DNA of 64,000 nt. Origin: Streptomyces sp. YIM 121038. GTDB taxonomy: Bacteria; Actinomycetota; Actinomycetes; Streptomycetales; Streptomycetaceae. Shown in pieces: positions 1-64,000 of this stretch (positions are counted from its first letter, which is position 1; every line of letters starts with the position of its first letter). Both the position numbers and the translations under genes were made by a program. A model generated the notes under the pieces. That model was given only the letters and a program-made list of their open reading frames with translations. It was not told the DNA's origin and ran no database searches. The stretch spans positions 3,286,001-3,350,000 of the forward strand of contig NZ_CP030771.1 in assembly GCF_006088715.1 (NCBI RefSeq), written 5' to 3'.

Positions 1-3000
1 CGCCGGGCGGCGCGGACTCCGGTGCGGCCGTGGCCTCTTCGGCCGGTTCGGGTACGGCGGGCGCGGCCGGGCCGAGCGCGGCGCAGATGTGCGCGGCGAG
101 CGCCGACGGCGTCGGGTAGTCGAACACCAGGGTCGCCCGCAGCCGGAGGCCGGTCGCCGTGCCAAGGCGGTTGCGCAGCTCCACGGCCGTCAGGGAGTCG
201 AAGCCGAGCTCCTTGAAGGTGCGGCCCGGGTCGACCCCGCCCGGCTCGCCGTGGGCCAGGACGGTCGCGGTGTGCTCGCGCACCAGGGTGAGGAGGGCCT
301 CCGCGCGCTCCTCGGCGGACAGCGCGGCCAGGCGCTCGCCGAGCGGGGCGGGGCCGCCGGGGCCGCCGGTGGCCGCCGCGGCGCGGCGGACCCGCTCGCG
401 GACCAGGCCGCGCAGCAGCGCGGGCACCGCCCCCTGGGCCCGTACGGCCGCCGGGTCGAGACGGGCCGGGACGAGCAGGGGCGCGGCGGAGGACACCGCC
501 GTGTCGAAGAGGGCCAGGCCCTCCGCCGACGTCAGCGGCGCGAGTCCGGCGCGGCGCATCCGGCTCAGATCGGCGTCCGCGAGGTGGCCGGTCATGCCGC
601 TGGCCTCGGCCCACAGGCCCCAGGCGAGCGACACGCCGGGCAGGCCCCGCGCGGCGCGGTGCTGCGCGAGGGCGTCCAGGAAGGCGTTGGCGGCGGCGTA
701 GTTCGCCTGCCCCGGGAGGCCGAGGATCCCGGCGACCGAGGAGAACAGCACGAACATCGACAGGTCGAGCCCCAGGGTCAGTTCGTGCAGGTTGAGGGCG
801 GCGTCGACCTTGGGCCTGAGGACCCGGCCCAGCTGCTCGGGGCGCATCGCTTCGAGCACGCTGTCGTCGAGCAGCCCGGCGGCGTGCACCACGCCGGTCA
901 GCGGCCGGTCGGCGGGGACCGCGGCGAGGAGCGCGGCCAGCGCGTCCCGGTCGGCGACGTCGCAGGCCGCCACGGTGACGTCCGCGCCCAACTCGGTCAG
1001 CTCGGCGGCGAGTTCGGCCGCGCCGGGGGCGTCGGGGCCGCGCCTGCTGGTGAGCAGCAGCCGCGTGGCGCCGTACCGGGTCACCAGGTGCCGGGCGAAG
1101 AGGCCGCCGAGCGTGCCGGTGGCGCCGGTGACGAGGACCGTGCCCCGCGCCAGGTCCGGCCGGGCCGTCGGCAGGCCCGTGGCGCGGGCGAGCCTGGGCA
1201 CGAGCAGCCGCCCCTCGCGCAGCGCCAGCTGGGGTTCGGCCGCGGCCAGGGCGGTGGAGAGGGCCGCGGTGGACGCCGCGTGGGCATCCAGGTCGATGAC
1301 CGCGAAGCGGTCGGGGTGCTCCCGCTGCGCGGTGCGGACCAGGCCCCACGCTGTGGCTCCCGCCATGGTGGGCCGGTGCTCGGGTGCGGGTTCATCGTGG
1401 CTGGTCGCGCAGTTCCCCGCGCCCCTGCGGGGCGCGTCTGCCGCCACCGCTCCGCGGGTGACGAGGACCAGCTTCGACGACGCGAAGCGCTCGTCGGCCA
1501 GCCACTCCTGGATCAGGCTCAGGGCGCGGCCCGCGACGGCGTGGGCGTCGGCCTCGGTGAGTGGGGCGAGGACGGTGTCCGGCACGGATCCCGCGGCGGC
1601 GAGCGCGCCGAGTCCCGCGTGGAGGGGCGCGCCGGTCGCGAGGTCGTCGGTGCCGACGGCCGCCCACGCCGGGGCCGCCTCGGGGGCCTCCGGCACGCGC
1701 GCCTCGGTCCAGTCCACGCGGAACAGCGCGTCCGGGGGCCCGGCGGTCAGCTCGCCCGCGGGCATCGGCCGCAGCGCGAGGGCCTCCACCGAGGCCACCG
1801 GCGCCCCGGAGGCGTCGGCGAGCCGCAGGGCGAGGGTGTCCGGGCCGTCAGGGGTGATCCACACGCGCAGCGCGGCCGCGCCGGTGGCCCGCAGCGACAC
1901 GCCCTGCCAGGAGAACGGCAGACGGCAGTCCGGGCCGTCCCCGACGGCGGCGTGCAGGGCCGCGTCGAGCAGCGCGGGGTGCAGTCCGAACCGGCCCGCG
2001 TCCGCCGCGACCTCCTCGGGCAGGGCGACCTCGGCGAAGGTCTCCGCGCCCCGCCGCCACCAGGAGCGCAGGCCCTGGAACGCCGGGCCGTAGCGGTAGC
2101 CGAGCTCGGTCCAGCGGTCGTAGCCGCCGTCCCAGTCCACCGCGACGGCGCCGGGCGGCGGCCACGCGCTCAGGTCGAACTCCTCGGCGGGGCCCGAGGC
2201 GAGCAGGCCGCTCGCGTGCCGGGTCCAGCCGCCGGAGCCGTCCGCCGGGCGGGCGTGGACGGCCAGGGCGCGGCGGCCGTACTCGTCCTCGTCGCCGACC
2301 GTGACCCGGACGGCGACCGCGCCGTGCGGCGGCAGGACCAGCGGCACCTCGCAGGTCAGGTCCGCCACCTGGTCGCAGCCGACCTCGTCGCCCGCGCGGA
2401 TCGCCAGTTCGGCGAAGGCCGCGCCGGGCAGGACCACCGTGTCGCCGAGCCCGTGGTCGGCCAGCCACGTCTGGGTCCGCGCGGAGAGCTGCCCGGTCAG
2501 GACGACGCCGCCGGAGTCGGGCAGTTCCACCACCGCGCCGAGCAGCGGGTGGTCGGCGGCGGCGAGGCCCGCGGCCGTCACGTCCGCCGCCGCGTCGGTG
2601 CGCGCGGGCTCCAGCCAGTAGCGCCGCCGCCGGAACGCGGAGGTGGGGACGTCGACGGGCCGGGCGCCGGGGAAGACGGCCCGCCAGTCGGGCCGCACGC
2701 CGCGTGCGTACGCCTCGGCGAGCGAGGTGAGGAAGCGCTCCTGGCCGCCGTCGTCGCGGCGCAGAGAGCCCACGGCGACCGCGTGGTCCACCAGGTCCTC
2801 GACCGCGGTCGTCAGTGCCGGATGCGGGCTGACCTCGACGAACACCGAGTGCCCCCGCTCGGCGAGCACGCCCACGGTCTCGGCGAAGCGGACCTGTTGG
2901 CGCAGATTGCGGTACCAGTACGCGCCGTCGAGGGCGGTGGTGTCCAGGGCGTCGGCGGTGACCGTCGAGTAGAACGGGATCGCCGCGGGGCGCGGCGTGA

Positions 3001-6000
3001 GGCCGGTCAGGAGCGCGGCGAGGTCGTCGGCGATCCGCTCCACGGGCGCCGAGTGCGAGGCGTAGTCCACCGGGAGCCGCTTGACGCGCACCCCGTCGGC
3101 CTCGCAGGAGGCGACGAGTTCGTCGAGGGCGTCCAGGGCTCCGGCGACGACGACCGCCCCCGGGCCGTTGACGACGGCCACGGAGATCCGGCCGTCCCAC
3201 GGGCGCAGGCGTTCGGCGGCCGCGTCCTCGGACAGGGCGACGGAGACCATGCCGCCGGTGCCGGACAGGGCCAGGATGGCCTTGCTGCGCAGGGCGACGA
3301 CCTTCGCCGCGTCCGCGAGGCCGAGGGCCCCGGCGACGCAGGCGGCGGCGATCTCGCCCTGGGAGTGGCCCACCACCGCGGCGGGCTCCACGCCGTAGGA
3401 GCGCCACAGCGCGGCGAGGGACACCATCACCGCGAACAGCGCGGGCTGGACGACGTCCACCCGCTCCAGGGCGGCGGCATCGCGCAGCACCTCGAACAGG
3501 TCCCAGTCGACGTGCGGGGCCAGGGCCTCGGCGCACGCCCGCATCGACGCGGCGAACACCGGGGCCGCGTCGAGGAGTTCCACCGCCATCCCGGCCCACT
3601 GCGAGCCCTGGCCGGGGAAGACGAACACGATGCCGCCCGGCTCGCGCGCGGTGCCGCGCACCACGCCGGGGGCGTCGCTGCCCTCGGCGAGCGCCGCGAG
3701 GCCCCGGCGCCGCGCGGGCAGGTCCGCCGCGACGACGGCGGCCCGGTGCGGCAGTCCGGAACGGGCGGCGGCCAGCGCGAACCCGGCGTCCACCGGGTCG
3801 AGGCCGGGGTGCGTGTCCAGGAAGGACAGCAGGGCCGCCGCCTGGTCCGCGAGGGCGTCCGGCGCGCTCGCGGAGAGCACCCAGGGCAGCGCGGGGCCGG
3901 GCTCCGGGCGCGCCGAGGGGGGCCGTGCCGCCTGCTCCTGCTCCTGCTCCTGCTCCTGCGGGGCCTGTTCGATGATGACGTGGGCGTTGGTGCCGCTGAT
4001 GCCGAACGAGGACACCCCGGCCCGGCGCGCCCGGCCCGTCTCCGGCCACCGGCGGGCCTCGGTCACCAGCTCCAGGCCGCCCGCGGCCCAGTCCACGTGC
4101 GGCGTCGGCTCGTCGACGTGGAGGGTCCGCGGGACCGTGCCGTGCCGCAGGGCCTGCACCATCTTGATCACCCCGGCCACGCCCGCGGCGGCCTGGGTGT
4201 GGCCGATGTTGGACTTCAAAGAGCCGAGCAGCAGCGGGCGTTCCGGTGCCCGGCCGCGGCCGTACGTGGCCGCGAGCGCGTCGGCCTCGATCGGGTCGCC
4301 GAGCGTCGTGCCGGTGCCGTGCGCCTCGATCACGTCGACGTCGGCGGGCGACATCCCGGCACCGGCGAGCGCCTGGCGGATGACGCGTTCCTGGGCGACG
4401 CCGTTGGGCGCGGTGAGGCCGTTCGACGCGCCGTCCTGGTTGACCGCGCTGCCGCGCACCACGGCGAGGACGCGGTGGCCGTTGCGCCGCGCGTCCGAGA
4501 GCCGTTCGAGCACCACGGTGCCCGCGCCCTCGGCCCAGCCGGTGCCGTCGGCCCCGGCGGCGAACGCCTTGCACCGGCCGTCCCCGGAGAGGCCGCGCTG
4601 CCTGCTGAACTCCACGAACATGCCGGGCGTGGACATCACCGCGACGCCTCCGGCGAGGGCCAGCGAGCACTCCCCCGCCCGCAGGGCCTGCGCCGCCAGG
4701 TGCAGCGCCACCAGCGACGAGGAGCACGCGGTGTCCACGGTGACGGCGGGGCCCTGGAGGCCGAGCGTGTAGGCGATGCGGCCGGAGGCCACGCTGATGG
4801 TGCTGCCGGTGAGGCGGTAGCCGTCGGACTCGGCGTGGGCGGCGTGCAGCCGGGGCCCGTAGTCCTGCGCCATCGCCCCGACGAACACGCCCACGGACGC
4901 GCCGCGCTGCCCGGCGGGGTCGAGCCCGGCCCGCTCCAGGGCCTCCCAGGACGTCTCCAGGAGGAGGCGCTGCTGCGGGTCCATCGCGAGGGCCTCGCGG
5001 GGCGAGATGCCGAAGAACTCGGGGTCGAACTGGTCGGCGTCGTGCAGGAATCCGCCGTGCCGGGCGTAGGACGTGCCCGCCCGGTCCGGGTCGGGGTCGT
5101 AGAGCCGTTCGGTGTCCCAGCCCCGGTTGGCGGGGAACTCCGAGATCGCGTCGGTCCCGTCCAGGACGAGGCGCCACAGGTCCTCCGGCGAGGCGACGCC
5201 GCCGGGGAGGCGGCAGGCCATCCCGACGATCGCGATCGGCTCGTCGGCCGCCGCGACGGCGGCGGGGGCGGAGGCCGCGGGGGGCCGCGCGTCCGTGGTC
5301 CGCTCTCCCGCGGGCGTCAGCGTACGCAGATGGTCGGCGAGCCGGGCCGGCGTCGGGTGGCCGAACAGCGTCCCGGCCGGGAGCGCGAGGCCGGTCGCCG
5401 CGGACAGCCGGTCCCGGAGCTCCACCAGGGACAGCGAGTCGAAGCCGAGCTCCTTGAAGGTCGTGCCGGGCTCCACCGCGTCGCCGTCCGCATGTCCGAG
5501 CACGACGGCGACCGTCGACCGTACGAGGGCCAGCAGACCGGGTCCGGCGGGGAGGGCGGGGGCCGCCACCGCGGCGGCCGTCGGGGGCTCGGCGCCCAGG
5601 GCCTCGGGGACGTCGGGGGCCGCGGGCCGGGCCGTGGCCTCGGCCAGCCAGTACCGCTCGCGCTGGAAGGCGTACGTGGGCAGGCGCAGCGTCCGGGCGC
5701 CGCGCAGGGCGAAGACGCGCGGCCAGTCCACCTCGGCGCCGCGCGCGTGGAGTTCGGCGAGCGAGGTGAGGAACCGCTCGGGGCCGCCCTCGCCCCGGCG
5801 CAGCGAGCCGGTGACGACGGCGGACGCGACGCCGGCCCGCTCCACCGTCTCCCGCAGCGGCGGCACGAGCACCGGGTGCGGGCTGCACTCGACGAACACG
5901 CCGTGCCCGTCGCGCACCAGCGCCTCGGTCGCCCGCTCCAGCTCCACGGTCCGGCGAAGATTGCGGTACCAGTACGCCGCGTCGAGCTCGGCGGTGTCCA

Positions 6001-8284
6001 GCAGGCCGCCGGTCACCGTGGAGTAGAACGGCACCGCCGACGTCCTCGGGCGGATCCCTTCGAGAACGGTGTGCAGGCGTTCCTCGATCTGTTCCACGTG
6101 GGCGGAGTGGGACGCGTAGTCGACGGCGATCCTGCGGGTCTCGACGCCTTCCGCGGTCCACCGCTCGACGAGCCGGTCCAGGGCGTCGGCGTCGCCCGAG
6201 AGCACCACCGACGACGGGCCGTTGGCCGCGGCGATCGACACCGCGCCGTCCCACGCGGCGATCCGGTCGCGCACCTCCGCGGCGGAGCGCAGGACCGACA
6301 CCATGCCGCCGCGCCCGGAGAGCGCGAGGACGGCCCGGCTGCGCAGCGTCACCACGCGCGCGGCGTCCTCCAGGGACAGGGCGCCCGCCACGCAGGCGGC
6401 GGCGATCTCGCCCTGGCTGTGCCCGACGACCGCCGCGGGCTCGACCCCGCAGGAACGCCACGCGGCGGCCAGGGACACCATCACGGCGAACAGCGCGGGC
6501 TGGACGACGTCGACCCGCTCCAGGGCCGCCGCGTCGCGCAGCACCTCGTCGAGGGACCAGTCGACGTAGGGCGCGAAGGCCTCCTCGCACGCGCGCATCG
6601 ACGCGGCGAACTCCGGTACGGACTCCAGGAGTCCGACGGCCATGCCCGCCCACTGCGAGCCCTGCCCGGGGAAGACGAACACCGTCTTGCCGGCCGCCGT
6701 GGCCTGCCCCTCGACCACTCCGGCGACGGCCGTGCCGGAGGCGAAGGCGGCCAGGCGGGCGCGGAGTTCGGCCCGGTCGCCGCCGGTCACGACGGCGCGG
6801 TGCCGGAAGGCGGTCCTGGTGGTCGCGAGGGACAGGCCGATGTCCGCGGCGGGCACCGCCGCCCGCGCGTCGGCGAAGGAGAGGAGCTGGGCGGCCTGGG
6901 CGCGCAGCGCCTCGGGGGTGCGGGCGGAGAGCGGCCAGGCCAGGGCTGCGGGGGCCGGGCGCTCCTCGGCGGCCGGGGCGGCGGTCGGGGCGGTCGCCGG
7001 GCCGGTCGCGGCGTCGGCGGTCGGGGGCTCGCTGACCACCAGGTGGCAGTTGGTGCCGCCCATGCCGAACGAGCTCACCCCGGCCACCAGCAGCTTGTCC
7101 GGCTCGGGCCACGGCGTCAGCTCGGTCTGCACCCGCAGGCGCAGCTCGTCGAGGGGGATGTCCGCGGGCGGCGCGGTGAAGTGCAGGCTCGGCGGCAGCT
7201 GCCGGTGGTGGATGCTGAGGACCACCTTGAGGAGCCCGGCGATGCCGCCCGCGCCCTCCAGGTGCCCGATGTTGGACTTGACCGAGCCCACCGCGAGCGG
7301 GGCGTCCGGCTGCCGGGCGTGCCCGAGGGCGGCGCCGAGCGCGGCGGCCTCGATGGGGTCGCCCACCCGGGTGCCGCTGCCGTGCAGCTCCACGTACTGC
7401 ACGCCGCGCAGGGCGACACCGGCGCGCCGGTACGCCTGCCGGACGACCTCCTCCTGCGCGGAAGCGCTGGGCACGGTCAGGCCCGCGTGGTCGCCCTCGC
7501 CCGCGCCGTCGTTGTTCATGGCACCGCCGTTGAGGACGCAGTAGACGTCGTCGCCGTCGGCGAGCGCGTCGGCCAGCGGCTTCAGCACCAGGACGCCGCC
7601 GCCCTCGCCGCGGACGAACCCGTTCGCCCGCTCGTCGAAGGTGAAGCAGCGGCCGTCCGGCGACAGGCCGCCGAACCGGGCGGCGCCGAGCGTCGTCTCG
7701 GCCAGGACGTTGAGGTTCACGCCGCCCGCGATGGCCACGCCGCACTCGCCGCGGCGCAGGCTCTCGCACGCCATGTGGACGGCCACGAGCGAGGAGGACT
7801 GCGCGGTGTCGACGGCGAGGCTCGGCCCGCGCAGGCCGAGGTGGTGCGAGACGCGGTTGGCGATGATGCCGCGGCGGGTGCCGGTCATCGTGTGGCGGCC
7901 GATCCCGGCCTCGCCCAGGCGGTCCTGGAGCGCCGCGTAGTCGTCGTACATGACGCCGACGAACACGCCGGTGTCGCCGCCGCCGAGCGTGGCGGGGACG
8001 ATCCCGGCGTCCTCCAGGGCCTCCCAGGACAGTTCGAGCATCAGGCGCTGCTGCGGGTCCATCGCGGCGGCCTCGCGCGGCGAGACGCCGAAGAAGGAGG
8101 CGTCGAACCGGTCGATGCCGTCGACGAACCCGCCGAGCCGGTGCGGCAGTCCGGCGCCGCGCCAGCGGTCGTCGGGGGCCTCGCGTATCGCGTCGGTCCC
8201 GGTCCGCAGCACCTGCCAGAACTCGTGGCCGTCGCTGGCCCCAGGGAACCGACAAGCCAATCCGACCACGGCGATCTGTCTCAT
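1..8284 (-). CDS. Modular type I polyketide synthase (PKS A): KSQ loading module, module 1, continues past left edge
   Basis: The frame is open from an ATG at 8284 to the left edge with no stop, so at least 2,761 residues are encoded and the gene is partial. Visible order: KS (about 1-430), AT (GHSQGE, Ser623; YASH), ACP (DSL, Ser950); then KS (TACSSS, Cys1187), AT (GHSQGE near 1641; YASH), DH ([10 protein letters not shown]), KR (TGATGTLGG; Tyr2529; LDD) and ACP (near 2695), followed by a Pro/Ala/Glu linker. The first KS reads TAQSSS, with Gln162 in place of the catalytic Cys, and there is no N-terminal docking helix, as in KSQ decarboxylating loading modules. By family rules both ATs look methylmalonyl-specific, the starter would be propionyl, and module 1 would give an alpha-methyl enoyl thioester through a B-type KR. 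No clear ribosome site precedes the ATG, but an in-frame TGA lies 12 nt upstream, so the start is nearly forced. The gene is separated from its upstream neighbour by a hairpin and probably has its own promoter. Confidence 0.93.
1385..1435. repeat. Copy of a dispersed intergenic-type repeat inside the PKS A KR linker
   Basis: The sequence shares TGCGGGT, CGTGGCT and GTCGCGC blocks and a GCGCCCC-TGC-GGGGCGC hairpin (1419-1435) with the intergenic copy at 9879-9954. From memory this resembles a repeat common between Streptomyces genes. Here it is translated in frame as part of PKS A, adding roughly 16 residues (including [13 protein letters not shown]) just before the conserved WGL segment of the KR domain. 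Confidence 0.6.
3932..3960. repeat. Hexanucleotide microsatellite in the KS-AT linker of PKS A
   Basis: Four perfect CTGCTC units plus a partial unit encode a Glu-Gln repeat on the minus strand. It lies in the linker after the KS of module 1, where length change would stay in frame. Confidence 0.85.
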
Positions 8285-8401
8285 GCCATGCAGTCAACAA
8301 TGCGTACGGGAGCCCCGGCTTGTCGCCGGGTCCCAAAACACGATGCGGAATCTGGTGGCCGGGAACAGCGTAGGAAAAGAAGGCCCATACAAAAGGGCGC
8401 A

Positions 8402-8448
8402 CCGGCATTATCCAGTGACCGTATTCTTTCGGCCACGGATAATACCGG
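8402..8448 (-). promoter_or_regulatory. Inverted repeat in the PKS A promoter region (candidate operator)
   Basis: Arms at 8402-8413 and 8437-8448 read CCGGCATTATCC and GGATAATACCGG, matching at 11 of 12 positions, with a 23-nt spacer. The pair lies 118 nt or more upstream of the PKS A ATG in the 180-nt gap after the preceding gene's hairpin. Both arms contain -10-like hexamers (TATTAT, GATAAT), so it may be a promoter-overlapping operator. The binding protein is unknown. Confidence 0.45.
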
Positions 8449-8465
8449 CGCGCGGGCGACACAGG

Positions 8466-8496
8466 GGTCCGGACTCCCTTTCCGGAGGGCCGGACC
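8466..8496 (-). terminator. Hairpin after the flavin monooxygenase gene
   Basis: GGTCCGG (8466-8472) pairs with CCGGACC (8490-8496), and inner CTCC/GGAG bases extend the stem with small bulges. It begins 7 nt downstream of the stop at 8504. No T-tract follows, which is common for Streptomyces terminators. Confidence 0.55.
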
Positions 8497-8503
8497 GATG
8501 GTG

Positions 8504-9709
8504 TCAGTAGAGCAGGGTCACCGCCGGGTGCACATCGAGGACGGCACGGCTGTAGTCCTCCAGGATGAGCGGCGCGTTCAGCGCGTTGTGCCGGCTCATC
8601 ACCGCGATGTCACGCCACAGGCGCTGCAGCGGGTTCGAAAGGGCGAAGGCGCTGCCGCCGACCGCGTCGAGGAGCTTCTCCACGCCCGCCCGCGACTTCT
8701 CCTGGGCGGACTTCTCGTGCATGCGGATCCGCGCCCGGTCCGCCCACGGCATCTGCTGGGTCTCCGGAATGCCGTCGAGCGCCCTGCCGACCTCCGTCAA
8801 ATGCAGCTGGGCGGTCTCGATGAGGTGCGCGGCCTCGCCGAACCACATCTGCACCGAGGGCGCGTCCGCGGCCCGCTCGAAGTTGGCGTACGTGATCGGA
8901 CGGCCCTTGTCCAGGTGCGCCTTGGTGACCTCCAGGGCGCCGTGGGCCGCCCCGACGATCGCGGCGAGCGACTGCGCGCTGCCCTGGATGAGCATGCTGT
9001 CCCGGTGGTCCTCGCCCACGAGGTCCGTGAGGCTGAACGGGGTCGCCCGGCGCTCGGGGATGAACACGTCCTCGGCCACGACCGTGTGGGTGCCGGAGCC
9101 GGACAGACCCGCGGAGTGCCAGGTCCGCTCGATCCGCAGGTCGCTCATGGGCACCACGACGCCGACGAGGTCCGTGGTCTGCTCGTCGCCGTCGTAGACG
9201 TGCACGACCGGGATGTACGCCCAGTCCGCGATCTCACAGCCCGAGCTCCACGGGAAGGTGCCGGTCACCTTGAACCCGCCCTCGGCGCGCCACGCCTTGG
9301 TCGTGGACAGGTGCGCCGTGGAGATCACGTACGCGTCGGGGTTGCCCTCGAAGACGTCCTCCAGCGCGGTCTCCGGCAGCGCGTTCAGCGCGAACCGGGT
9401 CGACGCGGTGTCGATGGACAGGTTCCAGCCCGCGGAGCCGCAGGCCTTGCCGACCTCGACGATGATCGACAGGAGGTCGGGCATCGGCAGCTCGTAGCCG
9501 CCGAACCGGGTCGGCGTCGTGAGCCGGAAGAGACCGGCGTCCCGCAGCGCGACCACGACCTCCTCCGCGAGCCTGCGGTCCTGCTCGGTCTTCACCGCGT
9601 GCTCGCGGATCAGCGGAGCGAGCTCGCGGGCCCGGCGCAACAGCTCCGCCGCGTCCACCGCTGCCGCTCCGGTTGTGATGTCAGCCCGCTCACCGGCCAC
9701 TGCTGTCAC
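8504..9709 (-). CDS. Acyl-CoA-dehydrogenase-fold flavin monooxygenase (candidate amine N-hydroxylase)
   Basis: A 401-residue protein of the acyl-CoA dehydrogenase/HpaH-like superfamily, which includes two-component flavin monooxygenases such as isobutylamine N-hydroxylase, DszC and the amino-sugar nitrososynthases. Seen: an N-terminal helical segment (LLRRARELAPLIREHA), a TPTRFGGYELP segment, a central WSSG/DWAYIPV beta domain and a C-terminal helical domain ending near HPAVTLLY. It lacks the usual EGSNEI catalytic-Glu segment of true acyl-CoA dehydrogenases, so oxygenase chemistry is preferred. The start is a GTG at 9709 with AGGAGG 5 nt upstream; an ATG at 9733 has poorer spacing, and the frame further upstream runs through a terminator hairpin. 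The nearest possible partner is the flavin reductase at 39468-40082. The substrate is unknown; an amine made by the aminotransferase fusion is inferred, and a hydroxylase of the carbon chain is the alternative. Confidence 0.8.
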   Translation of the reverse strand: MTAVAGERADITTGAAAVDAAELLRRARELAPLIREHAVKTEQDRRLAEEVVVALRDAGLFRLTTPTRFGGYELPMPDLLSIIVEVGKACGSAGWNLSIDTASTRFALNALPETALEDVFEGNPDAYVISTAHLSTTKAWRAEGGFKVTGTFPWSSGCEIADWAYIPVVHVYDGDEQTTDLVGVVVPMSDLRIERTWHSAGLSGSGTHTVVAEDVFIPERRATPFSLTDLVGEDHRDSMLIQGSAQSLAAIVGAAHGALEVTKAHLDKGRPITYANFERAADAPSVQMWFGEAAHLIETAQLHLTEVGRALDGIPETQQMPWADRARIRMHEKSAQEKSRAGVEKLLDAVGGSAFALSNPLQRLWRDIAVMSRHNALNAPLILEDYSRAVLDVHPAVTLLY

Positions 9710-9796
9710 GAAGTCCTCCTCGGTAGGTCGCATCACTCCGTGCGGCCCAGTCAATCCAGTGGGGCCTTGCGGCCCCAGGGGCCCCGAACACCAAAA

Positions 9797-9844
9797 GCGG
9801 CCGCCCCGCTGGTACTTGGGACCAAGTACCAGCGGGGCGGCCGC
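9797..9844 (-). terminator. Intrinsic terminator downstream of the MFS gene
   Basis: Perfect 21-bp arms (9797-9817 and 9824-9844) flank a 6-nt loop. On the minus strand the hairpin is followed directly by TTTT (complement of 9793-9796), the classical intrinsic terminator layout. It should insulate the MFS gene from the monooxygenase gene. Confidence 0.85.
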
Positions 9845-9878
9845 ATCGCGTCTTGCCACGATGCGCCCGCCTTTCGCC

Positions 9879-9954
9879 TGCGGGTGCACCGTGGCTCGTC
9901 GCGCCCGCGCGGCGGAGCCGCATATCGACGCAGCCCCGCGCCCCTTTGGGGCGC
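9879..9954. repeat. Dispersed Streptomyces-type intergenic repeat ending in a hairpin
   Basis: It contains CGTGGCTCGTCGCGC, a GCGGCGGAGCCGC block and a 7-bp hairpin GCGCCCC-TTT-GGGGCGC (9938-9954) immediately after the MFS stop. From memory this matches a repeat found downstream of many Streptomyces genes. A related copy lies inside PKS A at 1385-1435. Confidence 0.6.
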
Positions 9955-9959
9955 TGTCC

Positions 9960-11471
9960 TCACACCCCGGGTACGGGGGCTGCCCCTCCCACCTCCGCGT
10001 CGGCCTGGGCCGTCACATGGCGGTCGAAGAGGAGGCCGCAGATGACCGCCCCCGCGAGGAAGACCACCGCGCCCCAGAAGAAGGCCGTGGTGTAGCTCTC
10101 CACGGATGCCTCCGCGGCGAGCTGCGGCGTGGGCTGCTTGCCCTCGACGAAGTTGTCCGCCGCGGTGATCGCCAGGGTGCTGAGCAGCGCGGTGCCGATC
10201 GAACCGCCGACCTGCTGCACGGTGTTGACCAGGGCCGACGCGGCTCCGGCGTCCTGCGGTTCGACCCCGACCGTGGCGACCGCCGCGCCCAGGGAGACCA
10301 CCAGGCCGAAGCCGACGCCCGCGATGAAGATGGGCGCGAGGATGCCGGCGGCGTACGAGCTGTCGACGCTGAGCTGGCCGAGCCAGAACGAGCCCACGGC
10401 GGCGAGGACGAGACCGCCGGGGATCAGCACGCGCGAGCCGAGCTTCGGTTCGAGGACCGGCGGGATGGTGGTGGCGCCGATCGCGATGCCGACGATCATC
10501 GGCAGGAAGGCGAGACCGCTCTCGATCGCCGAGAAGTCCAGGACCAACTGGAGGTAGTAGGTCAGGAAGAGGAACTGGACGAACAGGCCGATGCCCAGCA
10601 GGAACATGCCCAGATACGCGCTGCCGCGGTTGCGGTGCAGCACGATCCGCATGGGCAGGAGCGGGGTGCGCGTACGGAGTTCGAACAGGACGAACGCGAT
10701 CAGCAGGACGCCGCCCGCGAGGAGCAGGCCCCATACGTCGGTGCCGCCCCACTCGCCGTCGTCGGCGTTGGACAGGCCGTAGGCCAGGCAGAACAGGCCG
10801 AGGGACGCCGTCACCGTGCCGGGCAGGTCGAGCTTGTCCGGGCGGTGCTCCGCCTGCCGGTTGTGCATGGTCAGCATCGCGCCGACGAACACCGCCGCCG
10901 TGAAGACGACGTTGACGTAGAGGCACCAGCGCCAGTCGAGCCAGTCGGTGAGGGCACCGCCGAGCAGCAGGCCGAGCGCGAGCCCGCCGCTGCCGAGCGC
11001 GCCGTAGACGCCGAAGGCCTTGACCCGTTCCTTCGGATCCTTGAACACGGTCAGCAGGAACGACAGCGCGGCCGGTGCGACCAGGGCGGCGAAGGCGCCC
11101 TGCAACGCGCGCGCCGTGACCAGCATGGAGAAGCCGTTGGCCGCGCCGCCGAGCACCGACATGATGCCGAAGCCGACGATGGAGATCATCAGCGACCGCT
11201 TGGCGCCGATCAGGTCGACGACCCGGCCGCCGAGCAGCAGGAGGCTGCCGAAGGCGAGGGCGTAGGCCGTGACCACCCACTGCCGGTCGCCGTCGCCGAA
11301 CCCGAGGTCGGCCTGGGCCGACGGCAGCGCGATGTTGACGACCGTGGTGTCCAGGAAGATCGTGAACTGGGCGACACCGATGACGGCGAGGATTAACCAG
11401 CGCTTGGCGTAGTGCGGATCGGACGAGAGTTCCGCCGCCACCTTTGCTCCGGATTCTGCTGACTCTGACAT
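9960..11471 (-). CDS. MFS drug-efflux transporter (DHA2, 14-TMS type)
   Basis: A 503-residue integral membrane protein with the drug:H+ antiporter features FLDTTVVNIALP in the first helix, a VVTAYALAFGSLLLLGGRVVD motif-A-like loop and WRWCLYVNV near helix 6. Its length and about 14 hydrophobic segments fit the DHA2 family, which often exports polyketides. The ATG at 11471 is preceded by AAGGG at about 8-nt spacing; an upstream in-frame start would run into the palindrome at 11495-11520. Leu26 is encoded by TTA (11394-11396), so translation may depend on the bldA tRNA. The gene lies between the aminotransferase fusion and a strong terminator. Export or self-resistance for the cluster product is inferred from context. 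Confidence 0.9.
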   Translation of the reverse strand: MSESAESGAKVAAELSSDPHYAKRWLILAVIGVAQFTIFLDTTVVNIALPSAQADLGFGDGDRQWVVTAYALAFGSLLLLGGRVVDLIGAKRSLMISIVGFGIMSVLGGAANGFSMLVTARALQGAFAALVAPAALSFLLTVFKDPKERVKAFGVYGALGSGGLALGLLLGGALTDWLDWRWCLYVNVVFTAAVFVGAMLTMHNRQAEHRPDKLDLPGTVTASLGLFCLAYGLSNADDGEWGGTDVWGLLLAGGVLLIAFVLFELRTRTPLLPMRIVLHRNRGSAYLGMFLLGIGLFVQFLFLTYYLQLVLDFSAIESGLAFLPMIVGIAIGATTIPPVLEPKLGSRVLIPGGLVLAAVGSFWLGQLSVDSSYAAGILAPIFIAGVGFGLVVSLGAAVATVGVEPQDAGAASALVNTVQQVGGSIGTALLSTLAITAADNFVEGKQPTPQLAAEASVESYTTAFFWGAVVFLAGAVICGLLFDRHVTAQADAEVGGAAPVPGV

Positions 11472-11494
11472 TCCACTTACCCTTTGTCGATCAG

Positions 11495-11520
11495 GCCGGA
11501 CCATCGGCCGATGGTCCGGC
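11495..11520. promoter_or_regulatory. Perfect 26-bp palindrome upstream of the MFS gene (candidate operator)
   Basis: Half-site GCCGGACCATCGG followed by its exact reverse complement CCGATGGTCCGGC, with no spacer. It lies in the 70-nt gap between the fusion gene stop and the MFS ATG. Such sites upstream of efflux genes are often bound by TetR-type repressors, and a TetR-like remnant lies at 40159-40344. As RNA it could also act as a terminator hairpin for the upstream operon. Confidence 0.6.
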
Positions 11521-11541
11521 GAGCTGAATTCCCGGCAGACG

Positions 11542-14406
11542 TCAGGTGGAAATCGCCTCGAACCCGTGCTGCTGGGCGAGGTCGATGATTGCGTGCACCC
11601 GTTCCTGGGTAATGGCGCCTTCGCTCAACGTTCCGCCAGCGCCGGACAGGGCGAGGACGATTGCTTCCGCAGTCCCCGCCAGCAATTCACCCGTGTTCAA
11701 TGGACCATTGAAACCACGCGGCAGAATAGTATCCTCCGCTACCGAAAGAACACCACCCCGGATGTAAAGCAAATCGTCCCGCCCGGTGACAATGGCTGAT
11801 TCCGCACCCGTGCCGAAGAAGGAGAGATCGGCGACGATCGCGCCCTGGGCGAGATGCTTCTCCGCGAGAACCGGAACCGGACTCGAATGCGCCGCAAGGA
11901 CCGCGTGCGCATTCCGCACCTCGGCCAGGTCGTCGGTCGCGACGACGAACGGGTTGACGTCATAGGAATCAGCGAGATGCGCGGCGATGGCCGCGGCGCT
12001 CGGCTCGTCACCGGAGCGCCCGTCGGCGAGCCACTTGGTGACGAGCGGCTCGGCGGACAGCGCCGCCGCGATGCCGCTCAGCTCGCCCCCGGCCGCGATC
12101 CGCGTCCACGCGTCCTGGTAGATCCGGTGCTCGGTGGCGCGCAGCCGCTCGGCCGAGCCCTCCCGGCCGCTGCCCACCAGGACGATCCTCGCGACGTACT
12201 CGGCGCTGAGCGCGGCGAGCGCGGAGCCCACGCGGCCACCGCCGCCGACGACCGCGACGGTCAGCCCGGCCAGGTCGCCGAAGCGGGCCAGCGCGGGCTG
12301 TTCGAGCGCGGCCAGGGTGGCGCCGACCGCGAGGGTGCTGCCCGCGGTGACCGTGACGCCGGGCACCCGCAGCGCGCCGCCGTGCCCGCTCACCGTGCCG
12401 AGGCCGAAGCCGATGCCGACGGTCTCGTGGCCGTCCGCCTTGGCCGCGCGCACCCGGCGGTCGAGGTCGAGGCCGATCAGGAAGGTCTGCCCGGTGGTCC
12501 GGTAGGCGCGCAGCTGGTGCTGCGACACCAGGAGCGGGTAGACGGTGAGGTCGACGGAGGCGCCCTGCGGGGACGTGTAGCGGACCGGGGGCGTCGCGGG
12601 CAGGTCCTTGAGCAGCTCGGAGCGCTGGACGTAGGCGAGCAGCGCCGCGTCGTCCAGGTCGGCGAGCGAGGGGTCGAGCTCGCGCAGCGTGTCCGGGGTC
12701 AGCGGGTAGCTGACGAGCGCGACCTTGTGGGCGGCCGGCTCGGCGGGCGCGGCCGGCTCCGGTGCGGCGGCCTCCGCCTGGGGCGTCCGGAAGTCCTGGA
12801 TCTCGCGCGGCTGCCCCGCGGCGCCGGTCAGCGGGTGGATCAGCGGCAGCGCGTCCTGGTGGCGCAGGATCTCGCAGACCGCGGTGAGACCGGTGCGCAG
12901 CTGCTCGATCTCCGCGTCGGTGAGGTGGATCGAGGGCTCGATCCGCAGCATGTTGGGCACGCTGGCCGTCGGCCCGGTGCGGATGCGGTGGACCAGCTGG
13001 AGGTAGCTGCCGATCAGGAAGACCAGCAGGCCCGCGGCCGCCTTCTCGCGGATGACCGGGGAGGCGGCCTGGCTCTGGTCGGCGAACTCCAGGCCGATGA
13101 GCAGGCCCTTGCCGCGGACGTCGAGCACCACGTCGGGGTACTCCTCGGCCAGCTCGCGCAGCACGCCGAGGACGCGTTCGCCGCGCTCGGCGGCCAGGTC
13201 GTAGGCGGCGCCGCCGTCGGCTTCGAGGAGTTCGAGGGTGCGCAGGGCGATGGCCGTGGTGAAGCCGTCCTTGGCGAAGGTCGAGCTGTGCACCAGCTCG
13301 AACTCGGGGCGGTAGCGCGACTGCCGGACCAGCATGGCGGAGGTCTTGCCGATGCCGCCGCCGAGGGACTTGCCGAGGAGGTAGTAGTCGCCGAGCAGCC
13401 CGATGTGGGAGCTCGCGAAGAACTTCCCGGTGCGGCCCATGCCGGTCTGGATCTCGTCGATGACGACCGGGCACCCGGCCGCGTCGCAGATCTCCCGGAC
13501 GCGGGCGGCGTACTCGGGCGTCAGCGCGTGGATCCCGCCCTCGCCCTGGATCGGCTCCACGATCAGCCCGCCGACGACGGGGAAGGGCCGCTCGACGAGG
13601 GTGACCCTGCCGTCCACGACCTCGACGTCGAGCGCGGCGAGCCGGTGCTCGGCGAGGGCGCTCTCCAGCGCCGCCGCGTCGTTCGGCGGTACGAACGTCA
13701 CGGGCAGGCCGAGCGAGGCGAACGCCGCGCGGAACGTCGGGTTGAAGGTGAACTGGGTGCTGCCGAGGAGCTTTCCGTGGAAGGCGCGCTCCAGGGCGAA
13801 GAACACCGGGCTCGTGCCCGCGAGGCCGATGTTGTGCGCGGCCACCGCGCCGAGCAGCGCGCCGAACTCCTCGGCGGTGGTCGGCACCGGCACGTCGCCG
13901 GGCAGCAGGGACGTGTCGTCCGGCAGCCGCGCGGAGCCGTCGCCCACGGCCCGCACGGCCGCGTCGACGTTCCACTCGACCTGCTCGAACAGGCTCTTCA
14001 CCCGCAGCACGCGGTCGAACTCGCAGTGCTTGACGGCCGCTTCGACGGCCTCCGCGCCGCTGTTGGCGAAGATCACCGGGTAGGGCTCGGCGCCGGGGAA
14101 CTCCCGGCCGAGTATCCCGTTCAGGACCGCGCCGACCCGGTCGGCGGTCGGGTGCTCGGAGAACTGCGAGTGCACGGGTACGCCGGTGTCGAGGAGCTCC
14201 TTGGCGTGCGCCACGATCTCCGGGTGGTTGTGGCCGAGCATGAGCGAGCCCCAGCCGCCGACCAGGTCGAGCACCGGCACCTCGGTGCCGCTCTCGTCCA
14301 GGTAGTACAGGGAGTTCCGCTCCGCCCGGACGTACTTGAGGTTCAGGCCGAAGGTGCCGAGCATGCCGGTCAGTAGGGCTTCGGCGTATCGGGTGGGTGA
14401 GTTCAC
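11542..14406 (-). CDS. Class III aminotransferase fused to an acyl-ACP-reductase-like domain
   Basis: 954 residues. Residues 1 to about 515 are a PLP class III aminotransferase: ANSGAEA phosphate-binding loop, VIDEIQTGMGRTG, and LLGKSLGGG with the expected Schiff-base Lys346. About 85 residues are inserted between VKHCEFDR and RAFHGKLLG compared with ordinary members. After an Ala/Pro/Glu linker (about 530-550), residues 550-954 resemble cyanobacterial long-chain acyl-ACP reductase (AAR): TVGIGFGLGTV, a Rossmann VAVVGGGGRVGSAL (about 710-725), IRGGVLS and QQHGFEAI near the end. That half contains no cysteine at all, and alignment from memory puts Ala where AAR has its catalytic Cys. The GTG start at 14406 has AGGAGA at proper spacing and lies 15 nt after the PKS B stop, so the genes are coupled. 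Inferred role: reductive release to an aldehyde and transamination to an amine. The last ~150 codons (11542-11990) use far more A/T-ending codons than the rest. Confidence 0.8.
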   Translation of the reverse strand: MNSPTRYAEALLTGMLGTFGLNLKYVRAERNSLYYLDESGTEVPVLDLVGGWGSLMLGHNHPEIVAHAKELLDTGVPVHSQFSEHPTADRVGAVLNGILGREFPGAEPYPVIFANSGAEAVEAAVKHCEFDRVLRVKSLFEQVEWNVDAAVRAVGDGSARLPDDTSLLPGDVPVPTTAEEFGALLGAVAAHNIGLAGTSPVFFALERAFHGKLLGSTQFTFNPTFRAAFASLGLPVTFVPPNDAAALESALAEHRLAALDVEVVDGRVTLVERPFPVVGGLIVEPIQGEGGIHALTPEYAARVREICDAAGCPVVIDEIQTGMGRTGKFFASSHIGLLGDYYLLGKSLGGGIGKTSAMLVRQSRYRPEFELVHSSTFAKDGFTTAIALRTLELLEADGGAAYDLAAERGERVLGVLRELAEEYPDVVLDVRGKGLLIGLEFADQSQAASPVIREKAAAGLLVFLIGSYLQLVHRIRTGPTASVPNMLRIEPSIHLTDAEIEQLRTGLTAVCEILRHQDALPLIHPLTGAAGQPREIQDFRTPQAEAAAPEPAAPAEPAAHKVALVSYPLTPDTLRELDPSLADLDDAALLAYVQRSELLKDLPATPPVRYTSPQGASVDLTVYPLLVSQHQLRAYRTTGQTFLIGLDLDRRVRAAKADGHETVGIGFGLGTVSGHGGALRVPGVTVTAGSTLAVGATLAALEQPALARFGDLAGLTVAVVGGGGRVGSALAALSAEYVARIVLVGSGREGSAERLRATEHRIYQDAWTRIAAGGELSGIAAALSAEPLVTKWLADGRSGDEPSAAAIAAHLADSYDVNPFVVATDDLAEVRNAHAVLAAHSSPVPVLAEKHLAQGAIVADLSFFGTGAESAIVTGRDDLLYIRGGVLSVAEDTILPRGFNGPLNTGELLAGTAEAIVLALSGAGGTLSEGAITQERVHAIIDLAQQHGFEAIST

Positions 14407-14421
14407 CGTGTCTCCTGGTGG

Positions 14422-17400
14422 TCAGCGGTTCGGTTGGGCGGAAGCGCGGCCGAGTTCCCGGTCGATGAAGTCGAAGACCTCGTTCTCCGTCGCGGTCTCG
14501 ATCGCGGCGGCCAGGTCCGTGTCGCCGGTGCCGGGGACCGCGTCGGGCCGCGCGTCGGTCCAGGCCTTGTTCCAGCGGGTGAGGATGGCGTTGAGCCGGG
14601 CGGCGATCTCGGTGCGGCCGGACTCCTCATCGGCCTCCGCGTCGACCGGGACGGCCATCAGGACGGCCTCCAGCTTGTCCAGTTCGGCCAGGGCCGAGCG
14701 CCGGCTGACGCCGTCGGTGAGGGCGAGGCGTTCCAGCAGGTGGTCGACGAGGGCCCCGGGCGAGGCGTGGTCGAAGACCAGCGTCGTCGGCAGGGACAGA
14801 CCGGTCTGCTCGCCGAGCCGGTTGCGGAACTGCACGGCGGACAGCGAGTCGAAGCCGGAGTCCCGGAAGGACACCTCCCACTGGAGGTGGTCCGGTGCCG
14901 CGTGGCCGAGCACCGCGGCCGCCTCGGCCCGCACCAGGTCCCGCAGGTGCGCCTCGGCCTCGGCCCGGCCCATGCCCGCGAACCGGTCGCCCGGCTTGTC
15001 GGCACTGGCCCGGCGGCGCTCACCGCGCGGCACGAGTCCGCGCAGCACCACCGGGACCTGCGCCGGGTCGCGGCGCAGGGCGGCCAGGTCGAGCGGCGCG
15101 GGCGCGACCACGGCGAGCCCGGTGGCGAGGGCGGCGTCGAACAGCGCGCACGCCTCGTCCCCGGCGATCACCCGCAGGCCCGGCTGCCCGCCCTCGACCA
15201 TCCGGCCCCAGGCGAGCGACACCGCGGGCAGCCCGCGGGAGCGGCGGTGCGCGGCGAGGGCGTCCAGGTAGGCGTTCGCCGCGGCGAAGTTGGCCTGCCC
15301 GGGGCTGCCGAGCAGGCCGACCACGGAGGAGAACAGGGCGAACAGCGCGGGCGGGGCGTCGGCCGTCAGCTCGTGCAGATGCCGGGCCCCGTCCACCTTG
15401 GGCCGCAGCACGGCGGCGACGCGCTCCGGGGTGAGCGCGGTGAACACCCCGTCGTCCAGGACGTTCTCGGTGTGGACGACCCCGGTGAGCGGGTGCTCGG
15501 CCGGGATGTCCGCGAGCAGCGCGCGCACGGCCTCGCGGTCGGCCAGGTCGCAGGCCACCACGGTGGCCCTCGCGCCCAGGGCGGTGAGTTCGTCGCGCAG
15601 CCCCTCGGCGGGCGAGCCGGGGCCGTGCGGGTCGGCGAGCACCAGGTGCCGCACTCCGTACGCGGTGACCAGGTGCCGGGCGAACAGGGCGCCCAGTTCC
15701 CCGTCGGCGCCGGTGACCAGCACGGTGCCGCCGTCCACGAGGGCGGGCGGCGCCGCCTCGGACGCGGCCGTGGGCACGAGCCTCGGCGCGTACAACTTTC
15801 CTGCCCGGACGGCCAGTTGGGGCTCACCCGCCTGGGCCACCAGGGGCAGCTGGTCGACGGAGGCCGGGTCGTCGTCCAGGTCGACGAGCACGATCCGGTC
15901 GGGGTGCTCCGCCTGGGCGGAGCGCAGCAGGCCCCACACGGCGGCTCCGGCCGGGTCGCGCATCTCGTCCTCGGCGCCGCGGGACAGCGCGCCCCTGGTC
16001 ACCACGGCCAGGCGGTTGTCCGGCAGGTCCTCCTGGGCCAGCCAGCGCTGGGCCGCGTCCAGCGCCCGCGCCACGGCCCGGTGCGCGGCGGCCACCGGGT
16101 CGCCCGCCGGGTCCGGCTCCGACGGCTCGACGAGGAGGACGTCCCACGGGGTGAAGGACGCGGCCGCCTCGTCGACGCCGTCGAAGCGCAGCGACGCGAT
16201 CTGGGCGAGGTCGCCGGTGGCGTCGCCGAGCAGGGCGAGCAGGCTCTCCGGCTCGTCGTCGGACACCGGTGCGACCGGTGTCCACTCGGGCGCGAACAGC
16301 GGGGCCGTACCGGCGGACACCGGAGCCGCACCGCCGTCCCTGGGGGTCAGGACCGCCGGGGCGAGCCGCACGGATTCGGCCACGAGGACGGGGAGCCCGG
16401 CCTCGTCGACGGCCTCCAGACGGAACGCGTCCGCACCGGCGGGGGCCAGGCGCACGCGCACGGCCGTCGCCTCACCGGCGTGCAGGGCGACGCCCTCCCA
16501 GGCGAGCGGGAGCAGCGCGGAGCCGTCCGGGCCCGCCCCGGGCCCGCCGAGCAGGAGGGGCTGCACGGCGGCCTCCAGGAGGGCCGGGTGGATCCCGTAG
16601 CCTCCGGCGTCCGCGGCGGCGCCTTCGGGCAGCCGGACCTCGGCGAACAGTTCGTCGCCCCGGCGCAGGACCGACGCGAGGCCCTGGAACGCCTCGCCGT
16701 AGCGGTACCCGGCGTCGGCGAGGTCCTCGTACGCCCAGTCCACGGCCTTGGCCTTGGCCGGCGGCCAGACGGCCGGTTCGGTGTCGGCCCGGTCGGCGGC
16801 GGGGGCGAGCACGCCGGTGGCGTGGCGGGTCCACTCCGGGGCGGTGCCGTCGCCGTCCCGTGCGGGGTCTTCGGCGGGCCGGGAGTAGATCCCCACGGTC
16901 CGCCGCCCGGCCGCGTCGGGCTCCCCGGTCACCACCTGTACGCGTACGGCGCCCTGGTCGGGCAGGACGAGGGGCTCGGTGACGGTGAGTTCGGCGAGGT
17001 CGGGGCAGCCGGTGGCGTCCCCGGCGCCGATCGCCAGGTCCACCAGGGCGGCCCCGGGCAGCACCGGCACCCCGGCGACGACGTGGTCGGCGAGCCACGG
17101 GTGGGTGGTCAGGGACAGCCGGCTCGTGAACACCGTCTCGTCCCGGCCCGCCACGGCGACGGCCGCGCCGAGGAGGGCGTGCTGCCCGGCCCCGGCGCTC
17201 TCGCCGCCGGCGGGGGCAGACTCGGCGGCCCAGTACCTGCGGCGCTCGAACGGATAGGTGGGCAGGGCCGTCCGGCCCGCTCCGGTGCCCGCGAACACGG
17301 CCGCCCAGTCGACGGCCGCACCGGCGACGAACAGCTCCCCCACCCCGTCGAGGACGGCGTGCACGGAGGGACGCCCCTCGGCGAGCAGGAGCACCGAGCC

Positions 17401-20400
17401 CGCGAGCACCCGCCGGGGGCCGGACTCGACGCACCGGGTCACGCCGTGCTCGGTGAGCCACCGCTCGGCGGCGGCGCTGCCCTCGGTCCCGCCGTCGCGG
17501 CCGGGCCGGTCGTCGGCGGTGAGCGGCGTGCCGGTGCGCAGCGACACCACGGGGATCCGCGGCGCGTCGTACGTCACGTCGGCCGCGCCCCGCGCCGTCA
17601 GGAGGCGGCCCGCGTCGGCCAGGGAGAGGGCCCCGGCGACGTGCGCGGCGGCGAGCTCGCCGACACCGGTGCCCGCGACACAGCCGACGGTGACGCCCCA
17701 GGCCCTGACCAGGCGGTACAGCGCCACCTCGGCGGCGAACCCGGCCGCGTCCCGGCCCTGTTCGCCGAGCCCGGCCAGCGTCTCGTCGTACGCCTTCGCG
17801 TACGCGGGCAGCGTCTCGTACAGCACCTGGTCGGGGCCGTCGGCGGACCCGGTGAACAGGAACGCGGTCCGGCCGTCACCCGCGGCGGGCGCGTCGGCCC
17901 CGGCGATCGCCCGCAGCCCGGTCAGGGCCGCGGCGCCGCCGCCGGTGACGAGCACCGCGCGGTGGTCGAACGCGGAGCGCTGCGCCAGCGAGAACCCGAC
18001 GTCGAGCGGGTCCGGCTCGGTGTCGGCCTCCAGGAGGGCGAGCAGCCGCTCGGCCTGGACGCGCAGGGCCTGCGGCGACTTGGCGGAAAGGACCCACGGC
18101 ACCACCGGCAGGGCCACCTCGGCCCGGGGTCCGGCCGGGGCGTCGGGGGCCTGCTCCAGGATGACGTGCGCGTTGGTGCCGCTGAGCGCGAACGCGGAGA
18201 CCGCGGCCCGGCGCGGCCGGTCGAGCTCCGGCCACGGGCGCGCCTCGGTGAGCAGCTCGACCGCGCCGGACTCCCAGTCCACGGCGGAGGTCGGCTTGTC
18301 GATGTGCAGGGTCTTCGGCAGGACGCCGTGGCGCATGGCCATGATCGCCTTGACCAGGCCGCCGGCGCCCGCGGCGTGCTGGGCGTGCCCGATGTTGGAC
18401 TTCACCGAGCCGAGCCAGGCCGGGCGGTCGGCGGGCCGCTCCCTGCCGTACGTCGCCATCAGGGCCTCGGCCTCGATGGGGTCGCCGAGCTGGGTGCCGG
18501 TGCCGTGCGCCTCGATGAGGTCCACCTCGGCCGGTGCGACACCGGCGTTGGCGAGGGCCTGGCGGATGACGCGCTGCTGGGAGGGGCCGTTGGGCGCGGT
18601 CATGCCGTTGGAGGCGCCGTCGGAGTTGACCGCGCTGCCCCGGACCACGGCGAACACCGTGTGCCCGTTGCGCCGGGCGTCGGAGAGCCGCTCCAGGACG
18701 AACAGGCCCACGCCCTCGGACCAGCCGGTGCCGTCGGCGGACTCGTCGAACGCCTTGGACCTGCCGTCGGGCGCGAGGGTGCGCTGCCGGGAGAACTCGA
18801 CGAACCCGATGGGCTGCGCCATCACGGTCGCGCCGCCCGCGAGCGCGAGGCCGCACTCGCCGCTGCGCAGCGCGTTCGAGGCGAGGTGCAGGGACACGAG
18901 GACCGAGGAGCAGGCCGTGTCGATGGACATGGTCGGGCCTTCGAGGCCGAGGACGTAGGAGATCCGGCCGGAGCCGAAGGACGTCGTGGAACCCGTCAGG
19001 AGGTAGCCCTCGGCGCCCCCTTCGGCGGCGCCCGCGCCCGCGCCGTACTCCTGCGCGGTCAGACCGGTGTAGACGCCGGTGTCGCTGCCGCGCAGCGACT
19101 GCGGGTCGATGCCGCCGCTCTCCAGGGCCTCCCACGAGGTCTCCAGGAGCAGGCGCTGCTGCGGGTCCATCGCGAGGGCCTCGCGCGGCGAGATGCCGAA
19201 GAAGCCCGCGTCGAACTCGGCGGCGTCGTAGAGGAATCCGCCTTCCCGCGTGTAGAAGGTGCCCGGCTTGTCGGGGTCCGGGTCCCACAGCCGCTCGATG
19301 TCCCAGCCGCGGTCGTCCGGCATGTCGCCGATCGCGTCGACGCCGTCGGCGACGAGCCGCCACAGGCCCTCGGGCGTGCTGGCCCCGCCGGGGAAGCGGC
19401 AGGCCATGCCGACGATCGCGATGGGCTCGTTCGCGCCGCCGGGGCCCGGGACCGCCGCCGCGACGGCCGCGGCCGGAGCCGCGAGGTCGCCGCTCAGCTC
19501 GGCCAGGACGTACGCGGCGAGCGCCGAGGTCGTCGGGTAGTCGAAGACCACGCCGGGCGACAGGCGCAGGCCGGTGACCGCGGCGATCCTGTTGCGCAGC
19601 TCGACCGCCGTCAGGGAGTCGAAGCCGAGGTCCCGGAACGGCACGTTCTCGCTGATCCGCTCGCCCGCGCCGAACTGGAGCACGGCGGCCACCTCGGTCC
19701 GCACCAGCTCGGTGACGTGCTCGTGCCGGTCCTGCTCGGGCAGCGCGGCGAGCCGTCCGGCAAGCGCCCGCTGGTCGCCCGCGCCCTGGCGGACCACCCG
19801 GCGCGACGGGCGGCCGACGAGGCTCCGCAGCATCGCCGGGACCGGCACGGAGCCGGACCGCAGCGTCCGCAGGTCGAGCCGCGCGGGCAGGGTGACCGGG
19901 CTCGCCAGGGCGAGGGCCCGGTCGAACAGGGCCGCACCGGCCTGTGGCGTCAGGGGCCGCAGGCCCGTCCGGCTCAGCTGCTCCGCGGCCCCGGCCTGCA
20001 GCCCGCCCTCGGTGTCCCACAGGCCCCAGCCGAGGGAGATCGCCGGGAGGCCGTGGGCGCGGCGGTGCTGCGCGAGGGCGTCGAGGAACAGATTGGCCGC
20101 GGTGTATCCGGCCTGCCCCGCGTTGCCCAGCGTGCCCGCGAGGGACGAGAAGAGGGTGAAGAGGGCGAGGGGTTGGTGGCGGGTGAGTTCGTGCAGGTGC
20201 CAGGCGGCGTCGACCTTGGGCCGCAGGACGGTGGTGAGGCGTTCGGGGGTGAGGGCGGTGATGATGCCGTCGTCGATGACACCGGCGGTGTGCACGACAC
20301 CGGTCAGGGGGTGCTCGGCGGGGATGGCGTCCAGGACGGCCTTGAGCGCGTCGCGGTCGGCGGCGTCACACGCGGCGATCCGCACGGTGGCGCCCAGGCC

Positions 20401-23400
20401 GGCCAGCTCCTCGGCCAACTCCCCAGCCCCGGGAGCGTCCTGGCCCCGGCGGCTGGTCAGGACCAGATGCCGCACCCCGTACGCCCCCACCAGATGCCGG
20501 GCGAACAGACCACCAAGCGCACCGGTACCACCCGTGACCAACACCGTCCCCTCCGCCGCCAACACCGGCACGGCGGCGTCCGTCGGGGCCTGCGGGGCCA
20601 GGCGCGGCGCGGTCACCGCACCGGCGCGCACCGCGGCCTGGTCGTGGCCCGCCGCGAGCACCGCGGGCAGGGCCGTGAGCGAGGCCGGGTCGTCGTCGAC
20701 GTCCACGAGCACGATCCGGTCGGGGTGCTCGGCCTGCGCGGACCGCAGCAGGCCCCACACGGCGGCGCCCGCCAGGTCCGGCGCGCCGTCGTCCTGGCCG
20801 GTCGTCACCGCGCCGCGGGTCACCACGACGAGGCGGCCCGACAGGAACGCCTCGCCGGTCAGCCACTCCCGCACCAGGTCGAGCGTTTCGGCGACCGTGT
20901 CGTGCACCGAGGCCACGACCTCGGCGTCCGCCTGCCCGGCGGGGGCGAACAGGAGCACGTCGGCCCCGGCCGCGTCCGCCAGGGTCGCGCAGCTCTCGAC
21001 GGGCAGTGCCTCGCCGACCGGCAGGGCGGGGGTGCCGAGCAGGGCCCAGCGACCGGCCGGTTCGGCCGGGGCCGCCTCGACGGGCGCCCAGTCCACGCCG
21101 AAGAGCGAACCGGCCGTCTCGTCCCGCCCGGCGGGCTGGTCGGCCGAGACGGGGCGGGCCTCCACGGAGCGCACCTCGGCGACCGGCTGCCCGGTGTCGT
21201 CGGCGAGCTGCACCTGGCAGGACGTCTTGCCGTCGGTCTCGGCGCCGATGACCACGCGCACCCGCAGGGCGGTGGCGCCGGTCGCGTAGAGGTGGATCCC
21301 GTTCCACACGAAGGGCAGCTGGAGCGTGAAGTCCTCACCCGCGTCGGCGATCGCGGCGACGACGCGCGGGTGGATGGCCGCGTCGAACAGGGCCGGGTGG
21401 ATGCCGAACCGCGCCGTGTCGGCGCCGTCCGGCAGCGCGACCTCGGCGAAGAACTCGGCGCCCGCGTCGCCGTCGCGGCGCCACAGGGTGTGCAGGCCGC
21501 GGAAGAGCGGGCCGTAGACGTAGCCGCTCTCGGCGAGCCGGTCGTAGAACCCTTCCGTCGTCACGGTCTCGGCGCCCGCGGGCGGCCACTGGCTCAGCTC
21601 GAACGCGGGCTCCGGGGCCTCGGGCGCGAGCACGCCGGTGGCGTGGCAGGTCCACTCCTCCGCGGCGTCCTGGCCGGCCTCCGGGCAGGAGTAGATCGCG
21701 AACGGCCGATGGCCGGAGTCCCGCTCCTCGCCCACCACGAGCTGGACGCGGACGCCGCCCGACTCGGGGACGCGCAGCGGCGCGGTGATCACCATCTCGT
21801 CCACACCGGCGCAGCCGACCTCGTCGCCCGCCGAAACGGCCATGTCGATCAGCGCGGTGCCCGGCACCAGGGCGCGGCCGCCCAGCTCGTGCTCGGCCAC
21901 CCAGGCGTGCGTCCGCGCGGAGAGGCGCCCGGTGAACACGACCTCGTCGGCACCGGCGACGCGCACCACCGCGTCGAGCATCGGATGGCCCGCGGCCACC
22001 TGCCCCGCCGACACGACGTCGCCGGACGCCGGGCCCGCCATCCAGTAGTTCTGGTGCTGGAAGGGGTACGTCGGCAGGTCGACCAGGACGGCCCCGGTGC
22101 CCTCGAACAGCCGCGCCCACTCCACCGCGTGCCCGGCCGCGTGCAACCGGGCGAGCCCGGCCAGCACGGTCCGCACCTGAGGCTGCTCACGCCGCTGCAA
22201 CGCCGTGAACGACGCCTCCACACTCTGCGCCCCCATCGCGGTGAGCACCCCGTCCGGCCCGATCTCCAGGAACCGGGACACCCCCCGCTCCCGCAGCCGT
22301 ACGACGTGATCAGCGAACCGCACGGCGTTGCGGATGTGCTCCACCCAGTACGCGGCCGAACACACCTGCTCGCTGTCCGCCGCCATCGGAATCTGCGGCT
22401 CCGTGAAGGTCACGCCATTGACGACGACGGCGAACTCCTCCAGCACCGGATCCATCAACGGAGAGTGGAAGGCATGGCTGACCGTGAGCCGGTTCGTCTT
22501 GCGACCCCGCTCCCGCAGCACCTCCGCAATGCCGGTGACCACGTCCTCGACCCCGGAGATGACCACCGAGGTCGGCCCGTTGACCGCCGCGATCCCCGCC
22601 TGCGCCTCATGGCCTTCCAGCAGTTCCAGGACCTCGGCCTCATCCGCCTGCACCGCCACCATCGCCCCACCGGACGGCAGCGCCTGCATCAAACGACCCC
22701 GCGCCGCCACCACCGCACACGCGTCCTCCAGCGACAGGACACCCGCCACATGCGCCGCCGCCAACTCCCCGACCGAATGCCCGGTCACGCAGTCCGGCAC
22801 CACACCCAAGGACTCCACAAGCCGGAACAGCGCCACCTCGAACGCGAACAGAGCAGGCTGCGTCCACCCCGTCTCGTCCAACCCGGCCCCGCCGAACACC
22901 ACCTCCCTCAACGAACCCGGTACCAGGCCTTCGAACCCCGCACACACGTCATCGAACGCCGCCGCGAACACCGGGAACGTGTCGTACAACTCCCGGCCCA
23001 TACCGGGTTGTTGCGCGCCCTGCCCGGTGAACAAGAACGCCGTACGCCCCTCACCGGAAACCCCCGCCACCACACCCGGCACCGACTCACCACGAGCCAA
23101 CGCCTCCAACCCCGCCACCAGCTCTGCACTGTCGGCCGCCAGCACCACCGCACGATGCTCGAACGACACCGACCGCGAACCCGCCGCCGACACACCCACA
23201 TCCAACGCCGAGGCACCCTCGGCCACCACCGCGGCCAACCGCTCCGCCTGCGCCCGCAACGCCTGCTCGCTCCTGGCCGACACCGGCACCGGCACCACCG
23301 GCAGAGAACCGGTCGGCTCCACGGCGGTCGGCTCCACCGAGGTCGGCTCCTCCGCCGCGGGCTCCTCCGCCGGGGCCTGCTCAAGGATGACGTGGGCGTT

Positions 23401-24768
23401 CGTGCCGCTGATCCCGAAGGAGGAGACCGCCGCGCGGCGCGGCCGCCCCGTCTCCGGCCAGGGGCGTTCCTCGGTGACGAGTTCGACCGCACCGGCGGTC
23501 CAGTCGACGGCGGGCGTGGGCTCGTCGACGTGGAGGGTCTTCGGGACCACCCCGTGCCGCATCGCCATGACCATCTTGATCACGCCCGCGACCCCGGCGG
23601 CGGCCTGCGTGTGCCCGATGTTCGACTTCAACGACCCCAGCAGCAGCGGCTGGTCGTCCGAGCCGTCCGTACGCGCCTGCCCGTACGTGGCGAGCAGCGC
23701 CTGGGCCTCGATCGGGTCGCCCAGCTTCGTGCCGGTGCCGTGGGCCTCCACCACGTCGACCTCGGCGGGCGAGAGGTCGGCGTCGGCGAGGGCCTGGCGG
23801 ATGACGCGCTGCTGGGAGGGGCCGTTGGGCGCGGTGAGGCCGTTGGAGGCGCCGTCGGAGTTGACCGCGCTGCCCCGGACCAGGGCGAGTACGGGCAGGC
23901 CCCGCTCCCGCGCCACCGAGAGGCGGGCGAGGACGAGGACGCCGACGCCCTCGGAGAAGCCGGTGCCGTCCGCGGCGGCGGCGAAGGCCTTGCAGCGGCC
24001 GTCCGGCGCGAGGCCGCGCTGCCGCGAGAACTCCACGAACACGCTGGGGCCCGACATCACGGTGGCGCCGCCCGCGAGGGCGATGTCGCACTCCCCGTTG
24101 CGCAGCGCCTGCTCCGCGAGGTGCATCGACACCAGCGACGACGAGCAGGCCGTGTCGAGGGTCACCGTCGGGCCCAGCAGGCCGAGCACGTAGGAGATGC
24201 GGCCCGAGGCGACGCTCGTGGTGCCGCCGGTGAGCACGAAGCCCTCCAGCTCCTCGGGCGTCTCCCCCGCGCGCGGCATGTACTCCTGCGGGATCACGCC
24301 GACGAACACGCCGCCCGAACTGCCGCGCAGCGACGCCGGGTCGATGCGGGCGTTCTCCAGGGCCTCCCAGGACGCTTCGAGCAGGACGCGCTGCTGCGGG
24401 TCCATCGCCTGCGCCTCGCGCGGCGAGATCCCGAAGAACTCGGCGTCGAACCCGGCCGCGTCGGCCAGGAACCCGCCCTTGGTGAGGTACGTGGTGCCCG
24501 GCGTCCCCGGGTCGGGGTCGGAGAGTCGGTCGAGGTCCCAGCCCCGGTCGTCGGGGAACTCCGTGAGGGCGTCGCCGCCGTCGCGGAGCAGCTCCCACAG
24601 CTCCTCGGGGGTGCGGGCGCCGCCCGGGAAGCGGCTGGCCATGCCGACGATCGCGATCGGCTCGCGGGCGGCGGTCCGTACGTCGTGCAGCTCCCGCCGC
24701 GCCCGCTGCAGGTCGGTCGTGACCCGCCGCAGATACTCTCGAAGCTTCTGCTCGTTGGAGTTGGACAT
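14422..24768 (-). CDS. Modular type I polyketide synthase (PKS B), two modules, second module degenerate
   Basis: 3,448 residues. The ATG at 24768 (MSNSNEQ) starts a coiled-coil docking helix, with AAAGGGGG upstream. First module: KS (Cys208), malonyl-type AT (GHSVGE, Ser665; HAFH about 765), DH ([10 protein letters not shown]), KR (Tyr1555, IDD) and ACP (near 1717). Second module: KS with Cys1953 and intact EAHGTGT and NIGH motifs; an AT of only about 170 residues in which GHSxGE reads GTGVGE (Thr2367, Gly2368) and the whole HAFH region is missing; a DH with [10 protein letters not shown] but Glu2732 for the usual Asp; a KR with Phe3161 for the catalytic Tyr (NFAAAN); and an ACP (near 3308). 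The C-terminus ([12 protein letters not shown]) is a docking segment, so there is no thioesterase. It lies 35 nt after PKS C and 15 nt before the fusion gene, all on the same strand. Module 2 probably cannot load or reduce by itself. Confidence 0.95.
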
Positions 24769-24803
24769 CCCGGGCAGCCCCCTTTCGTTCGGCACAGGCG
24801 AGA

Positions 24804-27800
24804 TCACGCGATGTCGAGTTCGCCGTCGATGAAGTCGAAGATTTCGTCGTCGGAGGCCTCGGTGAAGTCCCGTTCCTCCCCGCCCGCCTCGGCCGGCGCC
24901 GCGAGGCGGCGCAGCACCTCCTGGAGCCGCTTGGCGAGCACGTCCCGCTCGTCCTCGTCGAGGTCGGCCACGGCGAGCCGGTCGAGTTCCGTCACGAGCG
25001 AGCCGACGGTCGTCTCCTGCGCGGGGACGAGCAGTCCGTCCAGGAACGCGGCGAGCCCGGCCGGGGTCGGATGGTCGAACACGACCGTCGGCGGCAGCCG
25101 CAGGGCCGTGGCGGTGCCGAGGCGGTTGCGCAGCTCCACCGCCGTCAGCGAGTCGAACCCGAGGTCCTTGAACGCGCTGTCCTCGTCGACCGACTCGGCC
25201 GTGCTGTGGCCGAGGACGACCGCCGCGGACTCCCGTACGAGTTCCAGGAGTTCCTTGCGGCGCTGCCGCTCGGGCAGCTCGACGAGCCGGTCCGCCTGGG
25301 TGGTGGCCGCGGCCCGCGCGACGACGCGCCGCCGGACCCGCGCGGCCGGGTCGAGGGCCGAAAGGAGCTCCGGCACCGGCTGTCCGCTCTCCCGCAGCCG
25401 GGCCACGTCGACGGGCACCGCCACCGCGAGCGGGCGGTGCAGCCCGAGCGCCGCGTCGAACAGGGCGAGCCCCTGCTCGTCGTCGATCGCGCCGAGGCCC
25501 ATCCGGGCCAGGCGGTCCTTGTCGCCCTCGCTCAGATGGCCGGTCATGGCGCTCTCCCGCGCCCACAGGCCCCACGCGATGGACGTGCCGGGCAGGCCGA
25601 GGCCGCGCCGGTGCTCCACGAGCCCGTCGAGGTAGGCGTTGGCCGCGGCGTACCCGCCCTGGCCCGCGCTGCCGAGGACCCCGGCGACCGAGGAGAACAG
25701 CGCGAACAGGGCCAGGTCGTGGTCCTGCGTCAGCTCGTGCAGGTACTGGGCCGAGCGGGCCTTCGTGCGCAGCACGGCGTCGAGGTCCTCCCGCGTCAGG
25801 GCCTCAAGGACCCCGTCGGACAGCACGCCCGCCGCGTGCACCACGCCGGTGAGCCGGTGCGCGGAGCGGACGAGCCCGGCGACGGACTCCCGGTCGGACA
25901 CGTCGCACGCCACCACGGACACCTCGGCGCCCGCGGCCCGCAGGTCCGCGACCAGGGCGTCCACGCCGTCGGCCGCCGGACCGCGCCTGCTGGTCAACAG
26001 CAGCCGCCGTACGCCGTGTTCGGCGACGAGGTGCCGGGCGACGAGTCCGCCGAGCACCCCGGTGCCGCCGGTCACGAGGACCGTGCCGTCGGGGTCGAGC
26101 GGCGCGGGCAGGGTGAGGACGATCTTGCCGACGTGCCGGGCCTGGCTGAGGTACCGGAAGGCCTCCGGCGCGCGGTGCACGGGGTACGTGGTGAGCGGCA
26201 TCGGCCGCAGCGCGCCCTCGTCGAACAGGACGCGGATCTCCTCCAGCATCTCCGCGATGCGGTCGAACCCGGCCTCCATCACGTCGAAGGCCCGGTAGCG
26301 CACGCCGGGGTGCGCCGCCGCGATCTCGTCGGCGTCGCGGATGTCGGTCTTGCCCATCTCCACGAACCGGCCGCCGCGCGGCAGCAGGGCGAGGGACTCC
26401 TCGACGTGCTCGTGCGCGAGGGAGTTGAGCACCACGTCCACGCCGCGCCCGCCGGTGGCCTTCGCGAAGTGCTCGGCGTAGCCGAGGCTGCGGGAGTCGG
26501 CGAGGTGGTCGTCGTCGAAGCCCCAGGCCCGCAGCACGTCCCGCTTGCCGGAGCTGGCGGTGCCGAAGACCTCGGCGCCCCAGTGCCGGGCGAGCTGGAG
26601 GGAGGCGAAGCCCATGCCGCCGGTCGCCGCGTGCAGGAGCAGCGACTCGCCCGCCGTGAGCCCGGCCAGGTCCGCGAGTCCGTAGTACGCCGTCAGGTAC
26701 ACCACCGGCACCCCGGCGGCCTGGGCGAACGTCAGGCGCTCGGGCATCGGGACGACCAGCCTGCGGTCGGTGACCGTGACCGTGCCGAGGCCGCCGGTGA
26801 ACAGGCCCATCACCCGGTCGCCCGCGGTGAGCCCGGTGACGTCGGCGCCGACCTCCAGGACGATGCCCGCGCCCTCGCCGAGCGACGACCACTCGTCGCG
26901 GGCCACCATGCCGAGTTCCAGGAGCACGGCCTTGAAGTTCAGGCCGCCCGCGCGCACCGCGACCCGCACCTCACCCGGCTCCAGCGGGCGCAGCACCTCG
27001 GGGCACGGCGTGAGCGACAGGCTGTCGAGGTCGCCGCGGTAGGTCAGGCCCAGGCGCCAGGGCCGCTCGGCCGGTTCGGGCAGGGCCGGGGACGCGGCCG
27101 CGCGGGTGAGCCGGGGCACGGCGGCGGTCGCGCCGCGCAGGGCCAGCTCCGGGTGGTCCGCGGCCATCGCCGCGGGCAGGGCGGCCCGCGCCAGCGGGTG
27201 GCCGTCGATGTCGATGTGGCGCAGGCGGCCGGGGTGTTCGCCGCGCGCGGTGCGGAGCAGCCCGGTCACCGCGCGGTGGGCGAGGTCGTCGGCGCGGGTG
27301 AGGACGACGAGCGGGACGTCGGTGAGGTGCGGCTCGGCGAGCCACTCCCGTACGACGTGCAGCGTCCGGTCGACGACGTCCTCGACCTCGCCCTCGGGGC
27401 AGGTCCACAGGGCGGCCGTCGCCGACACCGGTGCGGCCGGGCGGTCGCCGCCGTCGGCGCCGAGCTCGATCCAGGTCCGCTCGGCGGGCGGCTCCGGCAG
27501 GTCGACCGGCACCAGGTCCAGGGCGAAGAGCGCCGAGGTGTCCGCGCGCCGGTGCCCGAGCGCGGCCACGTCCACCGGCCGCAGGGCCAGCTCGCCCACC
27601 GAGGCGACGGCCTGCCCGGCCTCGTCGGTGACGAGTACGGCGACCGCGTCGGGCCCCGCCGGGGTGAGGCGGACCCGGGCGGCCCGCGCGCCGGTGGCGT
27701 GCAGGCGCACGTCGCTCCAGCTGAACGGGGCCCGGACGCCGTCGGCACCGGAGAGGCCCGCCGCGTGCAGCGAGGCGTCGAGCAGCGCGGGGTGCAGGCC

Positions 27801-30800
27801 GAAGCCGGTGACGTCCTGCTCGTCGGGCAGGGCCACCGAGGCGTAGAGCGCGTCACCGTCCCGCCAGGCCGCGCGCAGGCCCTGGAAGGCGGGGCCGTAG
27901 GCGTAGCCGCGCTCGGCGAGGGTCTCGTAGAACCCGTCGAGGGGCACGGCCGCGGCGCCCGGCGGCGGCCAGGCGGTCAGGGCGTCGGGGGCCGGGTGGC
28001 TCTCGTTGGTCAGCCGGCCCGTCGCGTTGCGGATCCAGTCGTCCGTCCCGGCCAAAGTGGTGTGCACGCTCACCGGGCGTCCGTCACCGCTCTCCGCGCC
28101 GATGAGGACCTGGAGGTCCAGGTCGGCGTCCAGGACGACCGGCGCGTGCAGGGTGAGCTCGGCGAGGTGCCCGCAGCCGACCTGGTCCCCGGCGTGCAGG
28201 GCCAGTTCGACCAGGGCCGTGCCGGGCAGCAGCACCGACGTGCCGAGCCCGTGGTCGGACAGCCAGGGCTGTGCGCCGCGGGAGAGCCGTCCGGTGAGGA
28301 CGAGCGTGTCCGCGTCGGCCGTGCGCAGGGCCGCGCCGAGCAGCGGGTGCTCCGCCCTGCGCAGGCCGAGGGCCGAGGTGTCGCCGACCGCCGCGGGCTC
28401 CTCCAGCCAGTAGCGGCTGCGCTGGAAGGGGTAGGTGGGCAGCTCCGCGGCGGTCGCGGCGCCGGGCGGGATCCGCCAGTCGACCTCGACGCCGTGGACG
28501 TACGCCTTGGCGAGCGCGGTGTGGAAGCGGGCCCGCCCGCCGTCGTCGCGGCGCAGCGACTCCAGGACGACCGCGTCGGCCGCCGCCTCCTCGACGGTCT
28601 CGCCGATCGCGTTCACGAGGACGGGGTGCGCGCTGACCTCGACGAACACTGCGTGTCCCTGGTCGAGCAGGGCGCGCGTGCCCTGGGCGAAGCCGACGGT
28701 CCTGCGCAGATTGCCGTACCAGTACGCGGCGTCGAGCTCGGGTCCCGCCACGGCCTCGTTGGTGACGGTGGAGTGGAACGGGACCCGGGACGGGCCGGGG
28801 GTGATGCCGGAGAGCGCACTGAGGATCTCCTCGCGCAGCGCCTCGACGTGGGCCGAGTGCGAGGCGTAGTCCACCGGGACGAGGCGGGCGCGGACGCCGT
28901 CGGCCTCGCAGGACGCGACGAGCTCCGCCAGGTCCTCGGGCCTGCCCGAAACGACCGTGCTGCCGGGGCCGTTGACCGCGGCGACCTCCACGGAGCCGCC
29001 GTACGCCTCGATGCGCCGCTCCGTCTCGTCCTGCGCCAGCTGCACGGAGGCCATGCCTCCGGTGCCCGCGAGCCGGGTGATGGCCTTGCTGCGCAGGGCG
29101 ACGACGGCCGCGGAGTCCTCCAGGGACAGCGCCCCGGCGACGTACGCGGCGGCGATCTCGCCCTGGGAGTGGCCGAGGACCGCGTCGGGGGTCACGCCGT
29201 GGTGCCGCCACAGCGCGGCGACCGAGATCATCACGGCCCACAGGGCGGGCTGGACGACGTCGACGCGGTCCAGGGGCCCGGCGAGCGCGTCGAGGAGGTT
29301 CCAGTCGGTGTACGGCTCCAAGGCGGCGGCGCAGGCGTCCAGTTGGGCGCGGAAGACGTCCGAGTCGCGGTACAGGTCGAGCGCCATGCCGGACCACTGC
29401 GAGCCCTGCCCGGGGAAGACGAACACCGTCTTGCCGCGCGGGCGCGCGACCCCGGTCAGGACGTCCCGCGACGGCCGCCCCTCGGCGAGGGCCAGCAGGC
29501 CCGCCGCCGGGTCGTCGCCGGTCACGGCCGCGCGCTGGGGAAGCCGGGGCGCGCGGGTGGCGAGCGCGACGGCCAGGGGGCCGCCCGCGGCCGCCGGGGC
29601 GAGGGCGTGCAGCTGCTGCGCCCTGGCCGCGAGCGCGGCCGGGGAGGAGGCGGAGAGGAGCAGCGGCAGGGCGGCGCCAGCAGGCCGCGGGGTCTCCGCC
29701 CCGGCCTCCGGTCCCGCCCCGGCCGAAGGTTCCGGTGCCTGCTCGATGATCAGGTGGGCGTTGGTGCCGCTGATGCCGAACGCCGACACCGCGGCCCGGC
29801 GCGGCCGGTCGTTCTCGGGCCAGTCGCGCGCCTCGGTGAGCAGCTCCACCGCGCCCGACTCCCAGTCCACGGCGGGCGAGGGCTCGTCGGCGTGCAGCGT
29901 CCGCGGCAGCACGCCGTGGCGCAGCGCCTGGGTCATCTTGATCACGCCGCCGACCCCGGCCGCCGCCTGGGTGTGGCCGATGTTGGACTTCAGGGAGCCC
30001 AGCCACAGCGGCCGGTCCGCGGGGCGCTCCTGGCCGTAGGTGGCGAGGAGGGCCTGCGCCTCGATCGGGTCGCCGAGGCGGGTGCCGGTGCCGTGCGCGT
30101 CCACGACGTCCACGTCGGCCGCGGTGAGGCCCGCGTCGGCGAGGGCCTGGCGGATGACGCGCTGCTGGGAGGGGCCGTTGGGCGCGGTCAGGCCGTTGGA
30201 GGCGCCGTCGGAGTTGACCGCGCTGCCCCGGATCACCGCGAGCACCCGGTGCCCGAGCCGCTGGGCGTCGGAGAGCCGCTCCAGGACGACCATGCCCGCG
30301 CCCTCGGACCAGCCCGTGCCGTCCGCGGCGGCCGAGAACGCCTTGCAGCGGCCGTCCTCGGCGAGGCCGCGCTGCCGGCTGAACTCGACGAAGGTGTCCA
30401 GGGTCGCCATCACCGCGGCCCCGCCCGCGAGGGCGAGCGAGCACTCGCCGCCGCGCAGCGCGCGGGCGGCCAGGTGCATCGTCACGAGCGACGACGAGCA
30501 CGCCGTGTCCACGGTGAGCGCGGGCCCCTCCAGGCCGAGGAGGTAGGCGATCCGGCCGGAGGCGACGCTGGCCGCGCTGCCGGTCCCGCCGAACCCCTCG
30601 CCGCCCTGCCCCGACTCCTCCGCGCCGAGTCCGTAGCGCTGCCCGCCGTGGCCCATGAGGCCCACGAACACGCCGGTGTCGCTGCCCCGCAGCGTCTGCG
30701 GGTCGACGCCGGTGCGCTCCAGGGCCTCCCACGACGTCTCCAGGAGCAGCCGCTGCTGGGGGTCCATGGCGAGGGCTTCCCTGGGGGATATCCCGAAGAA

Positions 30801-31124
30801 CTCGGCGTCGAACTCGGCCGCCTCGTACAGGAATCCGCCCCCGCGGGCGTAGTAGGTGCCCGGCACGCCGGGGTTCGGGTCGTAGCGCCCCTCGACGTCC
30901 CAGCCGCGGTCGGCGGGGAACGCCCCGACGGCGTCCCGGCCCTCGGTCACCAGGTCCCACAGGCCGTCCGGCGAGACGACGCCGCCCGGGTAGCGGCAGG
31001 CCATGCCGACGATCGCGATCGGCTCGCTGGCCGCCCGCTCCAGCTCCTGCAGGCGCTCGCGCGTGTCCTGCAGCTCGCCGACGGCCTGCTTGAGGTAGTT
31101 CCGCAGCCTGCCCTCGTTCTCCAT
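24804..31124 (-). CDS. Modular type I polyketide synthase (PKS C), one fully reducing module
   Basis: 2,106 residues. ATG 31124 ([13 protein letters not shown]) begins a docking coiled coil, with GGAGGAG about 9 nt upstream. Order: KS (Cys209, [11 protein letters not shown] histidine as DAHGTGT), AT (GHSQGE, Ser653; YASH, so methylmalonyl-type), DH ([10 protein letters not shown], with the motif Gly one position early; LLDASLH), ER ([23 protein letters not shown] near 1505), KR (TGGTGVLGG; Tyr about 1825 in GGYAAAN; LSD) and ACP (LGFDSL, near 1991). It ends with the docking motif [13 protein letters not shown] and has no thioesterase. A full reductive loop would leave a saturated alpha-methyl carbon. 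The ER position after LGM is Val rather than Tyr, which by published ER correlations favours the 2R methyl configuration. Transcription probably starts upstream, since the SARP gene ends 131 nt away. Confidence 0.95.
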
Positions 31125-31255
31125 CGTCTCGTCACTCCTCCGGCCGGGGTACTCAGCTCGGCCAGTCAACATTGCGGGGGTGGTGGGCAGCCGGGTTCGA
31201 GAACACCGGACCGGGCGGCGAATTTGGCCCCCGGAACCAACCGGCGGGCGCGTTC

Positions 31256-33154
31256 TCAACTGGCGACATGGCAGAGCCTCACCAGGCGGGGTGCCCGGGG
31301 CGCCTCGACGCGCGGTTCGACCGCCACCGGTTCGAGGGTCATCCGGCTGGCGTGCCGCTGCCCCGCGCCCCACCCCGGGCGCCTGCGGAACAGCTCGGAG
31401 CGGGCCGCGGCGACCACGAGCACCGGCAGCGGCTGCGGCGCGTCGAGGAGCTCCTCGACGAACTCCAGGACCGCGGTGTCGGCCCGGTGCAGATCGTCGG
31501 CGAACACCACCAGCGGACCGTGCTCGGCGAGCTTCGCCACGTTCGGCGTGCCCGCCCCCGCGGGGCCGAGCCGCACGGTCGCCGCGTTCTCCACGCGCCG
31601 CTCGAACGCCGCGAGCAGGGGCGACTTCCCGATGCCCGGCCCGCCGACGACCAGGACGAGATGCGGCCGCGAGCGGCGCCTGACCCGCTCCAGGAGGCTG
31701 TTGAGCACGCCGAGTTCGGGCTCGCGGTCGAAGACCTCCGCCCTGGCGAAGGAGTCGCGGTAGCGGCCCTTGACCGCCCAGCGCGGCCGGGTGCCGCCCT
31801 CCCGGCCGTACGCGATCGCCGCTCCGGTGAGTCTCCTGGTACGGCCGCACACCACGATCTCCGTGTCCTCGGCGGCCTGGAGCAGGGACTCGCTGTCCAC
31901 GAGCAGCGCGCCGTTGACGGGCAGTGGCTCCCGGTCGGACCCGCCCGGGCGCGCCCGCATCTCGCCGGTCGCCACCGCGACGCGCAGCACGGGCCGCTCG
32001 CCGTCCGGTACGTCGAAGCAGATCCGCTGCCGCAGCGCCATCGCGGCCCGCACCGCGCGCTCGGCGGCCTGTGCGGCGCCCTCCTCGCGCGGCGTCGCGG
32101 CCCGGAACAGGGCGAGGGTGACGGAGCCGGTCGACCCGGCGACCACGCCGCCGAGCCGTCCCACCTCCTCGTGCACGATCCGCGCGGTGCGCTCCAGGGC
32201 CCGGCCGACGTCCCCGGCCCGGCCGCCGGTGGCGTAGTCGGCGCGGATCAGGACGGTGCTCACCCCGCTCCGGGCGACGGAGCGCTGCGCGGGGACGAGC
32301 TGGACCGGCCGGGCGACCGGGCGCTCGCGGGGCTCCGTCTCCTGCCCGAGGCCGGAGAGCACCACCGGTCGGGCGGGCACCGCGGGCGCCGCGATGGCCG
32401 GGTCGTGCACGAGGATCGCGTGCTGCAACAGGCGCAGCTCACGCCCGGGTTCGAGCCCGAACTGCTCGGCGAGCCGCACCCGCACCCGCCGGTAGGCGGC
32501 GAGGGCGTCGGCCTGCCGGCCGCCGCGGTAGAGCGCGAGCATCAGCTGGTGGCACGCCCGCTCCCGCAGCGGCTCGGCCTCGACCATGGCCTCCAGGTCG
32601 CTGAGGACGGCCTGGTGGCGGCCGCCCGCCAGCTCGGCCTCGTAGTAGTCCTCCATGACGTCGAGCCGCGCGTTCTCCAGGGCGGTGAGCTCCGCCCAGG
32701 AGTGCCCGGACTCGACGAGGTCGGCGAGGGCCCGCCCGCGCCACAGGGCGAGCGCCTCCCGCAGGGTGGCCGCGGCGGCGCCGGGGCGGGCGGCCGCCAG
32801 CTCCGCGCGGCCCACCCGGGCGAGGCGGTGGAAGCGGAACATGTCGACCTGTTCGGGGTCGACGTCGAGCCGGTAGCCGTGCGCGCACGTCAGCAGGGCG
32901 GGCGGCCGCGCGTCGCCGTGCGCGTGCTCGGCGAACGTGACGCGCAGGCCCCGCACGGCGTTCTGCAGGACCTTCCGCGCCGTCACGGGCGTCTCGTCGG
33001 TGCCCCACAGCCCGTCGAGGAGCTTGCTCGTCGCCACCTCCCGGTTGGCGTTGAGCAGCAGCAGGCCGAGCGTCGCCCGGCGGCGGTCGCCGCCGAGCGC
33101 GATCGGCTTCTCTTCGTCCATCAGTTGCAACGGGCCAAGTACCAAGAACTGCAA
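31256..33154 (-). CDS. SARP-family regulator with cyclase-like and P-loop domains
   Basis: 632 residues. Residues 1-95 form an OmpR-like winged helix and about 95-245 a bacterial transcriptional activator domain ([21 protein letters not shown]), together a SARP. Residues 298-445 resemble a class III nucleotidyl cyclase domain ([32 protein letters not shown]) without the metal-binding aspartates. Residues 475-590 are the start of an AAA/NB-ARC ATPase: Walker A GGPGIGKS (504-511) and Walker B LVVFADD. The protein stops soon after, much shorter than regulators of this layout that I know. The start is taken as TTG at 33154 with GGGGGA just upstream. It sits 54 nt after the FkbH-like gene and before PKS C, so it is likely co-transcribed with the genes it activates. 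It is a probable pathway activator; ligand sensing is not shown. Confidence 0.85.
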
Positions 33155-33208
33155 GACATCCCCCGTAGATCGTGCGTGTTCAGCGTGAGCCGTGCGTGCT
33201 GTCCCCGC

Positions 33209-34300
33209 CTACCGCCACTCCGCCTCGGCCCCGCCGACGAGCGGCTCGGGGGCGAGGACGCGCAGGGTGGTCGGCGGGTCCTGACGGACCGGCTCCAGAT
33301 GCAGGCACTCGGTTCCCTCGGGCGCGGAGAACGCGGCGAGGCAGGCGCACTCGGCGGCGGCGAACCCCGCGAACCGGTAGGCGACCTCCATCATCCGGTT
33401 GCGCTCCGTACGCCTGAAGTCGGCGACGAGGTGTACCCCGGCGCGCGCGGCGGCGTCGGTGAGCCACCGGAGCAGCACCGCGCCCGCGCCGAACGACACG
33501 ACCCGGCACGAGGTGGCGAGCAGCTTGATGCGCCAGGCGCCCGGCGTCTTCTCGATCAGCATGACCCCGACCGCGCCGTGCGGCCCGAAGCGGTCGGCCA
33601 TGGAGACCACGAGGACCTCGTGGTCGGCGTCGGACAGCAGGGAGCGCAGCGCGGCGTCCGAGTAGTGCACGCCGGTCGCGTTCATCTGGCTGGTCCGCAG
33701 GGTCAGTTCCTCGACCCGGGTGATCTCCTCGTCCCTGGCCTTGCCGATCCGCATCACCAGGTCGAGCGAGCGCAGGAACTCCTCGTCGGCGCCCTGGTAC
33801 TCCTCGCGTTGCTGGTCGCGCTGGAACCCGGCCTGGTACATCTCGCGGCGCCTGCGCGCGTCGACGGTGACGACCGCCGGGCTGAACTCCGGCAGGTCGA
33901 GCAGCTGGCCCGCCTGCTCGGCCGGGTAGCACCGCACCTCGGGCAGGTGGTAGGTGACCTCGGCGCGCTCGGTGGGCAGGTCGTCGATGAACGCGATCGT
34001 CTTCAGGGAGAAGTTGAGGCGCTCGGCGATGGAGCGCACGGACTCCGACTTGGGGCCCCAGCCGATGTGCGGAAGGACGAAGTACTCGGCGAGGCCGAGC
34101 TCCTCCAGCTTCGCCCACGCCTCGTCGTGGTCGTTGCGGCTCGACACGGCCTGCAGGACGCCCCGGGCGTCGAGCTCCGCCACGACCTTGCGGAGGGTGT
34201 CGTCGACCTCGACGTGGCCGTCCTCGACGAGTGTGCCCTGCCACAGGGTGTTGTCGAGATCCCAGACCAGGCACTTCACGATGGGTGGTGCTTCTGACAT
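33209..34300 (-). CDS. FkbH-like glyceryl-ACP synthase (HAD superfamily), methoxymalonyl-ACP pathway
   Basis: 363 residues. The HAD nucleophile motif DLDNTLW lies near residue 15, followed by SSRND and FIDDLPTERAEV, all typical of FkbH proteins that take 1,3-bisphosphoglycerate, remove phosphate and load a glyceryl group onto a dedicated ACP. The C-terminal half (TERNRMMEVAYRFAGF) is the GNAT-like segment found in these proteins. ATG 34300 has GGGGGAG at good spacing. It is the last gene of a five-gene cassette with the same content as fkbG-H-I-J-K, and function is assigned strongly from that context. The product would be methoxymalonyl-ACP, an extender unit. Confidence 0.93.
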   Translation of the reverse strand: MSEAPPIVKCLVWDLDNTLWQGTLVEDGHVEVDDTLRKVVAELDARGVLQAVSSRNDHDEAWAKLEELGLAEYFVLPHIGWGPKSESVRSIAERLNFSLKTIAFIDDLPTERAEVTYHLPEVRCYPAEQAGQLLDLPEFSPAVVTVDARRRREMYQAGFQRDQQREEYQGADEEFLRSLDLVMRIGKARDEEITRVEELTLRTSQMNATGVHYSDAALRSLLSDADHEVLVVSMADRFGPHGAVGVMLIEKTPGAWRIKLLATSCRVVSFGAGAVLLRWLTDAAARAGVHLVADFRRTERNRMMEVAYRFAGFAAAECACLAAFSAPEGTECLHLEPVRQDPPTTLRVLAPEPLVGGAEAEWR

Positions 34301-34327
34301 GTTCGCTCCCCCGTTCCGTGGGACCGT

Positions 34328-35428
34328 TCAGCCCGCCGCCGCGGCGGCGTGCTCGGCGAGTATGAGCTGGCAGATCTCGTTGCTGCCCTCGATGACTTCC
34401 ATCAACTTGGCGTCCCGGAAGGCCCGTTCCACCACGTGTCCGCCCGCCGCTCCCGCGGAGGCGAGCACCTGTACCGCGGCGGCCGCGCCCCGGGCCGCGT
34501 TCGTGGCCGCGACGTGCTTGGCGAGGACCGAGGCGGGCACCTGCTCCGGCGAACCGGCGTCCCAGGCGGCGCTGGCCCGCTCGCAGGCGAGCGTCGCCGT
34601 CCGCTCGGCGGCGTACAGCTCGGCCAGGTGCCGGGCGACGAGCTGGTGCTGGAGCAGGGGCTTGCCGAACTGCTCGCGGGTCTTGGCGTGCCGGGCGACG
34701 GCCGCGAGACAGGCGCGCAGGATGCCGACGCACCCCCAGGCCACCGAGAGCCGGCCGTAGGTGAGCGCGATGGTGGTCAGCATGACGACCGGCTGGCCCG
34801 CCACGGCGAGCAGCTGCCCGGCGGGCAGCCGTACGTCGTCGAGCTGGACGGTGGCGTGTCCGGCCGCGCGGCAGCCCAGCGGTTCGGGCACCCGCGTCAC
34901 CTGGACCCCGGGGGCCGTGGCGGGCACCACGGCGGCGGCTCCGCCGCCCTCGTAGCGGCCGAAGACGATGATCAGGTCCGCGTACCCGGCGACCGTGATC
35001 CACGTCTTGGTGCCGCTGACGACGATGTCATCGCCGTCGCGGCGGATCTCGGTGCTCATCGCGGCGAGGTCGCTGCCCGCGCCGGGCTCGCTGAACGCCA
35101 CCGCGGCGAGCTCGCCGCCGGTGAGGCGGCCGATGTACTCGGCGCGCTGGGCCTTGTCACCGAACCGCTGGAGCGTCCACGCGGCCATGCCCTGCGAGGT
35201 CATCACCGACCGCAGCGAGCTGCACAGCGCCCCGGTGTGCGCGGTGAGTTCGGCGTTGTCCAGGCCGGACAGGCCGAGCCCGCCGAACTCCGGCTTCGCC
35301 TCGGCGCACAGCACACCCTTGGCGCCGAGGCCGCGCAGCACGCCGATCGGGATCTCGCCCGTCACGTCCCACTCGCTCGCGGCGTCGCCGACCGTCTCGG
35401 TCACCAGCGCCGTCAGGGCGTCAAGCAC
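34328..35428 (-). CDS. Acyl-CoA dehydrogenase, FkbI-like (methoxymalonyl-ACP pathway)
   Basis: 366 residues of the acyl-CoA dehydrogenase fold: AFSEPGAGSDLA flavin-binding segment, KTWITVAGYADL, REQFGKPL and the catalytic-Glu segment EVIEGSNEIC near the C-terminus. In FkbI-type pathways it oxidises the glyceryl-derived ACP thioester. The GTG start at 35428 overlaps the end of the ACP gene by 8 nt, which suggests translational coupling. It differs from the monooxygenase at 8504-9709, which lacks the EGSNEI segment. Confidence 0.92.
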   Translation of the reverse strand: MLDALTALVTETVGDAASEWDVTGEIPIGVLRGLGAKGVLCAEAKPEFGGLGLSGLDNAELTAHTGALCSSLRSVMTSQGMAAWTLQRFGDKAQRAEYIGRLTGGELAAVAFSEPGAGSDLAAMSTEIRRDGDDIVVSGTKTWITVAGYADLIIVFGRYEGGGAAAVVPATAPGVQVTRVPEPLGCRAAGHATVQLDDVRLPAGQLLAVAGQPVVMLTTIALTYGRLSVAWGCVGILRACLAAVARHAKTREQFGKPLLQHQLVARHLAELYAAERTATLACERASAAWDAGSPEQVPASVLAKHVAATNAARGAAAAVQVLASAGAAGGHVVERAFRDAKLMEVIEGSNEICQLILAEHAAAAAG

Positions 35429-35696
35429 CGGTGCCCCCGCCGCGCAGCCGGGTCACGAGCGCGCTCATGGTCCGCAGGGTGCGGAAGTTGTCCAGGGCGA
35501 GGTCGGGGCCCTCGACCTCGACGTCGAAGGTGCTCTCCACGAACACCACGAGTTCCATGGCGAAGAGCGAGGAGACCGCGCCCGAGGCGAACAGGTCCAC
35601 CTCCGGCTCCCAGGTCAGCTTGGTCTTGGCCTCAAGGAACGCGCCGATCTGCTGCTCGATGGCGGCGACGGGCAGTTCCGTTGTCGAGTCCGTCAT
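35421..35696 (-). CDS. Dedicated acyl carrier protein, FkbJ-like
   Basis: 91 residues. The phosphopantetheine site lies in GAVSSLFAMELV, where the usual DSL is SSL as in other methoxymalonyl ACPs that I recall. The ATG at 35696 (MTDSTTEL) has AAAGGGA upstream; an earlier GTG at 35714 would overlap the upstream stop and is less likely. The protein should carry the glyceryl to methoxymalonyl intermediates between FkbH-, FkbI-, FkbK- and FkbG-like enzymes. Its stop overlaps the next start. Confidence 0.9.
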   Translation of the reverse strand: MTDSTTELPVAAIEQQIGAFLEAKTKLTWEPEVDLFASGAVSSLFAMELVVFVESTFDVEVEGPDLALDNFRTLRTMSALVTRLRGGGTGA

Positions 35697-35710
35697 GGGA
35701 AGTCCCTTTC

Positions 35711-36382
35711 TCACTGCGCCTTGTTCTTGCGTGCCAATGTGATGCCGTCGGCCATGGGGAGCAGCGAGAGCTCCACCCGGCTGTCGGCGTGGAGTGCGGT
35801 GTTGAGCTCGCGGATGGCCTCGGTGTCGGCGTCGTGCGCCTCGGGGTCCGCGACCCGCCCGAAGTAGAGGGTGTTGTCGAGCACGACGAGGCCGCCGGGC
35901 CGCAGATGGGTCAGCGCCTCTTCGTAGTAGCGGGCGTAGCCGGTCTTGTCGGCGTCGATGAAGACCAGGTCGAAGGTCTCGGGGCCGTGCTCGGCGAGCA
36001 GCGCCGCCATGGATTCGGCGCCGTCACCGAGGCGCAGTTCGATGCGGTCGGCGACCCCGGCGCGCTCCCAGTACCGCCGGGCGATCTTCGTCCAGCGCGC
36101 GCTGATGTCGCAGGTGACGATGGACCCGCCGGCGGGCAGCGCCCGCGCCATGCACAGCGTGCTGTACCCGGTGAACGTGCCGACCTCCAGGACCCGGGAG
36201 GCGCCGGTCAGACCGACGAGGAGGGCGAGCAGCTGCCCTTCCTCGGGCATGGTCACCATGGCGTTCAGGGACGGCATGAACGCCGTCTCGTTGACGAGGT
36301 CGCGCAGGATCTCGTCGTCGCGCAGGGACACCGAGCGCACGTAGTCGAGGACGCTCTCGTCCAGCTCCACCTGGCCGGCCAT
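35711..36382 (-). CDS. SAM-dependent O-methyltransferase, FkbG-like
   Basis: 223 residues of the caffeoyl-CoA-type O-methyltransferase family: SAM motif [12 protein letters not shown], acidic SIVTCD, metal-site [18 protein letters not shown] and [12 protein letters not shown]. In the methoxymalonyl pathway it methylates the 2-hydroxyl of hydroxymalonyl-ACP. The ATG at 36382 overlaps the stop of the upstream dehydrogenase by one base (TGATG), showing tight coupling. An in-frame extension upstream to 36508 is within the neighbour and is rejected. Confidence 0.92.
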
Positions 36383-37242
36383 CAGCGGACCTCGTACTCG
36401 TAGAAGCCGCGCCCGGTCTTGCGGCCGTGGTGGCCTTCGGCGACCTTGCGCAGGAGCAGCTCGCTGGGGCGGCAGCCCTCGTCCCCGGTGCGCTCGTGCA
36501 GCACCCACAGGGAGTCGACGAGGTTGTCGATGCCGATCAGGTCGGCGGTCCGCAGCGGGCCCGTGGGGTGTCCGAGGCAGCCCTCCATCAGGGCGTCGAC
36601 GTCCTCGGCCGTGGCCCGGCCCTCCTCGACGACGTTCGCCGCGTCGTTGATCATGCGGTGCAGGACCCGGCTGGTGACGAAGCCGGGGCCGTCGCCGACC
36701 ACGATGCCCTTGCGGCCCAGGACGGCCAGGAGTTCCCGGACGGCCGTCATCGTCCGCTCCGACGTGCGCGGGCCGCGCACGACCTCGAGGGTCCCGATCA
36801 GGTACGGGGGGTTCATGAAGTGGATGCCGGCCAGGTCCTCGGGGGCCGGAACCTGGCCGGCGAGCTCGTCGACCGGGATGGACGAGGTGTTGGTGACCCG
36901 CAGCGTGCCGGGGGCGACCGCGGCGGCGATCTCCCGGTGCACCTTGGTCTTCAGCTCGGCGACCTCGGTGATCGCCTCGATCACCCAGGTCGCGTCCGCC
37001 GCGGCGGCCACGGAGTCGGCGAGCTCCAGCTCACCGGCGGGGCCGCTCCTCGGCAGGGCGCCCATCATCTGCGCGAGCCGCAGCTCGTCGCGGAGCCGGC
37101 GCCGTGCCGTGCCCAGGCGCTCCTGGTCCACGTCCACGAGCGTCACCGGTACGCCGCGGCCGACGGCCAGCGTCGCGATGCCGATGCCCATCACGCCCGC
37201 GCCGAAGACCGCGAGCCGCTGCTCTCCCCCGTTGCCGGTCAT
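36382..37242 (-). CDS. 3-hydroxyacyl-CoA dehydrogenase, FkbK-like
   Basis: 286 residues with an N-terminal Rossmann motif [17 protein letters not shown], then [12 protein letters not shown] and [16 protein letters not shown], typical of 3-hydroxybutyryl-CoA-type dehydrogenases. Here it should oxidise the 3-hydroxyl of glyceryl-ACP. The ATG at 37242 (MTGNGGEQ) is chosen because family members start just before the Rossmann strand; a frame extension to 37332 has no family support. It is the first gene of the cassette, so the operon promoter should lie in the 37243-37946 gap. Confidence 0.92.
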
Positions 37243-37946
37243 CGTCCGACCACACCCGTCCGTTCCCGAGCGGCCGGGGGGTTTCCCGGCCCCCGACCGG
37301 CGCCACACACGACAGACCCGCTCATTGAGCACACCTCAGCTTTACGTCCGACAAGGATTTTCCGGAAGAAAATAGCCGAATTCAGAGAATCGCGCTTGAT
37401 GTATGCGAACACGAAAATGGATCGCCAGGCCGGTCAAGCCGCATGTGCGGCGCCGACGATAAAGACCTCGCCACCGAGGACTTTACGATACTCGACCCAA
37501 AGGAAGTAACCAAGAAATATTAAACATTCGCATGGGTCGCGCGCCACGAAACTCGTGTGCACCGCCCTATGCGCAGATTACCCCGCCGCGATGACTTCGG
37601 AGGCACAACATGTACTGCCCCGACCGGTCTGCGAAACGAGGAATGAATAGATGGACGCGGCCCCCTTGGTGTTCAGCGAACAACTCCGCGGTTGCACTGT
37701 TGCAACGGCCCACAGTGTCTGACATAACGCACGGCGGCTCCACCCCACAGCCCGCTCATCAAGCTGCACTTCCACTTGAGGAACCTCCCCCACCCCCCGC
37801 CCGACCTGGGCACACCTCGGCCCCGGGGCAGGGCGGCCCACCGGACGCGGCGGGCGCGGGCCAAGGCCCCGGGGCAGCGCGCGGCCGCCCGGCGTCCGGC
37901 TGTGTTGCGTAAGGCCGGGCGCCGTGCGGCTTCCTCGGGTCGCGCT
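37243..37946. other. 704-nt gap without a gene, expected promoter region of the methoxymalonyl/PKS operon
   Basis: No frame here has credible codon use. The part from about 37330 to 37630 is much richer in A/T than the surroundings, as expected for a promoter region. It holds a small inverted repeat ATTTTC-N5-GAAAAT at 37357-37373 and the repeat at 37691-37706. The G/C-rich part near 37800-37900, with two GCCCCGGGGC palindromes, may terminate the LuxR-type gene. Confidence 0.6.
37691..37706. promoter_or_regulatory. Inverted repeat GTTGCA-N4-TGCAAC, candidate operator
   Basis: Perfect 6-bp arms with a 4-nt spacer, lying between the LuxR-type gene and the methoxymalonyl cassette. Its size and symmetry suit a dimeric regulator. 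It is about 450 nt from the cassette start, which weakens the case. Confidence 0.35.
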
Positions 37947-39014
37947 TTACACGTCCTCCTCCAGGTTCGCCTCCTTCACGAGGTAGCCGAACTGGAAGCG
38001 GCTTGTCGCGCCGAACATCTGCATGACCTGACCGATGTGTTTGCGGCAGGTGCGCACGGATACGCCGAGGCGCCGGGCGATGGCTTCGTCCTTGGCGCCG
38101 GAGATCAACATCTTGACGATCTCCTTTTTCATGTCACCGCCGATGACATCGATTTCCGCCCGCCGGGTGTCGAACTCCTTCGCGGTCGCCCAGACGTGCT
38201 CGAAACAGGAGTGGAGGAAGTCGATGAGCGAGCGCTCCTGGATGACGACGGCACCGCCGTCCTCGCCGCTCGCCGGTATGTACGCCGCGGTGCGGTCGAA
38301 GATGACTATCTTGCCGAACAGCGCGCCGGCCGTCCGTATCTCGGCGCCGGACTCGATCAGCTTCCCCGCGTGCTCGCGGGTCGGTGTGTCGAACCTGGCG
38401 GCGTGCTGGTAGAGGACTCGCAGACGCACCCCCCGCTTGAGCGCCTGAAAATCGTTGTTCTGCGACTCGACCAGGTCGTCGGCGGGCCAGCCGCTGCCGG
38501 GCTGCATGCAGACGACTTCCTGGGAACTGTTCGCGGCCGCCTCCGAGAGCAGCAGTCGGACCGTCTCGGGGACTTTCACAATATCGAACGAGTTTGTATA
38601 TTGACTACCGAACTTGCTCGACCGGAAGAGCAGCGAGAGCCGCGCGAGGTCGTTTCTGAGCTGGCCCACGGCCAGCTTGCGTTCGAGCAGGTCGAGCTCG
38701 CCCTGGTTCAGGAGCTGCGAAGAGGCGATGCCCGGGTCCGTGGGAATGAACCAGGCGTCCCGGTCCCGGGACGGCTGAATGAGCTGGAGCTCCAGGAGCT
38801 TGGCGACGATCTCCTCACTCTCGGCAGGACGGAATCCCAGCTCATGGGCGACGTCATCGACGGCGAAGCCGTCCCTGTCTAAACTCCATTCATAAACTTC
38901 AAAAACTCCAGCAACCGGCTTGGGAAACAAAGGCGCTCCAAGTTCACTAAGTATCCCCTCCAATTCCCCCAGGATGGGATAATCTGCCCGAGCGGTGTTC
39001 GATGTTTCTACCAA
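37947..39014 (-). CDS. LuxR-type regulator with TrmB-like N-terminal part and a TTA codon
   Basis: 355 residues. The N-terminal part (DDVAHELGFRPAESEEIVAKLLEL) resembles a TrmB-type winged helix; the middle (VLYQHAARFDTP, GKIVIFDRTAAYIP) resembles the phospholipase-D-like sensor fold that follows it. The C-terminus (IVKMLISGAKDEAIARRLGVSVRTCRKHIGQ) is a LuxR DNA-binding helix-turn-helix. Leu45 is encoded by TTA (38880-38882), so the protein should appear only when the bldA tRNA is available. The start is taken as TTG at 39014, because an in-frame TGA lies seven codons upstream and no ATG or GTG is near. It faces into the cluster on the same strand and is a candidate pathway activator. Confidence 0.85.
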   Translation of the reverse strand: MVETSNTARADYPILGELEGILSELGAPLFPKPVAGVFEVYEWSLDRDGFAVDDVAHELGFRPAESEEIVAKLLELQLIQPSRDRDAWFIPTDPGIASSQLLNQGELDLLERKLAVGQLRNDLARLSLLFRSSKFGSQYTNSFDIVKVPETVRLLLSEAAANSSQEVVCMQPGSGWPADDLVESQNNDFQALKRGVRLRVLYQHAARFDTPTREHAGKLIESGAEIRTAGALFGKIVIFDRTAAYIPASGEDGGAVVIQERSLIDFLHSCFEHVWATAKEFDTRRAEIDVIGGDMKKEIVKMLISGAKDEAIARRLGVSVRTCRKHIGQVMQMFGATSRFQFGYLVKEANLEEDV

Positions 39015-39467
39015 TACGCCAATGTATAGGACTCACCCCCGATGAGCCAGGTGCCATTAGCCGTGGTTGCTGTGGTAAGTCTGGTTTATTCGCTTCTCTG
39101 CCCCGATGGGCGACACGCGAAAAGAAGAATCGTTTCTGCGGAGCTCGCCGCACGTCCGCCCCGACGACCGGGGAGACCTGGAAGTGCGCGGCAAAGAGTG
39201 CCGAACGCGATATTCCGCTCTTCTATCCGAAACCACTGACCTGCGGAAAGGCGCGGCGATCGCGCGTCACACGGGGTCACGTCCGGGCAGTGGACACGGG
39301 GGCGCCGATCGCGGGCGGCCATGCCGCCCCGCCACCATGGCACAGTTATCCGGACCAATGAATTCCGGGGGTCCGCATTGCCGGACAGTCCAGAATCTGG
39401 ACAGCGCATACCCCTGCCCGGTTCCGCGGCCGAAGCCCCGGTACGGGACGCCGGCGGCCTGCGCCCC
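39015..39467. other. 453-nt gap between the LuxR-type gene and the flavin reductase gene
   Basis: No convincing gene. The half nearest the LuxR-type gene is A/T-rich and should hold its promoter. A 15-bp palindrome lies at 39388-39402. Confidence 0.6.
39388..39402. promoter_or_regulatory. 15-bp palindrome GTCCAGA-A-TCTGGAC
   Basis: Perfect 7-bp arms around one central base, 66 nt past the flavin reductase stop. It could be an operator or a weak hairpin. Confidence 0.35.
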
Positions 39468-40082
39468 TTATCCGTGCGCGTATCCGTACGCGTATCCCTG
39501 CGCGTATCCGTACGCGCCCGGCGCGGCCGGTGGTACGCGACGGCTGCCGCCGACCGTCTGCCGGGGCAGTGCGGCCACCGCGGAAAGCGGTTCCACGCTC
39601 TCGTAGAACGATCCGAACTTTCCGCGGTGGAACACCAGCGGCGCGGGCTCGTCCGGGTTCACGCGCAACGCGGTCACCCTGGCGATGATGATGACGTGGT
39701 CCCCGGCATCGTGCTCGACCTCGATGACACAGGACATCCAGGCGACGGCACCGCCCAATTCAGGGCCGACGGGCGAATCGGTCCACGGAACACCGGCGAA
39801 CCGGTCGATGTCCTTGATAGAGAACTGCCGACACAGCTCCCCTTGGTCGCCGCCCAGGATATTGACGCAGAATCTGCCGCTCCGCCGGAAGTCGACCAGG
39901 GTCGCCGACGCTTTCCCGGCGCAGAACATGACCAGCGGAGGATTCAGCGAAACCGACATGAAGGAGTTGCAGGCCATGCCCACCGGCTCGCCGAACTCCC
40001 CGGTGCTGGTGATGACCGTAACCCCGGTCGGCAGATAGCCGAGGGTCCGCCGGAACTCCGTCGCGTCGAACGGGGCAACCAT
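39468..40082 (-). CDS. NAD(P)H:flavin oxidoreductase, HpaC/VlmR-like
   Basis: 204 residues of the flavin reductase domain: FRRTLGYLPTGVTVITS, GMACNSFMSVSLNPPLVMFC, FCVNILGGDQ and PLVFHRGKFGSFYE. Such proteins hand reduced FMN or FAD to a separate oxygenase. The ATG at 40082 has GAGGAG at 7-nt spacing; upstream extension is rejected. The best partner in the window is the monooxygenase at 8504-9709, as in VlmH/VlmR. The last 17 codons form a Tyr/Gly/Ala-rich tail (AYGYAQGYAYGYAHG) from a tandem 12-nt DNA repeat, which I do not know from the family. Confidence 0.9.
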   Translation of the reverse strand: MVAPFDATEFRRTLGYLPTGVTVITSTGEFGEPVGMACNSFMSVSLNPPLVMFCAGKASATLVDFRRSGRFCVNILGGDQGELCRQFSIKDIDRFAGVPWTDSPVGPELGGAVAWMSCVIEVEHDAGDHVIIIARVTALRVNPDEPAPLVFHRGKFGSFYESVEPLSAVAALPRQTVGGSRRVPPAAPGAYGYAQGYAYGYAHG

Positions 40083-40108
40083 AATCGACTCCTCGACTAG
40101 CCAACTCC

Positions 40109-40120
40109 TCGATATATCGA
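40109..40120 (-). promoter_or_regulatory. Palindrome TCGATATATCGA with adjacent -10-like TATACT
   Basis: A perfect 12-bp palindrome 26 nt upstream of the flavin reductase ATG; the minus strand reads TATACT just before it. It is likely part of that gene's promoter or operator. Confidence 0.45.
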
Positions 40121-40158
40121 AAGTATATGGAGCCCGGAGATCCCCATGTTGGGACGAG

Positions 40159-40344
40159 TCACCAAGACCGTCGACCGGATTTGGCCTTCGAACGCAGTCG
40201 GCCGGGGCCGGGGCGCGGTACGCCGAGCCCGTCGAGGACGATGCCGACGGCCCGGCCGAACGCCTCGCCCTCGCCGGGGTCCTGGCCGTCACCGGGCTCC
40301 AGCGCCCGGGCGGTCAGCTGGGGAACCCGCGCCGTCCCCGTCCG
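40159..40344 (-). pseudogene. C-terminal remnant of a TetR-like regulator
   Basis: Directly after the SARP stop, a 61-codon open stretch with no start codon reads RVPQLTARALEPGDG and GEAFGRAVGIVLDGLGV before a TGA at 40159-40161. This resembles the last helices of TetR/AcrR regulators. The DNA-binding part is absent, so it appears to be a truncated relic. The match is short, and chance similarity cannot be excluded. Confidence 0.4.
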
Positions 40345-43338
40345 CTACGCCGGGTCCATGGAGGCCAGGACGCCGGAGATGTGGTCGACGTCCCGCGTCA
40401 TGTCCAGGCTGGTGTAGGCGGCGAGGGCGGAGTGGAGGTGGGGGCGGGCCGCCGCTTCCCTGCCGACGCCGGCGAGGGCCTTGCCCATGGCCTGGTGGGC
40501 GCGGGCCGTCATCACGTCGTCGCCGCACAACGAGGCGCCGTCCACGGCTGCTTCGGCGTGGTCGAGCGCACACCGCAGCAGTGCGTCCCGAGGGCCCGAG
40601 GCGGCGGCCAGGTACGCCTCGGCGGCCCGGTAGTGGCACAGCGTCTCGATCATGGTGCGGTCGAACTTGCGGGCGAGGGCCGCTGTCCGTTCGTAGACGT
40701 CGGCCGCCTCCACGGGCCGCTCTCCGTGGAGATGCGCGAGTCCGGCGAGGACCAGGGCGGCGATCTGCCCGTCGCGGTTCCCGGCCTGCTCGAACCAGTC
40801 CGCCGCTTCGAGTGACCGGGCCGCGATGGTGCCGAGGTCCGTCTCCCGGTCGGGGTCGAACGCCTCGATCTGGAGCGCGGTGATGTGCTGCTGGTGCACG
40901 AGGGCCTCGTGGCCGGTCAGGCGTGCCGCCTCGATGCTCAGCCGGGCGTGGTGGCGTGCGGCACGGTAGTCCCTGAGGCGGATCAGGATGTCCGACACCC
41001 CCTCGTGGCTGTGGCTGAGGAGATGGTGCGTCCGCGGGTCGTCCGCCGGACCGCCGTCGGCGTAGCGGACCGCTTCCTGGAACGCCGCGAGGGAGGCGTC
41101 GTGCTGCGGCCCGCCGAAGCGGAGGGAACCCAGTGCGCAGCAGGCCGCGCCGTGGACGAGGTCGTCGGAGTAGGCCCGGCCGCCGGGTGCCGTCGCGACG
41201 GCCAGTGGCTCGGCGGCTTCGAGGAGGGCCGCCATGGGCACGGCGTCCGTCCAGCAGCTGAGCAGGCTCAGCAGGGCCACGCTGTGGGCGGCGGCGTGCC
41301 GGTCGCCCTCGGCCGCCACCTGGACGGACAGGGTCACCAGGGCGGGCAGGTGCGCGCGTATCCAGGCCACCGCGGTCGCGTTGTCGACGATGTCGGGGGC
41401 ACCGGGGCTCGCGGTGGGGACGTCACCGTCGGGACCGAGGTACGGGACGACGCCCGAGGCCGCGAGCCTGAGGGCGGTCCGGACGCTGGCGTGGCAGAAG
41501 TCCGCGGTGCGGGTGAGGGCGGCGATGCGTTCCCCGTCGGCGAGCCGGTGGACCGCCTTGGTGCGGGCGTAGGCGACGACCAGGTCGTGGAAGGCGTACT
41601 GGCCCGGCTCCGGCGAGGTCAGCAGCGCGGTGTCGACCAGTTCCTCAAGGACCGTCTCGGCCCGCTCCTCCGGGAGGTCGAGCACCGTGGCCGCGGCGGC
41701 CAGGCTCCAGTCGTGCACCTTCGGGACCGCCAGCGTGACGAAGGCGGCGGCCTGCTCCGCGGTGAGCTGGCCGAAGGAGAGCTCGAAGGCCCGGTCGACG
41801 CTCAGGTCCCCGGTGCGCAGCTCGCCGAGGAGCCGGTCCTCGCTGGACAGCCGCTCGACCATGGACCGCACGCTCCAGCGGGGGCGCTGGGCGAGCCGGG
41901 TCGCCATGATGCGCAGGGCCAGCGGCAGGTGCCCGCAGGCCGCCGCGAGGGCGGCCACGTCGGCCGGTTCGGCCCGGGCCCGCCGCTCGCCGATGATCGC
42001 CGTGATGAGCCCCTGGGCCTCGCTCTGTTCCATCCCGTCCAGGACGACCGCCGTGCTCACCGCGGTGGTCACGCGGGTGCGGGAGGTGATGAGGGCCGCG
42101 CTGCCGGGGGCGGGCGGGAGCAGCGGGGTGAGCTGGGTGGCGTCGGCCGCGTCGTCCAGTACGACGAGGATCCTCTTGTCGGCCGTGACGGTGCGGTACA
42201 GCGCGGCCCGCTCCCGCGTGCCCTCGGGCAGCCGTTCCGGGGCGACGCCGAGCGCGAGCAGGAAGTCGGCCAGGATGTCGCCGGGCTTGGCGGGCGCGTC
42301 GGAGGCTCCGTGCAGGGCGGCCCAGAGCCGTCCGTCGGGGAAGTCCTCCGCGACGGCGTGCGCGACCAGGGTGGCCAGCGTGCTCTTCCCCTCGCCGCCC
42401 ATGCCGGTGATGAGCCCCACCGCGTGGTCGGTCGTACGGAGCGTCCCGGACAGGTGCGTGACGTGTTCGTGGCGTCCGGTGGCGTCCGCCGGGGGCGCGG
42501 GAAGCTGGTGCGGCACGATCTTCGGTGCGGTGAGCGGCGGGAGGGGTGCGGGCGTGGGCGGTGGGGCGGGTGCGGGGTCGGGAGGCCGGGGTGCGGCGTA
42601 CGGGGGGCCCGGGTCGTCGCCGCGCAGGATGGCGTCGTGGACCTGGGTCAGTTCCTGCCCGGGGTCGATGCCCAGTTCCTCGGTGAGGGTGCGGCGCACC
42701 CGGCGGTAGGCCTGGAGTGCCTCGGCCTGGCGCCCGCAGCGCAGCAGCGCGCGCATGTGGGTGGCGTGCAGGTGCTCCGCGTAGGGGTGGTCGGCGCAGG
42801 CGTCGGCGAGGTCCGAGAGGATCTCGGCGTGCTGCCCCAGGTCCAGTCGCCGGTCGAACCAGCGCTGGCGGACGGCCTCGCGCAGCACGGTCAGGGACTC
42901 GCGCTGGCGGGCACACCACGGACCGGGCAGCCCGGCAAGGGCGATCCGCCCGGACCACAGGTCGAGGGCGGCGGCCAGCCGTGCCGCTTCCGCTCGCGGG
43001 TCGTCCAGGGCCGGTGCGCCCGCCGCCCGGAGGAAGGCGGTCGCGTCCACGTCGGCGGGGTCGGCGTCAAGGAGATAGCCCGCCGGGGTACGGACGATCA
43101 ACGACGGCACCAGCGCCTTGCGGAGCCTCAGCACGTAGTTGGCGATCACGTTGGTGGCGCTGGCGGGCGGCGACGCGTCGTACAGGCCGTCGATGATCTC
43201 TTCCACGCCGACCGGTGTGCCGGCCCGCAGGGCCAGAGCGGCGAGTACCGCCATCTGCTGCGGTGACATCATCAGGGCCTGGCCGCCGTCGCGCGCCACG
43301 GCAGGCGGCCCGAGCAGCACAAACCGGTATGTGTCCAT
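40345..43338 (-). CDS. Large AfsR/SARP-type regulator (winged helix, BTAD, NB-ARC, TPR-like)
   Basis: 997 residues. The N-terminus (MDTYRFVLLGPPAV to about 95) is an OmpR-type winged helix, followed by an activator domain to about 245 (LWSGRIALAGLPG, EELGIDPGQEL). A proline-rich linker leads to an NB-ARC ATPase with Walker A GMGGEGKS and Walker B ILVVLDD, then a helical TPR-like C-terminus. This is the AfsR/RedD-family layout of antibiotic activators that hydrolyse ATP. ATG 43338 has GGGGGA just upstream; frame continuing to 43458 is outside the family start. It is divergent from the two-component system, and both promoters share 43339-43560. Confidence 0.92.
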   Translation of the reverse strand: MDTYRFVLLGPPAVARDGGQALMMSPQQMAVLAALALRAGTPVGVEEIIDGLYDASPPASATNVIANYVLRLRKALVPSLIVRTPAGYLLDADPADVDATAFLRAAGAPALDDPRAEAARLAAALDLWSGRIALAGLPGPWCARQRESLTVLREAVRQRWFDRRLDLGQHAEILSDLADACADHPYAEHLHATHMRALLRCGRQAEALQAYRRVRRTLTEELGIDPGQELTQVHDAILRGDDPGPPYAAPRPPDPAPAPPPTPAPLPPLTAPKIVPHQLPAPPADATGRHEHVTHLSGTLRTTDHAVGLITGMGGEGKSTLATLVAHAVAEDFPDGRLWAALHGASDAPAKPGDILADFLLALGVAPERLPEGTRERAALYRTVTADKRILVVLDDAADATQLTPLLPPAPGSAALITSRTRVTTAVSTAVVLDGMEQSEAQGLITAIIGERRARAEPADVAALAAACGHLPLALRIMATRLAQRPRWSVRSMVERLSSEDRLLGELRTGDLSVDRAFELSFGQLTAEQAAAFVTLAVPKVHDWSLAAAATVLDLPEERAETVLEELVDTALLTSPEPGQYAFHDLVVAYARTKAVHRLADGERIAALTRTADFCHASVRTALRLAASGVVPYLGPDGDVPTASPGAPDIVDNATAVAWIRAHLPALVTLSVQVAAEGDRHAAAHSVALLSLLSCWTDAVPMAALLEAAEPLAVATAPGGRAYSDDLVHGAACCALGSLRFGGPQHDASLAAFQEAVRYADGGPADDPRTHHLLSHSHEGVSDILIRLRDYRAARHHARLSIEAARLTGHEALVHQQHITALQIEAFDPDRETDLGTIAARSLEAADWFEQAGNRDGQIAALVLAGLAHLHGERPVEAADVYERTAALARKFDRTMIETLCHYRAAEAYLAAASGPRDALLRCALDHAEAAVDGASLCGDDVMTARAHQAMGKALAGVGREAAARPHLHSALAAYTSLDMTRDVDHISGVLASMDPA

Positions 43339-43560
43339 GGTTCCCCCTGAAACGACCGCGCGTCCGGCCCCCCGCCGGTTGGCGCATCTTAAGTCACCGC
43401 AAGACGGGCAGCAGCGTGGCTTCGGGGCGTGGCGGGGCGGGAAATTCCGCTGGGGCACCGCCGCGCGGGACGGGCCGGCAAGGGAAGTCCGTCGCAGGTT
43501 GACGGCGACTCAACCGCGGGGCTGACGACAGGCGTGGCGCGCGGGCCTACCATCCCCCCG

Positions 43561-44787
43561 ATGCAGGTGAGATCAGTGCGGTCCGCGCCCGTTCAGCGGA
43601 TCGTCTACGCGGCGCTCGCCGCCGGGCTCGCGGTGAGCGGAAGCGTCGCGGGGCACGAGTACCACCCCGAGGGGTGGGCGCCGTTCGACGCGTGGGCGTA
43701 CCTGCTCACCTGTCTGGTCGCGCTGCCCCTCGCGTGGTGCCGCTCGGCGCCCGTGGTGGCCCTCGCCGTGTCCTGCGCGGCGTACACCGGCTATCTCGCG
43801 CTCGACCACCAGCCCTCGCTGAACTGGTGGGCCCCGATGATCGCCCTGGTGAGCGTGGCCGCGACGCGCGCGCCACGCGTGTCGCTCGCCTCGGCCGCGC
43901 TGACCGGCGCGGTGATCCTGTACAACGGCGTGTGCGGGCGCCTTCCCGCGATCCTCGTCCTCGCCCAGGGGCTCCTCATCCCGGCGATCGCCCTGGCCTT
44001 CGGGCACGCGATGCGCCTGATCACCCAGCGCAACCTCGAACTGCGGCGGCTGAGCGCACAGTTGGCGAACGAGCAGGCGGCGCACGCGCGCACCGCCGTC
44101 CTCGGCGAGCGGGTCCGCATCGCCCGCGAACTGCACGACGTCGTCGCCCACCACCTGTCGGCCATATCCGTGCAGGCCGGGCTGGCCGCGTACGTCTTCC
44201 ACTCCGACGGCGCGACGGCCCGGTCGGCCCTGTCCGCCGTGGCGGACTCCAGCCGGGAGGCCCTGGACGAGCTGCGGCGCCTGTTGTCGATGCTGCGCGT
44301 GGACGACGTCGGAGACGAGCAGGGGGACGGCGCGCCGCGGCACGCTCCGCCCGGGCTCAGCCGGGTCGGCGAGCTCGCCGAACGGCTCGGGGCGGCCAAC
44401 GTCAGCGTCACCGTCCGTACCCGGGGCACCGTGCGGAAGCTGGCCCTGGGCCCGGACCTGTGCGCGTACCGCGTCGTCCAGGAGGCCTTGACCAACGTGG
44501 TCAAGCACGCGGCGCCCACCAGCGCGTACGTGCACATCACCTATGGGGCGGACCAGGTGACGGTCGTCGTGCGCGACGATGGCAGGGCGCCCGGCGACAG
44601 CCACGGACCGGCCATATCGGCGCCGGAGAGCGGGTACGGCTTGATCGGGATGCGGGAACGGGCCAACCTCTGTGGGGGTTCGCTGTCCGCCGGGCCGCGG
44701 CGTGACGGGGGGTACGAGGTCCGGCTCACCCTTCCGACCGGCGCCGCGACGCCGGTGCCTGACGCACCGGACGGCAGCGAAGCGTAA
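43561..44787 (+). CDS. Sensor histidine kinase, DesK/NarX-like (HisKA_3)
   Basis: 408 residues. The first ~150 contain several hydrophobic segments (IVYAALAAGLAVSGSVAG, AYLLTCLVALPLAW), so it is membrane-bound. A coiled region leads to the phosphoacceptor ARELHDVVAHHLS with His192, then a HATPase domain (DLCAYRVVQEALTNVVKHA, YGLIGMRERANLCGG). It should phosphorylate the response regulator 14 nt downstream. The start is uncertain: ATG 43561 has no obvious ribosome site, and in-frame GTGs at 43567 and 43576 are alternatives, the latter with AGGTGAG just upstream. The ligand is unknown. Confidence 0.92.
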   Translation: MQVRSVRSAPVQRIVYAALAAGLAVSGSVAGHEYHPEGWAPFDAWAYLLTCLVALPLAWCRSAPVVALAVSCAAYTGYLALDHQPSLNWWAPMIALVSVAATRAPRVSLASAALTGAVILYNGVCGRLPAILVLAQGLLIPAIALAFGHAMRLITQRNLELRRLSAQLANEQAAHARTAVLGERVRIARELHDVVAHHLSAISVQAGLAAYVFHSDGATARSALSAVADSSREALDELRRLLSMLRVDDVGDEQGDGAPRHAPPGLSRVGELAERLGAANVSVTVRTRGTVRKLALGPDLCAYRVVQEALTNVVKHAAPTSAYVHITYGADQVTVVVRDDGRAPGDSHGPAISAPESGYGLIGMRERANLCGGSLSAGPRRDGGYEVRLTLPTGAATPVPDAPDGSEA

Positions 44788-44801
44788 GGGGGAGCTCGTA
44801 C

Positions 44802-45476
44802 ATGACCAGTGTTCTCGTCGTCGACGACCAAGACCTGATCCGGGCGGGGGTGGCCGCGCTGGTGCGCGCCACGCCCGGCTTCACATCCGTCACGGAGGCC
44901 GCGGACGGCGAAGAGGCCGTGTCCCTGGCCGAGCGGCACCGGCCCGACGTGGTGCTCATGGACGTCCGGCTGCCCGGCATCAGCGGCCTCACCGCGGCGG
45001 AGCGCATCCTCGCCCTGGACCTCGCTCCGCCGCCGCGCGTCGTCGTCCTCACCACGTTCGACGTGGACGAGTACGTGTACGACGCGCTGCGCGTAGGCGC
45101 CTGCGGCTACCTCCTCAAGGACACCCCGCCGGAGCGGCTGCTCGGCGCCATCGCCACCATCGCCGGTGGTGACGCGCTGTTCGCGCCGACGGTCATGCGC
45201 CGCCTCATCGAGGCGTACACGCCCCGCCCGGGTGCCGCGCTGCGCCGGCCCGAGCAGCTGGCCGAGCTGACCGCGCGCGAACTCGACGTCCTCACCCTGG
45301 TGGCGCGCGGGCTCACCAATGACGCGATCGCCGCCGAACTCTTCCTCAGCGAAGGCACGGTGAAGACGCATCTGCACCGCATCATGTCCAAGCTGGACCT
45401 CAAGAGCCGCGCCCAGGCCGTGGTCGTCGCCTACGAGAGCGGGCTCGTGGTGCCGGGGTCCGCGCCGGGAGCCTGA
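44802..45476 (+). CDS. NarL/FixJ-family response regulator
   Basis: 224 residues. The receiver domain starts SVLVVDDQDLIRAG, with the phosphoacceptor Asp54 in VLMDVRLPG and the conserved Thr and Lys in LTTFD and LLKD. The C-terminal LuxR helix-turn-helix reads LTARELDVLTLVARGLTNDAIAAELFLSEGTVKTHL. It forms an operon with the preceding kinase. The secreted-protein gene 150 nt downstream is one possible target. Confidence 0.95.
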   Translation: MTSVLVVDDQDLIRAGVAALVRATPGFTSVTEAADGEEAVSLAERHRPDVVLMDVRLPGISGLTAAERILALDLAPPPRVVVLTTFDVDEYVYDALRVGACGYLLKDTPPERLLGAIATIAGGDALFAPTVMRRLIEAYTPRPGAALRRPEQLAELTARELDVLTLVARGLTNDAIAAELFLSEGTVKTHLHRIMSKLDLKSRAQAVVVAYESGLVVPGSAPGA

Positions 45477-45629
45477 ACCGGCCGGCTGCCGCCCAGGTTT
45501 ACCCCGGTTACGTGCTCGGTTGACGAGCAAGGTCTAACGAGCGCCTGACGCGCGCCCCGAGGCCCTCCCCCTAGGTTCTCGTGTCGAGCACACCACCGGA
45601 GAACAACCGGATAACAAGGGGGAATCACC

Positions 45630-46121
45630 ATGCGCACAGCACACGCGTTGACGGGCCTCGCCCTGGGCGCCACGCTCGCCCTCGGAGGCACGGCCGTGAC
45701 GGCCCAGGCCGCCACGGGCGCCGAGAGCCGCGGCGCCGCCCTGGCCGTGTCGGACCCGGGAACGACCTACCAGAGCGGCGGATGGTGCCACTACAGCAAC
45801 TGGGGCGGCAGCTTCTACTGCGACAGCCAGCTCAAGCACAAGCTGCCCAACGGGCAGTGGCAGGTCTTCGTCATCGGCACGAACAAGCAGGCGTACACGA
45901 AGTGGGGCTCGGGAACCGGAACGAGCGGCTGGACCTCGCTCGGAGGGCAGTGCACCCAGCCCGGCAACCACTCCATCGACATGGCCTGGGCCAACGGCTG
46001 GAACTTCGCGATCACTTGTAAGGGGACCGACGGAAGGGCCTGGTACAAGGAGCGGTTCAACGGCGGCAACACCGGCGGCGCCCCCGGGCACTGGAGCAAC
46101 TGGCGCCTGAACAAGTACTGA
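45630..46121 (+). CDS. Small secreted protein, four cysteines, lectin-like repeats
   Basis: 163 residues. A typical signal peptide (MRTAHALTGLALGATLALG) ends at VTAQA, giving a mature protein of about 136 residues. The four Cys (in WCHYSN, FYCDSQ, GGQCTQ and AITCKG) could form two disulfides. The segments VFVIGTNKQAYTKWGSG and GTDGRAWYKERFNGG look like blades of a PLL-type beta-propeller, often sugar-binding. GGGGGAATCACC precedes the ATG. Two hairpins follow the stop. The function is unknown; a lectin or an inhibitor are both possible. Confidence 0.85.
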   Translation: MRTAHALTGLALGATLALGGTAVTAQAATGAESRGAALAVSDPGTTYQSGGWCHYSNWGGSFYCDSQLKHKLPNGQWQVFVIGTNKQAYTKWGSGTGTSGWTSLGGQCTQPGNHSIDMAWANGWNFAITCKGTDGRAWYKERFNGGNTGGAPGHWSNWRLNKY

Positions 46122-46183
46122 GCCATCCAGCGCGGTTCCTGACAGCGCGGCGCACGCTCTGCCGACGCGTCGTCCGGTTCCGC

Positions 46184-46225
46184 GGTGCGCAGGCCCGGCG
46201 CGAGCGCGCGAGGGGCCTGCGCACC
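46184..46225. terminator. Hairpin 1 after the secreted-protein gene
   Basis: Perfect 13-bp arms (46184-46196 and 46213-46225), 16-nt loop, no T-tract. Confidence 0.65.
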
Positions 46226-46235
46226 AACGGGGAAG

Positions 46236-46268
46236 GCGAGCCCGGCCGCGCCACGCGGCCGGGCTCGC
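46236..46268. terminator. Hairpin 2 after the secreted-protein gene
   Basis: Perfect 14-bp arms (46236-46249 and 46255-46268), 5-nt loop, 10 nt after hairpin 1. Together they look like a tandem terminator. Confidence 0.75.
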
Positions 46269-46955
46269 GCCTGCCGCCGACGCCATCGCCGGAACGGACG
46301 AGGCCCGCGCGGGCTGCCACGCCGCCACCGTCCTGCTCCCCCTCCTCGGGGGCGCCCTCATGGGCGCGGTCTTCACCGCCACCTGCTTCCTGGAGAGAAA
46401 ACGCCAGCAGAGGCTGTCCGGAGACCACTGACCTCGCTGGAGAGTCGCTGCGGAGTCGCATGCATCCACCGGTCCACCTGATGCGACCCTGCCCTGCCGA
46501 TGACGCCCGACCAAGGCTCACGCCGACACATCTCTACAGACGTGGCTCCAGCACGAGTTCGCCGCCGGGACACTGTGGCCAGGAAGGCCTTTACGGCACG
46601 TGGCAGCGGTTTGCGCGCATCCAGGCGGAAGGCCGGTATCGCTAGAAGGTAGGGGAAAGTCCACCGCCGCCCGCATCGAGCCGCAGGTCACGCCCTGCGG
46701 CCCCCGCGTGCGGGAGTGGCCCTCCGCAATTGGGCCCAGCAGGTCCGCAGGCGGAGCGGTCCGTCCCCGTCCGGGGGGATGCCCCCACCGCAGCCACCCC
46801 CGTGATCGCCACACCGCAGTACACCGATCGGCCCCGCAACCCGAGCAAACGACAGGCGCCCCCGTCACCCCACTGCCGCTCGCCCGGCCTCCCTCCGATC
46901 CACTGCGTAAGTTGAGGCACAGCACCGGTCCGCGCAGCTGACCCGAGGGAACGGA
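46269..46955. other. 687-nt stretch without a supported gene
   Basis: One open frame (46288-46431) reads AATVLLPLLGGALMGAVFTA then ERKRQQR before a stop, like a membrane helix with a basic tail, but it has no usable start and is not called. Around 46530-46645, fragments such as SLQTWLQHEFAAG and TWQRFARIQAEGRYR in different frames look like the decayed end of a gene. Confidence 0.5.
46532..46569. repeat. Imperfect 38-bp direct repeat, copy 1
   Basis: Matches 47601-47638 at 33 of 38 positions, with a long identical core AGCACGAGTTCGCCGCC. Confidence 0.7.
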
Positions 46956-47468
46956 ATGAACCCCGCCGCCAAAGGCATAGCGATCGGCTCCGCCCGCCTC
47001 TCCCTCCTCATCGCGGCCATCGCCGTCATCTACACCCCATGGATCGCCGGATGGCCCCACTTCACGTCCGTCATCTGGGACGCGTCCCTCGTCGTCCTTG
47101 TTTACGCCGTAAATCTCTCGCTGTTACGCACCGTTGCCCGATGGGACATCCGGGAGCAAGTACCGCAAGGTGAACAAGTGAGACTGGTGGTGGCAGTGCG
47201 CCGGAAGGTTGGACGACTGCCCTTCTCCCTGCTCGGCGATGAGTTCTCTGTAGCGCTGACCGACCAGCGCCTGCTCATCCAGTCACGATCCACGTTCACC
47301 GGACGCCCGAAAGGGGCGCTGCACCTGGGCAAGCACGTCGCCTTCCGCCAGGGAAAGGTCCTCTCCGTCGAGATGGAATCCGGCGCCAGGATCGACGCGC
47401 TGGTGCAGATGGCGCATCGAGGCGACGTCGCCCATTGGATACGACAGCGGCAGGAGCGCTCACCATGA
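46956..47468 (+). CDS. Small membrane protein with a PH-like C-terminal domain, TTA codon
   Basis: 170 residues; function not recognised. Two hydrophobic segments (SLLIAAIAVIYTPWIAGW and VIWDASLVVLVYAVNLSLL) are followed by a basic region and a beta-rich part (VALTDQRLLIQSRSTF, ALHLGKHVAFRQGK) that looks like bacterial PH-type domains. GAGGGAACGGA precedes the ATG. Leu57 is encoded by TTA (47124-47126), suggesting bldA control or recent acquisition. It has no operon partner. Confidence 0.75.
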   Translation: MNPAAKGIAIGSARLSLLIAAIAVIYTPWIAGWPHFTSVIWDASLVVLVYAVNLSLLRTVARWDIREQVPQGEQVRLVVAVRRKVGRLPFSLLGDEFSVALTDQRLLIQSRSTFTGRPKGALHLGKHVAFRQGKVLSVEMESGARIDALVQMAHRGDVAHWIRQRQERSP

Positions 47469-47600
47469 CCTGCCCTTCTGGGCCGGCAACGATCTGGCGG
47501 CCTGCCGCACATAGCCGCATCCCCCGGCGCAACCGCAACAGCTGTTGAACCCACCCCGCCTGGGACTACGAACAGCAGCCACCTGGCAGCAACGCCGCGC

Positions 47601-47638
47601 CTCTACAGGCGCGACTCGAGCACGAGTTCGCCGCCCGG
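47601..47638. repeat. Imperfect 38-bp direct repeat, copy 2
   Basis: Partner of 46532-46569. One frame reads LQARLEHEFAARL here and LQTWLQHEFAAG in copy 1, suggesting two relics of one gene. Confidence 0.7.
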
Positions 47639-47650
47639 CTCCCGAACGGC

Positions 47651-47686
47651 AGCGGCCCCAGCCGGGTCGAAGCCGGTGGGGCCGCT
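47651..47686. terminator. Hairpin downstream of the CAU tRNA
   Basis: AGCGGCCCCA (47651-47660) pairs with TGGGGCCGCT (47677-47686), with further CCGG pairing in the loop. It could serve the tRNA on the minus strand or the membrane-protein gene on the plus strand. Confidence 0.6.
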
Positions 47687-47741
47687 GTGCGATTGCCTCG
47701 CGTAGTGGCAGGTGTCACGTTTCTGCACCTGCGCCGCGCAG

Positions 47742-47815
47742 TGGGGCGGGTGGGACTCGAACCCACGGCCGACGGATTATGAGTCCGCTGCTCTAACCGG
47801 CTGAGCTACCGCCCC
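47742..47815 (-). tRNA. tRNA with CAU anticodon (elongator Met or Ile2)
   Basis: A 74-nt cloverleaf: acceptor GGGGCGG/CCGCCCC, D-loop with GGTTAGAGC, anticodon stem GCGGA/TCCGT around CTCATAA (anticodon CAU), T-arm GTGGGTTCGAGTCCCAC, discriminator A, CCA not encoded. CAU serves elongator Met or, with lysidine, Ile2; sequence alone does not settle which. Confidence 0.93.
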
Positions 47816-48079
47816 TAACGGCGCGTCGCGCACATTTGTGCGCGCCGTCTGCCGCAGCATAGCCGCTCATACGATCTCCTGCTCCGGCTGGTCGGCATCG
47901 CACGACCATGAGGATGCCGCTGCGGCCCGCGCGGTTCCACCAGGGGCGGAACGAGTTCGTGTGCGCGGGCCTCGAGGGCCCGGGCGAGGGGCCGTTGGGG
48001 GCCGGGGCGGGGGGCGGCTCCGGCACGCGCGAGGACCCCTGGGCGCCGTGGTGGTGCCTCAGGGGTCCTCGTCGTACAG

Positions 48080-48152
48080 CTCTCCCGACTGGACTCGAAC
48101 CAGTAACCTGCCGGTTAACAGCCGGCTGCTCTGCCAATTGAGCTACAGGAGA
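48080..48152 (-). tRNA. tRNA-Asn(GUU), copy 1
   Basis: 73 nt: acceptor TCTCCTG/CGGGAGA, anticodon stem CCGGC/ACCGG-type around CTGTTAA (GUU), T-loop GGTTCGAGTCC, discriminator G. CCA is not encoded. Confidence 0.95.
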
Positions 48153-48157
48153 CCGAG

Positions 48158-48230
48158 CTCCCCCGACTGGACTCGAACCAGTAACCTGCCGGTTAACAGC
48201 CGGCTGCTCTGCCAATTGAGCTACAGGGGA
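48158..48230 (-). tRNA. tRNA-Asn(GUU), copy 2
   Basis: Nearly identical to copy 1, differing only in acceptor-stem bases (TCCCCTG/CGGGGGA), with 5 nt between them. On the minus strand this copy is transcribed first. Confidence 0.95.
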
Positions 48231-48398
48231 ATGACTCTTGGTGACGGAGTCACTGCAACAATGTCACCTGCCTGGGGATTCCCGGGCGGCGTGCGCTCGC
48301 TGCGACACATACATTAGCGCAAGCAGGGGGGTGCTCCGCCAATCGGTATCCCCAGGCGACCGACGTCGGCAGTCGAGGCAAGGGAAAGGGTGGCCGTC

Positions 48399-48701
48399 AT
48401 GCGCTACCGGCTCACGTTCGTGGCAGGTCTGGCTCTGGGGTACGTGCTCGGCACGCGCGCCGGGCGCGAGCGTTACGAGCAGCTGAAGAAATCCCTCCGC
48501 GAGGTCTCCCAGAACCCCGCCGTGCGCAACACCGTCGAGTCCGCCGCCCTCCAGGGGCGCGAGGTCGCGGGCAAGGCCTTCCACACGGTCTCGGAGAAGG
48601 TGGGCGACCGCATGCCCGAGTCCGTGGCCGAGCGGGTGCGGTCGCTGCGCGAGCGCGGGCAGGGCGACGTCGAGGACGACTGGGGGACCAGTAACACCTA
48701 G
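48399..48701 (+). CDS. YtxH-like membrane-anchored small protein
   Basis: 100 residues. The N-terminus RLTFVAGLALGYVLGTRAGRERYEQLKK is the membrane helix plus basic segment of YtxH-type proteins, followed by a charged helical tail (VRSLRERGQGDVEDDW). ATG 48399 matches how I recall family members beginning; a GTG at 48390 is also in frame. The exact role is unknown. Confidence 0.85.
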   Translation: MRYRLTFVAGLALGYVLGTRAGRERYEQLKKSLREVSQNPAVRNTVESAALQGREVAGKAFHTVSEKVGDRMPESVAERVRSLRERGQGDVEDDWGTSNT

Positions 48702-48718
48702 GTGGTCGGGTGACGCCC

Positions 48719-48775
48719 GGGCCGTCAGGTACGACCTGGGCCGTCAGGTAGGGCCTGGGCCGTCAGGTATCACCC
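48719..48775. repeat. Three tandem 19-bp repeats
   Basis: Units start at 48719, 48738 and 48757; each begins GGGCCGTCAGGTA with a variable 6-nt end. They lie just after the YtxH-like gene in the 315-nt gap before the kinase gene; the rest of the gap shows nothing clear. Confidence 0.85.
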
Positions 48776-49016
48776 AGTAGTCAGGCGGGGCGGAGGTGGC
48801 GTGATCGCCTCCCCCCGGGCCCGGCGGGGAGTGACGTGATCGTCGCCCCCGCCCGGCCGCGCCGCCGCCCCGGGCCGGAGCTGGGACTTTCCGCCCGGGG
48901 CGGATCCATGCCCGGGGCCGTGCCAGGGCGTCGCCCGTGGCCTTCCCCGGCCCCCCGCCACCGCCTTTCCGGACGTATGTGCGGGGCATCCCCCCGGGTG
49001 CGGCAGAATCCTCGGC

Positions 49017-50444
49017 ATGGGGATAGTCGCGGGGTTGGACAGCTCGCCCGATTTCACACGCATCGTGGTCTGTGACACCGACACGGGCGCCGTACTCAGG
49101 CAGGGGTACGCCCCGCATCCGCTGGAGGGCCCCGAAGGCGCGCGGCCCAGCGACGTCGACCCACAGGCCTGGCTGCTCTCCCTCGGCGAGGCGGCGGGCG
49201 GCGGGCTCCTCGAAGGCGTCCAGGCGATCGGCGTCTGCGCGCAGGAGCACGCCCTCGTCCCCCTCGACGCGCAGGGCGCGACCGTGCGGCCCGCGCTCGT
49301 CGGCAACAACCCGCGCGCCCAGGTCGCCGCCGCCGACCTCATCGACGGGCTCGGCAGCCGCCAGGCCTGGGCGCAGGCCGTGGGCTCCGTCCCGCAGGCC
49401 GCGCAGCCGGTCGCGAAGCTGCGCTGGCTGGCCCGGCACGAGCCGGAGGCGGCGCTGCGCACGAACCTGCTCATGCAGGCCCCCGACTGGCTGGTGTGGC
49501 AGCTCCTGGGGCGGCCCGCGCGGCGCACGACGGACCGGGGCGGCGCGTCCGGCACCGGCTACTGGTCGGCGGCGACCGGCGGGTACCGGCCGGACCTGGT
49601 CGAGCTCGCGCTCGGCCACCAGGCGATGCTGCCCGAGGTCATCGGCCCCGCGGACGCCGCCGGGACGACGCCGGAGGGGCTGCTGATATCGGCGGGCACG
49701 GGTGCGACCATGGCCGCGGCGTTCGGGCTCGGCGTGATGCAGGGCGACGCGGTGGTGTCGCTCGGCGCCTCCGGCTCCGTGATGGCCGTCCACCACGAGG
49801 CCCTGGTCGACCCGAGCGGCACGATCACCTCGCTCGCCGACGCCACCGGCATGCACCTGCCCGTCGTGCACACGGCGAACGCGGTGCGCGCGCTGCGCGG
49901 CACCGCCGAGATGCTGGGCGTCCCGGACCTGGAGACGCTCTCCGACCTGGCCCTGAAGTCGACCCCCGGCGCCCACGGGCTCGTCCTGCTGCCCTATCTG
50001 GAGGGCGAGAAGACACCGAGCCTGCCGCACGCGGCGGGCACCCTGACCGGGCTGCGGCGCGAGTCCATGAAGCCGGAGCACCTGGCGCGTGCGGCCTTCG
50101 AGGGCATGCTCTGCGGGCTCGGTGACGCGCTCGACGTGCTGCGCGGGCGCGGGGTGGAGGTGCGGCGGGTGTTCCTGCTCGGGTCCGCCGCCGAGCTGCC
50201 CGCCGTGCGGGCCGTCGCGCCGATGCTCTTCGGTACGCAGGTCGTGGTGGTCCAGCCCGCCGACTACGCCGCGATCGGCGCCGCGCGCCAGGCCACGTGG
50301 GCGCTGACCGGGCAGCTGCCGCAGTGGCGGGGCGCGGTCACGCAGGTCTTCGAGCCGGGCGAGGAGCTCGCGGTGGGGCAGGCGGTGCGCCAGCAGTACG
50401 TGACGGTGCGCGAGCAGGCGCACCCGGGCGCGTTCGCGCCCTGA
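49017..50444 (+). CDS. FGGY-family carbohydrate kinase (xylulokinase-like)
   Basis: 475 residues with the two-domain FGGY layout: N-terminal GLDSSPDFTRIVV phosphate loop, GVCAQEHALVPLD, LRWLARHEPE, then C-terminal VSLGASGSVMAV and RVFLLGSAAELPAVRAVAPM. It should phosphorylate a sugar or polyol; similarity suggests xylulose, but specificity cannot be read here. ATG 49017 has no strong ribosome site. It stands alone after the tandem repeats. Confidence 0.9.
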   Translation: MGIVAGLDSSPDFTRIVVCDTDTGAVLRQGYAPHPLEGPEGARPSDVDPQAWLLSLGEAAGGGLLEGVQAIGVCAQEHALVPLDAQGATVRPALVGNNPRAQVAAADLIDGLGSRQAWAQAVGSVPQAAQPVAKLRWLARHEPEAALRTNLLMQAPDWLVWQLLGRPARRTTDRGGASGTGYWSAATGGYRPDLVELALGHQAMLPEVIGPADAAGTTPEGLLISAGTGATMAAAFGLGVMQGDAVVSLGASGSVMAVHHEALVDPSGTITSLADATGMHLPVVHTANAVRALRGTAEMLGVPDLETLSDLALKSTPGAHGLVLLPYLEGEKTPSLPHAAGTLTGLRRESMKPEHLARAAFEGMLCGLGDALDVLRGRGVEVRRVFLLGSAAELPAVRAVAPMLFGTQVVVVQPADYAAIGAARQATWALTGQLPQWRGAVTQVFEPGEELAVGQAVRQQYVTVREQAHPGAFAP

Positions 50445-50979
50445 GCCGCCCCCGCACCCCGGCGCCCCCGCCTCCTCACCCCGCGCCCAGCATCCCGCAC
50501 CCCGCACCCTCCATCTCGCACCCCCGCTCATCACCCGGCACCCCGCGCTCCGCCCCCGCACCTCGCGCCCAGCACCCCGCAGCCCGCACGCCACGCGCCG
50601 CGCCTCCCCCGGCCCCGGGGCGGCGGCCACCGCCGTCCCGGATGCGTGCCCCCGAGCCGCGCTCGACGCCGAGGCCGCTCCCGTGCGCCCCACGCCTCCC
50701 CCACGCCCCGGAAGCCCCGGACGCCCACACACCCCGACGCACTTCCGCACGCCCCGGCACGCCCCCACCCACCCCCCGGCCCGGAATATGGCATTCCGCC
50801 ACGTTCCGTGAGGGAAATGAAGCGTTCAGTGTGCCCAGAACTTGACCAGGGCTGATTTTTGACCCGGTCATGGGTTAATCGGTTGCACACGCCCGGGGTC
50901 GGTGGCGCAGGATGGTGGGCGGCCCTTCGCCCGCCGCCCCGACTCCGTCCCAACTCCGAGACTCTGCCGAGAGACGAGC
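50445..50979. other. 535-nt gap, C-rich degenerate repeats then promoter of the ABC operon
   Basis: From about 50450 to 50760 the plus strand is a run of imperfect GCACCCCGC-like units with no coding character. From 50800 the sequence becomes less GC-rich, with two TTGACC hexamers (near 50847 and 50860) that could belong to the ABC transporter promoter. Confidence 0.55.
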
Positions 50980-52713
50980 GTGCTCATACGACTTCTGCGG
51001 ACCCACTTGGATCCGTACAAAAAGCCCATCGCCCTGCTGGTGCTCCTGCAGTTCCTGCAGACCTGCGCCTCTCTCTACCTCCCCACCCTGAACGCCGACA
51101 TCATCGACAACGGCGTCGTGAAGGGGGACACCGGCTACATCCTGACGTTCGGTGCCGTCATGCTGGCCGTCACCGTGGTCCAGATGGTGTGCAACATCGG
51201 CGCGGTCCTGTACGGCGCGCGCACCTCCGCCGAGCTCGGCCGCGACGTACGGGCCGCCGTCTTCGACCGCGTGCAGTCGTTCTCCGCGCGCGAGATGGGG
51301 CAGTTCGGCGCGCCCACCCTGATCACGCGGACCACCAACGACGTGCAGCAGGTGCAGACGCTGGTCCTGATGGCGTTCACGCTGATGGTGTCGGCGCCGA
51401 TCATGTGCGTCGGCGGCATCGTCATGGCGCTCGGCCAGGACGTGCCGCTGTCCGGCGTGCTGCTCGCCGTCGTGCCGGTGCTCGGCATCAGCGTCAGCCT
51501 GATCGTGCGCCGCCTGCGGCCGCTGTTCCGCACCATGCAGGTGCGGCTCGACACGGTGAACCGCGTGCTGCGCGAGCAGATCACCGGCAACCGCGTGATC
51601 CGCGCCTTCGTGCGCGACCCCTACGAGAAGGACCGCTTCCGGGGCGCCAACAGCGACCTGACCGACGTCTCGCTCGCCAGCGGCAAGCTGCTCGCGCTGA
51701 TGTTCCCGGTCGTCATGACGGTGGTGAACCTGTCGTCGATCGCCGTCGTCTGGTTCGGCGCGCACCGCATCGACAGCGGCGCCATGGAGATCGGCGCGCT
51801 CACCGCGTTCCTCGCGTATCTGCTCCAGATCGTCATGGCCGTGATGATGGCCACGTTCATGTTCATGATGATCCCGCGGGCCGAGGTGTGCGCCGAGCGC
51901 ATCCAGGAGGTCCTGGACACCGAGACCAGCGTGGTGCCGCCCGCCGAGCCCGTCCGCGAGCTGCGCGGCCACGGCCACCTGGAGCTGCGCGGCGCCGGGT
52001 TCCGCTACCCGGGCGCGGAGGAGCCGGTGCTCAAGGGCATCGAGCTGACCGCGCGGCCCGGCGAGACGACCGCCGTGATCGGCTCCACGGGCAGCGGCAA
52101 GTCGACGCTCCTGAGCCTCGTACCGCGTCTGATGGACGTCACCGAGGGCGAGGTCCTCGTCAACGGCGTCGCGGTGAGCGCCGTGGAGCCCGCGCTGCTC
52201 GCGCGGACCGTGGGGCTCGTCCCGCAGAAGCCGTATCTGTTCGCCGGGACCGTGGCGGGCAACCTGCGGTACGGCAACCCGGACGCCACCGACGAGGAGC
52301 TGTGGCACGCCCTGGAGGTGGCGCAGGCCAAGAACTTCGTGGAGTCCCTGGAGGAGGGGCTCGACGCGCCCATCGCGCAGGGCGGCACGAACGTGTCCGG
52401 CGGGCAGCGGCAGCGGCTCTCCATCGCGCGCACGCTCGTGCAGCGCCCGGAGATCTATCTGTTCGACGACTCGTTCTCCGCGCTCGACTACGCCACCGAC
52501 GCGGCGCTGCGGGCCGCGCTCACGCACGAGACCCGCGAGGCGACGGTCGTGATCGTCGCGCAGCGCGTGTCGACGATCCGCGACGCCGACCGGATCGTCG
52601 TCCTGGACGAGGGCCGGGTCGTCGGCACCGGCCGCCACCACGAGCTGATGGCTGACAACGAGACGTACCGGGAGATCGTCCTCTCCCAGCTGACGGAAGC
52701 GGAGGCCGCGTAA
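50980..52713 (+). CDS. ABC exporter half-transporter, subunit 1 (degenerate ATP site)
   Basis: 577 residues: six-helix membrane domain, then a nucleotide-binding domain with Walker A GSTGSGKS, Q-loop VPQKPYLF and signature VSGGQRQRLSIAR. Walker B reads YLFDDSFSALD, with Asp for the catalytic Glu, as in the weak site of heterodimeric exporters (TM287/288, BmrCD type). GTG 50980 is preceded by GAGACGAG and lies at the family start (LIRLLRTHLDPYKK). The stop overlaps the next ATG by one base. Probably a lipid or drug exporter. Confidence 0.93.
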   Translation: MLIRLLRTHLDPYKKPIALLVLLQFLQTCASLYLPTLNADIIDNGVVKGDTGYILTFGAVMLAVTVVQMVCNIGAVLYGARTSAELGRDVRAAVFDRVQSFSAREMGQFGAPTLITRTTNDVQQVQTLVLMAFTLMVSAPIMCVGGIVMALGQDVPLSGVLLAVVPVLGISVSLIVRRLRPLFRTMQVRLDTVNRVLREQITGNRVIRAFVRDPYEKDRFRGANSDLTDVSLASGKLLALMFPVVMTVVNLSSIAVVWFGAHRIDSGAMEIGALTAFLAYLLQIVMAVMMATFMFMMIPRAEVCAERIQEVLDTETSVVPPAEPVRELRGHGHLELRGAGFRYPGAEEPVLKGIELTARPGETTAVIGSTGSGKSTLLSLVPRLMDVTEGEVLVNGVAVSAVEPALLARTVGLVPQKPYLFAGTVAGNLRYGNPDATDEELWHALEVAQAKNFVESLEEGLDAPIAQGGTNVSGGQRQRLSIARTLVQRPEIYLFDDSFSALDYATDAALRAALTHETREATVVIVAQRVSTIRDADRIVVLDEGRVVGTGRHHELMADNETYREIVLSQLTEAEAA

Positions 52714-54638
52714 TGCCCCCTGGTGGCATGGGTGGACCCATGATGGGACCCGACTCCCGGTCCATGGACTTCAAGGGCTCGGGGAAGCGGCTGCTCGGGC
52801 AGTTCCGTTCGGAGCGGGCCACGATGTACGGGATGCTCACCGCGGTGGTCCTGAGCGTCGCGATGTCCGTGCTCGGGCCGAAGATCCTCGGGCACGCCAC
52901 CGACCTGGTGTTCGCGGGCATCGTCGGGCGGACCATGCCCGAGGGCGAGTCCAAGGGCGAGGCGATCGAGCGGCTGCGCGAGCACGGCGAGGGCGGCATG
53001 GCCGACATGCTCACCGGCCTCGACTTCACGCCGGGCCAGGGCATCGACTTCGGCGCGGTCGGCGAGGTGCTGCTGCTCGCCACGGCCGTGTTCGCGGTGG
53101 CGGGCCTGATGATGACCGTGGGCACGCGCCTGGGGAACCGCGCCATCAACCGCACCGTGTTCCGGCTGCGGGGCGACGTCCAGGCGAAGATGTCGCGCCT
53201 GCCGCTGTCGTACTTCGACAAGCGGCAGCGCGGCGAGGTGCTCAGCCGGGCCACGAACGACATCGACAACATCAACCAGACGCTCCAGCAGACGCTGGGG
53301 CAGCTCATCAGCTCGCTGCTCACGATCGTCGGCGTCCTGATCATGATGTTCTGGATCTCGCCGCTGCTCGCGCTCGTCGCCCTGGTGACGGTGCCGCTGT
53401 CGTTCGTCGTGGCGACGAAGGTCGGCAAGCGGTCGCAGCCGCAGTTCGTGCAGCAGTGGAAGTCCACCGGGCAGCTGAACGCGCACGTGGAGGAGATGTA
53501 CACCGGGCACACCCTGGTGAAGGTGTTCGGCCGCCAGGAGGAGTCGGCGAAGGCGTTCGCCACGCACAACGACGCGCTGTACGAGGCGTCGTACAAGGCG
53601 CAGTTCAACAGCGGGCTCATGCAGCCGCTGCTGTTCTTCATGTCGAACGTCAACTACGTCCTGGTGGCCGTGGTCGGCGGTCTGCGGGTCGCCTCCGGCG
53701 CCCTGTCGATCGGTGACGTCCAGGCCTTCATCCAGTACTCGCGGCAGTTCTCGATGCCGCTCACGCAGGTCGCGTCGATGGCGAACCTCGTGCAGTCCGG
53801 CGTCGCGTCCGCCGAGCGGATCTTCGAGCTCCTCGACGCCGAGGAGCAGGGGCCCGACCCCGTCCCCGGCGAGCGCCCCGCCGAGCTGCGCGGCCGCGTG
53901 GAGATGGAGCACGTGTCGTTCCGCTACGCCGAGGACAAGCCGCTGATCGAGGACCTGTCGCTCGTCGTGAAGCCGGGCCACACCGTCGCCATCGTCGGCC
54001 CCACCGGCGCGGGCAAGACCACGCTCGTGAACCTGCTCATGCGGTTCTACGAGGTCACGGGCGGCCGCATCGCGCTGGACGGCACGGACATCACGAAGAT
54101 GACGCGGGACGAGCTGCGCGGCGCCATCGGCATGGTCCTCCAGGACACCTGGCTGTTCGGCGGCAGCATCGCGGACAACATCGCGTACGGGGCCGCCGGC
54201 GAGGTCACCCGCGAGCAGATCGAGGAGGCCGCGCGGGCCGCGCACGCCGACCGGTTCATCCGCACCCTGCCGGACGGGTACGACACGGTCATCGACGACG
54301 AGGGCACGGGCGTCAGCGCGGGCGAGAAGCAGCTCATCACCATCGCGCGGGCGTTCCTGTCCGACCCGGTGATCCTGGTCCTCGACGAGGCGACCAGCTC
54401 GGTCGACACCCGCACCGAGGTGCTCATCCAGAAGGCCATGGCGCGGCTCGCGCACGGGCGCACGTCGTTCGTGATCGCGCACCGCCTGTCCACCATCCGC
54501 GACGCCGACACCATCCTCGTGATGGAGGACGGGGCGATCGTGGAGCAGGGCACGCACGACGCGCTCCTGGCCGCGGGCGGGACGTACTCCCGCCTGTACG
54601 CCGCTCAGTTCGCCCAGGCCGTGGCGGAGGTCGGCTGA
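52713..54638 (+). CDS. ABC exporter half-transporter, subunit 2 (canonical Walker B)
   Basis: 641 residues. A Met/Gly-rich head (MPPGGMGGPMMGPDSRSM) and a periplasm-side insert between helices 1 and 2 (TMPEGESKGEAIERLREHG) are typical of this partner. The ATPase has Walker A GPTGAGKT, Walker B LVLDEATSSVD with the catalytic Glu, and an altered signature VSAGEKQ. The Asp in subunit 1 and the altered signature here complement each other, so they form one asymmetric heterodimer. Start codon overlaps the upstream stop (TAATG). Confidence 0.95.
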   Translation: MPPGGMGGPMMGPDSRSMDFKGSGKRLLGQFRSERATMYGMLTAVVLSVAMSVLGPKILGHATDLVFAGIVGRTMPEGESKGEAIERLREHGEGGMADMLTGLDFTPGQGIDFGAVGEVLLLATAVFAVAGLMMTVGTRLGNRAINRTVFRLRGDVQAKMSRLPLSYFDKRQRGEVLSRATNDIDNINQTLQQTLGQLISSLLTIVGVLIMMFWISPLLALVALVTVPLSFVVATKVGKRSQPQFVQQWKSTGQLNAHVEEMYTGHTLVKVFGRQEESAKAFATHNDALYEASYKAQFNSGLMQPLLFFMSNVNYVLVAVVGGLRVASGALSIGDVQAFIQYSRQFSMPLTQVASMANLVQSGVASAERIFELLDAEEQGPDPVPGERPAELRGRVEMEHVSFRYAEDKPLIEDLSLVVKPGHTVAIVGPTGAGKTTLVNLLMRFYEVTGGRIALDGTDITKMTRDELRGAIGMVLQDTWLFGGSIADNIAYGAAGEVTREQIEEAARAAHADRFIRTLPDGYDTVIDDEGTGVSAGEKQLITIARAFLSDPVILVLDEATSSVDTRTEVLIQKAMARLAHGRTSFVIAHRLSTIRDADTILVMEDGAIVEQGTHDALLAAGGTYSRLYAAQFAQAVAEVG

Positions 54639-54640
54639 CC

Positions 54641-55972
54641 TCAGTCCAGATAGCCGCGCAGCTGGTCCGCGAAGGCGTGGTCCCGCAGCTTGTTGAGGGT
54701 CTTGGACTCGATCTGGCGGATGCGTTCGCGCGTCACGCCGAAGATCCGGCCTATCTCCTCCAGGGTGCGGGGCCTGCCGTCCGCGAGGCCGTAGCGCAGC
54801 TGGACGACCTTGCGCTCGCGCTCGCCGAGCGTGGAAAGGACGGCCTCCAGGTGCTCGCGCAGGAGCAGGAAGGCGGCCGACTCCACGGGGCTCGCCGCGT
54901 CGCCGTCCTCGATGAGGTCGCCGAGCGCCACGTCGTCCTCCTCGCCCACGGGCGCGTGCAGCGACACGGGCTCCTGCGCGAGCCGGAGCACCTCGCTGAC
55001 GCGCTCGTGCGGCAGGTCGAGGTGGGCGGCGACCTCCTCGGGCGTCGGCTCGTACCCGCGCTCCTGGAGCATGCGGCGCTGTACCCGCACCACCCTGTTG
55101 ATCAGCTCGACGACGTGCACCGGCACGCGGATGGTGCGGGCCTGGTCGGCGAGCGCCCGGGACATGGCCTGGCGGATCCACCAGGTCGCGTACGTGGAGA
55201 ACTTGTAGCCGCGCGCGTAGTCGAACTTCTCGACCGCCCGGATGAGGCCCAGGTTGCCCTCCTGGACGAGGTCGAGCATCGTCAGGCCGCGCCCCACGTA
55301 CCGCTTCGCCACGGACACCACGAGGCGCAGGTTCGCCTCGATGAGGCGGCGCTTGGCCATGCGGCCCACGACGACCAGCCTGTCCAGGTCGAGGGCCAGC
55401 TGGGAGTCCAGGTCGGGGGTGCCGGCCAGCTTCTCCTCGGCGAAGAGCCCGGCCTCGACGGCGCGGGCGAGCTCGACCTCCTCGGCGGCGGTGAGCAGGG
55501 GGATGCGGCCGATCTCGCGCAGGTACTGGCGGAACAGGTCGGAGGACGGGCCGCCGGTATCGGCCCGGCCGCGCGGGCTCGGCAGCTCGATCGTCTCGAC
55601 GCCGGGCTCGGCGGGCTCGGCGGGCTCGACGGCCTCGGGGGCTTCCGCCCCGGGCGCGGGCGGGCCGGCCAGGCGTTCGTCCGGCGCGAGCTGCGGGTGC
55701 CGGGTGCCACGGCTCTGCGGCGGCACGGTCGTGATGACGTCGGCTTCCGCCTCCACGTCGGCGCCCGGCGCGGTGTCGGTGTCGGTGAGGGTCTGGGTCT
55801 GCACGGGGGCGACCTCCAGGGTGATCGCTGCTGAGGCGGGTGGCAGCGGTACAACGGGACCGGCGTCGACGGCCTCGCCGCTGTCCGTCCCGAACACGAT
55901 GTGTGGAACCGCGGAATCGTCGGACCCGCAGGCACTGTCTGCGGTCCGGCCGCGCTCCGAGGACTCAGGCAC
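54641..55972 (-). CDS. hrdA: RNA polymerase sigma-70 family factor HrdA
   Basis: 443 residues. An acidic variable N-terminus is followed by sigma regions 1.2 ([16 protein letters not shown]), 2.1-2.4 ([34 protein letters not shown]), 3 and 4.2 ([22 protein letters not shown]). This is a primary-type sigma factor of the Streptomyces Hrd group. The symbol rests on the hrdA-dnaG-dgt neighbourhood as I recall it in S. coelicolor, plus the lack of HrdB's long N-terminus. GTG 55972 follows TGGGGGGCG. It converges on the ABC genes with a 2-nt gap. Confidence 0.85.
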
Positions 55973-56122
55973 CGCCCCCCAGTGTGGAGTACGACACACG
56001 GCCGCCACGAGGGGCGTGCGGTGACTTTTTGAGTCCGGTCCGTAACCAGTCGGTTACCCCTCGCGGGGCGCCTCAGACCCGCCTCTCGAAGATCCCGGTC
56101 GCGGCCCGGCGCGGCGCGCGCG

Positions 56123-58021
56123 TCAGAGGGCCGCCGCGCCCCGTTCGCGCAGGGCGCGGGCGTACTGCTGGAGGACCCACAACTCGTTCTGGACGTTGGT
56201 GAGTTGCTGGGGGTCGCCGTGGCCGCCGCTGAGGCGGGTGAAGGTGCCCTGGACGTCGCGGATGCGCCGGTCGACGGCCCGCAGCCGCACGGTGACCAGC
56301 TGCTCCCCCGCGTACGCCTCGTCGACCGTGCGGCGCATGATCGCCTCCACGGCCAGCTCCGTGACCATGGCGCGGACCGCGTCGTCGGGTGCGGCGTCGC
56401 GCACCCGCACGAGGTACTCCTGCGGGTCCTGGGCGCCGAACTCGGTGCCCCCCGCCTCCATGACGGCCTGGCGCACGGCCGCGTACGGGGCGGCCGTGAA
56501 CTCGTCCACGCCGTACGCGTCGAAGGCCGGGGAGACCAGGTCCGGGCGCTGGAGGGCGAGCTTGAGGAGCTCGCGCTCGGTGGCGTAGACGGGGTTGCGG
56601 AGGTTCAGGGCGGGCCCGGACGGGGCCGTGGGCGCGGCCTGGGTGACCGCCTGGGGGCCGCGGCCCGGCGCCGGGCCCTTGCCGCCGCGGTCCCGCGCCC
56701 AGCGGGCGAGCTGCGCGACCCGCTTGACGACGAACTGCGTGTCGAGGATGCCGAGCATGCCCGCGAGCTGCACGGCGACCTCGTGCTGCGCGCCGCTGTT
56801 CTTGATGCGGGCGACGACGGGCGCGGCCTCGTCCAGGGCGGCGGCGCGGCCCGCGGGGGTCTCCAGGTCGTAGCGCGCGACGATCTGGCGGAGCGCGAAC
56901 TCGAAGAGCGGCGTGCGGGGTTCGACCAGGTCGGTGACCGCGGAGTCGCCCTTGGCGAGGCGCAGGTCGCAGGGGTCCATGCCGTCGGGCGCGACGGCGA
57001 TGTACGTCTCGGCGGCGAACTTCTGGTCGTCCTCGAAGGCGCGCAGGGCCGCCTTCTGCCCGGCCGCGTCGCCGTCGAACGTGAAGATCACGCGGGCCGA
57101 GCCGTTGTCCATGAGCAGCCTGCGGAGGATCTTGATGTGGTCGCCGCCGAAGGCGGTGCCGCAGGTCGCGATGGCCGTGGGCACCCCGGCGAGGTGGCAG
57201 GCCATGACGTCCGTGTAGCCCTCGACGACGACGGCCCTGCTGGACTTGGCGATCTCCTTCTTGGCGAGGTCGATGCCGTACAGGACCTGGGACTTCTTGT
57301 AGATCGGGGTCTCGGGCGTGTTCAGGTACTTCGGGCCGTTGTCGTCGTCGCGGAGCTTGCGGGCGCCGAAGCCGACGACCTCGCCGCCGATGTCCCTGAT
57401 CGGCCACATCAGCCGGCCCCGGAAGCGGTCGATGGGGCCGCGCCTGCCCTCCTGGGAGAGGCCGGAGAGGGTCAGCTCCTTGTCGGTGAAGCCCTTGCCG
57501 CGCAGGAAGCGGGTGAGGTGGTCCCAGCCCGCCGGGCTGTAGCCGACGCCGAAGTGCGCGGCGGCGGCCTGGTCGAAGCCGCGCTCGGCGAGGAACTTGC
57601 GGCCGATCTCCGCCTCGGGGGACTCCAGCTGGGCCGTGTAGAACTCGGCGGCCGCCTTGTGCGCCTCGACCAGGCGGATGCGCTCGCCGCGCTGGTGGGA
57701 GGGGTTGTACCCGCCCTCCTCGTAGCGCAGGGTGATGCCCGCCTTGGCCGCGAGGCGCTCCACCGCCTCGGAGAAGGTGAGGTGGTCGACCTTCATCACG
57801 AAGGTGAGGGTGTCGCCGCCCTCCTGGCAGCCGAAGCAGTGGAAGAGGCCCTTGCTGGGGCTGACCTGGAACGACGGGGACTTCTCGTCGTGGAAGGGGC
57901 ACAGGCCCTTGAGGTTTCCGCCGCCCGCGTTGCGCAGCTGGAGGTACTCGGACACCACGGCGTCGATCGGGACCGCGTCCCGAACCGCCTTCACATCCTC
58001 GTCATTGATCCGCCCAGCCAC
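56123..58021 (-). CDS. dnaG: DNA primase DnaG
   Basis: 632 residues. N-terminal CHC2 zinc finger (LCPFHDEKSPSF, GLFHCFGCQEGG), a catalytic core with RLMWPI, FGARKL and PKYLNTPETP, Toprim motifs VVVEGYTDVMA and FTFDGDAAGQKA, and a C-terminal helicase-binding domain. It makes RNA primers for replication. The GTG at 58021 is the first in-frame start and matches the family N-terminus (AGRINDEDV). Confidence 0.97.
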   Translation of the reverse strand: MAGRINDEDVKAVRDAVPIDAVVSEYLQLRNAGGGNLKGLCPFHDEKSPSFQVSPSKGLFHCFGCQEGGDTLTFVMKVDHLTFSEAVERLAAKAGITLRYEEGGYNPSHQRGERIRLVEAHKAAAEFYTAQLESPEAEIGRKFLAERGFDQAAAAHFGVGYSPAGWDHLTRFLRGKGFTDKELTLSGLSQEGRRGPIDRFRGRLMWPIRDIGGEVVGFGARKLRDDDNGPKYLNTPETPIYKKSQVLYGIDLAKKEIAKSSRAVVVEGYTDVMACHLAGVPTAIATCGTAFGGDHIKILRRLLMDNGSARVIFTFDGDAAGQKAALRAFEDDQKFAAETYIAVAPDGMDPCDLRLAKGDSAVTDLVEPRTPLFEFALRQIVARYDLETPAGRAAALDEAAPVVARIKNSGAQHEVAVQLAGMLGILDTQFVVKRVAQLARWARDRGGKGPAPGRGPQAVTQAAPTAPSGPALNLRNPVYATERELLKLALQRPDLVSPAFDAYGVDEFTAAPYAAVRQAVMEAGGTEFGAQDPQEYLVRVRDAAPDDAVRAMVTELAVEAIMRRTVDEAYAGEQLVTVRLRAVDRRIRDVQGTFTRLSGGHGDPQQLTNVQNELWVLQQYARALRERGAAAL

Positions 58022-58126
58022 GCCGAAATTCTACGGCCCGGCGGCGACACTCCTGCCCTCGCGGTGCGCCCCGGGCCCGCCCCTTCCCGATTCCGGGGGC
58101 TCCGCCCCCCGGACCCCCGCTCCTCA

Positions 58127-58165
58127 AACGCCGGAGGGGCTGGAAGATCCAGCCCCTCCGGCGTT
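58127..58165 (-). terminator. Strong hairpin between the reductase and dnaG
   Basis: Perfect 18-bp arms (58127-58144 and 58148-58165) with a 3-nt loop, then TTT on the minus strand. It ends transcription of the reductase gene. The arms and a neighbouring CCGGGGGC/GCCCCCCGG stem look like a widespread Streptomyces terminator repeat. Confidence 0.85.
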
Positions 58166-58171
58166 CGGCTG

Positions 58172-59434
58172 TCAGGCGAGCAGGGTCGTCAAGGGGCGGG
58201 ACGGGTCCGCCAGGGCGTCGGGGTCGGGGCGGGTGCCGGACCTGATGAGTTTCTGGACGGTCTCCGTGACGTCCCACACATTGACGTTCATCCCGGCGAG
58301 GACCTGCCCCTCGCTCAGCCAGAAGGCGATGAACTCGCGCTTGCCCGCGTCACCGCGGATCACCACCTGGTCGTACGTGCCCGGGGGCGCCCAGCCCGAG
58401 TACTCCAGGCCGACGTCGTACTGGTCGGAGAAGAAGTACGGCACGCGGTCGTAGGTGACCTCCTTGCCGAGCATGGCGCGGGCGGCGGCCGGGCCGCCGT
58501 TGAGGGCGTTGGCCCAGTGCTCGACGCGCAGGCGGGTGCCGAAGAGCGGGTGGCGGACGGCGGCCACGTCCCCGGCGGCGTAGACGTCCGGGTCGGAGGT
58601 GCGCAGGCTGAGGTCCACGGCGATGCCGCCGCCGTCCGCGCGGTCGACGAGGGCGAGGCCCGCGGACTCCGCGAGGGCGGTGCGCGGGGCGGCGCCGATC
58701 GCGGCGAGCACGTCGTGGGCCGGGTGCTCCTCGCCGTCGTCCGTGCGGGCGGCGAGGACCATGCCGTCCTGCCCGGTGATCTCGGTGAGGCGGGCCCCGA
58801 AGTGGAAGCGGACGCCGTGCTCGGCGTGCAGGTCGGCGAACATCTGGCCGACCTCGGGGCCGAGGACTGAGTGCAGCGGGGTCGGCTCGGGCTCGACGAC
58901 GGTGACCTCCGCGCCGTACTCCCGTGCCGCCGCGGCGACTTCGAGGCCGATCCAGCCCGCGCCCGCGATCACCAGGTGGCCGTTGTCGCGGCCGAGGGCG
59001 GCCAGGACGTGGCGGAGCCGGTCGGCGTGGGCGAGGCGGCGCAGGTGGTGCACGCCCGCGAGCCCGGTGCCCGGCACGTCGAGACGGCGGGGCTCGGCGC
59101 CGGTGGCCAGAAGCAGCTTGTCGTAACGGATGACGGTGCCGTCGCCGAGCCGGACGGTGTGCGCGGCACGGTCTATGGCGACGACGGTCTGGCCGAGGTG
59201 CAGCTCGACGTCCGCCTGCGCGTACCACGCGGGCTCGTGGACGAAGACGCTGTCGCGCTCCTCCTTGCCGAGGAGGTATCCCTTCGAGAGCGGTGGGCGT
59301 TCGTACGGGTGGTCGCGCTCGTCCCCGATGAGGATCACCCGGCCGGTGAAGCCCTCGGCGCGGAGCGTCTCCGCCGCTTTCGCACCCGCGAGACCTCCTC
59401 CGACGATGACGAACGTCTGATCCGCGTCGACCAC
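58172..59434 (-). CDS. FAD-dependent NAD(P)H reductase, ferredoxin/rubredoxin reductase-like
   Basis: 420 residues. FAD-binding VIVGGGLAGAKAAETL near the start, RPPLSKGYLL, ATGAEPRR, a second Rossmann motif LVIAGAGWIGLEVAAAA for NAD(P)H, and VYAAGDVAAV. It should pass electrons from NAD(P)H to a ferredoxin or similar protein. GTG 59434 has GAGGAGG upstream. The gene ends at the strong hairpin. Its redox partner is not in the window. Confidence 0.92.
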   Translation of the reverse strand: MVDADQTFVIVGGGLAGAKAAETLRAEGFTGRVILIGDERDHPYERPPLSKGYLLGKEERDSVFVHEPAWYAQADVELHLGQTVVAIDRAAHTVRLGDGTVIRYDKLLLATGAEPRRLDVPGTGLAGVHHLRRLAHADRLRHVLAALGRDNGHLVIAGAGWIGLEVAAAAREYGAEVTVVEPEPTPLHSVLGPEVGQMFADLHAEHGVRFHFGARLTEITGQDGMVLAARTDDGEEHPAHDVLAAIGAAPRTALAESAGLALVDRADGGGIAVDLSLRTSDPDVYAAGDVAAVRHPLFGTRLRVEHWANALNGGPAAARAMLGKEVTYDRVPYFFSDQYDVGLEYSGWAPPGTYDQVVIRGDAGKREFIAFWLSEGQVLAGMNVNVWDVTETVQKLIRSGTRPDPDALADPSRPLTTLLA

Positions 59435-59552
59435 TTGATGCCTCCTCGAAACCTTTAAGTCCACTGGGAGAGTCCCGCACGCAGCGTGAGGGCGGAAGGG
59501 GCTGTACCCCAATCCGGCCACTTTCCGTCACATCCTGTGGTCACCTCCCCGG

Positions 59553-60932
59553 TCACTCACCACTGTGCGCATTCCGGGACGATCCGGTGAGCCGCGCGTG
59601 CAGGGAACGGGCGGCGGCGTCCGTGAGCGACGCGATCTGGTCGATGACCACGCGCTTGGCGGCGCGGTCGTCGGGCGCGGCGTCGTACAGGGCGCGGAAC
59701 TGGGGGTCGAGGCCCTCGGGGGCGCGCGCGGTGAGCGCGTCGGCGAGCTCGGCGACGCAGACGCGCTGGTCGGCGCGGAGCCGGGTCTGGGCGGGGCGCT
59801 GCATCACATAGCGGTCGGCGACGGCCTTGAGGACCGCGCACTCCAGGCGCGCCTCGCGCGGGACGACGAGCTCGGCGGCGTAGCGCGTGAGGGGGCCCGT
59901 GCCGTACCGCGCGCGGGTCGCGGTCTCCGCGGCGAGGCAGAAGCGGCCGATGAGCTGGCTGGTGGCGTCCTTGAGCCGGGCCTGGGCGACGGCGGACCCG
60001 TCGTAGCCGTGCGGCCACCACTCCTGGTCCTGGAGGCGGTCGAGGGCCGCGGCGAGCTCTTCGGGGTCGGTGTCCGCGGGGACGTAGCGGCCGATGGCGA
60101 CCGCGTACACGTCCCGGCGCTCGGGCTCGGCGCGCAGCGCCTTCGGGTCGATGTGGCCCGCGTGCAGGCCGTCCTCCACGTCGTGCACCGAGTACGCGAC
60201 GTCGTCCGACCAGTCCATGATCTGCGCCTCGAAGCAGGTGCGGTGGCCGGGGGCGTCCTTGCGGACCCAGTCGAAGACGGGCCGGTCGTCGTCGTAGACG
60301 CCGAACTTCACGGAGTCCGGCTCGGTGGGGTGGGCGCCGCGCGGCCAGGGGTACTTGGTGGCGGCGTCGAGAGCGGCGCGGGTGAGGTTGAGCCCGACGC
60401 TGACCAGGTCGCCGGTGTCGGCGCTGAGGACGAAGCGCTTGGGCTCGATGCGGGTGAGCAGGCGCAGGGACTGGGCGTTGCCCTCGAAGCCGCCGCAGTC
60501 CTGGGCCAGGTCGTTCAGCGCCTGTTCGCCGTTGTGCCCGAAGGGCGGGTGGCCGAGGTCGTGGGAGAGGCAGGCGGTCTCCACCAGGTCCGGGTCGCAG
60601 CCGAGGGCGGCGCCCAGCTCGCGGCCGACCTGGGCGCACTCCAGGGAGTGGGTGAGGCGGGTGCGGGCGCTGGCGTCCCAGGCCTGGGAGGGGGTCTCTC
60701 CCGCGCGGGCGAAGCCGCGGACCTGGGGAAGGGTGCCGGGCGTGACGACCTGGGTCTTGCCGGCGAGGCGGCGCAGCGCCGCGGAGTGCAGGACGCGCGC
60801 GCGGTCCCGCTGGAAGGCGGTGCGCCCCGGCCGTTTGTCGGGCTCGGCGGCCCAGCGCTCGGCGGCGGCTTCGTCGTAGGCGGAGGGGTCCGCCGTGTGC
60901 TCGGTCCGGGCGTGCGGTGCGGTGCCTGCCAT
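59553..60932 (-). CDS. dgt: Deoxyguanosinetriphosphate triphosphohydrolase-like protein
   Basis: 459 residues with the HD phosphohydrolase signature: [18 protein letters not shown], then [17 protein letters not shown] and later [17 protein letters not shown]. It should cleave dNTPs to nucleoside and triphosphate, helping control dNTP pools. ATG 60932 follows a typical short leader. It lies 46 nt from the chelatase gene on the same strand and may be co-transcribed. Confidence 0.93.
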
Positions 60933-60978
60933 GCCCCGACAGTAGACGCAGGCGTCGGCGGGGCGTGCCGCGGCCCCG

Positions 60979-61749
60979 TCAGGCGGGCGCCGGGCACGGC
61001 GGCGGCGCCGGGGCGCGGCCTGCGGAACGCGCCTGGTCGTAGCGGTGCAACAGGAGCGCGGCGAGGGCCGGGTGCGCGCCGAGCGGGGCGGCGGCGAGCC
61101 ACGGCGTGGCGGCGGCGGCCTCGGTGGCGAAGCGGCCGGGCGCGGTGAAGTACGAGGCGACGGCGGCGCGGCGGACCCCGGCGGCGGTGAGGGCGCGCAC
61201 GGCGGCGGGCACGCCGGTGGGGGTCGCGGGGGTGGGCGCGGCGTAGCCGGGGACGACGGGCACGCCGAGGCGGCGGGCGAGCAGGGCGGCGGCGCGGCGC
61301 GTGTCGGCGGCGTACGCGGGGTCGCGGGAGCCCGCGGCGGCGAGGACGACGCCGTGGCCCGCGGTGGCCGCGGTGGCCGTGGGCCAGCCCGCCTCCAGGA
61401 GCCGGGCGTGCAGGACCTCCGTGAGCAGCGGGTGCGGGCCCAGCGGGGCGGCCACGCGGGTGTGCGGGTGCGCGGAGGCCGCGGCGGGGATGTCGTGGCG
61501 GGCGTGGTGGCCGTTGCTGAGCAGGAGCGGTACGAGGACGGCGGGCCTGGCCCCCAGGGCGTGCAGGGTGTCGCTCAGCAGGGGGCGGGTGAGCTCGATG
61601 TGGGTGAGGCGGACGTCCAGGCCGGGGCGGTGGGCGCGGGCCGCCGCGAGCAGCGCGGTGGCGGTTGCCAGGGCGCGGGGGTCGCGGCTGCCGTGCGCCA
61701 CGGCCAGCAGGGCCGGGGCCTGGCTCTCGGTGGGGTGGGGCGGTGTCAT
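60979..61749 (-). CDS. Sirohydrochlorin chelatase (CbiX/SirB-like)
   Basis: 256 residues made of two similar halves: [20 protein letters not shown] with the metal-binding His and [11 protein letters not shown], then [18 protein letters not shown] and [10 protein letters not shown]. It should insert iron or cobalt into sirohydrochlorin, feeding siroheme for nitrite and sulfite reductases, which fits the nitrate reductase gene next door. The C-terminal tail is short and Pro-rich. Confidence 0.88.
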
Positions 61750-61830
61750 GGGGTGAGGGTGGCGGGGGCGCGTTGCCTTGCTGTTGCGGGGCGGTTTCTG
61801 GCGGGGGCGCCCTGCGCCGGGCCTTCCCGC

Positions 61831-61883
61831 CCGCCCACCCGTGGCTCCCCGGCTTCGGTCGCCCGGCCCCGGCGCTCCGCGCT
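61831..61883. repeat. 53-bp direct repeat, copy 1
   Basis: It matches 61936-61988 at about 47 of 53 positions. Both lie in the 347-nt gap between the chelatase and nitrate reductase genes, which must also hold their divergent promoters. Confidence 0.75.
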
Positions 61884-61935
61884 GCCGGTGGTGCCCCGCC
61901 CGTGCCCGCCGCTACCGCGGCGGGAATCTCCCCAC

Positions 61936-61988
61936 CCACCCACCCGTAACGCCCCGGCTTCGCCCGCCCGGCCCCGACGCTCCGCGCT
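61936..61988. repeat. 53-bp direct repeat, copy 2
   Basis: Partner of the copy 105 bp to the left. Both share CCCCGGCTTCG and CGCCCGGCCCCG cores and end GCTCCGCGCT. Confidence 0.75.
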
Positions 61989-62096
61989 CTCCGTCCGCGT
62001 CCTCACAAACGCCCCAGCGCCTCGTAGAGGCCCCCGTACCGGAGGCGTAACCCGCCGGGGGCGGGCGGGAAACACGCGCGGGGGAAGGTGGCGGGC

Positions 62097-64000
62097 ATGC
62101 AGCTCTCCCCTCCCGTTCAGGGCGCCGTGTCCGGTGCCGTCACGCCCACCCACTGTCCGTACTGCGCGCTCCAGTGCGGCATGGGGCTCGCGCGGGAGGG
62201 CGGCGGCGTGAAGGTCGTGGAGCGGCCCGCGTTCCCCGTCAACGGGGGCGCGCTGTGCGGCAAGGGCCGTACGGCACCCGAGGTGCTCTCCTCCCGGGTG
62301 CGTCTGACCGAGCCCCTCGTCCGGTCCCACGCCACGGGCGGGCTCGTACCGGCCACCTGGGAGGAGGCCCTGGACCGCGTGGCCGAGGGGCTCGCCCGGA
62401 CGCGCGCGGCGCACGGCGCGGACGCGTGCGGGGTGTTCGGCGGGGGCGGGCTCACCAACGAGAAGGCGTACGCGCTCGGCAAGTTCGCGCGGGTGGTGCT
62501 CGGGACCTCGCAGATCGACTACAACGGGCGGTTCTGCATGTCGTCCGCAGCGGCGGCGGGGCAGCGGGCGTTCGGCCTCGACCGGGGGCTGCCTTTCCCG
62601 CTGGCGGACGTGGCCCGCACCGGGTGCGTGCTGCTCGTCGGCTCGAACCTGGCGGAGACGATGCCGCCCGCGCTGCGCTACCTGACGGAGATGAGGAACA
62701 ACGGCGGCACGCTGGTCGTCGTCGACCCGCGCCGCACCCGCACCGCCGAGCAGGCCGATCTGCATCTGGCGCCGCGCCCCGGCACGGATCTGGCGCTCGC
62801 CCTCGGCCTGCTGCACCTGGTGGTGACCGAGGGCCACGTCGACGAGGAGTACGTGGCCGCGCGCACCAGCGGCTGGGCCGGGGCGCGGGCGGCGGCGATG
62901 GCGCACTGGCCGGAGCACGTGGAGCGGATCACGGGCGTGCCGGTGCCCCGGCTGCGGGAGGCCGTACGGCGGTTCTGCGCGGCCGAGCACGCCATGGTGC
63001 TCACCGCGCGCGGCCCCGAGCAGCAGGCGAAGGGCACGGACACGGTGACCGCGTGGATCAATCTGTGCCTGGCGACGGGCAGGCCCGGACGGCCGCTGTC
63101 CGGGTACGGCTGTCTGACCGGGCAGGGCAACGGGCAGGGCGGCCGTGAGCACGGCCAGAAGGCCGACCAGCTGCCGGGCTACCGCAAGCTGACGGACCCC
63201 GCGGCGCGGGCGCACGTGGCGGCGGTGTGGGGCGTGGACCCGGACTCCCTGCCGGGGCCCGGGCGTTCGGCGTACGAACTCCTCGACGCGCTCGGCGGGG
63301 ACGTGCGGGCGCTGCTGCTCATGGGCTCCAATCCGGTGGTGTCGGCGCCCCGGGCCGCGCACGTGGAGGAGCGGATCGGGTCCCTGGACTTCCTGGCGGT
63401 CGCGGACGTGGTGCTCTCGGAGACCGCCGCGCTCGCCGACGTCGTCCTGCCGGTGACGCAGTGGGCCGAGGAGACGGGCACGGTGACGAACCTGGAGGGC
63501 CGGGTGCTGCTGCGCCGCAAGGCGGTGGACCCCCCGCCCGGGGTGCGGACCGACCTCGACGTCCTGCACGGACTCGCTGCCCTGCTCGGTCACGGGAAGG
63601 GATTCCCCGCCGACCCGGAGGAGGTCTTCGACGAGCTGCGGCGAGCCGGCGCGGGCGGCCCCGCGGACTACGCGGGCATCACGTACGAACGCCTCGCGGA
63701 GGGCGACGGCGAGGGGGTGTTCTGGCCCTGCCCGGAGACCGCGGACGCGGGGGCGGCGCACACCGGGACGCCCCGGCTGTTCCTGGAGCGGTTCGCCACC
63801 GGGGACGGGCGGGCCCGGTTCGTGGCGGTGGCGCACCGGGAGGCCGCCGAGGAGCCGGACGCGGAGTACCCCGTGGTCCTCACCACGGGGCGGGTGCTCG
63901 CCCAGTACCAGTCGGGGGCGCAGACGCGGCGCGTGGCCGAGCTGAACGCCGCCGCGCCGGGGCCCTTCGTGGAGCTCCATCCGCGGCTCGCGGCGCGGGT
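62097..64000 (+). CDS. nasA: Molybdopterin oxidoreductase, assimilatory nitrate reductase (partial, runs off right edge)
   Basis: 634 codons are visible and the gene continues beyond the window. The N-terminal [4Fe-4S] motif is HCPYCALQC with Cys20, Cys23 and Cys27, closed by Cys54 in LCGKG. Next come NYNGRFCMSS-like IDYNGRFCMSSAA, LLVGSNLAETMPP, VVDPRRTRTAEQADLHL and LLMGSNPVVS, all molybdopterin-binding features of the bis-MGD nitrate reductase/formate dehydrogenase family. ATG 62097 follows GGGGGAAGG. The symbol rests on family plus the siroheme chelatase neighbour; a formate dehydrogenase is the less likely alternative. Confidence 0.82.
   Translation, partial: MQLSPPVQGAVSGAVTPTHCPYCALQCGMGLAREGGGVKVVERPAFPVNGGALCGKGRTAPEVLSSRVRLTEPLVRSHATGGLVPATWEEALDRVAEGLARTRAAHGADACGVFGGGGLTNEKAYALGKFARVVLGTSQIDYNGRFCMSSAAAAGQRAFGLDRGLPFPLADVARTGCVLLVGSNLAETMPPALRYLTEMRNNGGTLVVVDPRRTRTAEQADLHLAPRPGTDLALALGLLHLVVTEGHVDEEYVAARTSGWAGARAAAMAHWPEHVERITGVPVPRLREAVRRFCAAEHAMVLTARGPEQQAKGTDTVTAWINLCLATGRPGRPLSGYGCLTGQGNGQGGREHGQKADQLPGYRKLTDPAARAHVAAVWGVDPDSLPGPGRSAYELLDALGGDVRALLLMGSNPVVSAPRAAHVEERIGSLDFLAVADVVLSETAALADVVLPVTQWAEETGTVTNLEGRVLLRRKAVDPPPGVRTDLDVLHGLAALLGHGKGFPADPEEVFDELRRAGAGGPADYAGITYERLAEGDGEGVFWPCPETADAGAAHTGTPRLFLERFATGDGRARFVAVAHREAAEEPDAEYPVVLTTGRVLAQYQSGAQTRRVAELNAAAPGPFVELHPRLAAR

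What the first reader, a model, noticed from the sequence alone, without database searches (positions are those of the whole stretch)
11542..14406. Aminotransferase fused to an acyl-ACP-reductase-like domain that has no cysteine
The C-terminal half resembles cyanobacterial acyl-ACP reductase, which uses a catalytic Cys and forms an acyl-enzyme. This copy has no Cys anywhere in residues 550-954 and appears to carry Ala at the equivalent site. It either reduces thioesters without an acyl-enzyme or does different chemistry, such as acting on an aldehyde or imine beside the PLP domain.
Basis: partly seen in the sequence, partly recalled or inferred. Interest (0 to 1): 0.75.

Follow-up and report, generated by a model that had tools for sequence, protein, structure and literature searches.

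The report
Aminotransferase with a decayed reductase domain
An amine-making enzyme of a Streptomyces-type bacterium still carries a reductase half that has lost its active site, apparently because the neighbouring assembly line now makes the aldehyde itself, and relatives show that half being whittled away.

Summary
The 954-aa gene is on the MINUS strand. Residues 545-954 contain no Cys and fold like cyanobacterial acyl-ACP reductase (AAR). The residue at the AAR Cys294 position is Gly911, not Ala. The missing Cys is part of a wider loss: of 107 full-length fusions aligned, 74 keep a "[TS]S[IV]" motif and all 74 have the Cys; 33 lost that motif and a "GN" motif, and 30 of these also lack the Cys. 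The aldehyde probably comes from elsewhere: the PKS, about 19 kb away, ends in an SDR-type thioester reductase. One lies within 25 kb on the same contig in 15 of 16 Cys-less genomes and 0 of 20 intact-type genomes. The aminotransferase tree forms a ladder: intact fusion, degenerate fusion, fusion without a recognisable Rossmann core, aminotransferase alone. Best reading: the PKS reductase took over and the fused reductase is decaying beside a working aminotransferase. Against pure decay, cofactor loops stay unusually conserved in the window's clade, so a new NAD(P)H-dependent reaction is not excluded. Cys-free thioester reduction is unlikely. No chemistry was tested.

The parts
11542..14406 (-). 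Whole gene: class III aminotransferase fused to a degenerate AAR-like domain, 954 aa, GTG start
12847..14406 (-). Aminotransferase domain (residues 1-520), nearest solved structure CrmG; PLP lysine taken as K346 (13369-13371)
   Evidence: CrmG E 1e-136; K346 invariant in 35 of 35 rows. That this Lys binds PLP is recalled from the family
12733..12846 (-). Linker, residues 521-558, variable
   Evidence: linker 520-556 is the fastest-changing part in the window clade; low pLDDT at 543-553
12382..12732 (-). AAR-like N-terminal subdomain (residues 559-675), the most conserved AAR-like subdomain in the window clade and the part kept in Rossmann-less relatives
11812..12264 (-). Rossmann subdomain (residues 715-865) with Gly-rich loop VVGGGGRVGSA (about 12223-12246)
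11545..11811 (-). C-terminal subdomain (residues 866-954) that carries the catalytic Cys in AAR; Gly911 here (11674-11676)
9960..11504 (-). DHA2-type MFS exporter
8504..9889 (-). Acyl-CoA-dehydrogenase-fold flavin monooxygenase, possibly N-oxidising
   Evidence: HsaA-type hydroxylases, XiaF; N-oxidation is inferred
2..8284 (-). PKS: KSQ loading module plus KS-AT-DH-KR-ACP module, runs on below the window
14422..25575 (-). PKS ORF, two KS-AT-DH-KR-ACP modules; the true start is near the docking helix, about residue 270 of this ORF
24804..31850 (-). PKS ORF, KS-AT-DH-ER-KR-ACP module; the true start is near its docking helix
33209..37332 (-). Five genes: HAD, acyl-CoA dehydrogenase, ACP, O-methyltransferase, 3-hydroxyacyl-CoA dehydrogenase; read as a methoxymalonyl-ACP set from recall
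   Evidence: the ACP is just below its Pfam cut-off
39468..40292 (-). Flavin reductase, possible partner of the monooxygenase

Best explanation
The protein descends from a working aminotransferase-thioester reductase fusion of the PtTamH kind. In its lineage the aldehyde came to be made by the SDR-type thioester reductase at the end of a modular PKS, so the fused AAR-like half was no longer needed for thioester reduction. It lost its catalytic Cys and two neighbouring motifs and is decaying. The aminotransferase half still turns the PKS-released aldehyde into an amine, which the flavin monooxygenase next door may oxidise. The AAR-like half remains as a nucleotide-binding scaffold, possibly for aldehyde handover or dimer contacts, rather than as a thioester reductase. 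Shown by sequence: loss of the Cys and motifs, clade-level association with a thioester reductase gene, faster change of the Cys-bearing subdomain, and relatives lacking the Rossmann core. Inferred: direction of change, origin of the aldehyde, amination and scaffold role.
For: (1) PKS terminal reductase in the window's cluster: TIGR01746 317 bits against a cut-off of 213, with the YxxxK signature (motif recalled). (2) Neighbourhood: a thioester reductase lies within 25 kb on the same contig in 15 of 16 Cys-less genomes: G000-G013 and G396 by TIGR01746, G686 by tblastn with the window's reductase; gaps and residues. The miss, G001, has the fusion on a 28-kb contig that ends where the reductase would lie. 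In G010 it is in two frame-broken pieces below cut-off. In the intact-type set it is 0 of 20 (Cys read in 19, L039 not read; G019 has one about 70 kb away). (3) Motifs in 107 fusions: 74 have the TSI-type motif and all 74 have Cys; 30 lost TSI, GN and Cys; 3 lost TSI and GN but keep Cys. (4) The Cys-bearing subdomain goes from 0.56 (noursei group) and 0.69 (proteobacterial group) times the aminotransferase distance to 2.6 times in the window clade (ratios). (5) Nine relatives of 682-764 aa match the first part of the AAR profile but not its core; two also match its end clearly and one weakly. One genome with such a copy, G696, has a thioester reductase about 18 kb away. (6) On the aminotransferase tree intact, degenerate, Rossmann-less and standalone need 3 changes for 4 states.
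Against: In the window's clade the strand-end (cofactor) loops are far more conserved than the rest of the Rossmann core: 16 of 23 against 32 of 128 positions invariant, p 6e-5; 16 of 23 against 36 of 128 after thinning to 12 rows. Pure decay does not predict that. Relative to the aminotransferase and to the intact groups, the Rossmann core is not more relaxed than the N-terminal subdomain. Crude dN/dS of the AAR-like half is 0.37, against 0.32 for the aminotransferase half, so it is still selected. The Saccharothrix relative G439 has the PKS reductase nearby and keeps the Cys. The association is close to one evolutionary event, not 16 independent ones. Thioester reductases are common in these genomes: at least one over cut-off anywhere in 13 of 14 Cys-less, 8 of 20 intact-type and 13 of 14 standalone-type genomes. 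Trees are rooted by choice on intact relatives. Short contigs limit the 0 of 20. No chemistry was tested.
Confidence: 0.55

Rival explanations
1. Repurposed reductase: the AAR-like domain lost thioester chemistry but now uses NAD(P)H for a Cys-free hydride transfer on a post-release intermediate, for example a cyclic imine or a second carbonyl, next to the PLP site.
For: Gly-rich loop kept in 19 of 19 window-clade proteins; strand-end loops selectively conserved; residues newly invariant in the clade, H675, H840 and S841, the last two in a loop that I place near the nicotinamide by homology. In the argimycin pathway an imine is reduced after PKS release and transamination, by a separate enzyme, ArpDHII (PMC5820336, passages).
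Against: The Cys-bearing subdomain is the fastest-changing folded part of the window clade. Close relatives have a broken Gly-rich loop (P0083) or a deletion in the core (P0028, P0077), or no match to the core. No product is known.
Confidence: 0.32
2. Cys-free thioester reduction: hydride is delivered straight to the acyl-ACP thioester, as SDR-type reductases do, without an acyl-enzyme.
For: AAR fold and Gly-rich loop kept; SDR-type thioester reductases show that a Cys is not chemically required (recalled).
Against: All three motifs of the intact fusions are lost, and an SDR-type reductase already ends the PKS.
Confidence: 0.05
3. The domain still forms an acyl-enzyme through another residue or a Cys from another chain.
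For: The Saccharothrix type keeps Cys911, so the loss is not complete in the wider clade.
Against: No Cys in the window domain. No other nucleophile was tested; the change of the surrounding motifs argues against it.
Confidence: 0.03

Closest known systems
PtTamH, tambjamine aminotransferase-thioester reductase (PMC9594044)
   Same: Aminotransferase first, AAR-like domain second, similar length (941 and 954 aa)
   Different: PtTamH has a putative catalytic Cys887, gives aldehyde and amine from a C12 acyl-ACP and is NADH-specific; the window protein has Gly at that place and sits in a PKS cluster with its own thioester reductase. PtTamH's own sequence was not aligned here
PigE, prodigiosin pathway (PMC8341465)
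   Same: Same two domain kinds; the profile of this family finds PigE-like 4ppm
   Different: Reversed domain order; Cys296 conserved; evidence for thioester reduction given in the paper
Cyanobacterial acyl-ACP reductase (PMC7089970; 6jzy)
   Different: No Cys294; far below the TIGR04058 cut-off (15.7 against 449.7 bits)
Carmabin-pathway domain named TAD in PDB entries 9e4s to 9e56
   Different: One entry title gives a disulfide between its Cys2238 and dephospho-CoA; no such Cys here. A search for carmabin, thioester and aldehyde together listed 0 papers
CrmG, caerulomycin aminotransferase (5dds)
   Same: Nearest solved structure of the aminotransferase half (E 1e-136)
   Different: 523 residues, so no room for an AAR-like domain
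ArpPIII/ArpN of argimycins P (PMC5820336)
   Same: PKS thioester reductase proposed to release an aldehyde that an aminotransferase converts
   Different: No fused reductase is described in the passages read

Membership tests
Class III aminotransferase | Pfam Aminotran_3 above its curated cut-off | tested here: met
   203.3 bits against 30.5
Class III aminotransferase | Conserved PLP lysine | tested here: met
   K346 invariant in 35 of 35 rows; its identity as the PLP Lys is recalled
Acyl-ACP reductase (AAR) | AAR fold | tested here: met
Acyl-ACP reductase (AAR) | Catalytic Cys294 | tested here: not met
   Gly911
Acyl-ACP reductase (AAR) | NCBIfam TIGR04058 above cut-off | tested here: not met
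   15.7 against 449.7 bits
Acyl-ACP reductase (AAR) | Gly-rich NAD(P) loop | tested here: met
   VVGGGGRVGSA; kept in 19 of 19 window-clade proteins
Acyl-ACP reductase (AAR) | Thioester reduction through an acyl-enzyme | not testable with these tools
   needs an assay
PtTamH-type aminotransferase-thioester reductase | Aminotransferase then AAR-like domain | tested here: met
PtTamH-type aminotransferase-thioester reductase | Catalytic Cys and the TSI and GN motifs of the intact fusions | tested here: not met
PtTamH-type aminotransferase-thioester reductase | It is the reductase that releases the chain | tested here: inconclusive
   another release reductase is encoded; not shown biochemically

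The most novel reading that the evidence does not exclude
The window's clade carries a Cys-free AAR-derived dehydrogenase with a new job. Having lost thioester chemistry, it uses a preserved NAD(P) pocket and residues newly fixed in the clade (H675, H840, S841) to reduce an imine or carbonyl made by the fused aminotransferase, in a family where sister lineages lost the domain.
Probability: 0.3. Interest if true: 0.75.

Novelty: new variant of a known kind. Interest (0 to 1): 0.52.

Why it matters
If right, it catches stages of one story in living genomes: a fused catalytic domain becomes redundant when a neighbouring megasynthase acquires the same activity, loses its active site, loses its cofactor core, and disappears. 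It would suggest that standalone aminotransferases related to CrmG descend from reductase fusions. It also warns that reading these proteins as aminotransferase-thioester reductases is wrong for a whole Streptomyces and Embleya clade, and it offers a natural Cys-free AAR scaffold to test for new chemistry.

Tried and rejected
Rejected: total absence of Cys as the special feature (4 of 27 proteins in A1 have none). Rejected: Ala at the site (it is Gly). Set aside: the 840-aa plus-strand ORF over the gene, which I take for a shadow ORF. Not resolved: the product; paper searches listed nothing that matched this cluster by title and abstract. A search for a described inactive reductase half listed five papers: PtTamH, PigE and three others that I did not open; two searches listed PtTamH, PigE, TamA and one cyanobacterial paper. 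This is absence from the searched open-access library only. Plasmids: one distant match (29.8% identity). No independent-contrast test was run for the association with the PKS reductase, because it is close to one event; other roots were not tried. The loop classes were chosen by eye after I had seen conserved stretches, so repeats the test with loops read from DSSP. The groups were hand-picked from the families found; one search counts some proteins twice (a locus and its protein id). The check for the PKS reductase architecture looked at 8 regions: 6 show it by pattern, G012 did not match the pattern although its ORF resembles the terminal PKS, and the intact-type region G021 has none.

Full report
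WHAT IS THERE. The ORF 11542-14406 lies on the minus strand, 954 aa, GTG start. Residues 1-520 are a class III aminotransferase (Aminotran_3) whose nearest solved structure is CrmG (E 1e-136). Pfam gives nothing above cut-off for the rest; NCBIfam gives PigE and AcACP_reductase far below their cut-offs, and a single-sequence search of the PDB does not find AAR. A 28-row profile of the C-terminal half does find PigE and three AAR sequences in the PDB. The model of residues 545-954 (pLDDT 85.5, pTM 0.87; alignment A3 holds intact relatives too) matches AAR 6jzy best, then a carmabin-pathway domain. The residue against AAR Cys294 is Gly911, not Ala.

HOW THE CYS IS DISTRIBUTED. 107 full-length fusions (840-1020 aa) from two searches were aligned: 77 have Cys at 911, 27 Gly, 2 Ser, 1 Ala. 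One search lists the best 120 of 772, so this is a sample. Two further motifs, also seen in AAR and PigE in the alignments (TSI at 669-671 and GN at 689-690), go with it: TSI, GN and Cys 73; TSI, GS and Cys 1; none of the three 30; Cys without the other two 3. Those three are the Saccharothrix type (P0021-P0023). On the C-terminal tree the 18 rows that include the window and these three are held together (100/100) on a branch of 0.85 changes per column, and the Cys state needs two changes.

WHO MAKES THE ALDEHYDE. The cluster continues below the window. Its terminal PKS (genome C1 3272351-3278791, plus strand) is KS-AT-DH-KR-ACP followed by NAD_binding_4 / TIGR01746 with a YxxxK motif, 18.8 kb from the fusion gene. 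TIGR01746 was sought in the genomes of the fusion loci. Cys-less: 14 genomes plus G396; G686 was checked by tblastn with the window's reductase. 15 of 16 have one on the same contig, gaps 4.8 to 23.2 kb (about 17 kb in G686). In G001 the fusion contig is 28 kb and ends where the others have the reductase; matches lie on other contigs, one of them at a contig start. In G010 it is in two pieces below the cut-off. Intact type: 20 genomes, 0 within 25 kb; G019 has one about 70 kb away on the same contig. Some of these contigs are short (L025 7 kb, L022 18 kb), but G016, G021 and G033 are complete chromosomes. Background: a match over cut-off anywhere in the genome is found in 13 of 14 and 8 of 20, and in 13 of 14 genomes with a standalone aminotransferase, for which distances were not worked out. 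G439 (Saccharothrix) has both the PKS reductase 11.4 kb away and Cys911, so the PKS reductase may have come before the loss of the Cys.

CONSTRAINT. In the window clade the AAR-like half changes 1.77 times as fast as the aminotransferase half, against 0.78 in the noursei group and 1.13 in the proteobacterial group. By subdomain, mean distances in the window clade (19) are: aminotransferase 0.179, linker 0.570, N-terminal subdomain 0.214, hinge 0.380, Rossmann 0.316, C-terminal subdomain 0.469. In the noursei group (10): 0.185, 0.200, 0.099, 0.130, 0.153, 0.103. In the proteobacterial group (12): 0.442, 1.006, 0.344, 0.615, 0.630, 0.307. The Cys-bearing subdomain thus goes from among the most conserved to the least conserved of the folded parts. 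The Rossmann core is not more relaxed than the N-terminal subdomain by this measure. dN/dS of the AAR-like half stays below 1 (0.37, aminotransferase 0.32; crude count method). Against pure decay, the strand-end loops of the Rossmann core hold 16 of 23 invariant positions against 32 of 128 elsewhere.

THE LADDER. Nine relatives of 682-764 aa match only the first part of the AAR profile (ending at profile position 72 to 148 of about 390), two of them also its end clearly and one weakly (E 0.26), with no match across the nucleotide-binding core; 44 standalone loci and three standalone proteins scanned in the same call have no match at E 1. P0083 has a broken Gly-rich loop, and P0028 and P0077 have a deletion that begins after the second strand. 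One genome with a copy of this kind (G696, open frame 757 aa) has a thioester reductase about 18 kb away by tblastn. On a tree of 70 aminotransferase halves rooted on remote intact fusions, the degenerate full-length fusions are sister to Rossmann-less plus standalone; four states need three changes, the minimum. An earlier tree with other rows agrees on fusion against standalone (one change). Both are quick trees, and the direction rests on the root.

CLUSTER. In Embleya (G002) and Streptomyces (G396) the same order of genes is kept: methoxymalonyl-type genes (four of five called in G002, five in G396), SARP, PKS, fusion, MFS, flavin monooxygenase, PKS, and the reductase-ending PKS. In the Saccharothrix region no ORF matched the monooxygenase. 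In the S. noursei region (40 kb) the intact fusion follows two ORFs that match the window's PKS proteins at 30-34% over about 300 residues, as discrete ketosynthases would, and no modular PKS was called, consistent with release from a discrete ACP. The product is unknown.

LITERATURE SEEN. PMC9594044: first of five parts and passages. PMC8341465, PMC7089970 and PMC5820336: passages. Others: search listings only.

VERDICT. The finding is real, but the best account is a decayed reductase beside a presumably working aminotransferase, with a reused NAD(P) pocket as the live alternative. On rechecking, the N-terminal subdomain turned out not to be less relaxed than the Rossmann core, so I moved the odds slightly (0.58 to 0.55 for decay, 0.30 to 0.32 for reuse).

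Noticed in passing
8504-9889 (-) and 39468-40292 (-): Flavin monooxygenase of the acyl-CoA dehydrogenase fold (homologs in the G396, G002, G011 and G013 regions) and a flavin reductase (homologs in G396 and G439). With the CrmG-like half this suggests an N-oxidised product such as an oxime.
   Followed up: partly
genome C1 3269356-3270696 (-), below the window: A 446-aa ORF that reads like an acyltransferase and has no ketosynthase; homologs sit in the Embleya, Saccharothrix and S. caeruleatus regions. Possibly a trans-acting AT.
   Followed up: no
2-8284 (-): The first KS carries TAQSSS where the others have TACSSS, that is, a KSQ loading module (read; name recalled).
   Followed up: no
P0087, P0095, P0096, P0098, P0099, P0102, P0103, P0112, P0118: Aminotransferases, mostly named 'aspartate aminotransferase family protein', that carry an AAR remnant without a recognisable Rossmann core. 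In four of them the simple pattern K[AS][LIV]GGG for the PLP lysine is not found.
   Followed up: partly
L040 and L039: Fusion genes broken by frame changes; in the L040 genome the thioester reductase is also split in two pieces, so that cluster may be dead or badly sequenced.
   Followed up: no
L099 / G439: Saccharothrix relative with the PKS reductase nearby, Cys911 kept, but the TSI and GN motifs lost: a possible intermediate or a reversion.
   Followed up: partly
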